From assembly GCA_028692875.1 (NCBI GenBank), contig JAQUWL010000015.1:1-53464 (forward strand): a DNA stretch of 53,464 bases. The letters are read 5' to 3'. This document shows positions 1 to 53,464 of this stretch, one piece after another. The position numbers and the translations under genes were made by a program. This stretch comes from Sulfurospirillaceae bacterium (GTDB taxonomy: Bacteria; Campylobacterota; Campylobacteria; Campylobacterales; Sulfurospirillaceae). Under the pieces are notes generated by a model, which had not been told where the DNA came from, did not search any database, and saw only the letters and a list, made by a program, of their open reading frames with translations. Every line of letters begins with the position of its first letter. Position 1 is the stretch's first letter.

Positions 1-28
1 GAAGTTCTTCTTTATTTAAAATGTTCAT
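1..28 (-). CDS. start of a gene running off the left edge
   Basis: The complement reads ATG and then MNILNKEEL up to the edge. An AAAGGA ribosome binding site lies seven bases upstream of the ATG. Only nine codons are visible, so no function can be given. It lies downstream of the integrase in the same direction and may be another gene of the integrative element. Confidence 0.45.
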
Positions 29-147
29 TTGTAAATCCTTTGAATAAATTTACCAGATAAAGCAACTTTCAAGCCTTCCTGATAAATTAAATTTTTGGAT
101 TTACACAGTTATTTTGACACTACCTAAGGATCTTAAATAATTGATAT

Positions 148-1308
148 TTATGTGTCAAATTTTAAACTTAATCCTTTTGTAGCCTCATGTCTTCTGTTTG
201 GCACCAGATGACTATACCGCAATGTCATTTCAAGCGTTTTATGCCCTAGTTGCTCTTTTATCTGCAGGATATCAAGTCCACTCATCGCAAGCCAACTGGC
301 GTGCGTATGCCTTAAGCTATGCGCGGTTATTTTATGTTGCGTTTTGGCTTCTTTGTTTTGAGGAATAACTGCTTCTAGTGCAGTCATGAAGTGGTCTGAT
401 ACTCTCAAAATATTTCCGCCTGTACTCGTACTAATCACCAAGTCAGATTTTTTATTTTCTTTGAGATAGTTCATCGTTTTTAACAATAAATCATTCATAT
501 ATATATGTCTTGCATTGCCATTTTTGGTTTTTTTAAAATAAATTGTATTTGTCTCAAAATTCACATCGTTCCATCTAATACCAGTCTCATCACTACTTTT
601 GTTTTTTTTTGAACTCGCTCCCGTGATCTCACTAAATCTTGCACCTGTAAACAACAGCAATACTGTTAAATGATATGTTGTTGTGTCAATAGATTGCAAT
701 ATGTCCAAAAGCTCTTTTGCCTGTTCTTTGGTTAAAAATGACAATCTATGATTATCAATATCTGGCATTTTCACTTTTCCGTTAGAGATAGGGTTTACAA
801 AATTATTTATTATCTCATGCTTTATCGCATAATTAAAAATTGTCCTGATAAGTGTTATTTGATGTTTGACGGTTTGAGCTGCTAGCCCAGTCTGTGTTAA
901 GTCTTGTTTGAAGTTTTCTAAGTCTAATGATTTTAAACTTTTAACAGCTTTATTGCCAAAAATAGGGGCAATGTGCTTATCGTAATTCCACTTATCCATC
1001 TGGTGAGATTTTTTACTAATTTTTGCATGATCATAAAAGACTTTCCATAAATCATCTAGTTTAATTTTATTAACTCTTGAACCTTTTATGGTTGGCTCTT
1101 GGTCATGTTGAATTTTGTATTTAACTTCAATGAGCTTAGAATAAGCATCTCTAGCACTAAATTCACTTGAAGAAGTTTTTTTGCCAACTAAAACTTTTTT
1201 TGGCTTATTGTGTTCATCTCTGTAGTTTATATAGAAGGATATATCTCCATTTTTGAGTATATTTTTCCATACTCCCTCATATTTACCGCCAACTGGTTCT
1301 AGTGCCAT
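148..1308 (-). CDS. tyrosine recombinase / phage-type integrase
   Basis: 386 residues, the usual size for integrases of genomic islands. The C-terminal catalytic domain has the full tyrosine recombinase set: Arg224 (TGARFSEI), His330 and Arg333 (HSLRHTHAS), His356 (LGHKTLEM) and nucleophile Tyr365 (RYSHL). The N-terminal part (about 1-60) looks like an AP2-like arm-binding domain, followed by a SAM-like core-binding domain (about 75-170). It should cut and rejoin DNA at an attachment site; the tRNA-Leu fragment at 2441-2495 is the obvious candidate. It starts 4 bases after the nucleotidyltransferase stop and has only a weak ribosome binding site, so it is probably translated from the same message as the two upstream genes. 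No catalytic residue is missing, so the protein could be active. Confidence 0.93.
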   Translation of the reverse strand: MALEPVGGKYEGVWKNILKNGDISFYINYRDEHNKPKKVLVGKKTSSSEFSARDAYSKLIEVKYKIQHDQEPTIKGSRVNKIKLDDLWKVFYDHAKISKKSHQMDKWNYDKHIAPIFGNKAVKSLKSLDLENFKQDLTQTGLAAQTVKHQITLIRTIFNYAIKHEIINNFVNPISNGKVKMPDIDNHRLSFLTKEQAKELLDILQSIDTTTYHLTVLLLFTGARFSEITGASSKKNKSSDETGIRWNDVNFETNTIYFKKTKNGNARHIYMNDLLLKTMNYLKENKKSDLVISTSTGGNILRVSDHFMTALEAVIPQNKEAKTQHKITAHSLRHTHASWLAMSGLDILQIKEQLGHKTLEMTLRYSHLVPNRRHEATKGLSLKFDT

Positions 1309-1312
1309 ATTC

Positions 1313-1855
1313 TTAAATCTTTATATTTAATTGTTTGATAAAATTAGCAAATTTTTCATCTGCTTCTTCTTTAAGAGACCATTCCTTTATAGAAGCTAAA
1401 TCATAATCATTTTGTTCAGCAACCCAAACAGCTTGCTGTAAAGATTGTTCATCGTCCCAGTGATAATATGCAGCAAGCCTATCTTTAATACAATCAGTAG
1501 GTGTTAGAAGTCTTAATACACCTGCTTCTGTATCTATCTCTGCTATATCCTCAACAGGAGCATCACCAACGCCAAGAGGGCCAGAAGGAAATTCTATAAA
1601 ATACTTTGTATCTTCATGAATAAAGTATTTGTTATGTTCTGTAAAGCCTAGTTTTTGCATAACATTATGAATTTTTTTATACTGCTCATTGTACCGATTA
1701 ATTAAATCTAAATCCCATGAACTATATTCACCTCTACTGTATATCTCAACACATGAACCTCCAGAGAGAACGACATGTATATCTTTAGCAATAAGAGCAT
1801 CGCATATAAACCCGCCTAACTCTTTTAAGTCCATATCTTTGCTCTCTTTTTTCAT
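1313..1855 (-). CDS. AbiEii-like nucleotidyltransferase, probable toxin-like partner of the wHTH gene
   Basis: 180 residues. The GGS motif (32-34) followed by W-D-L-D-L with Asp48 and Asp50 is the nucleotidyltransferase-fold signature GS...DxD. Proteins of this kind paired with a winged-helix protein form AbiE-like (type IV) toxin-antitoxin or phage-defence pairs. Here the partner is the gene at 1852-2181, whose TGA stop overlaps this ATG as ATGA, so translation is coupled. The target is unknown; some family members transfer nucleotides to tRNA, but that is family knowledge and not visible here. It could also be an inactive remnant or a housekeeping-type nucleotidyltransferase carried as cargo. 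Confidence 0.7.
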   Translation of the reverse strand: MKKESKDMDLKELGGFICDALIAKDIHVVLSGGSCVEIYSRGEYSSWDLDLINRYNEQYKKIHNVMQKLGFTEHNKYFIHEDTKYFIEFPSGPLGVGDAPVEDIAEIDTEAGVLRLLTPTDCIKDRLAAYYHWDDEQSLQQAVWVAEQNDYDLASIKEWSLKEEADEKFANFIKQLNIKI

Positions 1856-2181
1856 AATGGCTTACCTGGTCTTCTTGGGCGTTTTCTTTGCATTTCAAAT
1901 TTCTCTTTCAATTCAGGCTTATAATATGGTCTTGCCTTATTGAGTAGCATAGTTAGTTCTTCTAAAAAAGCATATCTAGGATTTAAAAAATATACTTTTG
2001 TTCGACCAGACATTTTACTCAAAGCTAAACCATTTTCTTCAAAATGCTTTAATTGATTTTGAATAGAGGGTAAAGATACATCAAAGTATTTTGCCATTTC
2101 TCTTGCATACCCCTCTTTAAATACAAGAAGATATTGCAAGGTTAGTTCTCTATTTTTTGTGCCCAAAAGTGCTTCTAACAT
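1852..2181 (-). CDS. small winged-helix (ArsR-like) protein, probable antitoxin or regulator
   Basis: 109 residues with a helix-turn-helix in the first 65 (REMAKYFDVSLPSIQNQLKHF), a wing (SGRTKVYFLNP) and a basic C-terminal tail (QRKRPRRPGKPL). ArsR/MarR-like proteins of this size act as DNA-binding antitoxins in AbiE-like pairs. It is the first gene of a three-gene leftward operon with the nucleotidyltransferase and the integrase. An inverted repeat TGATA-N9-TATCA over the -10 box at 2216-2234 is a plausible operator for it, which would put the integrase under its control. The function assignment rests on fold-like pattern and gene pairing only. Confidence 0.7.
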   Translation of the reverse strand: MLEALLGTKNRELTLQYLLVFKEGYAREMAKYFDVSLPSIQNQLKHFEENGLALSKMSGRTKVYFLNPRYAFLEELTMLLNKARPYYKPELKEKFEMQRKRPRRPGKPL

Positions 2182-2215
2182 AGTTTTTCCATTGTGATAT
2201 ATAGTTTATGTCATT

Positions 2216-2255
2216 TGATACAAATATTATATCATAAAGCTTCAAAAATAATCAA
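2216..2255 (-). promoter_or_regulatory. promoter and operator of the wHTH-nucleotidyltransferase-integrase operon
   Basis: On the minus strand TTGATT (2250-2255) and TATAAT (2226-2231) are 18 bases apart. The inverted repeat TGATA (2216-2220) and TATCA (2230-2234) overlaps the -10 box, as expected for an autorepressor site. Inferred from sequence pattern only. Confidence 0.5.
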
Positions 2256-2440
2256 TACATTGTTTGATAAATTTTCTCGAAATAACTATTTTTTTACTAC
2301 AGTTTTTACTACAATATTTAAAATTATATACTTTATAATGACTAGTATTGAAAAATACAAATACTTATTAAAAGCCTATATTATAGTGTTTTAAGAGCAT
2401 TTGAAAAAAATTAAGAATTAATGAAAAGATGAGAAAAAAA

Positions 2441-2495
2441 GACTTAGGATCTGGTGCCGAGAGGCATGGGAGTTCGAGTCTCTTTATCCGCACCA
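2441..2495 (+). other. 3' half of tRNA-Leu(UAG): probable attachment site of the integrative element
   Basis: From GACTTAGGATC the sequence matches a tRNA-Leu from the anticodon loop (CTTAGGA, anticodon TAG) to the end: long variable arm TGCC-GAGA-GGCA, T-arm with TTCGAGT loop, acceptor strand TATCCGC, discriminator A and encoded CCA (2493-2495). The 5' half (D-arm, first acceptor strand GCGGATA) is absent; poly-A-rich sequence sits there instead. This is the footprint left by P4-type integrases that recombine in the anticodon loop of a tRNA gene. The intact tRNA-Leu should lie to the left, outside the window. The stretch 2182-2661 otherwise holds only the promoter at 2216-2255 and no credible gene. 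Confidence 0.75.
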
Positions 2496-2661
2496 CTTTT
2501 TTACAAGCCTATTAAGCCATATATTTTCCTGATGACATATATATTAAAAATAGTAATTATTTCTTTGTTATTACTATGTAAACAATATAAAAAATTTACG
2601 TTTTGTTTACTCAAAAGCGGTATATTTTGTAAAACTATCATAAGTATTAAAAGGAAAAAAC

Positions 2662-4260
2662 ATTAAATCTTCTAACACAATTTCTATAAACTCGCTTATC
2701 TTGGGTGTATCACTATTTTTTATATTGACATCGAACTACGCTTTTTTTAAAAACACGATGGAGTTTTACCCTCTTTCGCTAGACAATATTGGCTTTTTAT
2801 CTTCACTTACACTGACTCTTTTTGCGGTATTTGTACTTTTTTTTAGCCTTGTCTCTTCACGCTACATCATCAAGCCTATTGTGGCATTTGTGCTAGTGTG
2901 TGCCTCATTTGCAAACTACTTTATGAACAATTACAATATCGTTATTGACGATACAATGTTGCAAAATATTTTAGAGACAAACATCGGCGAATCTCTTGAT
3001 TTGCTGAGTTTAAAACTAGTCATAAATGTCTTGTTTATGGGTCTTTTACCAGCATTTTTTGTTTTAAATCTAAACCTAGAAAAAACAACTTTTGCACAAG
3101 CTCTTTTTAGCAGACTCAAGATGTTGACGCTCATATTGGTTGTTGCCAGCATTGGAATCTTTACATGTAGCAAGTTTTACACCTCATTTTTAAGAGAACA
3201 CAAGCCTTTGCGATACTACACAAATCCGAGCTATTTTATCTACTCAAGCATAAAATACACAACTAAACAGTTCTTCAGCACTCAAAGAGCTTTTAAAACC
3301 ATAGGAAATGATGCCAAAAAAATCCCTAGCGAAACCAGAAAGCTCGTAGTTGTAGTTGTCGGCGAAGCGGTTCGCTGGGATAAACTCTCCTTCAATGGCT
3401 ACCAAAGACAAACCACGCCACTACTTGAAAAAGAGTCGCTCATAAACTTCTCCAACATGTACTCTTGCGGCACCTCTACTGCGATATCTGTTCCTTGTAT
3501 GTTTTCGATTTTAGAGAAAAACAACTACTCCGACATTGAGGCTAAAAACACAGAAAATGTTTTGGATATTGTCAAAAAAACAGGTGCAAATGTACTATGG
3601 CGTGATAACAACTCAGACTCCAAAGGGGTGGCGGAGCGTGTAGAGTATGAGGATTTTAAAACCTCCAAAAACAACCCAATATGCGATGAAGAGTGCCGAG
3701 ATGAGGGGATGTTAGAGGGTTTGCAAAATTATATCGACAAGCACAAGCAAGGCGATATATTGATAGTTTTGCATCAAATGGGCAACCACGGTCCTGCGTA
3801 TTACAGGCGATATCCAAAAGAGTTTGAGCGTTTTACTCCTACATGTAAGAGCAACGAGCTAGCTCAATGCACAAACGAAGAGATAACAAATGCGTATGAC
3901 AATGTCATTTTGTACACGGACTATTTTTTGAGCAAAACTATTGGACTACTTAAGCAAAACGATGGTGCTTTCGAGGCGACTCTTTTATATGTAAGCGACC
4001 ACGGCGAATCGCTAGGCGAAAAAGGTCTTTATCTGCATGGATTGCCTTATTTTGTGGCACCAGAGGCTCAAAAACATGTTGGAGCTTTTGCATGGTTTTC
4101 ACAAAAAACACAATCTCGCCTTGATATGGATACATTTAAAGATAAAGCCAACCAACCATACTCGCATGACAATCTTTTCCATACGATTTTGGGGCTTATG
4201 GAGATAGAAACAACCGTTTACGAGCCTCAAAAAGATATAATACGTCAATTTAGAAAATAA
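2662..4260 (+). CDS. eptA: lipid A / surface phosphoethanolamine transferase (EptA family)
   Basis: Inner-membrane enzyme that moves phosphoethanolamine from phosphatidylethanolamine to lipid A or other surface targets and releases diacylglycerol. Five hydrophobic segments fill the first ~165 residues; a periplasmic sulfatase-fold domain follows, with GEAVRWDKLSFNGYQR (metal Glu), CGTSTAISVPCMFS (nucleophile Thr), a cluster of cysteines for disulfides, GNHGPAY and SDHGESLGE (metal Asp/His). No ATG fits: the frame opens at 2644 and the first usual start, TTG at 2701, lacks a ribosome binding site. ATT at 2662 has AAAAGGA at the right distance and adds 13 residues (MKSSNTISINSLI) that complete the first membrane segment, so I start there (532 residues). 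dgkA follows after 8 bases. In Campylobacter the homologue is called EptC. Confidence 0.88.
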   Translation: MKSSNTISINSLILGVSLFFILTSNYAFFKNTMEFYPLSLDNIGFLSSLTLTLFAVFVLFFSLVSSRYIIKPIVAFVLVCASFANYFMNNYNIVIDDTMLQNILETNIGESLDLLSLKLVINVLFMGLLPAFFVLNLNLEKTTFAQALFSRLKMLTLILVVASIGIFTCSKFYTSFLREHKPLRYYTNPSYFIYSSIKYTTKQFFSTQRAFKTIGNDAKKIPSETRKLVVVVVGEAVRWDKLSFNGYQRQTTPLLEKESLINFSNMYSCGTSTAISVPCMFSILEKNNYSDIEAKNTENVLDIVKKTGANVLWRDNNSDSKGVAERVEYEDFKTSKNNPICDEECRDEGMLEGLQNYIDKHKQGDILIVLHQMGNHGPAYYRRYPKEFERFTPTCKSNELAQCTNEEITNAYDNVILYTDYFLSKTIGLLKQNDGAFEATLLYVSDHGESLGEKGLYLHGLPYFVAPEAQKHVGAFAWFSQKTQSRLDMDTFKDKANQPYSHDNLFHTILGLMEIETTVYEPQKDIIRQFRK

Positions 4261-4268
4261 GGACAACT

Positions 4269-4631
4269 GTGCGCAACCAACCAAAATATCACTTTTTTAA
4301 AAACACTATTTACGCTCTCAAAGGTGTTAAGGATATCATTTTAAATGAATCCTCTTTTCGCATAGAGTTGGTTTTTGTTCTGATTTTGTTGCCTTTTTTG
4401 CTGGTGCTTGAGCTAGAGATGATAGAAAAACTTTTGATGTTTACCACGTTGTTTGGAGTGCTTATCGCTGAAGCTATCAATAGTGCCATCGAGCGAGTAA
4501 CTGACCTTGTAACGCTTGAGCATCACGAAATGGCAGGACGTGCCAAAGATGCTGGAAGTGCTGTCGTTTTTTTAAGTATCGCTGTTGCTGTTGTCGTATG
4601 GAGCATCTGCTTGTATAATCTTTTTTGGTAA
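4269..4631 (+). CDS. dgkA: diacylglycerol kinase
   Basis: 120 residues, the usual size of the small trimeric membrane kinase that turns diacylglycerol into phosphatidic acid. Three membrane segments are visible, as are the family motifs EAINSAIERVTDLV and AKDAGSAVVFLS, which carry the catalytic and metal-binding residues. The start is GTG with AAGGA 5 to 6 bases upstream. It directly follows the phosphoethanolamine transferase, whose by-product is diacylglycerol, so the pair forms a recycling unit. The TAA stop lies inside an 8-bp inverted repeat (4624-4631 and 4640-4647) that may be a weak transcript end. Confidence 0.95.
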   Translation: MRNQPKYHFFKNTIYALKGVKDIILNESSFRIELVFVLILLPFLLVLELEMIEKLLMFTTLFGVLIAEAINSAIERVTDLVTLEHHEMAGRAKDAGSAVVFLSIAVAVVVWSICLYNLFW

Positions 4632-4670
4632 GTTTGCTTTTACCAAATATGCGTTAAAATGTCCATCTTG

Positions 4671-4770
4671 CGGGGGGTATGTGACTCTGGTGTGCACCAC
4701 GGCCTTCAAAGCCGATTGGGTGGGCGGTTGACCGTCTGCTGGTAGGTTCGATTCCTACACCCTCTCGCCA
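4671..4770 (+). tRNA. selC: tRNA-Sec (UGA-decoding, anticodon TCA)
   Basis: About 100 bases with the marks of bacterial tRNA-Sec: anticodon stem-loop GGC-CTTCAAA-GCC with anticodon TCA, a long variable arm around GGGCGGTTGACCGTCT, T-arm GTAGG-TTCGATT-CCTAC, a long acceptor stem (G-run 4672-4677 with ACCCTCTC), discriminator G and encoded CCA. The first pair of an 8-bp acceptor would be a C-C mismatch, so the exact 5' end may be 4672; the D-arm is also hard to fold by eye. It carries serine that SelA converts to selenocysteine, for SelB to deliver to the UGA codons in selD, fdhA1 and fdhA2. Confidence 0.9.
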
Positions 4771-4777
4771 TTAAAGT

Positions 4778-4803
4778 CCCTAAATATAGGGGTTTTGTAT
4801 TTT
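4778..4803 (+). terminator. terminator after selC
   Basis: Stem CCCTA (4778-4782) and TAGGG (4787-4791) with loop AATA, followed by GTTTTGTATTTT. Placed 8 bases after the tRNA CCA, as expected for a Rho-independent end. Confidence 0.6.
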
Positions 4804-4881
4804 AAAAAATGCTACAAAATGCTATGCGAAAAGTTTATATTAAGCAACAATAAGCACGATAATAGTTAAATATTGGAGCTT

Positions 4882-5040
4882 ATGCTAAGAAAAACATTAC
4901 CAAAAAGTATACAAGACTCAACTTGGCATATCTGCTCAAAAGAACTTTCGCCTATAAAAATGTTCTCATTCTCCTCGATAGATAAAAGTTTTTCTTTGGG
5001 CTATAAACTAGGGCTTGGTTGGTGCAAAAAAACATTGTAA
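4882..5040 (+). CDS. hypothetical protein of 52 residues, not recognised
   Basis: ATG with GGAG five bases upstream, running to TAA. The product begins MLRKTLPKSIQDSTWH and is rich in serine and lysine, with two cysteines and no membrane segment. I know no family for it. It is the only candidate gene between selC and the GGDEF/EAL gene; the rest of 4804-5110 shows nothing. It could be chance or a fragment of a lost gene. Confidence 0.3.
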   Translation: MLRKTLPKSIQDSTWHICSKELSPIKMFSFSSIDKSFSLGYKLGLGWCKKTL

Positions 5041-5115
5041 GACAAAAAAGAAGATAACTTTTAAATTAACAACCTATTAATGAGAAAAAGTTTATAATCC
5101 CACACTATTAAACAA

Positions 5116-5172
5116 ATGGATGAAAATATGAACGATACACAGTATCTGAGAGATAAACTAAAAAATGGCTAG
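5116..5172 (+). CDS. possible 18-residue leader peptide overlapping the next start
   Basis: The small frame encodes MDENMNDTQYLRDKLKNG and ends with a TAG inside the ATGGCTAG that starts the next gene. That gene has no clear ribosome binding site of its own, so translation of the leader could supply ribosomes by coupling. A second ATG at 5128 is in the same frame. Speculative. Confidence 0.25.
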   Translation: MDENMNDTQYLRDKLKNG

Positions 5173-7165
5173 AAGTAAAAAAGCATTTTTAATCGTTCTT
5201 TTTTTTACCGTTATAGCTCTTTTTTCAAAAGCTTTTTACAGCGATATGCAGGTCAAAAAGCTTGAAGACCAAATCGCCTTTGAAGAGTCAAAAGCATTGG
5301 CAAACTTTACTTTTGCTTTTAGGGAGCATTATCAAGAGACTTTTTTAAAATTTAAAATCCCAGTAGACGAGCAGACTTTGCATCTTTTGCCAGCTGTTTC
5401 TATCTCAAATATATCGGAAAAATTTACAAAAAAAGAGAGCGAAAAATCTGTCCTTAGAACAGTATCGCAAAGCCCTAGAAACCCCAACAACACACCAAAC
5501 TTACAAGAGCAAGAGGCGATAAAGTTTTTCGAAAACAACAAAGAGCAAAACACTTTTTTCAAAAAACTAGACGACAATACACATTTTTACGCAACGCCTC
5601 TAAGAATTGGTCAAAACTGCCTTAAATGTCACGGGAAAAAAGAGGATGCCATAGCCTCCATAAGCCAAAAATATGAACATGGATATGACTATAAACTAAA
5701 CGACCTCAAAGGCATAATGAGCATCCAGCTAGAAAAACAAAAGATATCAAATGCCCTAGAAGAGGAGATGCAAAAAGAGCTTTTTGTTTTGACATCGGCT
5801 AGTTTATTGTTTCTTATTGTTATCTACAATCTTTTCAAAATCATTCGCAAAAAAGAGGAAAAATATACTCAAACACTAGAAGAAGAGGTCGATAAAAAGA
5901 CTATTATTTTGCAAGAAAGAGAAAAAGAGCTATATAAGCAGGTCTATTTCGATGTCAAAACCAACCTGCCAAATCGCAATAGTCTACTCTCAAGACTTGA
6001 AGAAAATCCTGACAAAAAGGTGCTAATAGCACTTCTAAATATTGATAGCTTTTCACATGTAAATGATTTTTATGGCTATAGCGTTGGAGATAGGGTGATC
6101 ATCTCTTATGCCCAGTTTATACAAGACTTTTTAAAAAATTACGATAAATGCGAACTATCCCTTTATAAAATGCATGCTGACGAATTTTGCATCGTCTGTG
6201 CCGATAAAAATATGCCAGAATATTTTACAAAACTAATAAGCGAGCTTATAAAAACTTCTGCTTTATACTGCATTAATGAAGAGGGCAATGAAATCTATAT
6301 CAACATAACCGCTGGCATCGGCAATTATATTGCGGATGCCGATATGGCACTTAGAAAAGCCAAAAAAGAGAAGAAAAACTACATCGTCTATAATGAGTCA
6401 TTTTTGATTCAAAATGAGTACAAAGAAAATATGCAAATGAGCAAAAAACTCAATAAAGCATTGGAGAGAAAAGCCGTAGTTCCATATTTTCAACCTATCT
6501 TTAATGTTAAAAACAAAGCCATTGAAAAATATGAAGTACTTGCAAGACTTATCGAAGAAGACGGCACAGTGATTGCTCCATTTCATTTTATTGAGATTGC
6601 TAAAAAAACCAAACAATACGAAAAAATAACCAAAACAATCATAGCTCAAAGTTTTGACTATTTTAGAGAAAAGCCTTTTATTTTTTCTGTTAATATCTCA
6701 ATGCTTGACATATTAAACCCCTCTACCCAACACTACATGTTAGAGCAAATCAAAAAATTTCCAGAGCCAAATCGCATTATGTTTGAGATACTTGAAACCG
6801 AAGAGGTGGAAAATTTTGAAATCGTATCCGCTTTTATTAAAACGATAAAAAAACTAGGTTGTTCCATCTCTGTTGATGATTTTGGAACGGGATATTCAAA
6901 TCTTGAGCACCTTATAAAACTAGATGTGGATCTCATCAAGATAGACGGCTCTCTCATTAAAAATATAGACACGGATCAAAAATCTGAGATTATTGTAAAG
7001 CTTATTATAAACTTTGCAACCCTTTCTGGGAAAGAAACATGTGCCGAATTTGTACACTCTAAAGAGGTGTTTTACAAATGCGTATCATTGGGTACAACAT
7101 TTGTGCAAGGCTACTATATAGGCGAACCAAAAGAAAAAATTGAAAACTCAACTCTTTATATATAA
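5165..7165 (+). CDS. membrane sensor with c-type heme motif, degenerate GGDEF and EAL domain
   Basis: 666 residues. A membrane segment near 8-24 is followed by a periplasmic domain of Tll0287-like (DUF3365) type with a single heme-c motif CLKCH near residue 155. A second membrane segment lies at about 203-222 and a short coiled coil follows. The GGDEF domain (about 260-415) has HADEF in place of GGDEF, so it is probably not a cyclase. The EAL domain (about 430-660) keeps EVL, SVNIS, LETEE, DDFGTGYSNL and KIDG, so c-di-GMP hydrolysis is likely. It probably couples a redox or small-molecule signal at the heme to c-di-GMP breakdown. The stop overlaps convergently with the selD end by 10 bases. 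Confidence 0.85.
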   Translation: MARSKKAFLIVLFFTVIALFSKAFYSDMQVKKLEDQIAFEESKALANFTFAFREHYQETFLKFKIPVDEQTLHLLPAVSISNISEKFTKKESEKSVLRTVSQSPRNPNNTPNLQEQEAIKFFENNKEQNTFFKKLDDNTHFYATPLRIGQNCLKCHGKKEDAIASISQKYEHGYDYKLNDLKGIMSIQLEKQKISNALEEEMQKELFVLTSASLLFLIVIYNLFKIIRKKEEKYTQTLEEEVDKKTIILQEREKELYKQVYFDVKTNLPNRNSLLSRLEENPDKKVLIALLNIDSFSHVNDFYGYSVGDRVIISYAQFIQDFLKNYDKCELSLYKMHADEFCIVCADKNMPEYFTKLISELIKTSALYCINEEGNEIYINITAGIGNYIADADMALRKAKKEKKNYIVYNESFLIQNEYKENMQMSKKLNKALERKAVVPYFQPIFNVKNKAIEKYEVLARLIEEDGTVIAPFHFIEIAKKTKQYEKITKTIIAQSFDYFREKPFIFSVNISMLDILNPSTQHYMLEQIKKFPEPNRIMFEILETEEVENFEIVSAFIKTIKKLGCSISVDDFGTGYSNLEHLIKLDVDLIKIDGSLIKNIDTDQKSEIIVKLIINFATLSGKETCAEFVHSKEVFYKCVSLGTTFVQGYYIGEPKEKIENSTLYI

Positions 7166-8190
7166 AGAAGAGATTTTGCCCCCAAAGGCAAGATTTCGCC
7201 AATAATCGTACTGTAAGCCAAACCTTCATTTCTCAAATGCGTCACAAGTTTTATTGCGTCATCTTGAGAAACAGCTATCAAAAGACCACCTGAAGTCTGT
7301 GCGTCATAGAGTATGATTTCGTCTTTGTGAGGATTTTTGGCTTCAACTTTGTCGCTCAAATAAGCTTTGTTTGTGTATGCTCCTGCTGGGATGATACCCA
7401 TGTCCGCCATCGCTCTAGCTTCGTTCAAAATAGGAATATTTTTTATATCAAAAACGATGCTAACTCGGTTGAAACTCATCTCAAAAGCGTGTCCGAACAG
7501 TCCAAAGCCAGTCACATCGGTACACGCACTCACGTCATAGCTCTTCATAATCTGCGATGCTTTGTAGTTAAGCTCTGCCAAGATATGTGCCACTTTTTCA
7601 ACCACACTCTCTTCAAGCATATCCGCCTTTATAGCCGTAGTCAAGATGCCCATACCCAAAGGTTTGGTCAAGATAAGCACATCGCTTATACGAGGCGTGT
7701 TGTTGCGATAAATTTTCTTTGGATGTACAAAACCCGCAACACTAAGTCCGTAAGTCATCTCAGGTGCTTGTATGGTATGTCCACCGACTATGACACCGCC
7801 ACACTCTTTGACCTTGCTCGCCCCGCCCTCAAGTATCTCTTTAAGTACACTTTTAGGATGATGGCAACTATCAAAGCCAACGATATTCATAGCTGTTGCC
7901 ACAACGCCTCCCATAGCAAAAACATCACTTAGAGAGTTTGCCGCAGCGATTTGTCCGTACATGTAAGGATCATCCACAACTGGCGTTATGATATCTACTG
8001 TTTGCACCAATGCACGATGTTCATCTAAATAATAGATACTCGCATCGTCATTTTCATCCATTGAGACTAGGACGTTTTTATGCTCGCACTTAAGCCCACC
8101 AATAGCTTCTGTAAGGTCACCCGGACCTAGTTTGGCGGCTCAGCCTGCGGCTTTTACGTATTTGGTTAATTTTGATTGATTGTTCATCAT
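7156..8190 (-). CDS. selD: selenide, water dikinase (selenophosphate synthetase), a selenoprotein
   Basis: Makes selenophosphate, the selenium donor for Sec-tRNA, from selenide and ATP. ORF callers start it at an internal ATG (8061), but the family's N-terminal active site lies upstream, behind an in-frame TGA at 8140-8142. Reading through it gives MMNNQSKLTKYVKAAGUAAK with Sec at 17 and catalytic Lys20, the positions of Cys17 and Lys20 in E. coli. Total 344 residues. Also visible are GPGDL, MDENDDAS and VVDDPYMYGQIAAANSLSD. The start ATG overlaps the TGA stop of yedF (ATGATG at 8185-8190). A stem-loop sits 11 bases after the TGA. The enzyme needs selenocysteine to make selenocysteine, so it feeds back on itself. 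Confidence 0.93.
8114..8142 (-). promoter_or_regulatory. Sec codon (UGA) and candidate bacterial SECIS stem-loop of selD
   Basis: UGA at 8142-8140, an 11-base gap, then AGGUC (8128-8124), loop CGGGU and GACCU (8118-8114), a perfect 5-bp stem. Bacterial SECIS hairpins bound by SelB lie just after the UGA inside the gene, at about this distance. Confidence 0.6.
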
Positions 8191-8777
8191 AGACTTATTG
8201 TGCCCTCGCCACCAAAAAGCATCTCAATAGTGCCATAAGCATTGCCTATTTTGCCAACTTTTAACTTATCACTCACGCCATAAAAGTCCAAGCAAACACC
8301 ACAAGAGTAGATTTCAACGCCTTTTGCCTCAAATACTTTAAGTATCTGCATAACTGGCGAGTCCTCATCAGCCGTGGTAAGATACACAGCGGTATTGACA
8401 CATACGATGCGTTTTGGCAATTTTGGAAGCTCTAAAGTCGATTTTAAAAAACCCACAACGAGCTTAGCACCCAACTCGCCCTCGCCAACTTTATCACTTT
8501 TTAGAAACAGAGTTTTGTCCAAAAATGTGTCTGCTTTAGTATCTGATGCGATGTTACATGTAAAGCCTTTGATGATAGCGATGATAGTTTTTCCGCCTTC
8601 TCGCTCCTCACTTCTAGCTTCATAACCAGCATTTTGAGCCAATCGCAGTACATTTTCTTTTGAGGCGATAGAATCAACCAATACCTCTAAAATAGCATCC
8701 TCCCCCAATGATTCTAGGGCTTTTTTCGTTTGAAGCACTGGCTCAGGACACGCCAAGCCACAACAATCTATCTTCAT
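8187..8777 (-). CDS. yedF: YedF-type selenium metabolism protein (TusA + DsrE domains)
   Basis: 196 residues. The N-terminal TusA-like domain (1-70) has the CCGLACPEPVLQTKKAL signature with the conserved Cys of sulfur-carrier proteins. The C-terminal half (about 95-190) is DsrE-like, with CGVCLDFYGV containing two cysteines. Proteins with this layout go with selD in selenium-using bacteria and may bring selenium or sulfur to SelD; the exact reaction is not established. The start has GGAGAAAAATC before the ATG. Its stop overlaps the selD start, so the two are translationally coupled. Confidence 0.88.
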   Translation of the reverse strand: MKIDCCGLACPEPVLQTKKALESLGEDAILEVLVDSIASKENVLRLAQNAGYEARSEEREGGKTIIAIIKGFTCNIASDTKADTFLDKTLFLKSDKVGEGELGAKLVVGFLKSTLELPKLPKRIVCVNTAVYLTTADEDSPVMQILKVFEAKGVEIYSCGVCLDFYGVSDKLKVGKIGNAYGTIEMLFGGEGTISL

Positions 8778-8845
8778 GATTTTTCTCCGTGAGTATTTTT
8801 GTTTGCCTAAACCTTAGGCCTTAAAAGCGGTATAGGCAAAGCCTA

Positions 8846-9028
8846 TTATTTCATATTTTTCTCTATCCACTCTCTAGCCTTGTCAACAGAAGGAAACTTT
8901 TGACTTTTGGCAACTTGCACTTGTCCTTCGTAAAAACGGATACGGATGCCATCTTGCACCTCATCAATCTTGATGCGCGTAATCTTGTTGCTATTTAAAA
9001 AGACTCTGTCATTAAGTTTTACAAACAT
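8846..9028 (-). CDS. small conserved-looking protein of 60 residues in the selD operon
   Basis: Begins MFVKLNDRVFLNSNKITRIKI and ends with a short amphipathic helix (VDKAREWIEKNMK). The beta-rich first half and helical end suggest a small compact fold, but I do not recognise the family. I chose ATG 9028 and not the longer TTG frame (9043), because the extra bases GCAGGAG are the ribosome binding site. It is the first gene of the operon with yedF and selD (gap 68 bases), so a selenium role is possible but unproven. Confidence 0.65.
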   Translation of the reverse strand: MFVKLNDRVFLNSNKITRIKIDEVQDGIRIRFYEGQVQVAKSQKFPSVDKAREWIEKNMK

Positions 9029-9055
9029 AATTTTCTCCTGCAATTTTGATAATTT

Positions 9056-9064
9056 ATTCTAGCA
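9056..9064 (-). promoter_or_regulatory. promoter of the selD operon (extended -10)
   Basis: TGCTAGAAT on the minus strand, an extended -10 box about 28 bases upstream of the ATG at 9028. Campylobacterota sigma-70 promoters often lack a -35 box. Confidence 0.45.
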
Positions 9065-9165
9065 CGATTTGGGTAAATTTTATCCTAGTGCATACAAAGG
9101 GTTAAGTGCTTTTAAGATTTAAATAAAACCATCATCTTGTCTGCTTATGCCAGAGTATGTGGGTG

Positions 9166-10455
9166 TTAAAAATACCCACCAAAATCACTACGCTTTAGTT
9201 CGTTTATGCTCTTTTTGAGATATTCCATTCTTGCAACTACATTGTTTGTAAAATCTTCAACAAAGGGAATATTAACACCTCTTAAGCTGTAAAGTTTTTT
9301 AGAGTCTATATGCTTGAATATTTTTTTATAAATAGTGTTGAAAACAGAGATTAAAAGATTCTCTTGTATGTTAGTGTTGCTACAATGCAACGCTAAATCA
9401 TATGCTGAAATTTTCATCATTTCAAACTGATCTCCAACTGCCATAGCCAAATCATGATCGTATTCTTCATAGAGTGTGATATTTGCGATATCATAAAATG
9501 GAGCAGTCTGCAAACTACCTGATTTGCTGATAAAAAAAGATATGTTTTTGCCATGTGCATCGCTATTACCAAGACATAGATTGACAAGTTTCCAAGTGAT
9601 TAGAGACTGTATATATAGTGCCGGAATAGCCATGCGGTTTTGTGCACGAAATAGCTTTTGAAAGCTTACCCCTTGCCGGATATCTTGAACATCCCTTCTG
9701 TTGCCAAAATTCCGTTCGTATTTGTAGCTTGGGGGCATAGAAAGAAGCTGACATCCATCAATCAAATGTAGCTTATTTACACGTTTTCCAAATTCTATAA
9801 TTTCTCGGTCAAATCGTTCAATAAAAAGAACAGGCTCATCATCAAAGTAGCGAATTTCTGTCTTGTTGACCGTCAAACCTGCTACTTTGGCAAGCTCTAA
9901 CGATAAAAATTCGTTCCACACCAAATTATCATTGTTTCCAAATTTTAAAATATGCGTTGAAGCTAAATTTCCCTCTCCAAAACCAAATTCGCCATCAATC
10001 ATTGTTATTGGTAGTTTTTCTTGAACTCCAGATAACGATAATCTTACTTTTTTATCCCAAATAACAATGGGTGTGTTTTTTCTATCCAAAATTCTTTCAG
10101 TTAGCTCTTCTTGAGTCACTTTCCGAAAGGTTGTCTCAATAGCATTTTCTGCACCAAAAGAGAGAGCCCCAGATGTTTCTCTCCCGATAGCTCTTAGCAA
10201 TCCAAAATGATTGGACTTGCTGATTTGACATAACTCACTTAGTTTTTCCAACCCTTTGCCTTCTGGTAAAAGATTTACAATAAAATTTTTAACATCCTTT
10301 GCTACAAAATCTCCGGACAAGGGAAGAGCGGGAGATATGGAAAATCCATTTTGTTTCCAATCATTAGAATATGTAAGAGAAAGATCCTCGGCATCATCTA
10401 TTTCTAAACGACCAACTACTTGTTCTCGATAAAAAATATATAAAAAATTGTTCAT
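9166..10455 (-). CDS. hipA: HipA-family serine/threonine kinase toxin
   Basis: 429 residues, usual length. The N-terminal domain (about 1-100) contains ALPLSG and a HipA couple-like stretch. The kinase body has SLSGVQEKLPI (P-loop-like), HILKFG (ATP lysine), ERFDRE, catalytic NSDAHGKNISF and FYDIANI in place of DFG. HipA kinases phosphorylate a translation target (GltX in E. coli) and cause growth arrest; this window also contains a gltX at 50338. It starts 1 base after the hipB stop, so it is expressed with its antitoxin. All catalytic motifs are present, so it is probably active. Confidence 0.93.
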   Translation of the reverse strand: MNNFLYIFYREQVVGRLEIDDAEDLSLTYSNDWKQNGFSISPALPLSGDFVAKDVKNFIVNLLPEGKGLEKLSELCQISKSNHFGLLRAIGRETSGALSFGAENAIETTFRKVTQEELTERILDRKNTPIVIWDKKVRLSLSGVQEKLPITMIDGEFGFGEGNLASTHILKFGNNDNLVWNEFLSLELAKVAGLTVNKTEIRYFDDEPVLFIERFDREIIEFGKRVNKLHLIDGCQLLSMPPSYKYERNFGNRRDVQDIRQGVSFQKLFRAQNRMAIPALYIQSLITWKLVNLCLGNSDAHGKNISFFISKSGSLQTAPFYDIANITLYEEYDHDLAMAVGDQFEMMKISAYDLALHCSNTNIQENLLISVFNTIYKKIFKHIDSKKLYSLRGVNIPFVEDFTNNVVARMEYLKKSINELKRSDFGGYF

Positions 10456-10456
10456 T

Positions 10457-10705
10457 TCACTCCTCGATTGAAAATAGAATTTTAATACCTAGATTTGTTG
10501 CTACTTTCAAAGAGTTATTAAGACCAACAAGCTCGTTGCCTTTTTCAATTTTAGCAAGCGTTTGAGTATTAATGTTGCACAATTGTGCAGTCATTTTTTG
10601 TGTAAGACCAAGGGATGTTCGTCTTGAAATAATAAGCTTTCCAAAATCTTCTGAAGTTTTTAGTATCGTCTCTTTTGGTAGATTTATCCGTTTAACAACT
10701 CTCAT
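10457..10705 (-). CDS. hipB: HipB-type antitoxin, Xre-family helix-turn-helix
   Basis: About 82 residues with a Cro/C1 helix-turn-helix: LIISRRTSLGLTQKMTAQL, then NINTQTLAKIEKG. It should bind HipA and repress the operon. The frame is open to 10753, but I place the start at ATG 10705 because TTGGAGGGGCG precedes it as a strong ribosome binding site. An inverted repeat between the promoter and the start is a likely operator for it. Confidence 0.87.
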   Translation of the reverse strand: MRVVKRINLPKETILKTSEDFGKLIISRRTSLGLTQKMTAQLCNINTQTLAKIEKGNELVGLNNSLKVATNLGIKILFSIEE

Positions 10706-10713
10706 TCGCCCCT

Positions 10714-10743
10714 CCAATAAATACACTTTGGTATGTTTATTGG
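10714..10743. promoter_or_regulatory. inverted repeat, probable HipB operator
   Basis: CCAATAAA (10714-10721) and TTTATTGG (10736-10743) form a perfect 8-bp inverted repeat, between the -10 box and the hipB start. It touches the ribosome binding site. Position and symmetry fit autorepression. Confidence 0.5.
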
Positions 10744-10744
10744 A

Positions 10745-10773
10745 ATTGTACATTAAATGTAGATTAAAAACAA
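10745..10773 (-). promoter_or_regulatory. hipBA promoter
   Basis: On the minus strand TTGTTT (10768-10773) and TACAAT (10745-10750) are 17 bases apart, with the -10 box about 40 bases before the hipB ATG. Confidence 0.5.
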
Positions 10774-10849
10774 TACAATGATGTGTTTATTGATGATTTA
10801 AATAAAAAAATACTTAAAAAACACACGATAGCGTATTAATTTTATTGCT

Positions 10850-11617
10850 CTATCTCAGTCTATTATTTACAAACCTCACACCCAAAAAAATCAAAATCGA
10901 CACAATAATCATAACAGCCGCGACAGGTGCGGAGCTTGAGAGTCCAAAACTTGTAAATCTATCATAAATCAAAACAGGTGCGGTCATAGGATGATAAACC
11001 AAAATGACAACTGCGCCAAACTCCCCCAAACCTCTTCCCCACATCATCAAACAGCCATTAACGATATCTTTTTTGGCATTTGGAACAGAGATGGCAAGAA
11101 AAACTCTCAAAGGACTTGCACCCAAAGTGCGTGCCACTTTTTCAAGCTTTACATCCACCTTTTTAAAACCCTCTTTGGCTCCATTTATAAGAAATGTTGC
11201 GGATAAAAACATCATCGCTATCATAATGCCAGATTCTGTGCCGATAAATTTAATACCAAAAATCTCAAAAAAACTCCCCAGTCCTCCTTGCCCAAAAGCT
11301 ACCAAAAGAGCGATTCCTGCGGCGGTATGAGGTATCATAATGGGGATATCCACAAGAGTTTCCAAAAACGAGCGTCCCCAAAAATCGTACCTTGCGATGA
11401 GATACGCCAAAGGAAGTCCTGTTAAAAGAGCAAAAAGTGTAGCAAAAAGTGAAACTTTCATAGTCAGTATTATCGAAGCACTTACATCTGCCTCGCTCAA
11501 AGTTTGAAGCAAAGTTTTAACATCGTTTCCCACAAGCATCTTAAACAGTGGCACTGTTAAAAAAAGCAAAATAATCGCCCCTAAAAAAATCAATAATGTT
11601 ATAAACCAATATCTCAT
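10850..11617 (-). CDS. wtpB: tungstate/molybdate ABC transporter permease
   Basis: 255 residues with about six membrane segments and the permease EAA-like loop (KVARTLGASPLRVFLAISVP), the contact to the ATPase. It moves oxyanions delivered by the binding protein across the inner membrane. It is last in the wtpA-wtpC-wtpB operon; its ATG overlaps the wtpC stop by 4 bases. Permeases of the Wtp, Tup and Mod types are hard to tell apart; the name follows the WtpA-like binding protein. Confidence 0.85.
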   Translation of the reverse strand: MRYWFITLLIFLGAIILLFLTVPLFKMLVGNDVKTLLQTLSEADVSASIILTMKVSLFATLFALLTGLPLAYLIARYDFWGRSFLETLVDIPIMIPHTAAGIALLVAFGQGGLGSFFEIFGIKFIGTESGIMIAMMFLSATFLINGAKEGFKKVDVKLEKVARTLGASPLRVFLAISVPNAKKDIVNGCLMMWGRGLGEFGAVVILVYHPMTAPVLIYDRFTSFGLSSSAPVAAVMIIVSILIFLGVRFVNNRLR

Positions 11618-12597
11618 AGGTAACTTATATCCTTTTTATTAAATCCTATCATCAGTTTTTCGCCCCTCTCAACAGAACATCCTTCGTGTTCACGCTTAAG
11701 GATTTTTGCAAAAAACTGCTTATCTTCAACAGAAATAAACAACTTGAAGTGGTCAACTATACCCATACACTCGTCAAGCTTGCCCTCAAAAACATAATCA
11801 CACGTCAAATCACGCTCTCTTGAAACCAAAATCTCATTTGGGTCGATAGAAAAAAGACGCTCGCTGGATTCTCCCAGCAAAGAGGTGGAAAATATATTTT
11901 TAAAGCCTAAAAATTTTGCAACATTAAGAGAAGTCGGATGAGAAAGCACCTCGTTTGCACTTCCTACTTGACACACTTTTCCGTCCATCACGATAGCAAT
12001 CCTATCAGCAAGATAAGAGGCTTCTCTAAAGTTGTGCGTTACATGTAGGGTTGTTAAACCATAATGCCTATGGATATCTTTTAAAAACTTCATAATGGCA
12101 TTGCGAAAAGTAGGGTCTATCGCACTTAGTGGCTCATCAAGCAGTAAGATTTTGGGTCGAGCAAAGATGGCACGAGCGATAGCGATACGTTGTTTTTCTC
12201 CGCCAGAAAGGTTCTCAACTCGTCTATCCAAAAGCTTTTCAAGCCCTAAAAATTGCACCAAATCCTCAAATAACGACTCCTCATCTTCGATGGTTTTGTA
12301 GCGACTAGCGAAACGGATATTTTCTCTCACGCTTAGATTTGGAAATAGGGCAAAGTCTTGATAAACAAAACCGACAGAGCGCTCTTCTGGAACTTTATGG
12401 GTAATGTCTTCATTGTTATAAAGCAGTTTTCCACCAACTTTGTGAAGCCCTGCGATAGACTCTAAAATTACCGTTTTTCCAGCCCCACTATGTCCCAAAA
12501 TAACAAAGTATTCGCCTTCTCCTACATCAAAAGTGATATCTTGAAGATGAAAAGCCCCTACCTTACATGTAAGGGCTTGAAGAGAGAGAAAACTCAT
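11614..12597 (-). CDS. wtpC: tungstate/molybdate ABC transporter ATPase
   Basis: 327 residues. Walker A GHSGAGKTVILE (about 33-44), signature LSGGEKQRIAIARA, Walker B ILLLDEPLSAID and switch HVTHNFREA are all present. The C-terminal third is longer than a bare ATPase and resembles the regulatory extension of ModC/WtpC; I see no clear Mop motif. It energises oxyanion import. Overlaps wtpA and wtpB by 4 bases on each side. Confidence 0.88.
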   Translation of the reverse strand: MSFLSLQALTCKVGAFHLQDITFDVGEGEYFVILGHSGAGKTVILESIAGLHKVGGKLLYNNEDITHKVPEERSVGFVYQDFALFPNLSVRENIRFASRYKTIEDEESLFEDLVQFLGLEKLLDRRVENLSGGEKQRIAIARAIFARPKILLLDEPLSAIDPTFRNAIMKFLKDIHRHYGLTTLHVTHNFREASYLADRIAIVMDGKVCQVGSANEVLSHPTSLNVAKFLGFKNIFSTSLLGESSERLFSIDPNEILVSRERDLTCDYVFEGKLDECMGIVDHFKLFISVEDKQFFAKILKREHEGCSVERGEKLMIGFNKKDISYL

Positions 12598-13544
12598 TTT
12601 TTACCTAAAATAGAAGCATCTCCTGTTATAACAGGTGGATTTAGTGCATCTTGTCCATTTTTCTTCATTATCGCTTGACCCTCATCCGAAAGAATAAAGT
12701 TTACAAATTTTACAGCACCATCTTTACTTACAGGGGAGTTTGCATTTTCAAACACACTAAGTCCATAAACCATTGGAGCTCCTAATTGATTGACTACTTC
12801 GCCAGGTTTTTTGCCGTCAATATTAAATGAAACCGTACTGTAAAAACTATCGAACTTTGCACTTTTAAGAGAAACCTCTTCAGGCAATGTGACGTATTTT
12901 AGTTTATGCTGGTCTGCTACAGATTTGTAGATATAAAGATAATCATACTGATTTGCCTCCAAAAGTCCTAACAAATCGGTCTCTTTTGGACGAACGATAA
13001 CTTTTTTTGCATTCTCTTCGCCTATCTCGTAATGATCCCCGTAGCCAAAAATTTTATTATACAAACCCTCTTTTTTATAGTGCTTTTCAGCAAGCATTGT
13101 TACTAGCATCGAGCGATAACCACAAGGGTCTAGGTTAGGATTTGAGTGACCTACGACAACGCCATCTTTTAAGAATATATCTGGCCAATTTTGAGAGTTT
13201 ATCTCTTTGGCAAATTTTGATTTATCTGTATACGCCAAAACCATCTCATTTGTTGCAAATTGGGCGTTAAACTTTGCGTGTTTTGGTATTAACATCGTAT
13301 CTATTACTTTATAATCCGCACTTCCAATAACATCGGCTGGACGATTTAAATCGGTAACTTTTCTTGCTGCTGCTACACTGCCACTTGGCTCACGTTGCAC
13401 ATCAAATTGAGGATATTTTTCCTCAAAAACTTTCTCTATCTCAGCAAATGGCACCGAAAGACTTCCCGCATGAAAGACAGTAACTGGCTCTTTTGCCAAT
13501 AAAACACTGATGGCAATAGCACTAAGTAAAACGATTTTCTTCAT
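12594..13544 (-). CDS. wtpA: tungstate/molybdate-binding protein
   Basis: 316 residues with a signal peptide (MKKIVLLSAIAISVLLA). The mature protein has the WtpA pattern: VFHAGSLSVPF, PSGSVAAARKVTDL, ADVIGSADYKVID, FATNEMVLAYT and NPNLDPCGYRS. WtpA proteins bind tungstate and molybdate very tightly. The likely users are the two formate dehydrogenases upstream, which need a Mo or W bis-MGD cofactor. The ribosome binding site is AAAAGGAG. A palindrome matching the other Mo/W-linked promoters lies 17 bases before the ATG and overlaps the likely -10 box, suggesting repression when metal is sufficient. Confidence 0.92.
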   Translation of the reverse strand: MKKIVLLSAIAISVLLAKEPVTVFHAGSLSVPFAEIEKVFEEKYPQFDVQREPSGSVAAARKVTDLNRPADVIGSADYKVIDTMLIPKHAKFNAQFATNEMVLAYTDKSKFAKEINSQNWPDIFLKDGVVVGHSNPNLDPCGYRSMLVTMLAEKHYKKEGLYNKIFGYGDHYEIGEENAKKVIVRPKETDLLGLLEANQYDYLYIYKSVADQHKLKYVTLPEEVSLKSAKFDSFYSTVSFNIDGKKPGEVVNQLGAPMVYGLSVFENANSPVSKDGAVKFVNFILSDEGQAIMKKNGQDALNPPVITGDASILGKK

Positions 13545-13560
13545 AAAAAGCTCCTTTTAG

Positions 13561-13579
13561 ATATGTAATTTTTGCATAT
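13561..13579. promoter_or_regulatory. ATATGT-N7-GCATAT palindrome: candidate ModE site upstream of wtpA
   Basis: ATATGT (13561-13566), 7 bases, GCATAT (13574-13579); one mismatch from the perfect palindrome. It overlaps a possible wtpA promoter on the minus strand (TTTACA, 17 bases, TACATA). Related sites stand at 15152, 20873, 27474 and 27515. Confidence 0.6.
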
Positions 13580-13617
13580 TTACATGTAAAGGAAAACGAA
13601 TTTTCCCTTACATGTAA
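13580..13617. terminator. long hairpin built from two TTACATGTAA palindromes, end of the modE transcript
   Basis: TTACATGTAAAGGAAAA and TTTTCCCTTACATGTAA pair with a single mismatch around a 4-base loop (CGAA), just after the modE stop. No clear T-run follows on the minus strand, so termination is uncertain. Each arm carries a copy of the TACATGTA palindrome that is common in this window. Confidence 0.4.
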
Positions 13618-13625
13618 ACCAAAAT

Positions 13626-14363
13626 CTACTCTTTAAACTCTTTTTTATTTCGTGGTTTTAGAAACAATTCACGAAAGCGTTCATTGGCATAACTTTCGAT
13701 ATCTGCTTGAAGTTTGCGATAGTTCTCCATAAACTCTTTGGCAACAGGAGTGAGCGTTGTTCCGGCATTTTCCCCGCCACCTTGCTTGGTTTCAACCATC
13801 GTATCGTTGATATTTTTTTGCAAGATTTTGATGTGTGTCCACGCTTTTTTGTAGTTCATCCCTATCTTCTCAGATGCTTTTGAGATAGAGCCTTCTTGTT
13901 CTATAAACTCCAATATCTCGGTTTTTCCCTTTCCAAAAAGAAGCTCACCTTCGGCGTTTTCTATCCATGATTTTGTTTTGATGTAGAGACGAGGTCGCTT
14001 TTTTTCTTTAAAACAGCCCAGCTCACAGTACTTTACGTCAATATTTTTCTCTTTTAAAGTACCTCGTATTTTTTTCAAACCAATGCCACCAGCACAAGAT
14101 CTCGCATCTTTACATGTAACTCGATTTTGCTCATCCAAAAAAGGCTCTATGCGACTTAGTGCCTCTTGGTCAAATACTCCACCTTCAAGTTTACCAAACT
14201 GCCCTAACTCGCAACCATCGATACGAATATCCATCGCTTTGGCACAATCGCCGACTTCCAATGGAGTGCATTTGAGTTTTGTTGCTATTTTAAAAGCATC
14301 AGAACAGTCCAGCTTGCCTTTTTCATTTAGATATTTTTTTATTAAATCTTCCATCTCAGACAT
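13626..14363 (-). CDS. modE: ModE-type transcriptional regulator with a repeated Cys-rich N-terminal domain
   Basis: 245 residues from ATG 14363, chosen for its AAGGAGAATCA ribosome binding site; the longer frame to 14390 has none. The C-terminal half (about 125-235) is the ModE DNA-binding domain: LLFGKGKTEILEFIEQEGSI, SKASEKIGMNYKKAWTHI and GGENAGTTLTPVAKEF. The molybdate-binding TOBE/Mop domains that follow in E. coli ModE are missing. Instead the N-terminal part holds two related repeats (about 10-55 and 65-115), each with several cysteines and ending in CELGQF or CELGCF. The repeats may sense metal or redox state; that is inference. It is the second gene after fdhD, overlapping it by 8 bases, and a ModE-like palindrome precedes fdhD, so autoregulation is likely. 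Confidence 0.85.
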   Translation of the reverse strand: MSEMEDLIKKYLNEKGKLDCSDAFKIATKLKCTPLEVGDCAKAMDIRIDGCELGQFGKLEGGVFDQEALSRIEPFLDEQNRVTCKDARSCAGGIGLKKIRGTLKEKNIDVKYCELGCFKEKKRPRLYIKTKSWIENAEGELLFGKGKTEILEFIEQEGSISKASEKIGMNYKKAWTHIKILQKNINDTMVETKQGGGENAGTTLTPVAKEFMENYRKLQADIESYANERFRELFLKPRNKKEFKE

Positions 14364-15138
14364 TGATTCTCCTTGGATGGCGATATACATTCATCTTGTC
14401 GCCTCGCACAAATCCAACAAGTGTAAGTCCAAATTTTTCAGCTATCATCAAACCTAAACATGTTGAAGCGGTACGTGAAGCCAAAATCGGTATTTGATGC
14501 ATAACTGCCTTTGCCACCATCTCAGAGGAGAGACGACCACTTACCATCAAAAAGGCTCTGCTTACATCAACTCCAGCCATCTGAGCTTTGCCTACAACCT
14601 TGTCGATAGTGTTGTGCTGAGCTATATCTTCGCCGATAAAATAGGTCTTCTCGTCAGTAAAAAGTTTTGCCGTATGAACACATCCTGTCTGCTCATACAG
14701 TGGGCACTCGGTGTAAAATTGCCCCATCTCTTTGCACAAAACCTCTGCACTTAAAGTAAAATCACTTTTGATAACTTTCGCCTCAATCGCCTCTGGGTCG
14801 ATATTTGCCGTTATACTTTTACCGCAACCGCTGATGACAACACCCTCGGCATTGAGTTTTTTGATGTTTGCCTCATTTACTTTGGCTTCTATTTCGATAC
14901 GCATTCCATCGTTTAAAAGCTTCATCTCTCTTATGTCGCCAAAACTCTCTATGATATTTTCGCTCATCAAATAGCCAACGGCTAATGCTTCTTGATCTAC
15001 AGGTGTTGCCATAACTGCACCTACTTTTGAACCATTAACGATAAGCTCTAGCTTGATTTCACGCACCAAAGTATCATCGACTTCATACGCTTCATGTCCC
15101 TTGATTTTTGTAATCTTAGTTTGAAAAATCGGCTCCAT
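14356..15138 (-). CDS. fdhD: formate dehydrogenase accessory sulfurtransferase FdhD
   Basis: 260 residues from ATG 15138 (AAAGGAAAAAA before it); an in-frame upstream start at 15168 has no better signal. FdhD moves sulfur from a cysteine desulfurase to the Mo/W-bis-MGD cofactor, which formate dehydrogenase needs for activity. Visible motifs are PVDQEALAVGYLMSE, SGCGKSI with a single Cys where E. coli has CGVC, EQTGCVHTA, GEDIAQHNTIDKVVGKA, VSGRLSSEMV and AVMHQIPILASRTAST. Between the fdh1 operon and modE it keeps the fdhC-fdhD-modE order that I recall from Campylobacter jejuni. One conserved cysteine of the pair is replaced, which other family members tolerate. Confidence 0.93.
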   Translation of the reverse strand: MEPIFQTKITKIKGHEAYEVDDTLVREIKLELIVNGSKVGAVMATPVDQEALAVGYLMSENIIESFGDIREMKLLNDGMRIEIEAKVNEANIKKLNAEGVVISGCGKSITANIDPEAIEAKVIKSDFTLSAEVLCKEMGQFYTECPLYEQTGCVHTAKLFTDEKTYFIGEDIAQHNTIDKVVGKAQMAGVDVSRAFLMVSGRLSSEMVAKAVMHQIPILASRTASTCLGLMIAEKFGLTLVGFVRGDKMNVYRHPRRINV

Positions 15139-15151
15139 TTTTTTCCTTTTA

Positions 15152-15170
15152 CTATGCCTTTTGAGCATAT
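15152..15170. promoter_or_regulatory. CTATGC-N7-GCATAT palindrome: candidate ModE site upstream of fdhD-modE
   Basis: CTATGC (15152-15157), 7 bases, GCATAT (15165-15170), one mismatch from the perfect palindrome, 14 bases before the fdhD ATG. It would let the ModE-type protein control its own operon. Confidence 0.6.
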
Positions 15171-15186
15171 TTTAGCGTCAATAAAT

Positions 15187-15213
15187 AAGGAAGCCCCTTA
15201 AAAAGGCTTCCTT
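15187..15213 (-). terminator. terminator after fdhC1
   Basis: AAGGAAGCC (15187-15195) and GGCTTCCTT (15205-15213) pair over 9 bp; on the minus strand TTATTTATT follows. It separates the fdh1 operon from fdhD-modE. Confidence 0.55.
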
Positions 15214-16074
15214 ACATGTAAAGATTTACACTTTACCTTGCTCTTTTAGTTTTCTATACCAAGAGCTATGGAGGATTTTAACCTCTTCTTCTTCTTTGTA
15301 GCCTGTTAAAATACTATGAATAGCACCTTTGATGGCAAATATCGACATATAGATATGCACAAAAAAGAGTGCTACAACAGCAAATCCAACTACGTTATGT
15401 AGTATTGCTGAGACTCTAAGAAGGTCTATTTGAGAAAGTCCTGTGATGTTATTTAGCATTTCGATTTTAAAATCAAGGAAATACATCATAGCGCCTGTAA
15501 CAATCATCAATACTCCTCCAAGAGTTGCTAACCAATACCATGTCTTTTGACCAGCATTAAACTTGCCAGCAGGAACAGGGTTTTTCACTTTTGAAAGGTA
15601 TCCACCTACTATCATCAGCCATTTAATATCATCCCAGTGAAGGAACATATCTTTGACCCACATAACAAACATTGGGATAACAACGATAGCAAAAGGGATA
15701 GTAAAGATGCCATGTAGGTTTTTACATAGTCTTACAAATGTTCCGCCACCGAAGAAGTCACCAAAAACAATCACAAAGCCTGTTGGAACTATCACGATAA
15801 AAGAGATGGCTGCTATTTGATGAACAACTCTATTGAACATATCAAATGCATAAACCTTCTTTCCTTCATGAGAAAATACTTTTGGACCAATAACCTTGTA
15901 ATGCACAAAAAACACAAGTGGCACTAAAACAAGAATCGCCAAAAATATCTTTCCAAAATAGTGATTTTGTAACATAGTAAAAAGAGCACCTAATTTTAAA
16001 GACTGCTCTTGTCCATATGACAAAATATTTGGAATCCGCATCTCACCCCAAATCTGGCTATCCGCAGCAAATGC
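15209..16074. repeat. 866-bp direct repeat, copy 1 (fdhC1 body and 3' flank)
   Basis: This stretch matches 20961-21826 at a constant offset of 5752 bases; I found no difference in the parts compared line by line, and the encoded mature proteins are identical. It starts in the 3' flank (TCCTTACATG) and ends where the signal peptides diverge (CAAATGC). Confidence 0.85.
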
Positions 16075-16125
16075 TACGGAAGCCAAACAAGCAGTTGCGA
16101 CGAAGAAATAAAAAAACTTTCTCAT
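15226..16125 (-). CDS. fdhC: formate dehydrogenase cytochrome b subunit (gamma), copy 1
   Basis: About 299 residues. A cleavable signal peptide (to about 21, AFA|ADS) precedes a further N-terminal membrane helix and four helices of the FdnI/FdhC diheme cytochrome b family. Likely heme histidines are in NRVVHQIA, NLHGIF and ILHNVVGF plus FVHIYMS. It takes electrons from FdhB and passes them to quinone in the inner membrane. ATG 16125 follows AAAGGAGCGGTG; the GTG one codon earlier is less likely. From residue 20 on it is identical to copy 2 at 20978, but the signal peptides differ. Confidence 0.93.
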   Translation of the reverse strand: MRKFFYFFVATACLASVAFAADSQIWGEMRIPNILSYGQEQSLKLGALFTMLQNHYFGKIFLAILVLVPLVFFVHYKVIGPKVFSHEGKKVYAFDMFNRVVHQIAAISFIVIVPTGFVIVFGDFFGGGTFVRLCKNLHGIFTIPFAIVVIPMFVMWVKDMFLHWDDIKWLMIVGGYLSKVKNPVPAGKFNAGQKTWYWLATLGGVLMIVTGAMMYFLDFKIEMLNNITGLSQIDLLRVSAILHNVVGFAVVALFFVHIYMSIFAIKGAIHSILTGYKEEEEVKILHSSWYRKLKEQGKV

Positions 16126-16139
16126 CACCGCTCCTTTGT

Positions 16140-16736
16140 TTATTTGGTGTAAGCTCTATCCCATCCATAAGGAGAGTTTGCACCCTTACCACGTGCGGAT
16201 ACACGAGCTCTATATATATTGGATATGGACTCTGCGTCACCTACAAGCAATGCTTTAGTAGCACACATTGCCGCACATACAGGAACTTTTCCCTCTGCGA
16301 TACGGTTTTGACCATAAAGATGTCGCTCTTCTTTTGAGTTTGTCTCCAATGGTCCGCCTGCACACATCGTACATTTATCCATAGCACCCTTAGCACCAAA
16401 AGCACCATCTCGTGGAAACTGTGGTGCGCCAAATGGACACGCATACAAGCAGTAACCACAGCCTATACATTTGTCTTTATCGTGAAGTACAATACCGTCT
16501 TCTCTGATATAAAAACAATCAACTGGGCAAACTTGCTCACATGGAGCGTCTGTACAGTGCATACATGCGATAGATGTTGAAAACTCTTTACCGGGAATCC
16601 CCTCATTAATCGTTACAACTTTTCTTCGGCTGATACCAACAGGCAATTCGTGAGCCTCTGCACAAGCAATAGAACAGCCATCGCATTCTATACATCTTGC
16701 CTCATCACAATAAAATTTCATTCTTGCGTATTCCAT
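16140..16736 (-). CDS. fdhB: formate dehydrogenase iron-sulfur subunit, copy 1
   Basis: 198 residues. Four [4Fe-4S] clusters are predicted from CDEARCIECDGCSIAC, CMHCTDAPCEQVCP, CIGCGYCLYACPFGAPQ and CTMCAGG with CAAMC near 160-170. It carries electrons from FdhA to FdhC. There is no C-terminal membrane anchor, unlike E. coli FdnH, so it probably docks on FdhC or is held by FdhA. AGGGGGAGCAG before the ATG is a strong ribosome binding site. It lies 9 bases after fdhA1 and 14 before fdhC1. Confidence 0.94.
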   Translation of the reverse strand: MEYARMKFYCDEARCIECDGCSIACAEAHELPVGISRRKVVTINEGIPGKEFSTSIACMHCTDAPCEQVCPVDCFYIREDGIVLHDKDKCIGCGYCLYACPFGAPQFPRDGAFGAKGAMDKCTMCAGGPLETNSKEERHLYGQNRIAEGKVPVCAAMCATKALLVGDAESISNIYRARVSARGKGANSPYGWDRAYTK

Positions 16737-16745
16737 CTGCTCCCC

Positions 16746-19601
16746 CTACGCTTTTTCTATGCGGCACAAACCGCCTTTAGTTTCAGGAATCTGAGTGATG
16801 ATGTCATAACCATAGTTGGTAACAGTATTGACACTCTCGCCACTTGCATAAGGCTTTGTTCCTGCTGGGAAATTACCCGTTCTATCCGCTCCTTGGAAAT
16901 GCCCTGCAAAGTGGAATGGCATAAAGACCATATCTGGCAAGACCGTCAATGAGTATTTTGCTTTCACTTTGATTTTTGTACCCTCAGGAGAGTGTATCCA
17001 CATCATATCACCATTTCTAATACCATGTTTGAGTGCCAAATCTGGGTGGACATTACAGAACATCTCTGGAGTTAATGCAGCGATATACTTAGATGCACGG
17101 TTTTCAATACCCGCACCATTCATCGTTACCAAACGTCCTGTTACCATGTTGATTGGGAACTCTTTAGCATAGTCTTTCGCACTTTGAATCGAAATGTACT
17201 TCGTCATAACACGGAAGTGATTTGCTTTATCTGGATATGCTGGATATTTTTGTGCCAAATCCGTACGTGGTGAGTGTAGTGGCTCACGATGCATTGGGAT
17301 ATGGTCAGGGAAGTTCCAAACAATCGCTCTAGCTTTCGCGTTACCATAAGGACAAACGCCCGCTTCGAGTGCTTTTTGAACTAAAATACCACTGTTATCA
17401 ACTTTCCAGTTGGCTCCACATGCTGCTTTTTCTTCTTCAGTAAGCGTAATGCCAAGAACTGCTTCAATATTGGCTTTTGTAATCTCAGGGTATCCTGTTT
17501 CGATTTTAGAGCCTTTAGGGAAAGAGCCTTTTTCAGCTAAAAGATTGACACCGTCTTTTTCTAAACCAAAGTTATTTCTAAAGCCCATACCGCCCTCTTT
17601 AACAGAGATAGAGGTATCATAAAGGTTTGGACTACCACCATGTGTTTTTGTCCAGCAAGGCCATGGGAATCCATAGTACTCGCCTTTCATTGGTCCCATT
17701 CCAGCACCGCTTACTTCATCAAACATATGCCAATTGTCAGTATGTTTTTTGATACGCTCTGCTGTCCAACCAGTCAAACCAATCGTTTTGATGATTCTTG
17801 CAATCTCATCTGTCGCATCTTCTGGCCATGTGAATGTTTTTTTATCTTTCATAGCAAGCTTGCCATCAGGTGTTTCTACCATCAACATCGCTTTTGTATA
17901 TTGCTCATAGAATCCTAATCGCTTAGCTAGTTCAAACATGATATCTTGGTCAGGCTTGCTCTCGTACAATGGCTCAATAACTTTGTATCTCCATTGTGCA
18001 CTTCTATTTGTTGCAACACAATAACCACTTGTTTCAAACTGAGTTGCTGCTGGAAGGATAAAAACATTGTCTTTTTTATCGGTCAAAATCGCAGCTTCGT
18101 TTACAAATGGGTCAGCAAGAACTAAAAGGTCAAGGTTGTCTAAGCCCTCTTTGATTTTTGCTTGTTGTGCAACAGAAGTGATACCATTTCCCATAACCAC
18201 AAGGGCTTTGAGGTGTGTACCAGCATTTTCGATTTTTTCATCATTTTTGACATTTTGAACACCGGCCCACCAACGTGCGAGTGAGAAGCCGTTTTTTGTC
18301 ATCCAAGATGCATCTTTAAACTGCGACACGAGGTACTCATAATCAACACCCCATTGTTTTGCGAAGTATTTCCAAGAACCCTCTGCTAAACCATAATATC
18401 CAGGAAGTGAGTCTGCTAAACATCCCATATCGGTCGCACCTTGTACGTTGTCGTGACCTCTTAGAATGTTTGTACCACCACCTGCTCGTCCCATGTTTCC
18501 AAGAGCAAGTTGAAGGATTGGAGCCATACGAGTATTTGATGTACCGATACTATGTTGTGTTAAACCCATCGCCCAAATAAGTGAGCCTGGTCTATTTTTT
18601 GCATAGATATTGGTAATTTGAATAAGTTTTTCGGCAGGAACGCCTGTGACATCGGCAACCACTTCAGGAGTCCATTTTTTTGCCTCTTCACGGATTTTGT
18701 CCATGCCAAAAATACGTGCGTTGATGTACTCTTTATCTTCCCAACCATTAGCAAAGATGATATTGAGCATGCCGTACATAAACGGAATGTCCGTACCAGG
18801 GCGGATTTGAGCATATATATCTGCTTTAGCAGCTGTTTTCGTAAAGCGAGGGTCAATAACGATGATTTGTGTGTTATTTCTCTCTTTTGCCTTCAATAAA
18901 TGTTGGAAACCAACTGGGTGATTTACCGCAGGGTTTGATCCAAAAATAATGATAGCTTTTGACTTTTGCATATCTCCAAGGGAGTTTGTCATAGCACCGT
19001 ATCCAAATGTATTCGCCACACCGGCGACTGTGGAAGAGTGTCAGATTCTCGCTTGATGGTCTGTATTGTTCGTACCGAAAAATGCAGCAAACTTTCTAAA
19101 ATAGTACGCTTGCTCATTACTCATCTTAGCCGAACCTAAAAATTGAACTGAGTCAGGACCGTCTTTTTTCTTCAAATCCGCCAATTTTGTAGCGATACGA
19201 TTAAGCGCTTCATCCCAACTTAAACGTTTCCATTGACCATTTTCTTTGACCATTGGATATTTTAATCTTACTTCTGAGCGAACCATGTCTATCATGTCCG
19301 CACCCTTACAGCAGTGTCCGCCAAGGCTTATTGGGTGGTCTTGAGCAACTTCTTGACGAACCCATACTCCATTTTGAACTTCTGCGATAACGCCACATCC
19401 TACTGAGCAAGAAGTACAAATTGTTTTGACTTTCTTACTTCCAGGAAATGGGTTTTTAACCTCTTCTTCTGTTGCAGCTCTAGTTACATTTCCACTAGCA
19501 AAACCCGATGTTGCGCCAAACGCACCAGCAACGGCTGCCATCTTAAGAAATGATCTTCGACCTATACTAGTCGTTAGAGCACGTGTTGTAGAGTTTTCCA
19601 T
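16746..19601 (-). CDS. fdhA: formate dehydrogenase catalytic subunit, selenoprotein, copy 1
   Basis: 951 residues when the TGA at 19041-19043 is read as selenocysteine (Sec187). It oxidises formate to CO2 with a Mo or W bis-MGD cofactor, Sec187 binding the metal. A TAT signal (GRRSFLKMAAVAG) sends the folded enzyme to the periplasm. One [4Fe-4S] cluster is predicted from CTSCSVGC and GGHCCKG. The Sec region reads ARI-U-HSSTVAGVANTFGYG, the standard FdhA active site with His next to Sec. ORF callers split the gene at 19019/19041, but both halves share the frame with only the UGA between them, and selA, selB, selC and selD are all near. The ribosome binding site is GGAGG. About 750 residues of the molybdopterin oxidoreductase fold and its C-terminal dinucleotide-binding domain follow. 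Confidence 0.95.
19013..19043 (-). promoter_or_regulatory. Sec codon (UGA) and candidate SECIS stem-loop of fdhA1
   Basis: UGA at 19043-19041, a 13-base gap, then UCGCC, loop GGUGU and GGCGA (19027-19013). The same 15-base stem-loop at the same distance occurs in fdhA2; its loop GGU recalls known bacterial SECIS loops. Confidence 0.65.
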
Positions 19602-19621
19602 TTACTACGCCTCCTTTTTTC

Positions 19622-19822
19622 TTACATGGCAGACTTATAAAAGTCTTCCCACGCTTGAGTTTTCTTATAGTTAATCTCTTTTTTCTTCGATTTTCCTATA
19701 ACAACGCCATTGGAACTTTTTGAACCTTTAGCACCCGCTTGAGCACCGACAACACCTACGGCTGTAACGGCAACACCAGCGATTGCAGCTTTTTTAACAA
19801 AGCCACGTCTGCTTTCGTTCAT
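19622..19822 (-). CDS. formate dehydrogenase region TAT-target small protein, copy 1
   Basis: 66 residues with a twin-arginine signal (SRRGFVKKAAIAG) and a short mature part ending KKTQAWEDFYKSAM. Small TAT proteins of this kind occur just before Sec-FdhA genes in many Proteobacteria. They are thought to assist export or assembly; the mechanism is not known. It lies 20 bases before fdhA1 with a GGAGG ribosome binding site. A paralog is at 25482. Confidence 0.88.
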   Translation of the reverse strand: MNESRRGFVKKAAIAGVAVTAVGVVGAQAGAKGSKSSNGVVIGKSKKKEINYKKTQAWEDFYKSAM

Positions 19823-19858
19823 CTAGCACCTCCTTGCATAAATTAACCTCTTATCCCA

Positions 19859-19899
19859 AGAGATTGCCAAAGAAAATAGCTTTCCCTTTGGTAATCTCT
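19859..19899 (-). promoter_or_regulatory. long hairpin between the chaperone gene and the fdh1 structural genes
   Basis: AGAGATTGCCAAAG (19859-19872) pairs with CTTTGGTAATCTCT (19886-19899), 14 pairs including one G-U, with a 13-base loop. No T-run follows on the minus strand, so it looks more like an mRNA-processing or stabilising hairpin than a terminator. Cluster 2 has nothing like it. Confidence 0.5.
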
Positions 19900-19915
19900 A
19901 TCATAAATTTAAAGA

Positions 19916-20662
19916 TTATCTTGCTTTACGCTCCACAACATCCAACTCTTTGCCCGCCATCTTTTTGGCTTTGTTTTCTGCTCTTCTTCTAGCCTCAGCA
20001 GGAGATATTGGCTCTACAGGTTTTTGAACTCTTTTTTTTGCCTTTAGAGGTGGTTTTGTTACTTCAAAATAGAGGCGTTCAAATGTTATAAATGCATTTA
20101 AAACAACGGCAACTGATTTGTAAATTTTTGACATTTTGTGTTCATATACGTTGATAACAAATTCGTCAATAAATGGATTTATGATTTCGGCAAACATACA
20201 GTGTTGAAGATTTTCATACTCTTTTTGTCCATCAATAATAAGCTCAACAATCTCGTGCATAAAGGTAAAGATAAATCCGATAGAATCTTCGTTTTCTTTA
20301 AAATTCTGCTCATCTCTTCGGATGTGTGTTTTGCCTAAAAAGTTTTTGACTTCAACACGTTTTTTACCACTCTCCACACCTTCATCGTAGTAGGATGCGG
20401 AAGTCCTAACAACAGGAAAGGACGGATTATGAAAAATATCGTCATACTCTTGAATAAGCACCTCTTCGCCAAGCTCAAGAATATACTGTTTTATCTCTTT
20501 TAGTGCTTCGCCAGAGTTTTCATCCAAAGGATATTCTATCATCACATCAAGAGCATCTACGACACCGCTAAATCTATCTGCACGTGTGGAAAAAACAAAC
20601 ATCTTGCTCAAAAATCCATAGTATAGAGACCTTGCTTGATTTACAGATTCTTTATTTATCAC
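19916..20662 (-). CDS. TorD-family chaperone for formate dehydrogenase, copy 1
   Basis: 248 residues, mostly helical, with the family feature EYDDIFHNPSFPVVRTSASYY in its middle. TorD-like proteins bind the TAT signal and the apo form of molybdoenzymes until the cofactor is in. The Lys/Arg-rich tail (about 205-248) is absent from the second copy and could bind RNA, membrane or cofactor; that is a guess. The start is GTG with AAGGA before it. Its own upstream region (20663-20977) carries the likely fdh1 promoter and regulatory sites. Confidence 0.82.
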   Translation of the reverse strand: MINKESVNQARSLYYGFLSKMFVFSTRADRFSGVVDALDVMIEYPLDENSGEALKEIKQYILELGEEVLIQEYDDIFHNPSFPVVRTSASYYDEGVESGKKRVEVKNFLGKTHIRRDEQNFKENEDSIGFIFTFMHEIVELIIDGQKEYENLQHCMFAEIINPFIDEFVINVYEHKMSKIYKSVAVVLNAFITFERLYFEVTKPPLKAKKRVQKPVEPISPAEARRRAENKAKKMAGKELDVVERKAR

Positions 20663-20773
20663 ACAATTCCTTTTCTTGCTAGACTTAAAATAGAGTCAAT
20701 CTTCGTATACCATAAGAGAATATGCCCAAAACAAGAAGTTTAAAGGCTTATCTCTAGGGTTTTTATTCGTATA

Positions 20774-20789
20774 GTAAAACATTGTTTAC
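20774..20789. promoter_or_regulatory. GTAAAACATTGTTTAC inverted repeat upstream of fdh cluster 1
   Basis: GTAAA and TTTAC frame a 6-base centre, 112 bases before the chaperone start. A close relative lies at 29278-29293 and a looser one at 27495-27510. It may bind a second regulator of the fdh genes. Confidence 0.4.
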
Positions 20790-20872
20790 CAATATGTTAG
20801 AAAATTTATCATAGTTAAGCTTAGCTGGAAATTGGGTATTTGAAGTAGTATTAAAACTTAAATTTAACTTAA

Positions 20873-20891
20873 ATATGCAAATTAAGCATAT
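20873..20891. promoter_or_regulatory. perfect ATATGC-N7-GCATAT palindrome: candidate ModE site upstream of fdh cluster 1
   Basis: ATATGC (20873-20878), 7 bases, GCATAT (20886-20891). It lies in the 315-bp gap between fdhC2 and the chaperone of cluster 1, 211 bases before the chaperone start. The distance would suit activation better than simple repression. Confidence 0.6.
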
Positions 20892-20921
20892 TGCTTTGAG
20901 AGTAGTTGCGTTATGCGGATT

Positions 20922-20955
20922 GTAGTTAAGGAGCCTTTAATAACTCCTTAACTAC
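20922..20955 (-). terminator. inverted repeat after fdhC2, probable end of cluster 2
   Basis: GTAGTTAAGGAG (20922-20933) and CTCCTTAACTAC (20944-20955) form a perfect 12-bp stem. No T-run follows, so it is only a likely transcript end or processing site. Confidence 0.45.
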
Positions 20956-20960
20956 ATAAA

Positions 20961-21826
20961 TCCTTACATGTAAAGATTTACACTTTACCTTGCTCTTTTA
21001 GTTTTCTATACCAAGAGCTATGGAGGATTTTAACCTCTTCTTCTTCTTTGTAGCCTGTTAAAATACTATGAATAGCACCTTTGATGGCAAATATCGACAT
21101 ATAGATATGCACAAAAAAGAGTGCTACAACAGCAAATCCAACTACGTTATGTAGTATTGCTGAGACTCTAAGAAGGTCTATTTGAGAAAGTCCTGTGATG
21201 TTATTTAGCATTTCGATTTTAAAATCAAGGAAATACATCATAGCGCCTGTAACAATCATCAATACTCCTCCAAGAGTTGCTAACCAATACCATGTCTTTT
21301 GACCAGCATTAAACTTGCCAGCAGGAACAGGGTTTTTCACTTTTGAAAGGTATCCACCTACTATCATCAGCCATTTAATATCATCCCAGTGAAGGAACAT
21401 ATCTTTGACCCACATAACAAACATTGGGATAACAACGATAGCAAAAGGGATAGTAAAGATGCCATGTAGGTTTTTACATAGTCTTACAAATGTTCCGCCA
21501 CCGAAGAAGTCACCAAAAACAATCACAAAGCCTGTTGGAACTATCACGATAAAAGAGATGGCTGCTATTTGATGAACAACTCTATTGAACATATCAAATG
21601 CATAAACCTTCTTTCCTTCATGAGAAAATACTTTTGGACCAATAACCTTGTAATGCACAAAAAACACAAGTGGCACTAAAACAAGAATCGCCAAAAATAT
21701 CTTTCCAAAATAGTGATTTTGTAACATAGTAAAAAGAGCACCTAATTTTAAAGACTGCTCTTGTCCATATGACAAAATATTTGGAATCCGCATCTCACCC
21801 CAAATCTGGCTATCCGCAGCAAATGC
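20961..21826. repeat. 866-bp direct repeat, copy 2 (fdhC2 body and 3' flank)
   Basis: Matches 15209-16074 at a constant offset of 5752 bases; see that entry. Both copies are in the same orientation, so recombination between them would delete one fdh cluster. Confidence 0.85.
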
Positions 21827-21877
21827 ACCAACCATCGCCAGTCCAAAGACTAGCGATAGGATTACTATTTTTTTCAT
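20978..21877 (-). CDS. fdhC: formate dehydrogenase cytochrome b subunit (gamma), copy 2
   Basis: 299 residues; from AADSQIWGEMRI to the end it is identical to copy 1 at 15226. Only the signal peptide differs (MKKIVILSLVFGLAMVGAFA). It has the same membrane helices and heme histidines. It serves as quinone-reducing anchor for FdhA2-FdhB2 and, being identical, could be interchangeable with copy 1. It lies 16 bases after fdhB2 with a weak ribosome binding site (AAAAAGAGTAAGCT). Confidence 0.93.
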   Translation of the reverse strand: MKKIVILSLVFGLAMVGAFAADSQIWGEMRIPNILSYGQEQSLKLGALFTMLQNHYFGKIFLAILVLVPLVFFVHYKVIGPKVFSHEGKKVYAFDMFNRVVHQIAAISFIVIVPTGFVIVFGDFFGGGTFVRLCKNLHGIFTIPFAIVVIPMFVMWVKDMFLHWDDIKWLMIVGGYLSKVKNPVPAGKFNAGQKTWYWLATLGGVLMIVTGAMMYFLDFKIEMLNNITGLSQIDLLRVSAILHNVVGFAVVALFFVHIYMSIFAIKGAIHSILTGYKEEEEVKILHSSWYRKLKEQGKV

Positions 21878-21893
21878 AGCTTACTCTTTTTGT

Positions 21894-22496
21894 TTATTTG
21901 TAAGCCGCATTCCACATTGCCGATTCACTTGCACCACGACCACTTCCACGTCTTAGAACGCGCTCAGTGATAATTTTTGAAACGGATGTGGCATCGCCAG
22001 CAAGCAAAGCTTTAGTTGAACACATTGCCGCACATGCTGGAACTTTTCCCTCTGCAATACGGTTTTGACCATAGAGTTGATACTCTTTCTCGCTATGTGT
22101 ATCCTCTGGACCACCTGCACAATATGTACATTTATCCATTGCGCCTTTGGAGCCAAAAACTCCTTGTCGTGGAAACTGCGGTGCCCCAAATGGACACGCA
22201 TACAAGCAGTAACCACAGCCTATACATTTGTCTTTATCGTGAAGCACGATGCCATCAGCTCTGATATAAAAACAATCAACTGGGCAAACTTGCTCACATG
22301 GAGCGTCTGAACAGTGCTGACATGCGATAGAGAGATAACTCTCTTGTCCTATCACTCCCTCATTAAGAGTAATCACTCGTCGGCGATTAACGCCCACTGG
22401 AAGATGATGTGCCTCTTTGCAAGCCACTTCGCAGCCGTGGCAATCAATACATCTACTCTCGTCACAGTAAAATCTCATACTTGTATTTGGTGTCAT
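21894..22496 (-). CDS. fdhB: formate dehydrogenase iron-sulfur subunit, copy 2
   Basis: 200 residues, the same four-cluster plan as copy 1: CDESRCIDCHGCEVAC, CQHCSDAPCEQVCP, CIGCGYCLYACPFGAPQ and CTYCAGG with CAAMC. The central half is nearly identical to copy 1, while the ends and the loop around 125-150 have diverged. It passes electrons from FdhA2 to FdhC2 and is part of the fdhA2-fdhB2-fdhC2 operon. Confidence 0.94.
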   Translation of the reverse strand: MTPNTSMRFYCDESRCIDCHGCEVACKEAHHLPVGVNRRRVITLNEGVIGQESYLSIACQHCSDAPCEQVCPVDCFYIRADGIVLHDKDKCIGCGYCLYACPFGAPQFPRQGVFGSKGAMDKCTYCAGGPEDTHSEKEYQLYGQNRIAEGKVPACAAMCSTKALLAGDATSVSKIITERVLRRGSGRGASESAMWNAAYK

Positions 22497-22507
22497 TGTC
22501 CGCCCCC

Positions 22508-25321
22508 TTACGCTTTCTCAATACGGCAGAGCGTACATTTAGTCTCTGGCGTAGTGGTTACAATATCAAAGCCGTAGCTGATAATGGTATTAGATCCCTC
22601 TCCAACAGCATATGGCGCCAAGCCTTTTGGGTATCGACCCAAAATAGACTCTCCTTGATAAATACCTGAGTAAGTGTACGGCATAGAAGCAGTATCATAT
22701 GCAACACGTGTACTAAACTTACATTTTACTTTAATACGAAGACCTGTTGTTCCATAAATCCATACCATGTCGCCATCCCTTAAGCCTAAATCATGTCCTT
22801 TATCTGGATGGATATCGAGCAATGGCTCAGGTGCTAGCTCTGCAAGATAAATCGATGACCTACTTTCCGTTCCAGTCCCCAAATGCTCAACATAACGACC
22901 AGTTAGAAGTTGCATTGGGTACTCTTTCGCCCATACTTTTTCGTTTTGACGGCTCTCATACTTGATGTTAGCTCGGTAATGATTATCCTTGTCTTTATAA
23001 GTTGGATATTGAGCAATCAAATCAGGACGTGGAGAGTGTAATGGCTCACGATGTTTCGGAACTTTATCGACCCATTCCCACACAACAGTTCTAGCTTTTC
23101 CATTGCCATACGGACACAATCCTGCCTGCATTGCTTTTTCAACAAGGATGTTGCTAGTATCAGTTGACCACGATTTGCCTTTGACTTTCTCTTTCTCTTC
23201 GTCGCTCAATTTAATACCCGTAATCTCTTCGACATTTGCGGCAGTTATATGGTCATGACCCTTTGCACCACTTTTGGTTCCTTTAAGTTCAACCTCAGAG
23301 AGCAAACTTGTGCCATCTGGAGTTTTAGGCGTCCAACGAACTCTAAAGCCCATACCACCTTGCGAAACAGGAATACTATCATCATACATTACAGGAGTTC
23401 CAGGATGTTTTTCACTCCAGCATGGCCAAGGAAGACTATAAAACTCATTCTTAAATGGTCCGCTTCCTTTTAAAGTTTTTGGATCAAACATATGCCAATT
23501 TTCGCTTTGTGCCTTAAGACGCTCTGGCGTAATACCCTGCAAACCTATACTTCTGATAGCCTGTGTGTACTCACGTGTCGCATCTTCTGGCCACGTAAAG
23601 CCACCTTTTCCGTCGCCCATTGCTCGAACAAGCTCATCGTAATATCCAAGTTTTTTTGCCAACTGGAAAAGAATCTCATGGTCAGTTTTGCACTCGTACA
23701 TAGGCTCAACTACTTTATTTCGCCATTGTGTTCCACGGTTGGTTGCCGTTACGGTACCACTGGTTTCGATTTGGCTGGCCGCTGGGAGCATGAAAAGGTT
23801 ATTTTTCATATCAGCAATCGCACCCATATCGTTAAAATAAGGGTCAACAATAACACAAAGCTCCAATTTTTCCATCGCTTTTTTTGTCGTATCAGTCAAA
23901 GAGATAGACGAAAGTCCGCTACCGATATTCATCATACCTCGAATCATCGTTCCGGCATTGTTTTTTGCATTTTGCTCTTCCAAAACGCCAAAACGCCATG
24001 TCGCAACACTAAAACCGTTTTTGTGAAGCAGATCTGGGGATTTAAAGCGTGATTGCATCCATGCATAATCTACTTTCCAGTTTGAGCAGAAATATTTCCA
24101 AGCACCCTCAGCCAAACCATAATAGCCAGGTAAGCTGTGTGCAAGGTTTGACATATCGCTCGCACCTTGAACGTTATCGTGACCTCGAAGAATATTACAT
24201 CCGCCACCTGGTTTTCCAATGTTACCAAGTAAAAGTTGGAGAATAACAGTCTGACGTGTATTTCCCGTACCTACAGAGTGTTGTGTTAAGCCTTGATTGT
24301 AGATGAGTGTTGCAGGTTTTGCACGTGCCATCATATTGGTAATTTCAATAAGTTGATTGGCTGGAACGCCGGTAATGTTTTCAACAACTTCTGGAGTATA
24401 TTGTTCTGCTTCTTTGGCAGTCTCTTCAAAACCATAAACACGATTTTTGACATATTCTTTATCGTAAAGGTCGTTTTTAATAATATGTCGAATCATACCG
24501 TACATAAACGCTATATCTGTACCAGGGCGGATTCTAGCAAACATATCTGCCTTTGAAGCAGTTCGACTAAAATATGGATCAACCACAATTATCTTAGCGC
24601 CAAGCTCTTTAGCACGTAAGATATGCACCATACCAACTGGATGAGCAACCGCTGGGTTAGCTCCGATAATAAAAATGCACTTAGAATTTTGAATATCACC
24701 TAAGTGATTTGTCATGCCACCATAACCTAATGTATTCGCCACACCGGCGACTGTAGGGGCATGTCAGATTCGAGCGATTGTGTCTATATTGTTTGTTCCA
24801 AACATTGCCGCAAATTTGCGGATATAATAAGACTGTTCTCCAGAAACTTTTGATGATCCTAAGAACATCATGCTATCAGGTCCGTACTTCTCGCGAAGTG
24901 TTTTCATTTTATTGCCGATTTTAGTGAAGGCGTCATCCCAACTGATGCGTTTCCATTCACCATTTACTCGCTCCATTGGATAGCGAAGACGCTTCTCTCC
25001 ACGGACACGGTCAATCATATCGGCACCCTTACAACAATGTCCTCCCAAACTAATAGGATGGTCTGTTGCTGGTTCTTGTCGAACCCAAACACCATTTACA
25101 ACCTCTGCTTCAATACCACATCCAACAGAACAATAGGTACAAATCGTTCGTACTTTTTTAGAATTTGGGTATTTCTCTTTTAGCTCCTGCGCATTTGCAG
25201 GTCTGAGCACCTTTGATTCATCTGCACCCAGTGCACTGGTGGCACCAGCTACACCAGCGATCGCAGTCATTTTTAGAAATTTTCTTCTATTAAGACCACG
25301 AGCATTCAATGCTTCGCTCAT
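22508..25321 (-). CDS. fdhA: formate dehydrogenase catalytic subunit, selenoprotein, copy 2
   Basis: 937 residues with the TGA at 24764-24766 read as Sec186. TAT signal NRRKFLKMTAIAG, cluster motif CTYCSVGC plus GGHCCKG, and active site ARI-U-HAPTVAGVANTLGYG. Compared with copy 1 the fold and length match, but the sequence has diverged clearly through most of the protein, so the duplication of the catalytic genes is old. The two enzymes may differ in metal, direction (formate oxidation or CO2 reduction) or conditions of use. The ribosome binding site is AAAGGAAAAAT. A 160-base gap separates it from the small TAT gene, against 20 bases in cluster 1. Confidence 0.95.
24736..24766 (-). promoter_or_regulatory. 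Sec codon (UGA) and candidate SECIS stem-loop of fdhA2
   Basis: UGA at 24766-24764, a 13-base gap, then UCGCC-GGUGU-GGCGA (24750-24736). The stem-loop is identical to that of fdhA1, although the bases between it and the UGA differ. Confidence 0.65.
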
Positions 25322-25481
25322 ATTTTTCCTTTCTTCATTTTAAATCTTGACACGCATTCAAAGCAAAGCTTCTCATGCTACGCTAACGCTGAGTTTTTCT
25401 CGGCGAAAAGCCCTCACACCCTTGGTGCTCTTTTGGCATTTGTATCACATTATCTGAGGCAAAATTGCCCTGACCAATGTC
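25322..25481 (-). other. 160-base spacer between the small TAT gene and fdhA2
   Basis: No gene seen. It contains a hairpin CGCTGAG-TTTTT-CTCGGCG (25387-25405, one wobble pair) and GC-richer words unlike the AT-rich spacers elsewhere. It may be a leftover insertion or an mRNA element that sets FdhA2 level. Confidence 0.35.
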
Positions 25482-25691
25482 TTAAAACGCCCGTTTATAA
25501 TAGTTTTCCCAAGTGGCAGTTTTTTGATACAAAATCTCCACTTTTTTTGATTTGCCCTTAACAGTCTGTCCAACTGGTTTTGTTCCAGCCGCCAAAGCAC
25601 TAGATGCCACTATGCCAGTAGCTGCTGCAACCACAGTCGTTTTACCAGCATTGACCAAGAAGCGTCTTCTTGAACTCTCTTTCGTCTCCAT
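25482..25691 (-). CDS. formate dehydrogenase region TAT-target small protein, copy 2
   Basis: 69 residues; twin-arginine motif SRRRFLVNAGKT, then a small mature part with KGKSKKVEILYQKTATWENYYKRAF. The ending resembles copy 1 (KKTQAWEDFYKSAM), so this tail, not the signal, is the conserved functional part. GGAGG precedes the ATG. It lies 29 bases after the chaperone gene. Confidence 0.87.
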   Translation of the reverse strand: METKESSRRRFLVNAGKTTVVAAATGIVASSALAAGTKPVGQTVKGKSKKVEILYQKTATWENYYKRAF

Positions 25692-25720
25692 GGTTTACCT
25701 CCTTTCATAGATTTTAATTC

Positions 25721-26308
25721 TTATTTAATATACCCTTGTTCAAAATCAATAAAACTATCTAAAATAACTGCTATATCTTTGTAAAGATTTGCTTTTGGAT
25801 TTGAGTCAATCTCGTCAATAAACTGTTTTACAAAAGGCAAAATATATAGTTTGAAAATCTCTTTTTCAATAGATTGAAATTTTTTCTCTTCAATGCAATA
25901 ACGCATAACCAAAAATAAAAAACCAAAATTGTCTTCAGTCTCTTTGAAAATATCACCATTAGCACGAATTGGAAGCTCTTTAATCGTCTGCCTAATATCC
26001 ACCAAAATATCGCCGTTCAAGCAGCCTTGCTTAAAATGTGAAATATAAGGCAATACCACATCGCCGGTTGCTGGAATACAAAAAAGATTGTCAAACTCAT
26101 CAACAAGTTTTTCAAAACCGCCATCAGCTTTTATCTCAAAATTCAAAATAGCAAAACTTTTTTCCACATCTTCATCCAACGGTGCTGTGCCCAAGCTATC
26201 AAGTTGTGTTTTTATAAGCTCCTTTCTTCCCCTTAAAAGGTCGCCCAAAAACAATCCCGCAAAAAAATCATAAAAAACAGCACGAGCTTGATCGATACCT
26301 TTATCCAT
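25721..26308 (-). CDS. TorD-family chaperone for formate dehydrogenase, copy 2
   Basis: 195 residues, all helical, with VDEFDNLFCIPATGDVVLPY, the counterpart of the family loop in copy 1, and no basic tail. It probably guards the TAT signal and cofactor insertion of FdhA2. The ATG lies 3 bases after the stop of the ferredoxin-like gene and the AAGGATAG ribosome binding site overlaps that stop, so they are co-translated. Confidence 0.8.
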   Translation of the reverse strand: MDKGIDQARAVFYDFFAGLFLGDLLRGRKELIKTQLDSLGTAPLDEDVEKSFAILNFEIKADGGFEKLVDEFDNLFCIPATGDVVLPYISHFKQGCLNGDILVDIRQTIKELPIRANGDIFKETEDNFGFLFLVMRYCIEEKKFQSIEKEIFKLYILPFVKQFIDEIDSNPKANLYKDIAVILDSFIDFEQGYIK

Positions 26309-26311
26309 AAT

Positions 26312-27457
26312 CTATCCTTGTTTCTCATTTAAATTTGTCTGTATATCTTTACATGTAGAGGTCAAAAAGGCTTGTAGTTTCTCTTTGTTTTGGTAGACAT
26401 CAACCGAGCTAGAAAAAGTTTTTGTGGTCTGCGGGGCATAAAAAAGGATATTTTGTCCACCTTGCTCTAAAATAACTTGAAGATGCGGATAAGAGATAAA
26501 ATGCTCCGTTTCCACCACAAGCGGGATATATCCATCTGGAATCTCAATCCCGTCTAGCTTATTTAGCTCAGCCTCAGCAACAATAAGAGTTTTTCTATCT
26601 TTGCACACTTTCGCCACTTCTGCAAATGCTTTTTGCGAAAAAGGGGCAAAATCAAGTGCGCCCTTTGGACAAACTCCCACGCATTTGCCACACGAAATAC
26701 AATCAAGCGGAGAAAAAAGTAGCTCTTTGGTCGCATCATCTTTTAAAATACCAGAACTTGGGCAGATATCCACACAAACACTACAATTTGAGCCTTCACT
26801 GTGATGATATGAACATAGCTCACTCTCATATAAAATCACATTTTTATACTCATAATGTCCGATGCGATTGCGAATACGCATAAGTAAAGCATCCCTATCC
26901 ATAGGCTCTTTAACGCATTCAACTCCTCTTTGTTTGCATTTTTCACTAGCAAAATCAAACATCAATAGCTGAGCACACACGCACTCTGTCTCTATCTCTT
27001 CAGCTTTTTCTTCATCTTCGGTTATCTTCATAAATCTAGCTTTAAAGGAACCAAACCCTCCCTCAAGAGAAATAAGTTTTGATGGCAAAATATGCACAAC
27101 ATCAAAAAGTTGTTCTGCTTTTTGAACAAACGCAAAAACCTCTTCGCCATCGCCAATAACCATAACGCTACGCCCAATAACAAGATTGTGGCTCTCTTTT
27201 GGAGAGTATTTGTGGCGAATAAAACGCATCTCGTAGAGTTTTTTAAGCACCTCTTTTTGCTCTTTTGGCTGTGCTTTTGTATGTTTTACGTACCAATTAA
27301 CCTCTGGGGCAAAAACGAGGCTTTGATGTATCTCGTTTGAAATAAGTGCATCTGCGTAGTTGGCACCCTCTGGGTCAAGCACCATAATGCCCTCGCCATT
27401 TTCAATAGGAGCACCTATTTCAGGATCGCTAACAAAAAGATATCTAATTTGACTCAT
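26312..27457 (-). CDS. 4Fe-4S ferredoxin-like protein, first gene of the fdh2 operon
   Basis: 381 residues. Residues 1-190 form a domain I do not recognise, with FAPEVNWYVKHTKA, which resembles YAPEINFYLENS in the protein at 27587. Two 4Fe-4S motifs lie around 215-270: CSVCVDICPSSGIL and CISCGKCVGVCPKGALDF. No signal peptide or membrane helix, so it is cytoplasmic. Being in the operon with the chaperone and Fdh2, it may pass electrons to an Fdh maturation step or couple a cytoplasmic donor to the membrane enzyme. Two ModE-like palindromes lie just upstream. Confidence 0.82.
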   Translation of the reverse strand: MSQIRYLFVSDPEIGAPIENGEGIMVLDPEGANYADALISNEIHQSLVFAPEVNWYVKHTKAQPKEQKEVLKKLYEMRFIRHKYSPKESHNLVIGRSVMVIGDGEEVFAFVQKAEQLFDVVHILPSKLISLEGGFGSFKARFMKITEDEEKAEEIETECVCAQLLMFDFASEKCKQRGVECVKEPMDRDALLMRIRNRIGHYEYKNVILYESELCSYHHSEGSNCSVCVDICPSSGILKDDATKELLFSPLDCISCGKCVGVCPKGALDFAPFSQKAFAEVAKVCKDRKTLIVAEAELNKLDGIEIPDGYIPLVVETEHFISYPHLQVILEQGGQNILFYAPQTTKTFSSSVDVYQNKEKLQAFLTSTCKDIQTNLNEKQG

Positions 27458-27473
27458 TTAACCCACTCTATTA

Positions 27474-27492
27474 TTATGCAAAAAATGCATAT
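27474..27492. promoter_or_regulatory. TTATGC-N7-GCATAT palindrome: candidate ModE site 1 upstream of fdh cluster 2
   Basis: One mismatch from the perfect palindrome. It starts 17 bases before the ATG at 27457 and overlaps a likely -10 box (TGCATAATA on the minus strand). Confidence 0.55.
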
Positions 27493-27494
27493 TT

Positions 27495-27510
27495 GTAAAT
27501 CTTTGCTTAA
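27495..27510. promoter_or_regulatory. GTAAATCTTTGCTTAA, loose copy of the second fdh-linked motif
   Basis: Resembles GTAAACGATTGCTTAC at 29278 and GTAAAACATTGTTTAC at 20774, and lies between the two ModE-like sites. Weak alone. Confidence 0.25.
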
Positions 27511-27514
27511 AAAG

Positions 27515-27533
27515 ATATGCGTTTTTTGCATAT
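27515..27533. promoter_or_regulatory. perfect ATATGC-N7-GCATAT palindrome: candidate ModE site 2 upstream of fdh cluster 2
   Basis: The symmetry extends to AAAGATATGC (27511-27520) and GCATATCTTT (27528-27537). Its centre is 41 bases, about four helical turns, from that of site 1, as expected for two cooperating dimers on the same DNA face. Confidence 0.6.
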
Positions 27534-27550
27534 CTTTGGATAAATAAAAA

Positions 27551-27570
27551 GAGTCTCTAAAAAGAGACTC
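27551..27570 (-). terminator. terminator after the 555-residue ferredoxin-like gene
   Basis: GAGTCTCT (27551-27558) and AGAGACTC (27563-27570); on the minus strand TTTTTATTTA follows. It makes 27587-29254 a separate transcript from the fdh2 operon. Confidence 0.75.
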
Positions 27571-27586
27571 TCCACACTTTTTACTT

Positions 27587-29254
27587 CTAATTTTTTTCCA
27601 TATGCGCTTTAAACATCACTTTAGGCTTACAATCCGCACAACAATAAAGCGTGCGTTTTTTAACCTCATCATTTCCAAAAATAGATCCCATTTGCTGAGA
27701 TATCTTCTCGATAGCCTTGGTTGTTGCAAAAGGTTTGCCACACTCTACACATGTAAATAGTGTATCTTTTGCCATAATGCGTTGCGAAAACCAACTAGGC
27801 TTCAAGTGGATTTCATCTTTTATAACTTTTAGACAATCTTTCTCTGGACATGTAACTTCACAATATCCACAGTTTGTACAGATAGAAGCATTGAAACGCA
27901 AAGAGTTATCTTCGGGATGTGCGGTCAGCGCTCTTACATTACAAGCACCGACACAACTCAAGCAAAGTGTACATGTAGCATCGTTTATAACGATATCACC
28001 ATAATGTATATGCTCGCCCGTCTTTATGACTCCCAAATCTTCGTTGCCAACCAAATGTGCTAGCCTTGCTGAAAAAATCTCTCGCTTTTTCAATCCATCT
28101 TCGTTGATGCCGTACAAACACTCAGCAAAGCTCTCTGCTTTTGTCAAGGCATCTTCTAATTCAGCAACATCTTTACAGACAAAAATAGCCTTTTTGTGGT
28201 ATTTTCTCTCAAAAATTTCATTGATGATGCGAATAGCATCGCCTGTACCTTTAGATATAAAGTCACTATAAAAAATAACGCTTTTACCACTAGTTTGCAA
28301 CAAGTTCATCAAGTGTGCTTCGTGAAGGTATTTCTCGCCCTCTATCGCCAAAGGCAATACATCTTCTAGGAGTTGTACATGTAAAGATTCTATATCCATC
28401 TTTTGAGGAATTATGAGTGCAACTTTGTTTTTATAAAAAGGTGTTATCTTGCTAAATACAGCTCTAGGCATCTGCGTATAATCAAGTGCGCCACTAGGGC
28501 AAATGCTTATGCAACCACCGCAACCGTGACAGTCTATATGTGAAAAAACTAGTTGTCTTTTTTCATCATTTTTTAAAATCGCCACAGTTGGACAGACCTC
28601 GGCACATTTTCCACATATCTCATGACGTCTTTCGTGGTATTGACATATAAAAGGGTCATAGCTTATAAAGTTTTTGTAACGGTATACACCTTTAGAGTTT
28701 TTGACTTTTCCGATCGCCTTGTCAAGCCCCAATACAGCTGGGTCATATACACCGCTTTGCTTTGTGGCAAACAAAGGGGCATTCCACCACAATATCTGGT
28801 CAGTTTCAACGTCATAATGCTCATCGTTTTTAATAAGACTTACATGTAAGCCTCCGATATGTCCTTCAACATCTTTTATCATGCTAGGGCTCAGCACGAT
28901 GCACACTAAGCCATCATCGCTAAACTCTTTTTTAAGCTCCTCGCACGCTTCGTCTGTTACTATAAGTAACTTATCTCCAACCTCTTGTTCAAAATCCATA
29001 TCTTGTTCGCCATCAAAAATTGTAGCTCGAACGTCATACAAGGCTTTAACTGCATGTATCTTTTTTGAGAGAGAGTCTTGTGAGTTTTCAAGATAGAAGT
29101 TTATCTCTGGAGCATACAAAACGCTCGAAGTGGTTTTAACATTTGAGACTATAAATGTAGCATCCGGAGCATTTAGTGAATCAACAACTTCAATAGAGTC
29201 ATCCAGTGGAAACTCCAAAGGACTTTGCGTGTAAAACATATATTCTTTTTGCAT
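27587..29254 (-). CDS. polyferredoxin-like protein with four 4Fe-4S motifs and a zinc-ribbon end
   Basis: 555 residues. The first ~330 match the plan of the protein at 26312: an unknown N-terminal domain, then CGKCAEVCPTVAIL and CHGCGGCISICPSGALDY. A further ferredoxin pair follows near 430-470 (CTLCLSCVGACNVRAL, CTNCGYCEVTCPEKDC) and a C-terminal zinc-ribbon-like part (CVECGKPF ... CCADCKP). There is no signal peptide. It is probably a cytoplasmic electron carrier or scaffold for formate dehydrogenase or its maturation; function unproven. It is transcribed alone, from a promoter with TACAAT at 29298-29303. Confidence 0.82.
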   Translation of the reverse strand: MQKEYMFYTQSPLEFPLDDSIEVVDSLNAPDATFIVSNVKTTSSVLYAPEINFYLENSQDSLSKKIHAVKALYDVRATIFDGEQDMDFEQEVGDKLLIVTDEACEELKKEFSDDGLVCIVLSPSMIKDVEGHIGGLHVSLIKNDEHYDVETDQILWWNAPLFATKQSGVYDPAVLGLDKAIGKVKNSKGVYRYKNFISYDPFICQYHERRHEICGKCAEVCPTVAILKNDEKRQLVFSHIDCHGCGGCISICPSGALDYTQMPRAVFSKITPFYKNKVALIIPQKMDIESLHVQLLEDVLPLAIEGEKYLHEAHLMNLLQTSGKSVIFYSDFISKGTGDAIRIINEIFERKYHKKAIFVCKDVAELEDALTKAESFAECLYGINEDGLKKREIFSARLAHLVGNEDLGVIKTGEHIHYGDIVINDATCTLCLSCVGACNVRALTAHPEDNSLRFNASICTNCGYCEVTCPEKDCLKVIKDEIHLKPSWFSQRIMAKDTLFTCVECGKPFATTKAIEKISQQMGSIFGNDEVKKRTLYCCADCKPKVMFKAHMEKN

Positions 29255-29277
29255 TTTTAGAGCCTATTGCGTAAAAG

Positions 29278-29303
29278 GTAAACGATTGCTTACCAGCATT
29301 GTA
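29278..29303 (-). promoter_or_regulatory. promoter and GTAAACGATTGCTTAC repeat upstream of the polyferredoxin gene
   Basis: TACAAT (29298-29303) on the minus strand is followed at once by GGTAAGCAATCGTTTACC, an inverted repeat between the -10 box and the ATG at 29254. A protein bound there would block transcription. Confidence 0.45.
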
Positions 29304-29390
29304 AATTGATTTATATTAAAACGAACTTAACCAAAAAATAGCCTCTAATGCAACTATTTATTGTATATGCAAGGCTTACTTGTTTTATTG

Positions 29391-29396
29391 TATAAT
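29391..29396 (+). promoter_or_regulatory. -10 box of the binding protein-kinase-regulator-selAB operon
   Basis: Perfect TATAAT preceded by a T-rich stretch (TTGTTTTATTG), about 48 bases before the first start codon. No good -35 box, as usual in Campylobacterota. Confidence 0.5.
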
Positions 29397-29443
29397 GCAT
29401 AAAATTACGTTTATGAAGATAAAAAAGCTAAGGATTGTCTGTT

Positions 29444-30613
29444 TTGGTAAAAGCTCCTTTTCTAAAAATAACTTTTATTATATCTTTTATAATACTTGCT
29501 TTGGTTGTTGCTTTTTTTGTGATAGCGTCCAAAAACCACTCACATCAAACCATAAAACTAGGTGCATCTTTGCCACTAAGTAGTATAAATCAAGACCTAG
29601 GTCAAGAAGTTGCCATCGGAGCAAACACATATTTTCAGCACATCAATGACACAAAAGGCGGAATTGCAAATAAAAAAATAGATTTTATCTACTATGACGA
29701 CAGATACGAGCCAGAAAATACCATCGCAAATACTAAAATGCTTCTCAAAGAGGACGTGTTTGCCTTTTTTGGTTTTGTTGGCACGCCCACAGTAAAAAGA
29801 ATTCTTCCGCTTATCGCAAAAACAAACATCCCTTTTATCGCACCTTATACGGGTGCGTCTTTTTTAAGAAATGACAATTTGCCAAACATTGTTAACTTTA
29901 GAGCGTCTTACAAGCAAGAGATAGAAAATATTGTTGATTATCTAGTTAAACAAAAGGGAGTTAAAAATATCGCTATCTTTTATCAAAATGACGACTATGG
30001 CGAGGAGGGTTACATAGCACTTGATGAGGCTATGAAAAAACGCAACATGCACATTTACGCAGAAGGAACCTACAAGCGCAATACTCTTTCAATAAAACAA
30101 GCCCTATACGAGCTAGAACTAGCTCGCCCTGATGCGATTATACTAGTTGGAGCATACAAACCAACGGCTCATTTCATTGACAAAGCTAGAAAAAACATAT
30201 TAAAAGATGTTTTGTTTTGTCCCATATCTTTTGTAAATGCAGATGCCTTGATGAGTGAGCTAAAAGGTGATGGAAAAAATATCATCTTTTCTCAAACCGT
30301 TCCCTCCTACAGCGACACCTCCCTTGATGAAGTTAAAGAGTACCTATGGTTGCTACAAAAATACTACCCTGAGCACAAACCAACACTAGCCTCATTTGAG
30401 TCTTTTTTGGCGACAAAAACAGTGGTATTAGCACTAGAAAAAACAAAACACTCACTAACAAGGGAAAACTTTTTAAATAGCCTTAAAACCTTAAACAAAG
30501 AGACTCTAGCATCGGTAAATATACAATATAAAAATTCTCAGCTACTTAACACAACATATCTTTCAATTTACGAAAACGGCACATTTTCCATAATAAAAAA
30601 AGAGGTCAAATAA
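29444..30613 (+). CDS. membrane-anchored periplasmic binding protein (LivJ/Peripla_BP_6 family), probable sensor partner
   Basis: About 389 residues. One N-terminal membrane helix (about 10-30), no lipobox and no obvious cleavage site, so it is probably anchored to the inner membrane. The rest is a two-lobed binding protein: IKLGASLPLSS, GANTYFQHINDTKGGI, DDRYEPENT, FFGFVGTP, FIAPYTGAS and YQNDDYGEEGY match the amino-acid/amide binding family. No transporter gene is near. It is followed after 1 base by a histidine kinase, so it more likely presents a ligand to the kinase than feeds uptake. Start: TTG 29444, 9 bases after AAGGA; the TTG at 29435 touches the ribosome binding site and cannot be used. 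The ligand is unknown. Confidence 0.82.
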   Translation: MVKAPFLKITFIISFIILALVVAFFVIASKNHSHQTIKLGASLPLSSINQDLGQEVAIGANTYFQHINDTKGGIANKKIDFIYYDDRYEPENTIANTKMLLKEDVFAFFGFVGTPTVKRILPLIAKTNIPFIAPYTGASFLRNDNLPNIVNFRASYKQEIENIVDYLVKQKGVKNIAIFYQNDDYGEEGYIALDEAMKKRNMHIYAEGTYKRNTLSIKQALYELELARPDAIILVGAYKPTAHFIDKARKNILKDVLFCPISFVNADALMSELKGDGKNIIFSQTVPSYSDTSLDEVKEYLWLLQKYYPEHKPTLASFESFLATKTVVLALEKTKHSLTRENFLNSLKTLNKETLASVNIQYKNSQLLNTTYLSIYENGTFSIIKKEVK

Positions 30614-30614
30614 G

Positions 30615-32216
30615 ATGACCTTTTATAATTTTTTAAATAAAACACTAAATAAAATAAATTTCAACAGCAAAACAAAAATACTCATAGCAATTATCGCTGG
30701 AGGCATGATAACAATAGGTTTTTTGATGTTCATCTCCATCTTTGCCATAAAATATGACTATGAGACCCTTTTCAAAAAACACACCCAGCCTCAAGTAGAG
30801 CTTGAAGAGATACGAGATATCTACCATGTAAATATAAATGAGACACTTTTTGACTTGCGAAAAAGCCAAATCAGCGAAGAAGATGCACTAGAGGTCATCG
30901 AATTGGCTCGGCAAATCATCCAAAAACAGTGGAAAAATTATATCAATACCTCAATGGAGCCTATCGACACGCTACCAAAATTTGCAAACCAATGGCTTAG
31001 CTTCTTTTTGTTTGTTGATGCTCCACCAAAACAAAATCTTTTTCAAAAAAGCATAGCGGACAAAATCAAAAACAAAATGCAGAGAATTGATGAAGAGATT
31101 TTGATGATTGTAGAGCTTCTAAAGCAAGGCAAAACAATCAACACAGACAAACATATCGAAAACGTAACACTTGAAATAAACTCTATAAATATCTATTTTG
31201 CAAGTCTGATTAACACACACTTAAAGATGGCTATCTCGCAAAAAGAGGCAAATGACGCCTTGTTTAGAACCAGTATTTACATGTTGGTTTTACTTATTAG
31301 CCTCGTCTTTTTTCTAAGTATCGTAATCTCTCTTCTTCTTATAAATCACTTTAGAGAACTACACGACTCGCTAGAGCATAAGGTTGAAGAAAAAACAATA
31401 GAGCTAACTTTGCTTAACACATCTTTGGAAAAACGGATAAAAAAAGAGGTTGAAAATAGTCGCAAAAAAGACAACATCATGTTCCAACAAGCAAGACTTG
31501 CAAGCTTAGGAGAGATGTTGCAAAACATTGCGCATCAATGGCGACAACCATTAGGTACTTTAAGTATGATTGTTCAGAGTTTTCAAACCAAATTTCTAGC
31601 AGGTAAACTAACTAAAGAGTTGATTGAAAAAAATGTGGACGATGCTATGCTTTTGGCACAAAATATGTCAGATACACTTGATGATTTTAGAAATTTTTTC
31701 AACCCAAATAAGACAAAAAATCAATTTTCAATCTTAAAAGTTATCGAAAAAGCAACCGACCTATCCAAGTACCAACTTGAAAAAAACGATATCTTACTTC
31801 ACTCTTTTGTTCCACAAGATACTATTATTTACGGGTTTAAAAACGAGCTTATTCATGTTATTTTAAACCTTATAAATAACTCCAAAGATGCACTTAGCAC
31901 AAAAACTGAGCTTAAAAATAAAAAGATATGGATTACCACAAAACTTAGCAAAAGCCGTGTTCTTATAACGGTTATCGACAACGGAGGCGGAGTTGAACCT
32001 GCGTTGTTGTCTAAAATTTTCGACCCATATTTTACAACCAAACACCAAAGCATAGGAACTGGAATCGGGCTTTACATGTCAAAACAGATTATTGAAAAAC
32101 ATATGCACGGTAAGATATACTGCAAAAACATAAAACACAACATGGAAGATGAGACACTCTATCAATGTGCCTCATTTACGATATCCATCCCAATCAAAGA
32201 GAGAAAAGAGAGATGA
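30615..32216 (+). CDS. sensor histidine kinase with periplasmic helical sensor domain
   Basis: 533 residues. Membrane helices at about 23-45 and 217-240 enclose a ~170-residue helical periplasmic domain. A coiled coil (about 245-300) leads to the H-box LGEMLQNIAHQWRQPL (His near 307), then an ATPase domain with NLINNSKDAL (N-box), DNGGGV (G1), FDPYFTTK (F-box) and GTGIGLYMSK (G2). All kinase residues are present and no HAMP motif is evident. It probably reads the ligand state of the binding protein encoded just upstream and phosphorylates the next gene's regulator. Its stop overlaps the regulator's ATG by 4 bases. Confidence 0.9.
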   Translation: MTFYNFLNKTLNKINFNSKTKILIAIIAGGMITIGFLMFISIFAIKYDYETLFKKHTQPQVELEEIRDIYHVNINETLFDLRKSQISEEDALEVIELARQIIQKQWKNYINTSMEPIDTLPKFANQWLSFFLFVDAPPKQNLFQKSIADKIKNKMQRIDEEILMIVELLKQGKTINTDKHIENVTLEINSINIYFASLINTHLKMAISQKEANDALFRTSIYMLVLLISLVFFLSIVISLLLINHFRELHDSLEHKVEEKTIELTLLNTSLEKRIKKEVENSRKKDNIMFQQARLASLGEMLQNIAHQWRQPLGTLSMIVQSFQTKFLAGKLTKELIEKNVDDAMLLAQNMSDTLDDFRNFFNPNKTKNQFSILKVIEKATDLSKYQLEKNDILLHSFVPQDTIIYGFKNELIHVILNLINNSKDALSTKTELKNKKIWITTKLSKSRVLITVIDNGGGVEPALLSKIFDPYFTTKHQSIGTGIGLYMSKQIIEKHMHGKIYCKNIKHNMEDETLYQCASFTISIPIKERKER

Positions 32217-32887
32217 CAAAGAAACAACGAAACCTAGATATCCTAAATCAATTTAGCATTTTATACATTGAGGACGAGCCAGAGTTGCTCAAACATACCA
32301 AAACCGTTTTGGAAGATTTTGTAAAAAATATATACGCCGTAGAATCGATAGAACTGGCTTTAGAGGCTATCAAAAAACACCATATTGACGTTATTGTTTC
32401 GGATATTTTGCTTAAAAATGAAAACGGTATTGAGTTTATCAGGCTATTGAAAAATGAGTACAAGATAAACATACCAACGATACTTATGACTGCACATACC
32501 GACACAGAGTATCTTTTAGATGCGATAAAACTCAAAGTGCAAGACTACATCGTCAAGCCTGTAAATATCAAAGATTTGCTAAATGCTTTGCATGATATTT
32601 TACTTCCAAAGGCACAGCAAAAAGAGATAGAAAAATTCTACCGCATCATCAAAACCATCTCCGCAGTAACTGATAGCAAACAGATTGAGCTTATACGTTT
32701 TATCATCAAAAATCTTGACGATGAAAATATGCTCAACTGCTCTTATAGTGACATTATGGCGAGAATCGATATAAGCAAACCAACTGTTATCAAAGTATTT
32801 AAACAACTTATAGACCTTGAAATACTCACAAAAATCCAAAATGGCAAATACCTTTTCAATGAAAACCGCCTACCTTCTCCGGAGTAA
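32213..32887 (+). CDS. response regulator, receiver domain plus winged helix-turn-helix
   Basis: 224 residues from ATG 32213, which overlaps the kinase stop (ATGA); the longer frame to 32165 lies inside the kinase gene. Receiver domain (about 10-125) with IEDEP acidic pair, VIVSDILLKNENG (phospho-Asp), LMTAHT and IVKPVN (Lys). The C-terminal part (about 140-220) has CSYSDIMARIDISKPTVIKVF and LEILTKIQNGKYLF, a winged helix of Crp/GntR-like type. It should control genes in answer to the periplasmic signal. It stands 2 bases before selA, so selAB and the fdh genes are natural targets, which is inference. Confidence 0.88.
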   Translation: MTKKQRNLDILNQFSILYIEDEPELLKHTKTVLEDFVKNIYAVESIELALEAIKKHHIDVIVSDILLKNENGIEFIRLLKNEYKINIPTILMTAHTDTEYLLDAIKLKVQDYIVKPVNIKDLLNALHDILLPKAQQKEIEKFYRIIKTISAVTDSKQIELIRFIIKNLDDENMLNCSYSDIMARIDISKPTVIKVFKQLIDLEILTKIQNGKYLFNENRLPSPE

Positions 32888-32889
32888 CT

Positions 32890-34236
32890 ATGCAAAATAT
32901 ACTCAAAAAAATACCCAAAATAGACAAAATCATCAATCATTCACTTCTTGATGGGCTTTGCAAAAAACTTCTCACAAAGATAGCCAAACAGAAGATAGAG
33001 ATATTGCGAGAAGATGTGCTTTCAGGCAAAGTCTGCGATGTTGATGAGTCTTCAATAGCACAAGAGATAAAAAAAGCCTACGAAAACGTGCTTGAGCCAT
33101 CTTTAAAACCTTTGATAAATGCCACTGGAGTTATCTTGCATACCAACATGGGACGCAGTCTTGTCTCTAAAACTCTTTTACAGCGAGCTAGTAAAGTTAT
33201 ATGCAACTACTCAAATCTTGAGTATGACCTTGATAAAGGAAAAAGAGGCGAGCGATATGAACATGTAAGCAACCATCTAAAACAACTCTTACATGTAGAG
33301 GATGTTTTAGTGGTAAACAACAACGCTTCGGCAGTATTTTTGATTTTAAATACTTTTGCAAAACGCAAAGAAGTTGTTGTTTCACGAGGAGAGTTAGTCG
33401 AAATCGGCGGAAGTTTTCGCATCCCTGAAGTGATGAAACAAAGTGGAGCAAAACTGCAAGAGGTGGGAGCTACCAATAAAACCAAACTTAGTGACTACAA
33501 AGAGGCGATAAGCCCAAAAACTGCCATGCTTATGAAAGTTCATCAGTCCAACTTTTCCATCGAAGGCTTTAGTGAAAGCGTGGATTTTAAGCAGATTCAA
33601 ACACTTGCAAAGGCATATGGGTTGATTGATTATTTTGATGTGGGAAGTGGCTACGTGGGCGAACTTCCGTACAATCTAGGAAACAAAGAGCCATCTTTAG
33701 AGCAGATACTCTCTTGCGACCCATCTTTGATAAGCTTTAGTGGTGACAAACTTTTTGGAAGTGTTCAAGCTGGCATAATCGCTGGTAAAAAAGAGCTTAT
33801 CGCTAGACTTAAGAAAAACCAACTTTTAAGAATGCTTAGAGTCGATAAAATCACACTCGCACTTTTAGAAGAGAGCATAAAGGCTTATTTGCAAGAGGAG
33901 TATGAGCTTATTCCAACTTTATGGATGTTGCATCAAAGCGTTGAAAAATTGGAGCAAAGAGCCTTACATGTAAGAAGTTTTGTGGGCGAAAATATATGCG
34001 ATGTTGTCCATAGCCAGACCTACATGGGAGGCGGAACTTTGCCAAACCGCACCTTCGCAACAATAGCCCTACATGTAAAGGGCAAAGCTGTCAATTTGGA
34101 GCGTCAATTTAGAAAACATGGCATTATAGGTCGCATAGAAAATGATAAATTTTTGCTAGATTTTAGAAGTATTTTGCCAGAGTTTGATGAAGATTTAGGA
34201 AAAACAATCAAAATTATTGCAAAAGAGTTTGAATGA
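32890..34236 (+). CDS. selA: L-seryl-tRNA(Sec) selenium transferase
   Basis: 448 residues, usual length. A PLP enzyme that converts seryl-tRNA(Sec) to selenocysteinyl-tRNA using selenophosphate from SelD. Visible: the N-terminal tRNA-binding helical part, LINATGVILHTNMGRSLVS, VNNNASAVFLIL, SRGELVEIGGSFRIP, HQSNFSIEGF, FDVGSGY and the PLP lysine in FSGDKLFGSVQAGI. CGGAG precedes the ATG, which comes 2 bases after the response regulator stop; selB overlaps its end by 4 bases. Substrate tRNA is the selC gene at 4671. Confidence 0.96.
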   Translation: MQNILKKIPKIDKIINHSLLDGLCKKLLTKIAKQKIEILREDVLSGKVCDVDESSIAQEIKKAYENVLEPSLKPLINATGVILHTNMGRSLVSKTLLQRASKVICNYSNLEYDLDKGKRGERYEHVSNHLKQLLHVEDVLVVNNNASAVFLILNTFAKRKEVVVSRGELVEIGGSFRIPEVMKQSGAKLQEVGATNKTKLSDYKEAISPKTAMLMKVHQSNFSIEGFSESVDFKQIQTLAKAYGLIDYFDVGSGYVGELPYNLGNKEPSLEQILSCDPSLISFSGDKLFGSVQAGIIAGKKELIARLKKNQLLRMLRVDKITLALLEESIKAYLQEEYELIPTLWMLHQSVEKLEQRALHVRSFVGENICDVVHSQTYMGGGTLPNRTFATIALHVKGKAVNLERQFRKHGIIGRIENDKFLLDFRSILPEFDEDLGKTIKIIAKEFE

Positions 34237-36068
34237 AACATGTTATCGTAGGAACTTCTGGACATATTGACCACGGCAAAACCGCCCTTATTAAAGCTCT
34301 CACTGGATTTGAGGGCGACACACTAGAAGAGGAGAAAAAAAGAGGCATCACGATAAATCTTAGCTTTTCAAATCTTGCAAGTGAATCAAAAAACATCGCT
34401 TTTATAGATGTTCCAGGGCACGAAAAACTCGTTAAAAATATGATAGCAGGAGCCTTTGGATTTGATGCTGCACTACTAGTCGTAGATGCAAATGAGGGCA
34501 TAATGCCCCAAACAAAAGAACACTTACACATCTTAAATCTCCTACATGTAGGCTCCCTTGTTGTTGCACTTACAAAATGCGACCTTGCGGATATTGAAAC
34601 AATTCAAACAAGAGAGAAAGAGATAAAAGAGTATGTTGAAAAACTCCCATACCTAAATATAAAAGCCACTGTTCCAGTAACTATTTTCGACCAAAACAGT
34701 ATAAACAATCTTAAAAAAACACTCTTTTCACTAGAGCCAAAAGAGAGAAAAAACGACAAGCTTTTTCGCTACTATGTAGATAGGTCATTTTCACTCGCAG
34801 GCGCTGGAGCCATTGTAACTGGCACGATACTAGATGGACAACTAAGCGTAGGCGATAAAATCTTTGCACCAGAGTACGAAAGAGAATTTACGGTACGAAA
34901 CCTTCAAGTGCATGACCTAGATACAGCTTTAGCGACCACTTCGCAACGTGTCGCCATCAACCTTCAAGGCAACTCCAAAGAGCTTTTAGAAAAAGGCGCG
35001 CTACTAAGCAAAAAAGGTTTTTTGAGAGGTTTTGAATGTGTAGATGCATGGATAGAAACGATTGAAGGTCAATCACTAAAACACAACTCCAATGTCATTC
35101 TTTACGTAGGAACTAAACAGTGTGAAGCTAAGATTTTGGGGCTTGAGAGCGAAGAAGATATCAAAAATGGCTTTGTAAAACTTCAATTTAACAAAAAACT
35201 TTTTTTGACCTACGATGAGCCGTTTATCATCTCCAAATCAGGTCGCATAGCAGGTGGCGGACGCATTTTAATTCCCATAGATGACCCTATTAAAAAAAGA
35301 GTAAAGCTGGAACTTTTGCACTACCTAAAAGATAGGGATTTTAAAAACGCTTTTAGACTCCTAGTTTTTATGCACAAAAGAGGCTTTGGCATCATATCTT
35401 CTAACCAGCGTTTCCGACTCAATCATGACGAGGCAATAGCCATTGCGAGAACTCTTGAAGATGTTTTTTTGGACGAAAAAGCTCTTGTTGTTTATCCTCT
35501 TTTTTCAAAAGATGAGCTACAAAAGAGTATTTTGGCAATATATGCAAAAAACAAATATGCTCTTTTATCCCCAAACTCCCTTGCTCTTAAAACAAAATGG
35601 GCAAGCCATGCACTTATCGAGGATGTTTTACAATCGCTTTGTGAAAAAGGCGTTTTGAGTTTGGATAATGGCGTCTACAAAAACGCCTCTGTTGAGCTTG
35701 GCAATATCGAAGAACATGTACAAACACAGATTTTTGCCATTTTAAAAGATGGTGGTTTATCGCCGGATGCCCCTTACAATATCTATGACGATTTAGATAT
35801 TGACCGAAAAATGGGCGATGATGCCTTAAAAAATCTAACCAAATCCAAAAAAGTAGTGCGTCTTGCCCACAATCTTTTTATCGAAGCAACTGCTTTAACT
35901 AGAGTGCTTGTTTTGATGCGAGAAATCATTAAAAATGAGGGATACGTGGATGTTCAATCGCTCAAAAAGCATCTGGAGTTAAGTCGAAAATATCTTATAG
36001 CGTATTTGGATTATCTGGATGCTTTTGATGACATAGTAAAAGAGGGCGACAAGCGAAAACTACGCTAA
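34233..36068 (+). CDS. selB: selenocysteine-specific elongation factor SelB
   Basis: 611 residues, usual length. It carries Sec-tRNA to the ribosome at UGA codons marked by a SECIS hairpin. GTPase motifs GHIDHGKTA (G1), DVPGHEKLVKNM (G3) and TKCD (G4) lie in the first 140 residues. EF-Tu-like domains 2 and 3 and a domain 4 follow, and the last ~250 residues hold the winged helices that bind mRNA. Targets in this window are selD, fdhA1 and fdhA2. Its end overlaps convergently with the EAL-HDOD gene by 9 bases. Confidence 0.96.
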   Translation: MKHVIVGTSGHIDHGKTALIKALTGFEGDTLEEEKKRGITINLSFSNLASESKNIAFIDVPGHEKLVKNMIAGAFGFDAALLVVDANEGIMPQTKEHLHILNLLHVGSLVVALTKCDLADIETIQTREKEIKEYVEKLPYLNIKATVPVTIFDQNSINNLKKTLFSLEPKERKNDKLFRYYVDRSFSLAGAGAIVTGTILDGQLSVGDKIFAPEYEREFTVRNLQVHDLDTALATTSQRVAINLQGNSKELLEKGALLSKKGFLRGFECVDAWIETIEGQSLKHNSNVILYVGTKQCEAKILGLESEEDIKNGFVKLQFNKKLFLTYDEPFIISKSGRIAGGGRILIPIDDPIKKRVKLELLHYLKDRDFKNAFRLLVFMHKRGFGIISSNQRFRLNHDEAIAIARTLEDVFLDEKALVVYPLFSKDELQKSILAIYAKNKYALLSPNSLALKTKWASHALIEDVLQSLCEKGVLSLDNGVYKNASVELGNIEEHVQTQIFAILKDGGLSPDAPYNIYDDLDIDRKMGDDALKNLTKSKKVVRLAHNLFIEATALTRVLVLMREIIKNEGYVDVQSLKKHLELSRKYLIAYLDYLDAFDDIVKEGDKRKLR

Positions 36069-37289
36069 ATAGCCCCTTTGCAGAACTTGAGAAAAGGTTT
36101 CATTGCTTATAGATAGCTTTGTGACGATATCTGAAACTTTTTTGATATCAAAACTCTCCACAGCAAGAACGACTTGTAGTAATTCTCCGATATCGCCGAC
36201 GTGTTTTGTTAGTGCTAAGTGTATAGTTTTATCCAAATTTAGCTCATCAAGTATAAGCCCCATAGGAACGCCCAAAATAATATCCAAAAGCGATAAAAGC
36301 CCAACAAAAGAGGCTTCTGAGGCTAAATGTTTTTGCAAATTGGAGCACGCCACAAGCTCTGACATAAGTTTTGCTCTTGTTTGAGCAAGTACAAAAACAG
36401 GGTTTAGGTGCAGTTTTTTTTCACTTCCTATTGACTTTGAAAAGGCTATCAAAAGCAACCACTGGCGAAGTGGCTTTTTGCCCAAAAGTGCCAACATGTG
36501 AGGAATCGACTTAACCTCTTTTTTAATACCCATAAATCCAGAGTTCATAAATCTTAAAAGCTGAATAGTCAATTCAACCTCTTTTTCAAAAACCTTTGCC
36601 ACATCACTCACGCTTACATCATCATCGTCAAGCATATTGATAATTTTAAAGATATTTTTATATGCAGGGTCCAGTGATTTTTTTGTTACAACATCTGGCT
36701 TTGCAAAATAATACCCTTGAAAAAGCTCACAACCACACTTTTTGTAAAACTCATAATCCTCTTTTGTTTCAACTTTTTCTGCCAATATTGTAAAATCGTA
36801 CTCCTTTAAAAACTCGAAATATTTATCAGCATTCTCTTTGTTATTTTGCAGTACATCTACTTTAATAAAATCCAAATATGGGAAAAGCGGACAAAATTTA
36901 TCAGTATAGTTTGCATTGCAGTGTGCATCATCAAGTGCTAGTTTAAAACCAGCATCTTTCAACTCTTTAATCCTTGCCACAGTCTTTTCATCCACTCTAG
37001 TGTCTTCTAAAATTTCAAGCACAAAACGCTCTTTTGGAATACTAAAAATAAGCTGATCCATTAGAAACTCATGGTCAACATTCACAAAGGCATAACTATC
37101 ATCAACCAAAGTATTTATGCCAAAATGGTTAAGTGCATTTACAAGAACTTTTGCTGTCGCCAAAAGCTCATCGTCAAAAATAGCTTTGGTAACACCATCT
37201 GTATCAACAGCTCGAAAAAGGAGTTCATATCCAAAAATCTCATTTTTTGCATCAATAATAGGCTGTTTTGCTATGTATATTTCACTCAT
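36060..37289 (-). CDS. EAL-HDOD signalling protein with degenerate EAL domain
   Basis: 409 residues: N-terminal EAL-like domain (about 1-200) and HDOD domain (about 200-395), the YuxH layout. The EAL site is altered: YELLFR at the first motif and DDAHCN where active enzymes have DDFGTG, so hydrolysis of c-di-GMP is doubtful; it may only bind it. The HDOD part contains QLLRFMNSGFMG and MLALLGKKPLRQWL. Such proteins act in motility and biofilm signalling. Single gene with an AAAGGAG ribosome binding site. Confidence 0.88.
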   Translation of the reverse strand: MSEIYIAKQPIIDAKNEIFGYELLFRAVDTDGVTKAIFDDELLATAKVLVNALNHFGINTLVDDSYAFVNVDHEFLMDQLIFSIPKERFVLEILEDTRVDEKTVARIKELKDAGFKLALDDAHCNANYTDKFCPLFPYLDFIKVDVLQNNKENADKYFEFLKEYDFTILAEKVETKEDYEFYKKCGCELFQGYYFAKPDVVTKKSLDPAYKNIFKIINMLDDDDVSVSDVAKVFEKEVELTIQLLRFMNSGFMGIKKEVKSIPHMLALLGKKPLRQWLLLIAFSKSIGSEKKLHLNPVFVLAQTRAKLMSELVACSNLQKHLASEASFVGLLSLLDIILGVPMGLILDELNLDKTIHLALTKHVGDIGELLQVVLAVESFDIKKVSDIVTKLSISNETFSQVLQRGYLA

Positions 37290-37405
37290 TTTTTCTCCTT
37301 TAAAGCGATTTTATTTCTCGGATTTTGTTTACCATCTATTCTTAATGGCATTGTATAATATAATTCGTTTTAAAAACATAAACAACACTCCAACAAGGAA
37401 ATGAA

Positions 37406-38113
37406 ATGAAGAAGATATTAGTTCTCTCTTTGGCATCTCTTAGTCTATTTGGCGCTTCAGACGCTCAGTTAATAGAGCACTTTAAAGCCAATATTCAAGT
37501 GCCCAACATCACAATAAATGTTCTCTCTAGGCAAAAAATAGACCCGAAAGATGATATCGAATATGTAGTTCTAAACATCACAGATGGAACAAGGGCGCAA
37601 AAACTAGATATATTTACAAAGGGCGATTATATTTTTCCTGACGTTATCAGCGTCAAAGAAAATGGAAGTATAAAAGAAAAATTTGAGCGTCAAATGGTTG
37701 TATCTAGCATCGCTCAACTCTACAAAAATGAAGACAAAAGCAATATCGTTGTTCTTGGAAACGATGCCAAAAAAGAGACATTGGTTGTCTTTACAGACCC
37801 AGAGTGTCCTTTTTGCAAACAAGAGCTTGAGAGCATAGAAAACAAGTTAAAAACCTATAATATCAAGATGATTTTTACACCAGTTCATCAAAAAACATCT
37901 CTTGAAAAATCATATCTCATATACAAGCAAACTGCCACTTTGACAGATACTGCAAAAAAAATTGCAGTTGTAAAAAAATATTTTAACGCTGATGCAGACC
38001 AAAAAGTTACCGATGCAGAAGTTGAAAAGATGGAAAATCTTAGACGCAAATATCTCTCCGCTGGACTCAAGGGTGTACCTTTTGTTGTTAGCGAAAAAGA
38101 GTTGCTCCACTAA
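37406..38113 (+). CDS. periplasmic DsbC/DsbG-like thiol:disulfide protein
   Basis: 235 residues with a signal peptide (MKKILVLSLASLSLFGASDA). An N-terminal domain of ~100 residues precedes a thioredoxin fold with active site FTDPECPFCKQEL and cis-Pro loop KGVPFVV. The layout resembles disulfide isomerases with an N-terminal dimerisation part. AAGGAAATGA precedes the ATG; a nearby out-of-frame ATG closes at once. Likely corrects or reduces disulfides in periplasmic proteins. Confidence 0.83.
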   Translation: MKKILVLSLASLSLFGASDAQLIEHFKANIQVPNITINVLSRQKIDPKDDIEYVVLNITDGTRAQKLDIFTKGDYIFPDVISVKENGSIKEKFERQMVVSSIAQLYKNEDKSNIVVLGNDAKKETLVVFTDPECPFCKQELESIENKLKTYNIKMIFTPVHQKTSLEKSYLIYKQTATLTDTAKKIAVVKKYFNADADQKVTDAEVEKMENLRRKYLSAGLKGVPFVVSEKELLH

Positions 38114-38121
38114 AATAAACA

Positions 38122-38149
38122 ATGTGCCATCTCCTATCAGATGGCACAT
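38122..38149 (+). terminator. hairpin after the DsbC-like gene
   Basis: ATGTGCCATCT (38122-38132) and AGATGGCACAT (38139-38149), a perfect 11-bp stem with 6-base loop. No T-run follows on the plus strand. Confidence 0.5.
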
Positions 38150-38209
38150 GCACAAAAATAATAAAAATTATGATAAAATTGCCCCTTAATGTAAATAAAG
38201 GGGCAATTT

Positions 38210-40258
38210 GTGAGTTTGCTTGTTTTCTTGAGCTTTTCTTTATCTGTAGTGTTTGCAAGTATAACTTTTATTTTGTATCTACATTTGCAAAAACAGAAAA
38301 AAAATATTTACCATCTTGAAGAAAAACTAAACGAAGCAAAAAATATCCTCAATGCTATCCCTTTCCCTGTTTTTTATAAAGCACAAAATCAAAGCTACTC
38401 AGGCGTAAATAAAAGTTTCAAAGAACTTTTTAGAAATACCGAAAAAGAGGTTTTATCTATTATCCAAGAGCAAGCAACGGTAAATTCTCAACAGATGATT
38501 TTAATGCCTTATGACAACGAAATTAAAAAATACACCCTTGTTAAAATCGCCAATTTTATAGAAGATGAAACTCTCTCCAATGTTGGAATTATTGTAGATA
38601 TAGATGAACTTACAAAGAACAAAGAGACTTTATTGTCGATTAAAGAGAGGTATGAGCTTGTTTTGGATGGTGCAGACGATGGTGTGTGGGATTGGAATAT
38701 TCAAAAAGATACCGTCTACTATTCCAGCCGATGGAAAAAAATTATGGGTTACGATGAGGCTAGTACGCCAAATGACCTGAATTCTTGGTTGAACCTTGTT
38801 CATCACAAAGATATGGCAAAAGTCAATGAGGCACTCCGAGCTCACCTAGATGGGAAAAGTGAAGTTTTTGCCATCGAGCATCGCATCAAGACCGCTCCAA
38901 CGCTTCAATGGATTATCGTTAGGGGCAAGGCAATTTTTGGCAAAAACAATGTTGCAATAAGAATGGTAGGCTCCATCACAGATATCACTGCAAGAAAAAT
39001 AGCCGAAAGTGAACTGGGCAAGAGTCAAAAACTATTTGCAACTTTTATGGATAACTTGCCTGCAATAGCTTTTATAAAAGATGCACAAAACAGATACCTC
39101 TATCTTAACCACTTTTACCAAAATTTTATCGGCTTTAAGAGCTGGGAGAACAAAACCCCTTATGATATTTTTGATAAAGCCACTGCGGATATGATTACCA
39201 CGCATGATAGAATGGCTCTGTACGAAGATGAGAAAATTCACGAAGAGTATATTTACGGCGAAGACGATACTCTAAGACTATTTAAAGCCTATAAGTTTCC
39301 TATTGATGGGGATGGAAAAGAAAAACTGCTTTGTGGATTTGGTATAGATATAACAAAAGAGCGAGAGTATCAAAAACAGATGGAGCTATACACAAAAATC
39401 TTCAACAACACCTCTGAGGGTATTCTTATAACAGACAAAGATGGCATTATAGTAGGTGCCAACAAAGGCTATGAAACCAACACTGGCTATAAGCTTAAAG
39501 AGATTTTGGGTAAAAAACCGAGCCTAAGAAAATCAGGAAAGTATGACCAAAAATACTATCATGCGATGTGGCAAAAACTTCTACAAGAAGGCTCATTTAA
39601 AGGTGAAATATTTAATAAAAATAAAGATGGCAAGATTTTGCCGGAGATTATAAATATCAGCTCTATTAAAGATAATAGTGGCAATATAGCATACTATTTC
39701 GCAATCTATCAAAGTATTTTAGAACAAAAAGAGACAGAAGAGAGACTCAAGTATCTTGCTTATTATGACAGCCTTACAAGCTTGCCTAATAGATTTTTAT
39801 TTAACGATAGGCTGGAGCAAGCAATAGCTCGTACAAAAAGAAATAATTCCATGCTGGCTCTATGTTTTGTGGATTTGGATAATTTTAAGTATATTAATGA
39901 CACCTTTGGGCATGAAGCTGGCGACAAAGTCTTGCGAGAAACTGCTTCAAAACTCAAAAGTGCAGTTAGAAATACTGACACGGTTTGTAGGCTCGGAGGA
40001 GATGAATTTACGGTTATTCTTGAAGATGCTCGCAATCTTGAGGATGTTAAGAGTATCGCAGAAAAAGTTATATTCAACTTTACGCATCCGTTAAATTTGG
40101 ACGACACAACAGAATACACAATCTCTGGAAGTATAGGCATTAGTATCTATCCAGATGATGCCCAAAATGAAAAAACCCTCCTTAAATACGCAGATATGGC
40201 GATGTATCAAGCTAAAAAGAAGGGTAAAAACTGCATCTCTTTTTTTGGCGAATACTAA
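38210..40258 (+). CDS. membrane diguanylate cyclase with several PAS domains
   Basis: 682 residues. One N-terminal membrane helix (about 2-25), then a weak PAS-like region, and PAS domains at about 145-265 (GVWDWNIQKDTVYYS), 270-390 and 395-515 (GILITDKDGIIVGANKGYE). The C-terminal GGDEF domain (about 520-682) has an intact RLGGDEFTVI motif and an inhibitory I-site RNTD five residues before it. It is therefore likely an active c-di-GMP synthase with product inhibition. Start GTG with AAGGGG before it. The membrane helix has almost no periplasmic part, so sensing is probably cytoplasmic. Confidence 0.9.
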   Translation: MSLLVFLSFSLSVVFASITFILYLHLQKQKKNIYHLEEKLNEAKNILNAIPFPVFYKAQNQSYSGVNKSFKELFRNTEKEVLSIIQEQATVNSQQMILMPYDNEIKKYTLVKIANFIEDETLSNVGIIVDIDELTKNKETLLSIKERYELVLDGADDGVWDWNIQKDTVYYSSRWKKIMGYDEASTPNDLNSWLNLVHHKDMAKVNEALRAHLDGKSEVFAIEHRIKTAPTLQWIIVRGKAIFGKNNVAIRMVGSITDITARKIAESELGKSQKLFATFMDNLPAIAFIKDAQNRYLYLNHFYQNFIGFKSWENKTPYDIFDKATADMITTHDRMALYEDEKIHEEYIYGEDDTLRLFKAYKFPIDGDGKEKLLCGFGIDITKEREYQKQMELYTKIFNNTSEGILITDKDGIIVGANKGYETNTGYKLKEILGKKPSLRKSGKYDQKYYHAMWQKLLQEGSFKGEIFNKNKDGKILPEIINISSIKDNSGNIAYYFAIYQSILEQKETEERLKYLAYYDSLTSLPNRFLFNDRLEQAIARTKRNNSMLALCFVDLDNFKYINDTFGHEAGDKVLRETASKLKSAVRNTDTVCRLGGDEFTVILEDARNLEDVKSIAEKVIFNFTHPLNLDDTTEYTISGSIGISIYPDDAQNEKTLLKYADMAMYQAKKKGKNCISFFGEY

Positions 40259-40322
40259 AATATTAACAAATCATTGACACAAGGCAGATATGATAGTGCA
40301 TAAGTGATTTAGGATAGCACAC

Positions 40323-40997
40323 ATGGAAATAGAACTTTTAATGATTGAGGATGATTTAGAGTTAGCGGGCATATTATTGGATTTTTTAAAACGATACAAC
40401 ATCAAAGTTACCAATTATGATGACCCTTATCTGGGCATTAGTGCTTTAAATTTAAAAAAATATGCCTTGCTTATTTTGGATTTATCTTTACCAGGAATGG
40501 ATGGCTTGGAGATTTGCAAAGAGATTCGAGCCAAAAACGATATTCCCATTATCATCTCTTCAGCACGTGGCGATTTGGAAGACAAGATAATCGGACTTGA
40601 GCTAGGAGCGGACGACTATCTACCAAAACCTTATGAGCCAAAAGAGCTTTATGCACGTATCATGAGTGTTTTAAGACGATATAAACGCACGTTTCAAAAT
40701 GAAGATACGCCTTCTGTTTTTAGGCTAAACGAGCAAGGTAGAACCATATTTTTTCACGACAATCTTCTAAATCTAACACAAGCCGAATACGAAATACTGG
40801 CCCAGCTGATCCACAAACAAGGGTGCGTACTCTCAAGGACTGAGCTGATTAACAACACAAATACACTTAGTGATGAGAGCGAAAACAGAAGCCTTGATGT
40901 TATAATCAGCAGAATTCGCTCAAAGCTCGGCGAAAATTCAAAAGACTCTAAACATATTCATTCAGTAAGAGGGATTGGCTATAGGCTTGAATCATGA
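40323..40997 (+). CDS. OmpR-family response regulator (ArsR-like)
   Basis: 224 residues: receiver domain with EDD acidic pair, LLILDLSLPGMDGL (phospho-Asp near 54), ISSARG and LPKPYEP (Lys), then an OmpR winged helix ending RSLDVIISRIRSKLGE and SVRGIGYRLES. It is coupled by a 4-base overlap with the kinase at 40994. The pair resembles the ArsRS acid-response system of Helicobacter; this one may answer acid or another envelope stress. Upstream 40274-40294 has TTGACA and TATGAT but at wrong spacing. Confidence 0.9.
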   Translation: MEIELLMIEDDLELAGILLDFLKRYNIKVTNYDDPYLGISALNLKKYALLILDLSLPGMDGLEICKEIRAKNDIPIIISSARGDLEDKIIGLELGADDYLPKPYEPKELYARIMSVLRRYKRTFQNEDTPSVFRLNEQGRTIFFHDNLLNLTQAEYEILAQLIHKQGCVLSRTELINNTNTLSDESENRSLDVIISRIRSKLGENSKDSKHIHSVRGIGYRLES

Positions 40998-42223
40998 AAT
41001 GGCATCACTCTATTATTTTTAAAATAACACTTATATTTTTGCTTGCTTTTATTGGCATAGGAGCTGTTTTTGTACTTCTCGCACATCATAGAGATAAAAA
41101 TGACCTTATGCATGCCCAGCATTATGTTCAGCTTGCCATTAGATCTTCTTTTGACAGAGCCACTAAAGAGATGGATTGGGAAAAGCTTAAGGAGGCCGGT
41201 TTTGAAAATATTGAAACAGAGCCTTTGAGGTCTACCATAATTGAACATGCAAAACTTGCAAAAAAAGAACACAAAAATGCCCTAGGTGAACCCATCAGAC
41301 CAAATCTTATTACCATTTTTTATCAAGATTTTATTTATGCCGTTGCAAAAAGACCTAGAGGTGAAACCATTGTTCTTTTAACACCTTATAAAAAAGAGGT
41401 TTTGTCACAGTTTGTTTTTCCCGTTATGGCATATCTTTTTATCTTCTTTTTGTATATAGGAATTTTAAAAAGCATACTTCCTGTTAAATCACTTAGAGAA
41501 AAAATAAGACTTTTTGCAAATGGAGATTATGATATAGAGTGCTCAAGCGAAAAGAAAGATGAAATCGCAGGGCTTGCCAATGAGTTTGACAGTGCCGTTA
41601 AAAAGATAAAAGGCTTGAGAGATTCTAGGCAACTTTTTTTAAGAAACATTATGCACGAGCTAAAAACACCTATAACCAAAGGAAAACTTGCGATTGAGAT
41701 GTTTGAAGACTCAACCTATAAAGACATCCTCAAAAACGTCTTTAAACGACAAGAGACACTTTTGGATGAATTTTCTCGCATTGAAAAGCTAAGTGCAGAT
41801 GAGCTTAAGCTTCATATTGCACCGTACAAAGCGGATGATATTGTTGATTTTGCATTAGATATCATTGATGAGAAACGAGGCAATATCACTCAAAATATTA
41901 AACCAATAATCCTACATGTAGACCTTGAGCTATTTGCCACAGCTCTCAAAAATCTACTAGACAACGCTCTAAATTACTCAGCAGACAATCATGCAGCGAT
42001 TGATATTAAAGAAAATACTATTGTTGTGTCGAACAAGGGAGAGCCTTTAGAGTGTCCTTTGGAGGATTTTGCAAAACCTTATTTTATGGGCACCAAAAAG
42101 CAAAAAAGCTCACGTGGACTTGGTTTTGGACTCTATATCGTATGGCATATCTTGAGATTGCACAAAATGAAAATCACATACGATAGAAAAAATGACACTA
42201 ATTTTTTTACTATTTATTTCTAG
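40994..42223 (+). CDS. ArsS-like sensor histidine kinase
   Basis: 409 residues. Membrane helices at about 9-30 and 140-160 enclose a ~110-residue periplasmic domain with several His (LAHHRDKND, HAQHYVQ), which would suit pH sensing. A HAMP-like stretch (about 165-210) leads to the H-box RNIMHELKTPITKGKLA, then an ATPase domain with NLLDNALNYS and GLGFGLYIVWHI. It should phosphorylate the regulator before it. The end overlaps convergently with the lipoprotein gene by 14 bases. Confidence 0.88.
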   Translation: MKWHHSIIFKITLIFLLAFIGIGAVFVLLAHHRDKNDLMHAQHYVQLAIRSSFDRATKEMDWEKLKEAGFENIETEPLRSTIIEHAKLAKKEHKNALGEPIRPNLITIFYQDFIYAVAKRPRGETIVLLTPYKKEVLSQFVFPVMAYLFIFFLYIGILKSILPVKSLREKIRLFANGDYDIECSSEKKDEIAGLANEFDSAVKKIKGLRDSRQLFLRNIMHELKTPITKGKLAIEMFEDSTYKDILKNVFKRQETLLDEFSRIEKLSADELKLHIAPYKADDIVDFALDIIDEKRGNITQNIKPIILHVDLELFATALKNLLDNALNYSADNHAAIDIKENTIVVSNKGEPLECPLEDFAKPYFMGTKKQKSSRGLGFGLYIVWHILRLHKMKITYDRKNDTNFFTIYF

Positions 42224-43004
42224 TTTTTGGCTCTTGAGCTGAACCATATCCGACAAAAAATGCCAAATTTAAGCAAGACTTATTGACGATACCCTTTTTT
42301 GAAGGACACCGTTTCATATACGTATTTATTTTTTTCCCATCTTTTAATGTTATGTTTGGAAAATATGGATTCATATAATCTATGACATTTTTACCGTTAG
42401 AGTGATGAATAAAATGAACAGTTCCATCATTATCCACTTGAGTTACAATTCCAACATGTGTGATGTTGTGAGATTTTGGTACTTTTATTTTTGAGCTTGT
42501 TCTTGCCGTGTTGGCAAAAAAGACTAAGTCCCCCAATACAGGCTCTTTGTCAAAATAAGCTCTATTGTTTTTACGCATCAAATTATACATAGCACGGGAT
42601 TTTCGAGCATTGTCGTAGTATGCGTCAAGCTCTTTTTTAAAATAGTAAGGATAGCCGTTTTTATCATTTATAAGATTGACAAATCCAGAACAATCTCCAC
42701 CATCTTTTTTGCCTTTATAATGCAAAGCACTTTGAATAATCTTTTCTCGCCATGCAAAAGATACAGCATCTCTTGATTTGTTTGTTTTTGTCGGCTTTAT
42801 TGTCTCGAAGTTTTTTGGTTTTTGTGTGTATGGATTTTTCTCCTCAATCCACCCTTCTGGCTCTACTTCAGGGCTTTGTTTAGCATATGACTCTGATTTT
42901 TGAGTGGTTGTATTGTTGTCTTGCGTTGTTGGCGTCTCAAGTGTTTTTTCAGCACAACCGCTAATAAAAAAAGATAAAAAAACCGCACAAAAAACTATAC
43001 GCAT
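42210..43004 (-). CDS. NlpC/P60-type lipoprotein, probable peptidoglycan hydrolase
   Basis: 264 residues. Lipoprotein signal with lipobox FISGC (Cys near 17), a low-complexity linker rich in Thr, Gln and Asn (18-65), then a cysteine peptidase fold: DCSGFVNL (catalytic Cys), ITHVGIVTQV (His) and FIHHSNG (third polar residue). The insert between Cys and His is longer than in typical NlpC/P60 domains. It probably cuts peptide stems in the cell wall and is held in an envelope membrane by its lipid. Confidence 0.83.
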   Translation of the reverse strand: MRIVFCAVFLSFFISGCAEKTLETPTTQDNNTTTQKSESYAKQSPEVEPEGWIEEKNPYTQKPKNFETIKPTKTNKSRDAVSFAWREKIIQSALHYKGKKDGGDCSGFVNLINDKNGYPYYFKKELDAYYDNARKSRAMYNLMRKNNRAYFDKEPVLGDLVFFANTARTSSKIKVPKSHNITHVGIVTQVDNDGTVHFIHHSNGKNVIDYMNPYFPNITLKDGKKINTYMKRCPSKKGIVNKSCLNLAFFVGYGSAQEPKTRNK

Positions 43005-43123
43005 AAATCTATTTGCCTTTTTTTTGATTTTTTAGAAAGTATAACAAAAGTTATAATTTTTTAAATCAGAATTAGGCAAAGATGTAATCTTTTTATTTTG
43101 ATACACTCCTTGAAAAATACATT

Positions 43124-44461
43124 TTAGAAGAAAATTTTATTTATCATTACCGCAAAGACACCAATAGGTGTTATATATTTAATGGAAAAATACCATAGAT
43201 TAAAAATAGAGTCGCTCATAAAAGGCGAAAGCAATGAATAGAGTCTATTTTTTTCAATTACAAATCCCACGAAAATAGCAATTAATATTCCGCCCAAAGG
43301 CAATAGTACCGAGGAGCTTAAAAAGTCAAAAATATCAAAAAATCCTTTGCCAAAAAAAGTAACATATTTCTTTAGTTCATCTATGTTTGAAAGTAGTGCG
43401 AGCATACCCAAAAGATAAACAACAGCACTCAAAATAACCAATGATTTAGTTCGTGATATTTTAAAACGATCAATCATATACATAACTGTTGGCTCAACAA
43501 TCGAAACCGCAGAAGTGATTCCTGCAAATGCCAAGGCCATAAAAAACAGAACACCGATAGCATTGCCCAGAATTCCAAGTTGATAAAACAGAGGAGGTAA
43601 AGATATAAAAATCAACCCCGGTCCCTGTGATGGTTCGGCATTAAAATGAAAAAGAAACGAAAAAATTACCAGTCCTGCAACCAATGCTATAACAGTATCA
43701 AGCACAGCAACCATAAGGGAGGATTTGGCGATATTGGCATCTTTTGGTATAGAGGCCGCATATGTCATGATGGTTCCCATGCCCAAAGAAAGAGTAAAAA
43801 AAGCATGTCCAACAGCTGCCAAAATCGAGCTGGAGTGAACCTTTGAAAAATCTGGTACAAACAAAAATGCAACTGCCTTGCCAAATCCACTTAGAGTAAA
43901 TGAGTAGGCAAGTAGTATTAATAAAATGATGACCAGTAAAGGCATTAAAATCAGGTTGATCTTCTCAATTCCCTGTTTAACGCCTTTTGATACAATAAAA
44001 AATGTTACAAAGAATGCTAATGTAAAAAAGAGTGTTTGTGTTGTGGTGTCGGCAGAAAGCATTCCGCCAAAAGAGCTACCCGCCTCTTTAACACTTGATG
44101 GAAGCGAAAAGGCAGAAACATAAATGTATTTAAAAATCCACCCAATAACAATCGTATAAAAAGAGAGTATCAGTATGCCTGTAAAAATCATAAAACCGCT
44201 GTATTTCCAAAGGTTGCCGTTTCTCGGTGCTAGACTTTCAAATGCACTAACTGCATCCCCCCTACTAAGTCGTCCTATTACAACTTCTGCTAAAAATAGT
44301 GAAAGACCTACAAAAGTGATGGTTAGCAAATAAATAAGAACAAATGCACCTCCGCCATTTTCGCCTGTCATGTATGGAAATTTCCATATATTTCCCAGTC
44401 CAACAGCACTTCCTGCTGAGGCCATTATAAATCCGAATTTACTAAATCTTGCTCCATGCAT
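43124..44461 (-). CDS. sodium:neurotransmitter-type symporter (NSS family)
   Basis: 445 residues with about 11 membrane helices, the usual number for bacterial members. The first helix carries the family signature SAGSAVGLGNIWKFPY, followed by GENGGGAFVLIYL, with the sodium and substrate site. Probably imports an amino acid with Na+. It lies 27 bases after the MreB-like gene in the same direction, and no amino-acid pathway genes are beside it. Substrate unknown. Confidence 0.92.
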   Translation of the reverse strand: MHGARFSKFGFIMASAGSAVGLGNIWKFPYMTGENGGGAFVLIYLLTITFVGLSLFLAEVVIGRLSRGDAVSAFESLAPRNGNLWKYSGFMIFTGILILSFYTIVIGWIFKYIYVSAFSLPSSVKEAGSSFGGMLSADTTTQTLFFTLAFFVTFFIVSKGVKQGIEKINLILMPLLVIILLILLAYSFTLSGFGKAVAFLFVPDFSKVHSSSILAAVGHAFFTLSLGMGTIMTYAASIPKDANIAKSSLMVAVLDTVIALVAGLVIFSFLFHFNAEPSQGPGLIFISLPPLFYQLGILGNAIGVLFFMALAFAGITSAVSIVEPTVMYMIDRFKISRTKSLVILSAVVYLLGMLALLSNIDELKKYVTFFGKGFFDIFDFLSSSVLLPLGGILIAIFVGFVIEKNRLYSLLSPFMSDSIFNLWYFSIKYITPIGVFAVMINKIFF

Positions 44462-44488
44462 AACAAAACCTTTGTATTAAAATTCAAT

Positions 44489-45514
44489 TTATTTATTTAG
44501 AAAGTCTCTAAATTTTTTGTTTTCTATGATTTTTCCAGCTCCCAAAATAATGTTTTTTAATGGATTTTCGACTTTGTGAGCAGAGATGTTGAGTTTTTTT
44601 TGCAAATAAGTATCCAGCCCCTGCAATATAGAGGCTCCACCTGTTATAAATATTCCATTATCGTAGATAGTATTTGCAAAATTTGGAGGCATTTTGGAAA
44701 TAAATCCATGTGCTAGGTAGGCAATTTTTTCAACAATTGGTAAAATAGCTTTTTTTGCATCATTTGATGAGATTTCAAATGTTTGAGGCATGTTTGTTAT
44801 AAGATTTTTAACGCTTACATGAAATTTTTCCTCTTTGCTTTCGGTAATATTGCTAATATTTTTCTTAATTATTTCAGCATCGCCCAAAGAAAGAAGGACT
44901 CTTTTTTCGCTTTTAAAATATTCCACAATCGCCTCATCCATATCATTTCCGCCACTTCTAATGGAGCTGGTTGCAACAATTCCATTATATGATAAAAGGG
45001 TAATTTCACTTACTCCAGCACCAATATCTAAAATCATGATGCCTTCAGAGGTGGAGATATCTTTTAACGAACCTATTGCGGCCGAGAACGGGTCTTTTAT
45101 TAAAAATACTTCACTTGCTCCGCCATCTTTTGCTGCCTCTAAAACAGCCTGTCTTTCTATGTGTGTAAGGTCGCAAGGAACACTTATAGTTATTTCTGGT
45201 TTTATCAATAAAGACCTATGGGAAATTTTGGGAATAAGTTTTTTTATATACTCTTTTGTGCCCGAAAGATTTGAAATGGCACCTTTAGAGAGAGGATTTA
45301 TGACATGTATATTCTTTGGGCTTTTGCCAAACATAATTTTTGAAGAGATTCCAAATTCTGAAAAAGAGCGTTTTTTGACATCAAACGATATGGAAGTTGG
45401 CTCATCAAAGATAATACCATTGTCTGGCTGGTAGACCAATGTATTGTTTGTTCCAAGGTCAATAGCAAAACATTTTTTTCTAAAACCAATAAAAGAAAAC
45501 ATTGCTTTATTCAC
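44489..45514 (-). CDS. MreB/actin-like paralog
   Basis: 341 residues, the length of MreB. Phosphate-1 loop AIDLGTNNTLVY, phosphate-2 ILDIGAGVSEITLLSYNGI, RSGGNDMDEAIVEYF and adenosine loop ITGGASILQGLDTYL are all present, so ATP binding is likely. It differs from canonical MreB in being more divergent and in lacking mreC or mreD neighbours; it lies between terC and a symporter gene. It may form a filament for another role, or substitute for MreB. The frame starts with GTG 45514, overlapping the terC stop; ATG 45502 is an alternative. Confidence 0.83.
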   Translation of the reverse strand: MNKAMFSFIGFRKKCFAIDLGTNNTLVYQPDNGIIFDEPTSISFDVKKRSFSEFGISSKIMFGKSPKNIHVINPLSKGAISNLSGTKEYIKKLIPKISHRSLLIKPEITISVPCDLTHIERQAVLEAAKDGGASEVFLIKDPFSAAIGSLKDISTSEGIMILDIGAGVSEITLLSYNGIVATSSIRSGGNDMDEAIVEYFKSEKRVLLSLGDAEIIKKNISNITESKEEKFHVSVKNLITNMPQTFEISSNDAKKAILPIVEKIAYLAHGFISKMPPNFANTIYDNGIFITGGASILQGLDTYLQKKLNISAHKVENPLKNIILGAGKIIENKKFRDFLNK

Positions 45515-46250
45515 TTTTTAATTTTATTTTTTTGGTTCTTTTTTTTCTTGAGTAAATGTTGATAGATTCAACCGCCAATGAAAATGCCATTGCAAAATAT
45601 ACATATGCTTTGGATATATGAAAATTTAACCCCTCTGCTATCAGCGTTACACCAACTAAAATCAAAAATGAGAGAGCCAAAATCTTAATTGTAGGGTTCT
45701 TTTCGATAAACTCGGATATGCTTTTAGAGGCAAACATCATTACGCCAACTGCTAACATAACAGCGACTACCATAATGATAATATTGTTTGCCATGCCAAC
45801 TGCGGTAATAACAGAATCGAGAGAAAAAACGATATCAAGTATGGCTATTTGTATCAAGATGTTGAAGAAACCTCTTTTGTTGCTGCCTGTTATTGCAGAA
45901 GGCTCTTGTTTATCATTTTCAATATCATTGTGAATCTCCATGGTCGATTTTGCCAATAAAAAAAGTCCACCAAAAATCAAAATCAAATCTCTGCCGGAGA
46001 TATCTTGAGAAAAGAGTGTAAAAAGAGGTGTTGTAAGTTTCATTATCCAAAAGAGGGATAGCAATAATAAAATTCTTGTTATCATTGCAAGAGCTAGTCC
46101 AAAAACCCTACCTTTGTCTCGCTGATGAGCAGGGAGTCTGCTGACCAAAATAGCGATAAATATGATGTTGTCAATGCCAAGGACAATTTCTAATGCCGTT
46201 AGTGTTGCTAAAGCGACAAGCGCCTCAAATGTAAAGAGAGATTCAATCAT
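45507..46250 (-). CDS. TerC-family membrane protein
   Basis: 247 residues with seven membrane helices. The family's acidic motifs in the membrane are present: EIVLGIDNIIFIAIL and DIVFSLDSVITAVGM. TerC relatives export metal ions such as Mn2+ or support membrane protein metalation; older names refer to tellurite resistance, but no other ter genes are near. First gene of an operon with the MreB paralog (8-base overlap) and the symporter. Confidence 0.88.
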   Translation of the reverse strand: MIESLFTFEALVALATLTALEIVLGIDNIIFIAILVSRLPAHQRDKGRVFGLALAMITRILLLLSLFWIMKLTTPLFTLFSQDISGRDLILIFGGLFLLAKSTMEIHNDIENDKQEPSAITGSNKRGFFNILIQIAILDIVFSLDSVITAVGMANNIIIMVVAVMLAVGVMMFASKSISEFIEKNPTIKILALSFLILVGVTLIAEGLNFHISKAYVYFAMAFSLAVESINIYSRKKRTKKIKLKSE

Positions 46251-46361
46251 TTAAATATATCCTAATTTTTTGACTATTTTAGCGTGTTGAGAGTATAAAA
46301 CTTCTTAGTTGTAAGCTTCATAAAGTTATAATTTTTATTACTTACATGTAAAGGTGTATAT

Positions 46362-47030
46362 ATGATTTTTGGCAAGATAGACTATATTAATTTGCTTCCG
46401 TTCCACGTGTTTTTAAAAAAATCTTCCCTTCAAAGCTCTTTTAAGCAGTCCTGTGAAAGAAAAAAATCTGTTCCATCAGACATCAATAGAAAATTTAAAA
46501 AAAGAGCTGTTGATGGTGCATTTATCTCGAGCATAGAGAGTCAAAAAAAATCCATAAAACCTCTCTCTCTGGGAATAGTTGCCAAAAAAAATGTTAAAAG
46601 CGTTATTGTCAAAGAGGGTATTTCAAAAAAAGATCCAGCATCTGCAACCTCAAATATTCTCGCAAGAGTACTTGACGTTAAAGGAGAGGTGTTTATAGGA
46701 GATAAGGCATTGAAACTTTACATTGAAAATCCAGAGGACTATATTGATTTGGCTACAAAATGGAATGCAAAGTATAAATTGCCTTTTGTTTTTGCACGAC
46801 TCTGTATAAATAATCATCACTCTTTCTATTCAAATTTAACCAAAAAATTTAAAAAAAAATCAATCAAAATTCCGCAATACATATTGAAACATTATTCGAT
46901 AAAAAGAGGGATTGAGCCTATCGAAATTAAAAAATATCTTTCACTTATTAGTTATAATATCGGTTCAAAGGAAAATAAAGGATTGAAACTTTTTTTCAAG
47001 AAAGCAAGGTTCTTTAAGCATATAAAATAA
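46362..47030 (+). CDS. mqnA: chorismate dehydratase of the futalosine menaquinone pathway
   Basis: 222 residues. MqnA turns chorismate into 3-enolpyruvyl-benzoate, the first step of menaquinone synthesis by the futalosine route. MIFGKIDYINLLPFHVFLKK, VDGAFISSIES and SLGIVAKKNVKSVIV match the Campylobacterota form, and the periplasmic-binding-protein-like fold fits the length. Many lysines reflect the AT-rich genome. The ribosome binding site AAAGG is part of a TTACATGTAAAGG sequence. It provides the quinone that the formate dehydrogenases reduce. Divergent from terC. Confidence 0.85.
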   Translation: MIFGKIDYINLLPFHVFLKKSSLQSSFKQSCERKKSVPSDINRKFKKRAVDGAFISSIESQKKSIKPLSLGIVAKKNVKSVIVKEGISKKDPASATSNILARVLDVKGEVFIGDKALKLYIENPEDYIDLATKWNAKYKLPFVFARLCINNHHSFYSNLTKKFKKKSIKIPQYILKHYSIKRGIEPIEIKKYLSLISYNIGSKENKGLKLFFKKARFFKHIK

Positions 47031-48401
<1,371 letters not shown>

Positions 48402-48413
48402 GTCTTTAGATGT

Positions 48414-48435
48414 AAAGGAGGATTTCTCCTCCTTT
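48414..48435. terminator. terminator between gdhA and upp
   Basis: AAAGGAGGA (48414-48422) and TCCTCCTTT (48427-48435), a perfect 9-bp stem with loop TTTC. It lies between convergent genes and could serve both. Confidence 0.7.
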
Positions 48436-48437
48436 GT

Positions 48438-49067
48438 TTAGTTCACTATTGTATTAAAAACTCTATCGCCCGCATCTCCAAGACCTGGAACAATATACCC
48501 ATCATTATTTAGTTTATCGTCAATACATGCCGTATAAACGGGCACGTCCGGATGAGTCTCGCTAAAACGCTTTAGGCCTTCAGGTGCAGAAACTAAACAC
48601 AAGAAGCGAATATCTTTTATGCCCTTACTTTTTAGAAAATTGACTGCATCTATCGCTGTTCCGCCTGTTGCAAACATCGGGTCAATAATGATAGCCACAC
48701 GCTCTTTGCAATCTTTCGGAAGCTTAGCGTAATAAAACTCTGCTTCAAGCGTTTTTTCATTGCGCTGAAATCCTAAAAAACCCACACTCGCATCAGGTAT
48801 CAGTTTAAAAATACCATCTAACATACCAAGAGCTGCCCGAAGAATCGGGCAAATCATAATCTTAGCATCTAGTTTTTTAGCTTCAGCAACCGCTACTGGC
48901 GTTTTTACTTTAACGCTTTTGAGTGGCAAATCCCTTGTTGCTTCAAAAAGCATCAAATAAGAAATCTCGTCCACCAAAAGCCTAAACTGAAATGGTTCAG
49001 TTCTTTTATCCCTTAAAATAGAGAGTTTATGCTCTATTAAAGGATGACTTATAACATGAACGTTCAT
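48438..49067 (-). CDS. upp: uracil phosphoribosyltransferase
   Basis: 209 residues, usual length. It makes UMP from uracil and PRPP. The PRPP loop IIDPMFATGGTAIDAV and the uracil-binding end YIVPGLGDAGDR are visible. It begins 3 bases after the malic enzyme stop, so it is the last gene of gltX-malic enzyme-upp. Confidence 0.96.
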   Translation of the reverse strand: MNVHVISHPLIEHKLSILRDKRTEPFQFRLLVDEISYLMLFEATRDLPLKSVKVKTPVAVAEAKKLDAKIMICPILRAALGMLDGIFKLIPDASVGFLGFQRNEKTLEAEFYYAKLPKDCKERVAIIIDPMFATGGTAIDAVNFLKSKGIKDIRFLCLVSAPEGLKRFSETHPDVPVYTACIDDKLNNDGYIVPGLGDAGDRVFNTIVN

Positions 49068-49070
49068 AAT

Positions 49071-50348
49071 TTATTTTCCTTCAGCGTCCAAAATCGCTTG
49101 AAGTTTAGCTCTATATGCTTTTATATCAAAATCTTTTATGCGAGCAACACCATCTTTTATGGCAGCTTCAGCAACAGCACAACTTACCCATACAAACACA
49201 CGTCTATCGAACGGTTTTGGGATGATGTAGTTCATACCAAATTTCAAATCCTCGCCGTTATAAGCTGCCTTTACATAATCAGGCACATCTTCTTTGGCAA
49301 GTTTTGCTAAAGCAACCGCTGCTGCCATTTTCATACCTTCAGTTACTTTAGTAGCTCTTACATCAAGTGCACCTCTAAAGATAAATGGAAAGCCCAAAAC
49401 ATTGTTTACTTGATTTGGATAGTCGCTTCTACCTGTTCCCATCATTATGTCATTTCGTACCGCATGTGCCTCTTCTGGCAAAATTTCCGGCGTTGGATTT
49501 GCAAGTGCAAAGATGATCGGATATGGATTCATAGACTTAACCATAGCTTGCGAAACAACGCCTGGAGCTGAAAGGCCTAAAAACATATCAGCACCCCTCA
49601 TCGCATCTTCTAAAGTTCTATCGCTTGTCTTAATGGCAAATTCTGCTTTGTATTTGTTTAGATCAGTTCTGCCAGAGTGGATAACGCCTTTTGTGTCAAT
49701 CATAACGATATTTTTTGCACCTAAAAGTCGGTACATTTTTGCACATGCGATACCCGCAGCTCCAGCACCCGATACAACTATTTTCATCTCTTCTATTTTC
49801 TTGCCACTTATTTCAAGTGCGTTAATAAGACCTGCAGAGGTAATCATTGCTGTTCCGTGTTGGTCATCATGCATTACAGGAATATCAACACAAGCTTGAA
49901 GTTTTTGCTCGATATCAAAACAGCCTGGTGCTTTAATGTCTTCAAGGTTAATGCCACCAAACGTTGGAGCAAGTGCCTTGCAAATAGCCACAATTTTATC
50001 AGTGTCATGCTCGTCAAGCTCTATATCAAAGGCATCAACATCTGCAAATTTTTTAAACAGTACAGATTTACCTTCCATTACAGGCTTTCCAGCAACTGCA
50101 CCAATATCGCCAAGACCAAGAACGGCTGTACCATCGCTAATAACTGCTACTAGGTTGCCTTTATTGGTATATTTATAAGCTAGCTCATTGTCTTTTTCAA
50201 TTTCTAAACAGGGGTGTGCAACACCCGGTGTATACGCCATCGATAAATCTCTTGCCGTGTCGCATACTGTTTTTACGTCAATAGCTATCTTTCCACCAAT
50301 ATGGTACTCTAAAGCTTCCTCTTTAGTCACTTTTCCTTTATTGCTCAT
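49071..50348 (-). CDS. NAD(P)-dependent malic enzyme, short form
   Basis: 425 residues. It decarboxylates malate to pyruvate. Motifs: [13 protein letters not shown] (catalytic Tyr), [17 protein letters not shown] (metal Asp), [19 protein letters not shown] (nucleotide fold) and [10 protein letters not shown]. The C-terminal phosphotransacetylase-like domain of long MaeB forms is missing, as in many Campylobacterota. The start overlaps the gltX stop by 11 bases. Confidence 0.93.
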
Positions 50349-51741
50349 AATCTCTCCTTAAATAAGATATTAAATTTTCAATTCTCTTAACAACCTCTTG
50401 ATAACCGATAATTGATAACACTTCAAAAATAGATGGACTTACAGCACTTCCTACCATTGCGATACGAATGGATTGTGCTAAGTCTTTTAGTTTTAACTCT
50501 TTTTTTTCTAAAAAATCTTTTGTAAATAGTTCAAACTCACTTGTCTCACTCATCGCCCCATTTGAAACTAGAGCCTCAAAATAACCCTTTAAAATCTCAA
50601 TGCCTTGTGGGGTCAAAAACTTTTCAACTGCTTTTTCATCATAGTTTTGAGGCGTGTCTAAAATCTGTCTTACATGTAGAGCAAACTCTTTTAGTGTCTT
50701 TGCTCTATCTCGAAGTGCATCAATTAACACATCTTTCTTTACATGTAGAGAAATATCAACGTCAAAATACTTTAACTCTTCTATCAATCTTTCGCTCGGT
50801 AGCGTCTTAATATAGTGAGTATTTAGCCATAAAAGCTTTTCGGCATTGTAGGCAGAGGCGGATTTGTTTATATTTGATGGGTCAAAAAGCGTTCTCATCT
50901 CTTCTAGTGAAAATATCTCTTGATCCCCATGGCTCCATCCTAGGCGAATCAAAAAGTTCAATAACGCTTCGGCCAAATAGCCCTCTTTCTTATAATCCAT
51001 AACATCTACTGCACCATCACGCTTTGAAAGCTTTTTGCCCTCTGGATTTAAAATCATAGGCACGTGGTAAAAATTTGGAACCTTCCATCCTAATGCTTGA
51101 TAAATAACTATCTGCTTTGGAGTGTTTGAAAGATGGTCATCACCTCTTATAACATCGGTAATGCCACTAAGTGCATCGTCAATAGTAACGACAAAATTGT
51201 AAGTTGGCGTACCATCACTTCGTGCGATAATAAAATCATCTAGCATGTCTTTGACATTAAAAACAACTTCACCTTTTACACCATCTTTAAAAGAGATTTG
51301 CCCTTCAGTTGGTGCTTTGATACGAATAACCGGCTCAACGCCCTCAGAAGGAGTCCCATTAAAATCACGATATCTGCCGTCATATCGAGGTCGCTCTTTG
51401 TTCGCCATTTGACTCTCTCGTAGTACGTCAAGCTCTTCTTTGCTCATATAGCATTTATACGCCTTGTTGGCATCTAAAAGTTGCTTTACATAGGTTTTGT
51501 AAAGGTCAAATCTCTCTGACTGATAAAGTATCTCGCCATCATTTGCCAATCCAGTCCACTTAAACGCTTCCAAAATAGCCTCGGCCGCCTCTTTGGAGTT
51601 GCGTGCCAAATCTGTATCTTCAATGCGAAGTAAAAATTTTCCACTATTTTTGCGTGCCCACAAAAAACTGTAAAGTGCGGTTCTAAGTCCGCCAATATGC
51701 AAATATCCTGTGGGGCTTGGGGCGAAACGAGTTACAATCAT
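50338..51741 (-). CDS. gltX: glutamyl-tRNA synthetase
   Basis: 467 residues. HIGH motif [17 protein letters not shown] near the start and KLSKRDGAV near 245 define a class I Glu[22 protein letters not shown] lies between. Campylobacterota usually carry two GluRS paralogs, one charging tRNA-Gln; which one this is cannot be told by eye. First gene of an operon with malic enzyme and upp. Two copies of TACATGTA lie in its 3' third. Confidence 0.95.
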
Positions 51742-51822
51742 GCAGAGCCTTTATATATGATAAACTTATAATTATGTATAAATTATGTATCAATTTGTTA
51801 CGTCTTTAATCAAAAAGACAAC

Positions 51823-51846
51823 GCCCACCACACGGGCTTTTGTTTT
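51823..51846 (+). terminator. terminator-like hairpin in a divergent promoter region
   Basis: GCCC (51823-51826) and GGGC (51834-51837) around a 7-base loop, followed by TTTTGTTTT. No gene ends here, since gltX and the SurA-like gene point away from each other. It may end a short plus-strand RNA beginning near the TATAAT-like words at 51768-51790. Confidence 0.4.
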
Positions 51847-51932
51847 AAATTTGTTTTGGGACAAAAAATGATATCATTTGTGGTTTTTCAGCAAAAATTA
51901 TATAGACTTTTTACTTAAATAAAGGATTATGA

Positions 51933-52784
51933 ATGATAAAAATGACACGTATGTTTTTGAGTACTTTGATGTTAGTGGCAATAAGTTTGAGCACTTCTCA
52001 AGCTGGCATTGTAAATGGAGTTTCGGTTATTATCAACAAAGAACCCATCACTCTTTTTGAGGTTTATAAATACTCTCAAAAACTGAACATTTCCAAAAAA
52101 GAGGCTTTGGATATCTTAGTAAGACAAAAACTTGAAGATGCCGAAATCAAAAAAGAGAATATTACAGTAGATAGTTTTGAGGTTGATAAATATATCGAAA
52201 ACATTGCTACTAGCAATAAAATGAGCAAAGAAGATTTTCTAAATATGCTCAAATCTAAAAACATAGACGTTATAGAATATAAAAAAGATATGACAACCAA
52301 GCTTAAGCGAGAAAAGCTATACCAAAAAGCATTTGCTGGGAAAATGCAAGCCATAGACGAACAAGATATAGCACATTTTTACAATGAAAACAAAGAGATG
52401 TTTACCCAAGCATCTTCTTTTACAATCACAACTTATACATCGCCAGACGAGAGTGCATTGGAGAAGATTCAGCAAAATCCTATGGCGGTGGTTGCTGGAG
52501 TGGAGATACGAAATGCCACGGTAACTCCTGACAAGATAGATCAAAGCCTACAGGACCTACTTAATAAAACATCCTCCGGCAGTTTTACACCCATTGTAAA
52601 AGCCTCAAACAATTTTATGATGTTTTATGTCAAAGAAAAAGGCGGTGTGCAAACAGCCTCTTTAGATCAAGCAAAAAATTTCATATATAATAAACTGGCT
52701 CGAGAGAAAGAGCAAAAAAGCATCGAAGAGTATTTTGAAAAACTAAAATCCTCAGCTTCTATCACAGTTGTAAGAGCACCTTAG
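51933..52784 (+). CDS. SurA-like periplasmic chaperone/prolyl isomerase
   Basis: 283 residues with a signal peptide (to about 24, SQA|GIV). GIVNGVSVIINKEPITLFEV is the usual SurA N-terminal start, followed by a helical chaperone domain (to about 150). The parvulin part (about 155-255) is weak and lacks clear catalytic motifs, so it may be a chaperone only. It resembles PEB4/Cj1289-type proteins that help outer membrane protein assembly. AAAGGA precedes the ATG. Confidence 0.82.
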   Translation: MIKMTRMFLSTLMLVAISLSTSQAGIVNGVSVIINKEPITLFEVYKYSQKLNISKKEALDILVRQKLEDAEIKKENITVDSFEVDKYIENIATSNKMSKEDFLNMLKSKNIDVIEYKKDMTTKLKREKLYQKAFAGKMQAIDEQDIAHFYNENKEMFTQASSFTITTYTSPDESALEKIQQNPMAVVAGVEIRNATVTPDKIDQSLQDLLNKTSSGSFTPIVKASNNFMMFYVKEKGGVQTASLDQAKNFIYNKLAREKEQKSIEEYFEKLKSSASITVVRAP

Positions 52785-52800
52785 TATTTGTAAAGATTTA

Positions 52801-52830
52801 AAGAGCCGTTGAAAAAAACGGCTCTTTTTT
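52801..52830. terminator. bidirectional terminator between the SurA-like gene and accC
   Basis: AAGAGCCGTT (52801-52810) and AACGGCTCTT (52817-52826), a perfect 10-bp stem, with TTTT after it on the plus strand. The accC stop (52829-52831) touches its end. Confidence 0.85.
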
Positions 52831-53464
52831 AGTATTTTGAAAGATAATTTGTATCGAATTTATTGGAGATAAAGTCCTCGTTATCCATCATATTTAGATG
52901 AAAATCTCTAACCGTTTTAATCCCCTCAATCTGAAGTTCACTTAACGCTTGTTTCATTTTCTTAATCGCTCTCCCACGAGTTTCGCCCCAAACAACAAGT
53001 TTCCCTATCATAGAGTCGTAGTGAGGAGGCACGTTGTATCCTTGATATGCATGGGAGTCCATTCTTACATTTCTACCACCAGGTATTATATATTTGGTTA
53101 TTTTTCCTGGGCTTGGGATAAATTTTACAGGGTCTTCTGCGGTAATACGACACTCAATCGAGTGACCTTTGAGCTGGATTGCACTTTGGTCAAAAAGTTT
53201 ATCGCCCTCTGCTACTCGTATCATCCACTCAATAATATCAATACCACTAACCATCTCGCTAACACAATGCTCCACTTGAAGTCTTGTGTTCATCTCCATA
53301 AAGTAGAAATTTTTATCCGCATCAAGCAAAAATTCAAATGTTCCCGCATTTTCATAACCGATAAACTTAGTTGCTTTAACGGCTATTTCTAGCAGATTGG
53401 CTCTTGTTTTTGCATCCAATGCGATAGCAGGAGACTCTTCTATAAGTTTTTGGTGACGTCGTTG
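52829..53464 (-). CDS. accC: biotin carboxylase of acetyl-CoA carboxylase, C-terminal part
   Basis: Partial: the last ~211 residues; the N-terminal half is beyond the right edge. The frame runs open to the edge, starting QRRHQKLIEESPA; the internal TTG at 53419 is not the true start. Motifs of the ATP-grasp enzyme are present: FYFMEMNTRLQVEHCVSE with metal and ATP ligands, GHSIECRITAEDP and HYDSMIGKLVVWG. It carboxylates biotin for fatty acid synthesis. Confidence 0.96.
   Translation of the reverse strand, partial: QRRHQKLIEESPAIALDAKTRANLLEIAVKATKFIGYENAGTFEFLLDADKNFYFMEMNTRLQVEHCVSEMVSGIDIIEWMIRVAEGDKLFDQSAIQLKGHSIECRITAEDPVKFIPSPGKITKYIIPGGRNVRMDSHAYQGYNVPPHYDSMIGKLVVWGETRGRAIKKMKQALSELQIEGIKTVRDFHLNMMDNEDFISNKFDTNYLSKY

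Follow-up and report, generated by a model that had tools for sequence, protein, structure and literature searches.

Among the described systems closest to the locus reported here, TorT-TorS-TorR, which senses TMAO, consists of a type-I periplasmic binding protein, a kinase, and a regulator that are encoded together and control the molybdoenzyme operon next door; its kinase, TorS, is of the hybrid phosphorelay type, and its regulator, TorR, is of the OmpR type. Formate is a main electron donor of Campylobacterota. In the glucose system GltB-GtrS-GltR of P. aeruginosa, the periplasmic binding protein activates the kinase (PMC7927077), and in CuaD-CuaSR of Ruminiclostridium a dedicated solute-binding protein is encoded beside a two-component pair for signaling (PMC10384115). 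For LysR_Se/HrsM, the regulator gene adjoins selA/selB (PMC5322559). FdhTU of Campylobacter jejuni, which belongs to the same phylum as the DNA studied here, affects the selenium-dependent formate dehydrogenase (FDH), and the passages of a 2019 review drawn on here name only the FdhTU proteins, which act post-transcriptionally, for FDH control in this species (PMC6682613). For S. multivorans, a constitutive Fdh2 has been described, with Fdh1 and Fdh3 serving as back-up (PMC4585668).

We analyzed a window of 53,464 nucleotides, the whole stretch of DNA considered here, which is one contig (C19) of a 1.94-Mb, 44-contig genome of a Sulfurospirillaceae bacterium. Gene identities in the window were taken from open reading frames and Pfam/NCBIfam domain searches (Table 1). 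The genes for a membrane-anchored binding protein (PBP), a histidine kinase (HK), a response regulator (RR), SelA, and SelB follow one another with gaps of +1, -4, +2, and -4, exactly, to the base, as a first-pass annotation of this DNA had stated. The TTG start of the PBP at 29444 (M-V-K) agrees with the N-terminus of its relatives, and the protein has a single N-terminal TM helix and no lipobox Cys. A periplasmic domain, the H-box His307, and the ATPase domain are all present in the HK, as are the receiver Asp64 and a predicted DNA-binding output domain, which matches RepL (PF05732), in the RR. No ABC permease or ATPase genes were found beside the PBP, and across the loci compared the binding protein gene constantly adjoins the kinase gene, without transporter genes. 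The earlier suggestion that an anchored PBP with no transporter and with the kinase next to it forms a three-part sensor is supported by these sequence features.

The five genes are probably cotranscribed. We found no terminator-like sites on the + strand at the RR-selA and selA-selB junctions, and a promoter scan gave promoter-like matches that were no commoner than in shuffles, including hexamers at chance frequency inside the RR gene. A promoter and terminator of its own before selA, which the annotation had named among the findings that would refute its reading, were thus looked for and, as far as the sequence tells, are absent. One genome of the window's family (G005, locus L086) has 816 bases between selA and selB, unlike the other genomes of the family.

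Table 1. Features of the window (coordinates in the window) and of loci compared with it
Feature	Position	Strand	Remarks
PBP, membrane-anchored type-I periplasmic binding protein	29444..30613	+	Peripla_BP_6, 5.9e-45; start TTG
HK, sensor histidine kinase	30615..32216	+	HATPase_c; two TM helices; H-box His307
RR, response regulator	32213..32887	+	Response_reg + RepL-like winged helix output domain; Asp64
selA	32890..34236	+	TIGR00474, 5.5e-158
selB, Sec-specific elongation factor	34233..36068	+	TIGR00475, 6.3e-88
fd2, polyferredoxin, first gene of divergent fdh operon	27587..29254	-	domain search; starts 190 bp from PBP
fd1, torD-like chaperone, small Tat protein (25482-25691), fdhA1B1C1	20978..27457	-	fdhA1 TGA at codon 186
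Second fdh operon torD2, fdhA2, fdhB2, fdhC2	15226..20662	-	fdhA2 TGA at codon 187
fdhD, ModE-like regulator, tungstate ABC transporter (cofactor supply for FDH)	10850..15168	-	domain search
selD + yedF	7156..8777	-	selD full frame 7156-8190
tRNA-Sec	4670..4766	+	RF01852, 51.7 bits
Candidate RR operator GGTAAACGATTGCTTACC at fd2 promoter	29277..29294	.	1 mismatch to GGTAAA-N6-TTTACC; conserved in relatives' fd2-PBP region
Second candidate RR operator AGTAAAACATTGTTTACC upstream of torD2-fdhA2B2C2	20773..20790	.	1 mismatch
HP1043/CosR-type direct repeat GTTAAG-TTCGT-TTTAAT, fd2 -35 region	29315..29331	-	10/12 to TTTAAG-N5-TTTAAG
HP1043/CosR-type repeat TTTAAGTTAAATTTAAG upstream of second fdh operon	20857..20873	-	12/12; same in L196
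Paralogous cassette examples	L106 3375-7751, L107 8372-12707, L184, L286		

The locus resembles TorT-TorS-TorR in that the PBP, kinase, and regulator genes lie together and adjoin a molybdoenzyme operon, but its kinase is plain, its output domain resembles RepL, and its operon includes selAB. A domain search of the HK found only HisKA-like and HATPase_c domains and no TorS-type receiver or HPt domains, and the RR carries a RepL-like instead of an OmpR-type output. GltB also serves a transporter, whereas no transporter adjoins the PBP of the window; CuaD-CuaSR is a Gram-positive sugar system made of other protein families; and LysR_Se and HrsM are cytoplasmic one-component LysR proteins with no periplasmic sensor. 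The window shares yedF (FdhU) with FdhTU, but FdhTU, as portrayed in the passages cited above, concerns post-transcriptional selenium supply and is not a sensor-regulator system. The layout had been put forward as undescribed. This stands insofar as we found no descriptions of the PBP-HK-RR unit (here called the cassette), its link to fdh or selAB, or the operator in the open-access literature searched, but a binding protein with a kinase and a regulator is a known kind of sensor.

Taken as a whole, the window forms a large island in which FDH, Mo/W, and selenium genes lie together. Both fdhA1 and fdhA2 have an in-frame TGA at the active-site codon, and sel genes are present in the same genome, which marks both enzymes as selenoprotein FDHs. 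The two complete gene sets lie in tandem (15226-25321), and their fdhC proteins are near-identical by eye, which suggests duplication or gene conversion. SelD is likely a selenoprotein itself, with a frame from 8190 on the - strand that reads through a TGA at codon 17. A phage-type integrase gene and two phage-family ORFs lie within a few kilobases of the tRNA-Sec gene (148-4766), and a HipA/HipB-like pair (9166-10753) lies between yedF and the tungstate transporter. We counted 25 copies of the palindrome TACATGTA in the window (e.g., at 33290, 33965, 34070, and 34543) against about 0.95 expected from a second-order model; it is a highly iterated palindrome with many copies within genes.

We compared the locus with those of named relatives, i.e., Sulfurospirillum and other Campylobacterales, counting the named loci plus the window. 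Order-wide and in several families, fd2 lies divergently beside the PBP in 53 of the 63 informative loci, namely those with that side of the PBP readable, and it is not adjacent to the PBP in the other 10. selA directly follows the RR in 34 of 67 loci and lies further downstream in 8 more; the other 25 retain fdh although no selA can be reached downstream. When the three cassette proteins were concatenated for a tree, the direct selA link appeared in three clades and the fd2 link throughout. Among 150 genomes sampled evenly across the order, 53 had fd2 and 32 had a PBP at E ≤ 1e-60, in most cases immediately beside fd2 and divergent from it; in families f11 and f14, fd2 occurs and the PBP does not. 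From these comparisons, the constant partner of PBP-HK-RR across the order is the divergent polyferredoxin-torD-fdhABC operon, with selAB as an addition in some lineages. The first-pass annotation had taken selAB for the primary partner, which is not supported, since the cassette tracks the selenoprotein fdh even where selAB is kilobases off or elsewhere. We therefore read the locus as a three-part sensor that is dedicated to selenoprotein formate dehydrogenase and whose operon has taken in selAB, and we give this reading a probability of roughly 0.7. Counting against this reading, G043 has the cassette beside moaA, with neither fd2 nor selA detected. At L100 2884-7182 (same record as L181), in a MAG in which neither selA nor fd2 was detected, the cassette directly follows moaA. 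PBPs of the cassette type also precede a kinase in other phyla, in one gammaproteobacterial and one Nitrospira MAG (L187 and L188), so the PBP-kinase pair is an old unit.

Pattern searches, made with no weight matrix, pointed to a candidate operator, as GGTAAA-N6-TTTACC is present in the fd2-PBP region of nearly all genomes of the window's family examined. Allowing up to one mismatch, it was found at the fd2 promoter in 55 of the 61 intergenic regions linked to a cassette and, allowing up to two, in all 60 of the named ones, versus none at one mismatch in 12 fd2 upstream regions from cassette-less genomes, the best of which was a two-mismatch match 231 bp away. When annotated, 17 of 21 exact matches in the family lay at fd2/PBP (8) or before the gene for a 2-hydroxyglutaryl-CoA dehydratase D-like protein of the double-cubane type (HGD-D), which occurs with a BadF-type activase (9); all six exact matches in cassette-less genomes, which lie outside the family, were within genes. 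The palindrome also stands before fdh operons away from the cassette, at 20773 in the window, in G002 (L196), where the site precedes the same torD2-fdhA2B2C2-type operon, and in G005 (L200), where the fd2-promoter arrangement recurs. Read by eye, the promoters give no consistent sign of control by position: at fd2 the palindrome overlaps the predicted start, a repressor-like position, whereas at HGD-D promoters it is found upstream of the -10 at a distance of 21-22 or 33 nt, two spacings that differ by roughly a helical turn, which is activator-like. The window genome has an HGD-D gene with GGTAAAAACTTTTTACC (spacer 5) upstream. ModE was considered as the binder of the palindrome and is probably not; ModE-like CGTTATAT...ATATAACG stretches, located by eye, lie elsewhere in several of the intergenic regions. 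Such ModE-box-like repeats occur between the palindrome and the PBP in the Sulfurospirillum-like loci L070, L072, L077, and L083, and by eye they are absent from the window.

A paralogous PBP-HK-RR in the same genomes, kept over the window's family, shares the order of the three proteins, but it is followed by a peptidyl-prolyl isomerase gene, glnB, and amtB, and its PBP has 35-42% identity to that of the cassette. Its own control region has a homologous palindrome, TTAGTAAA-N6-TTTACTAA, with A/T rather than G/C as outer bases. Of 20 paralogue promoters, 12 have an exact core GTAAA-N6-TTTAC and 18 have it within one mismatch, with a spacer of 6 only; shuffled promoters reached one mismatch in 4.7%, and the 20 are not independent, many of the genomes being close relatives. 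Because two homologous regulators each have a variant of the palindrome in their own control region, the RR is its likely binder, for which the comparative evidence is good.

There is also an 11-bp direct repeat in the -35 region of the fd2 promoters. Reading TTAA-N6-CTTAA on the + strand, it is found in 38 of 61 cassette loci, in five of five from family f16, and in none of 12 cassette-less ones; none of the other spacings was enriched. The extended repeat has nine exact matches in the window's family, all at fd2 promoters. We considered it as the RR's own box on these counts and dropped it, as it matches the HP1043 motif TTTAAG-N5-TTTAAG (PMC5253667). This repeat lies upstream of the -10 at the window's fdh promoters, as in HP1043/CosR targets, with perfect copies at the window's second fdh promoter and in four of the five f16 genomes. 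The orphan regulator HP1043/CosR is therefore the likelier binder of the -35 repeat. In a rival account, the palindrome is not the RR site, either because the RR uses the repeat after all or because CosR/HP1043 binds the repeat and another factor the palindrome, the cassette being merely a neighbor of fdh. The five f16 genomes fit such an account, as they have the cassette beside fd2, the repeat, and a very similar RR recognition helix, with no palindrome, and so does the distribution of the repeat. The palindrome variant in the promoters of the paralogous cassettes argues otherwise, and a RepL-like output, not being of the OmpR type, would suit a palindrome better than tandem repeats; we thus regard this account as unlikely.

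The link to selAB is close where it exists. All 27 genomes of the window's family with readable sequence have selA next after the RR, with gaps of -38 to +12 (ORF starts chosen mechanically), and a genome of another family (G045) shows this order too. The gene order, whose conservation the annotation had proposed to check, is thus kept in the family and in two other clades, and conservation over about 30 genomes rules out chance and misassembly. Three family genomes (G008, G017, and G028) have neither selA nor a PBP of the cassette type, the PBP remaining in G028 being the glnB-linked paralogue, and the cassette of Arcobacter-like loci often has selD-selA-selB 2-7 kb further downstream. These observations would suit a sensor whose primary role is to control selenoprotein capacity, acting chiefly on selAB through autoregulation in response to formate, selenium, or another signal, as would the HGD-D and activase genes noted near selenium genes elsewhere (PMC5322559; PMC10418091). 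Against it stand the 25 loci that keep fdh without selA in reach, G044, in which the cassette adjoins fdh and selAB is about 350 kb away, and the candidate operators, which are at fdh promoters, also in trans. We consider it quite improbable, and of the earlier claim that the sensor is tied to the Sec incorporation factors, it is the joining, keeping, and joint absence of selAB that holds, while the main link and the candidate operators are at fdh. Sec versus Cys in FdhA was tried as a means of telling selenium from formate sensing and separates nothing, as all the cassette-adjacent FdhA sequences that could be read in Campylobacterales carry TGA. An ordinary neighborhood, in which selenium and FDH genes simply cluster as in this island, selA is served by a promoter inside the RR gene such as the chance-frequency hexamers there, and the sensor does something unrelated, is very unlikely given that the order and overlaps persist over the 27 family genomes and other clades and that the palindrome tracks the cassette.

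For a dedicated FDH sensor, we propose that a periplasmic ligand bound by the anchored PBP would set the activity of the HK, and that an RR dimer would then act on GGTAAA-N6-TTTACC, both at the promoter of the divergent fdh operon and, in trans, at second fdh operons and at the gene of the HGD-D/activase enzyme. Since the RR operon ends with selA and selB in the window's family, production of the Sec-decoding factors would accompany that of the sensor; a response of their level to the signal would depend on autoregulation, which is plausible by analogy with the paralogue. With such a response, how far the cell can decode UGA as Sec would be governed by a signal from outside. The fullest form, in which one RR sets selenoprotein fdh transcription, SelA/SelB supply, and HGD-D/activase, and the sensor reads formate or a related small compound, is tentative and rather unlikely. 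In the window's group, formate use and selenoprotein production appear to be coupled by a single regulator operon, and for FDH control in Campylobacterota the locus supplies candidates for both sensor and operator, with a few putative targets.

The AlphaFold model of the PBP (pLDDT 92) resembles type-I binding proteins. Its nearest solved structure, 4kv7 (30% identity), is only a possible Leu/Ile/Val binder, and the next nearest are binders of Leu/Ile/Val, hydroxybenzoates, and urea; no ligand could be assigned by homology. Formate is an attractive ligand because the formate dehydrogenase works in the periplasm, according to the review passages used here (PMC6682613), but the glnB-linked paralogue uses the same PBP type.

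The HGD-D genes have a further feature in their 5′ leaders (L251-L271 and L275), where, about 85-95 nt before the ATG, a conserved GCTGTTRGTCTAAGGCTTAGACATACATGAA...TTTACATGTAA...CACAGCA follows the predicted start. This element had no match in Rfam up to E = 1 and is possibly an unlisted structured RNA. Single sequences are predicted to adopt a three-way-junction-like fold, part of which is supported by RNAalifold on a plain alignment, and the hairpin GTCTAA-GGC-TTAGAC shows paired changes at three positions.
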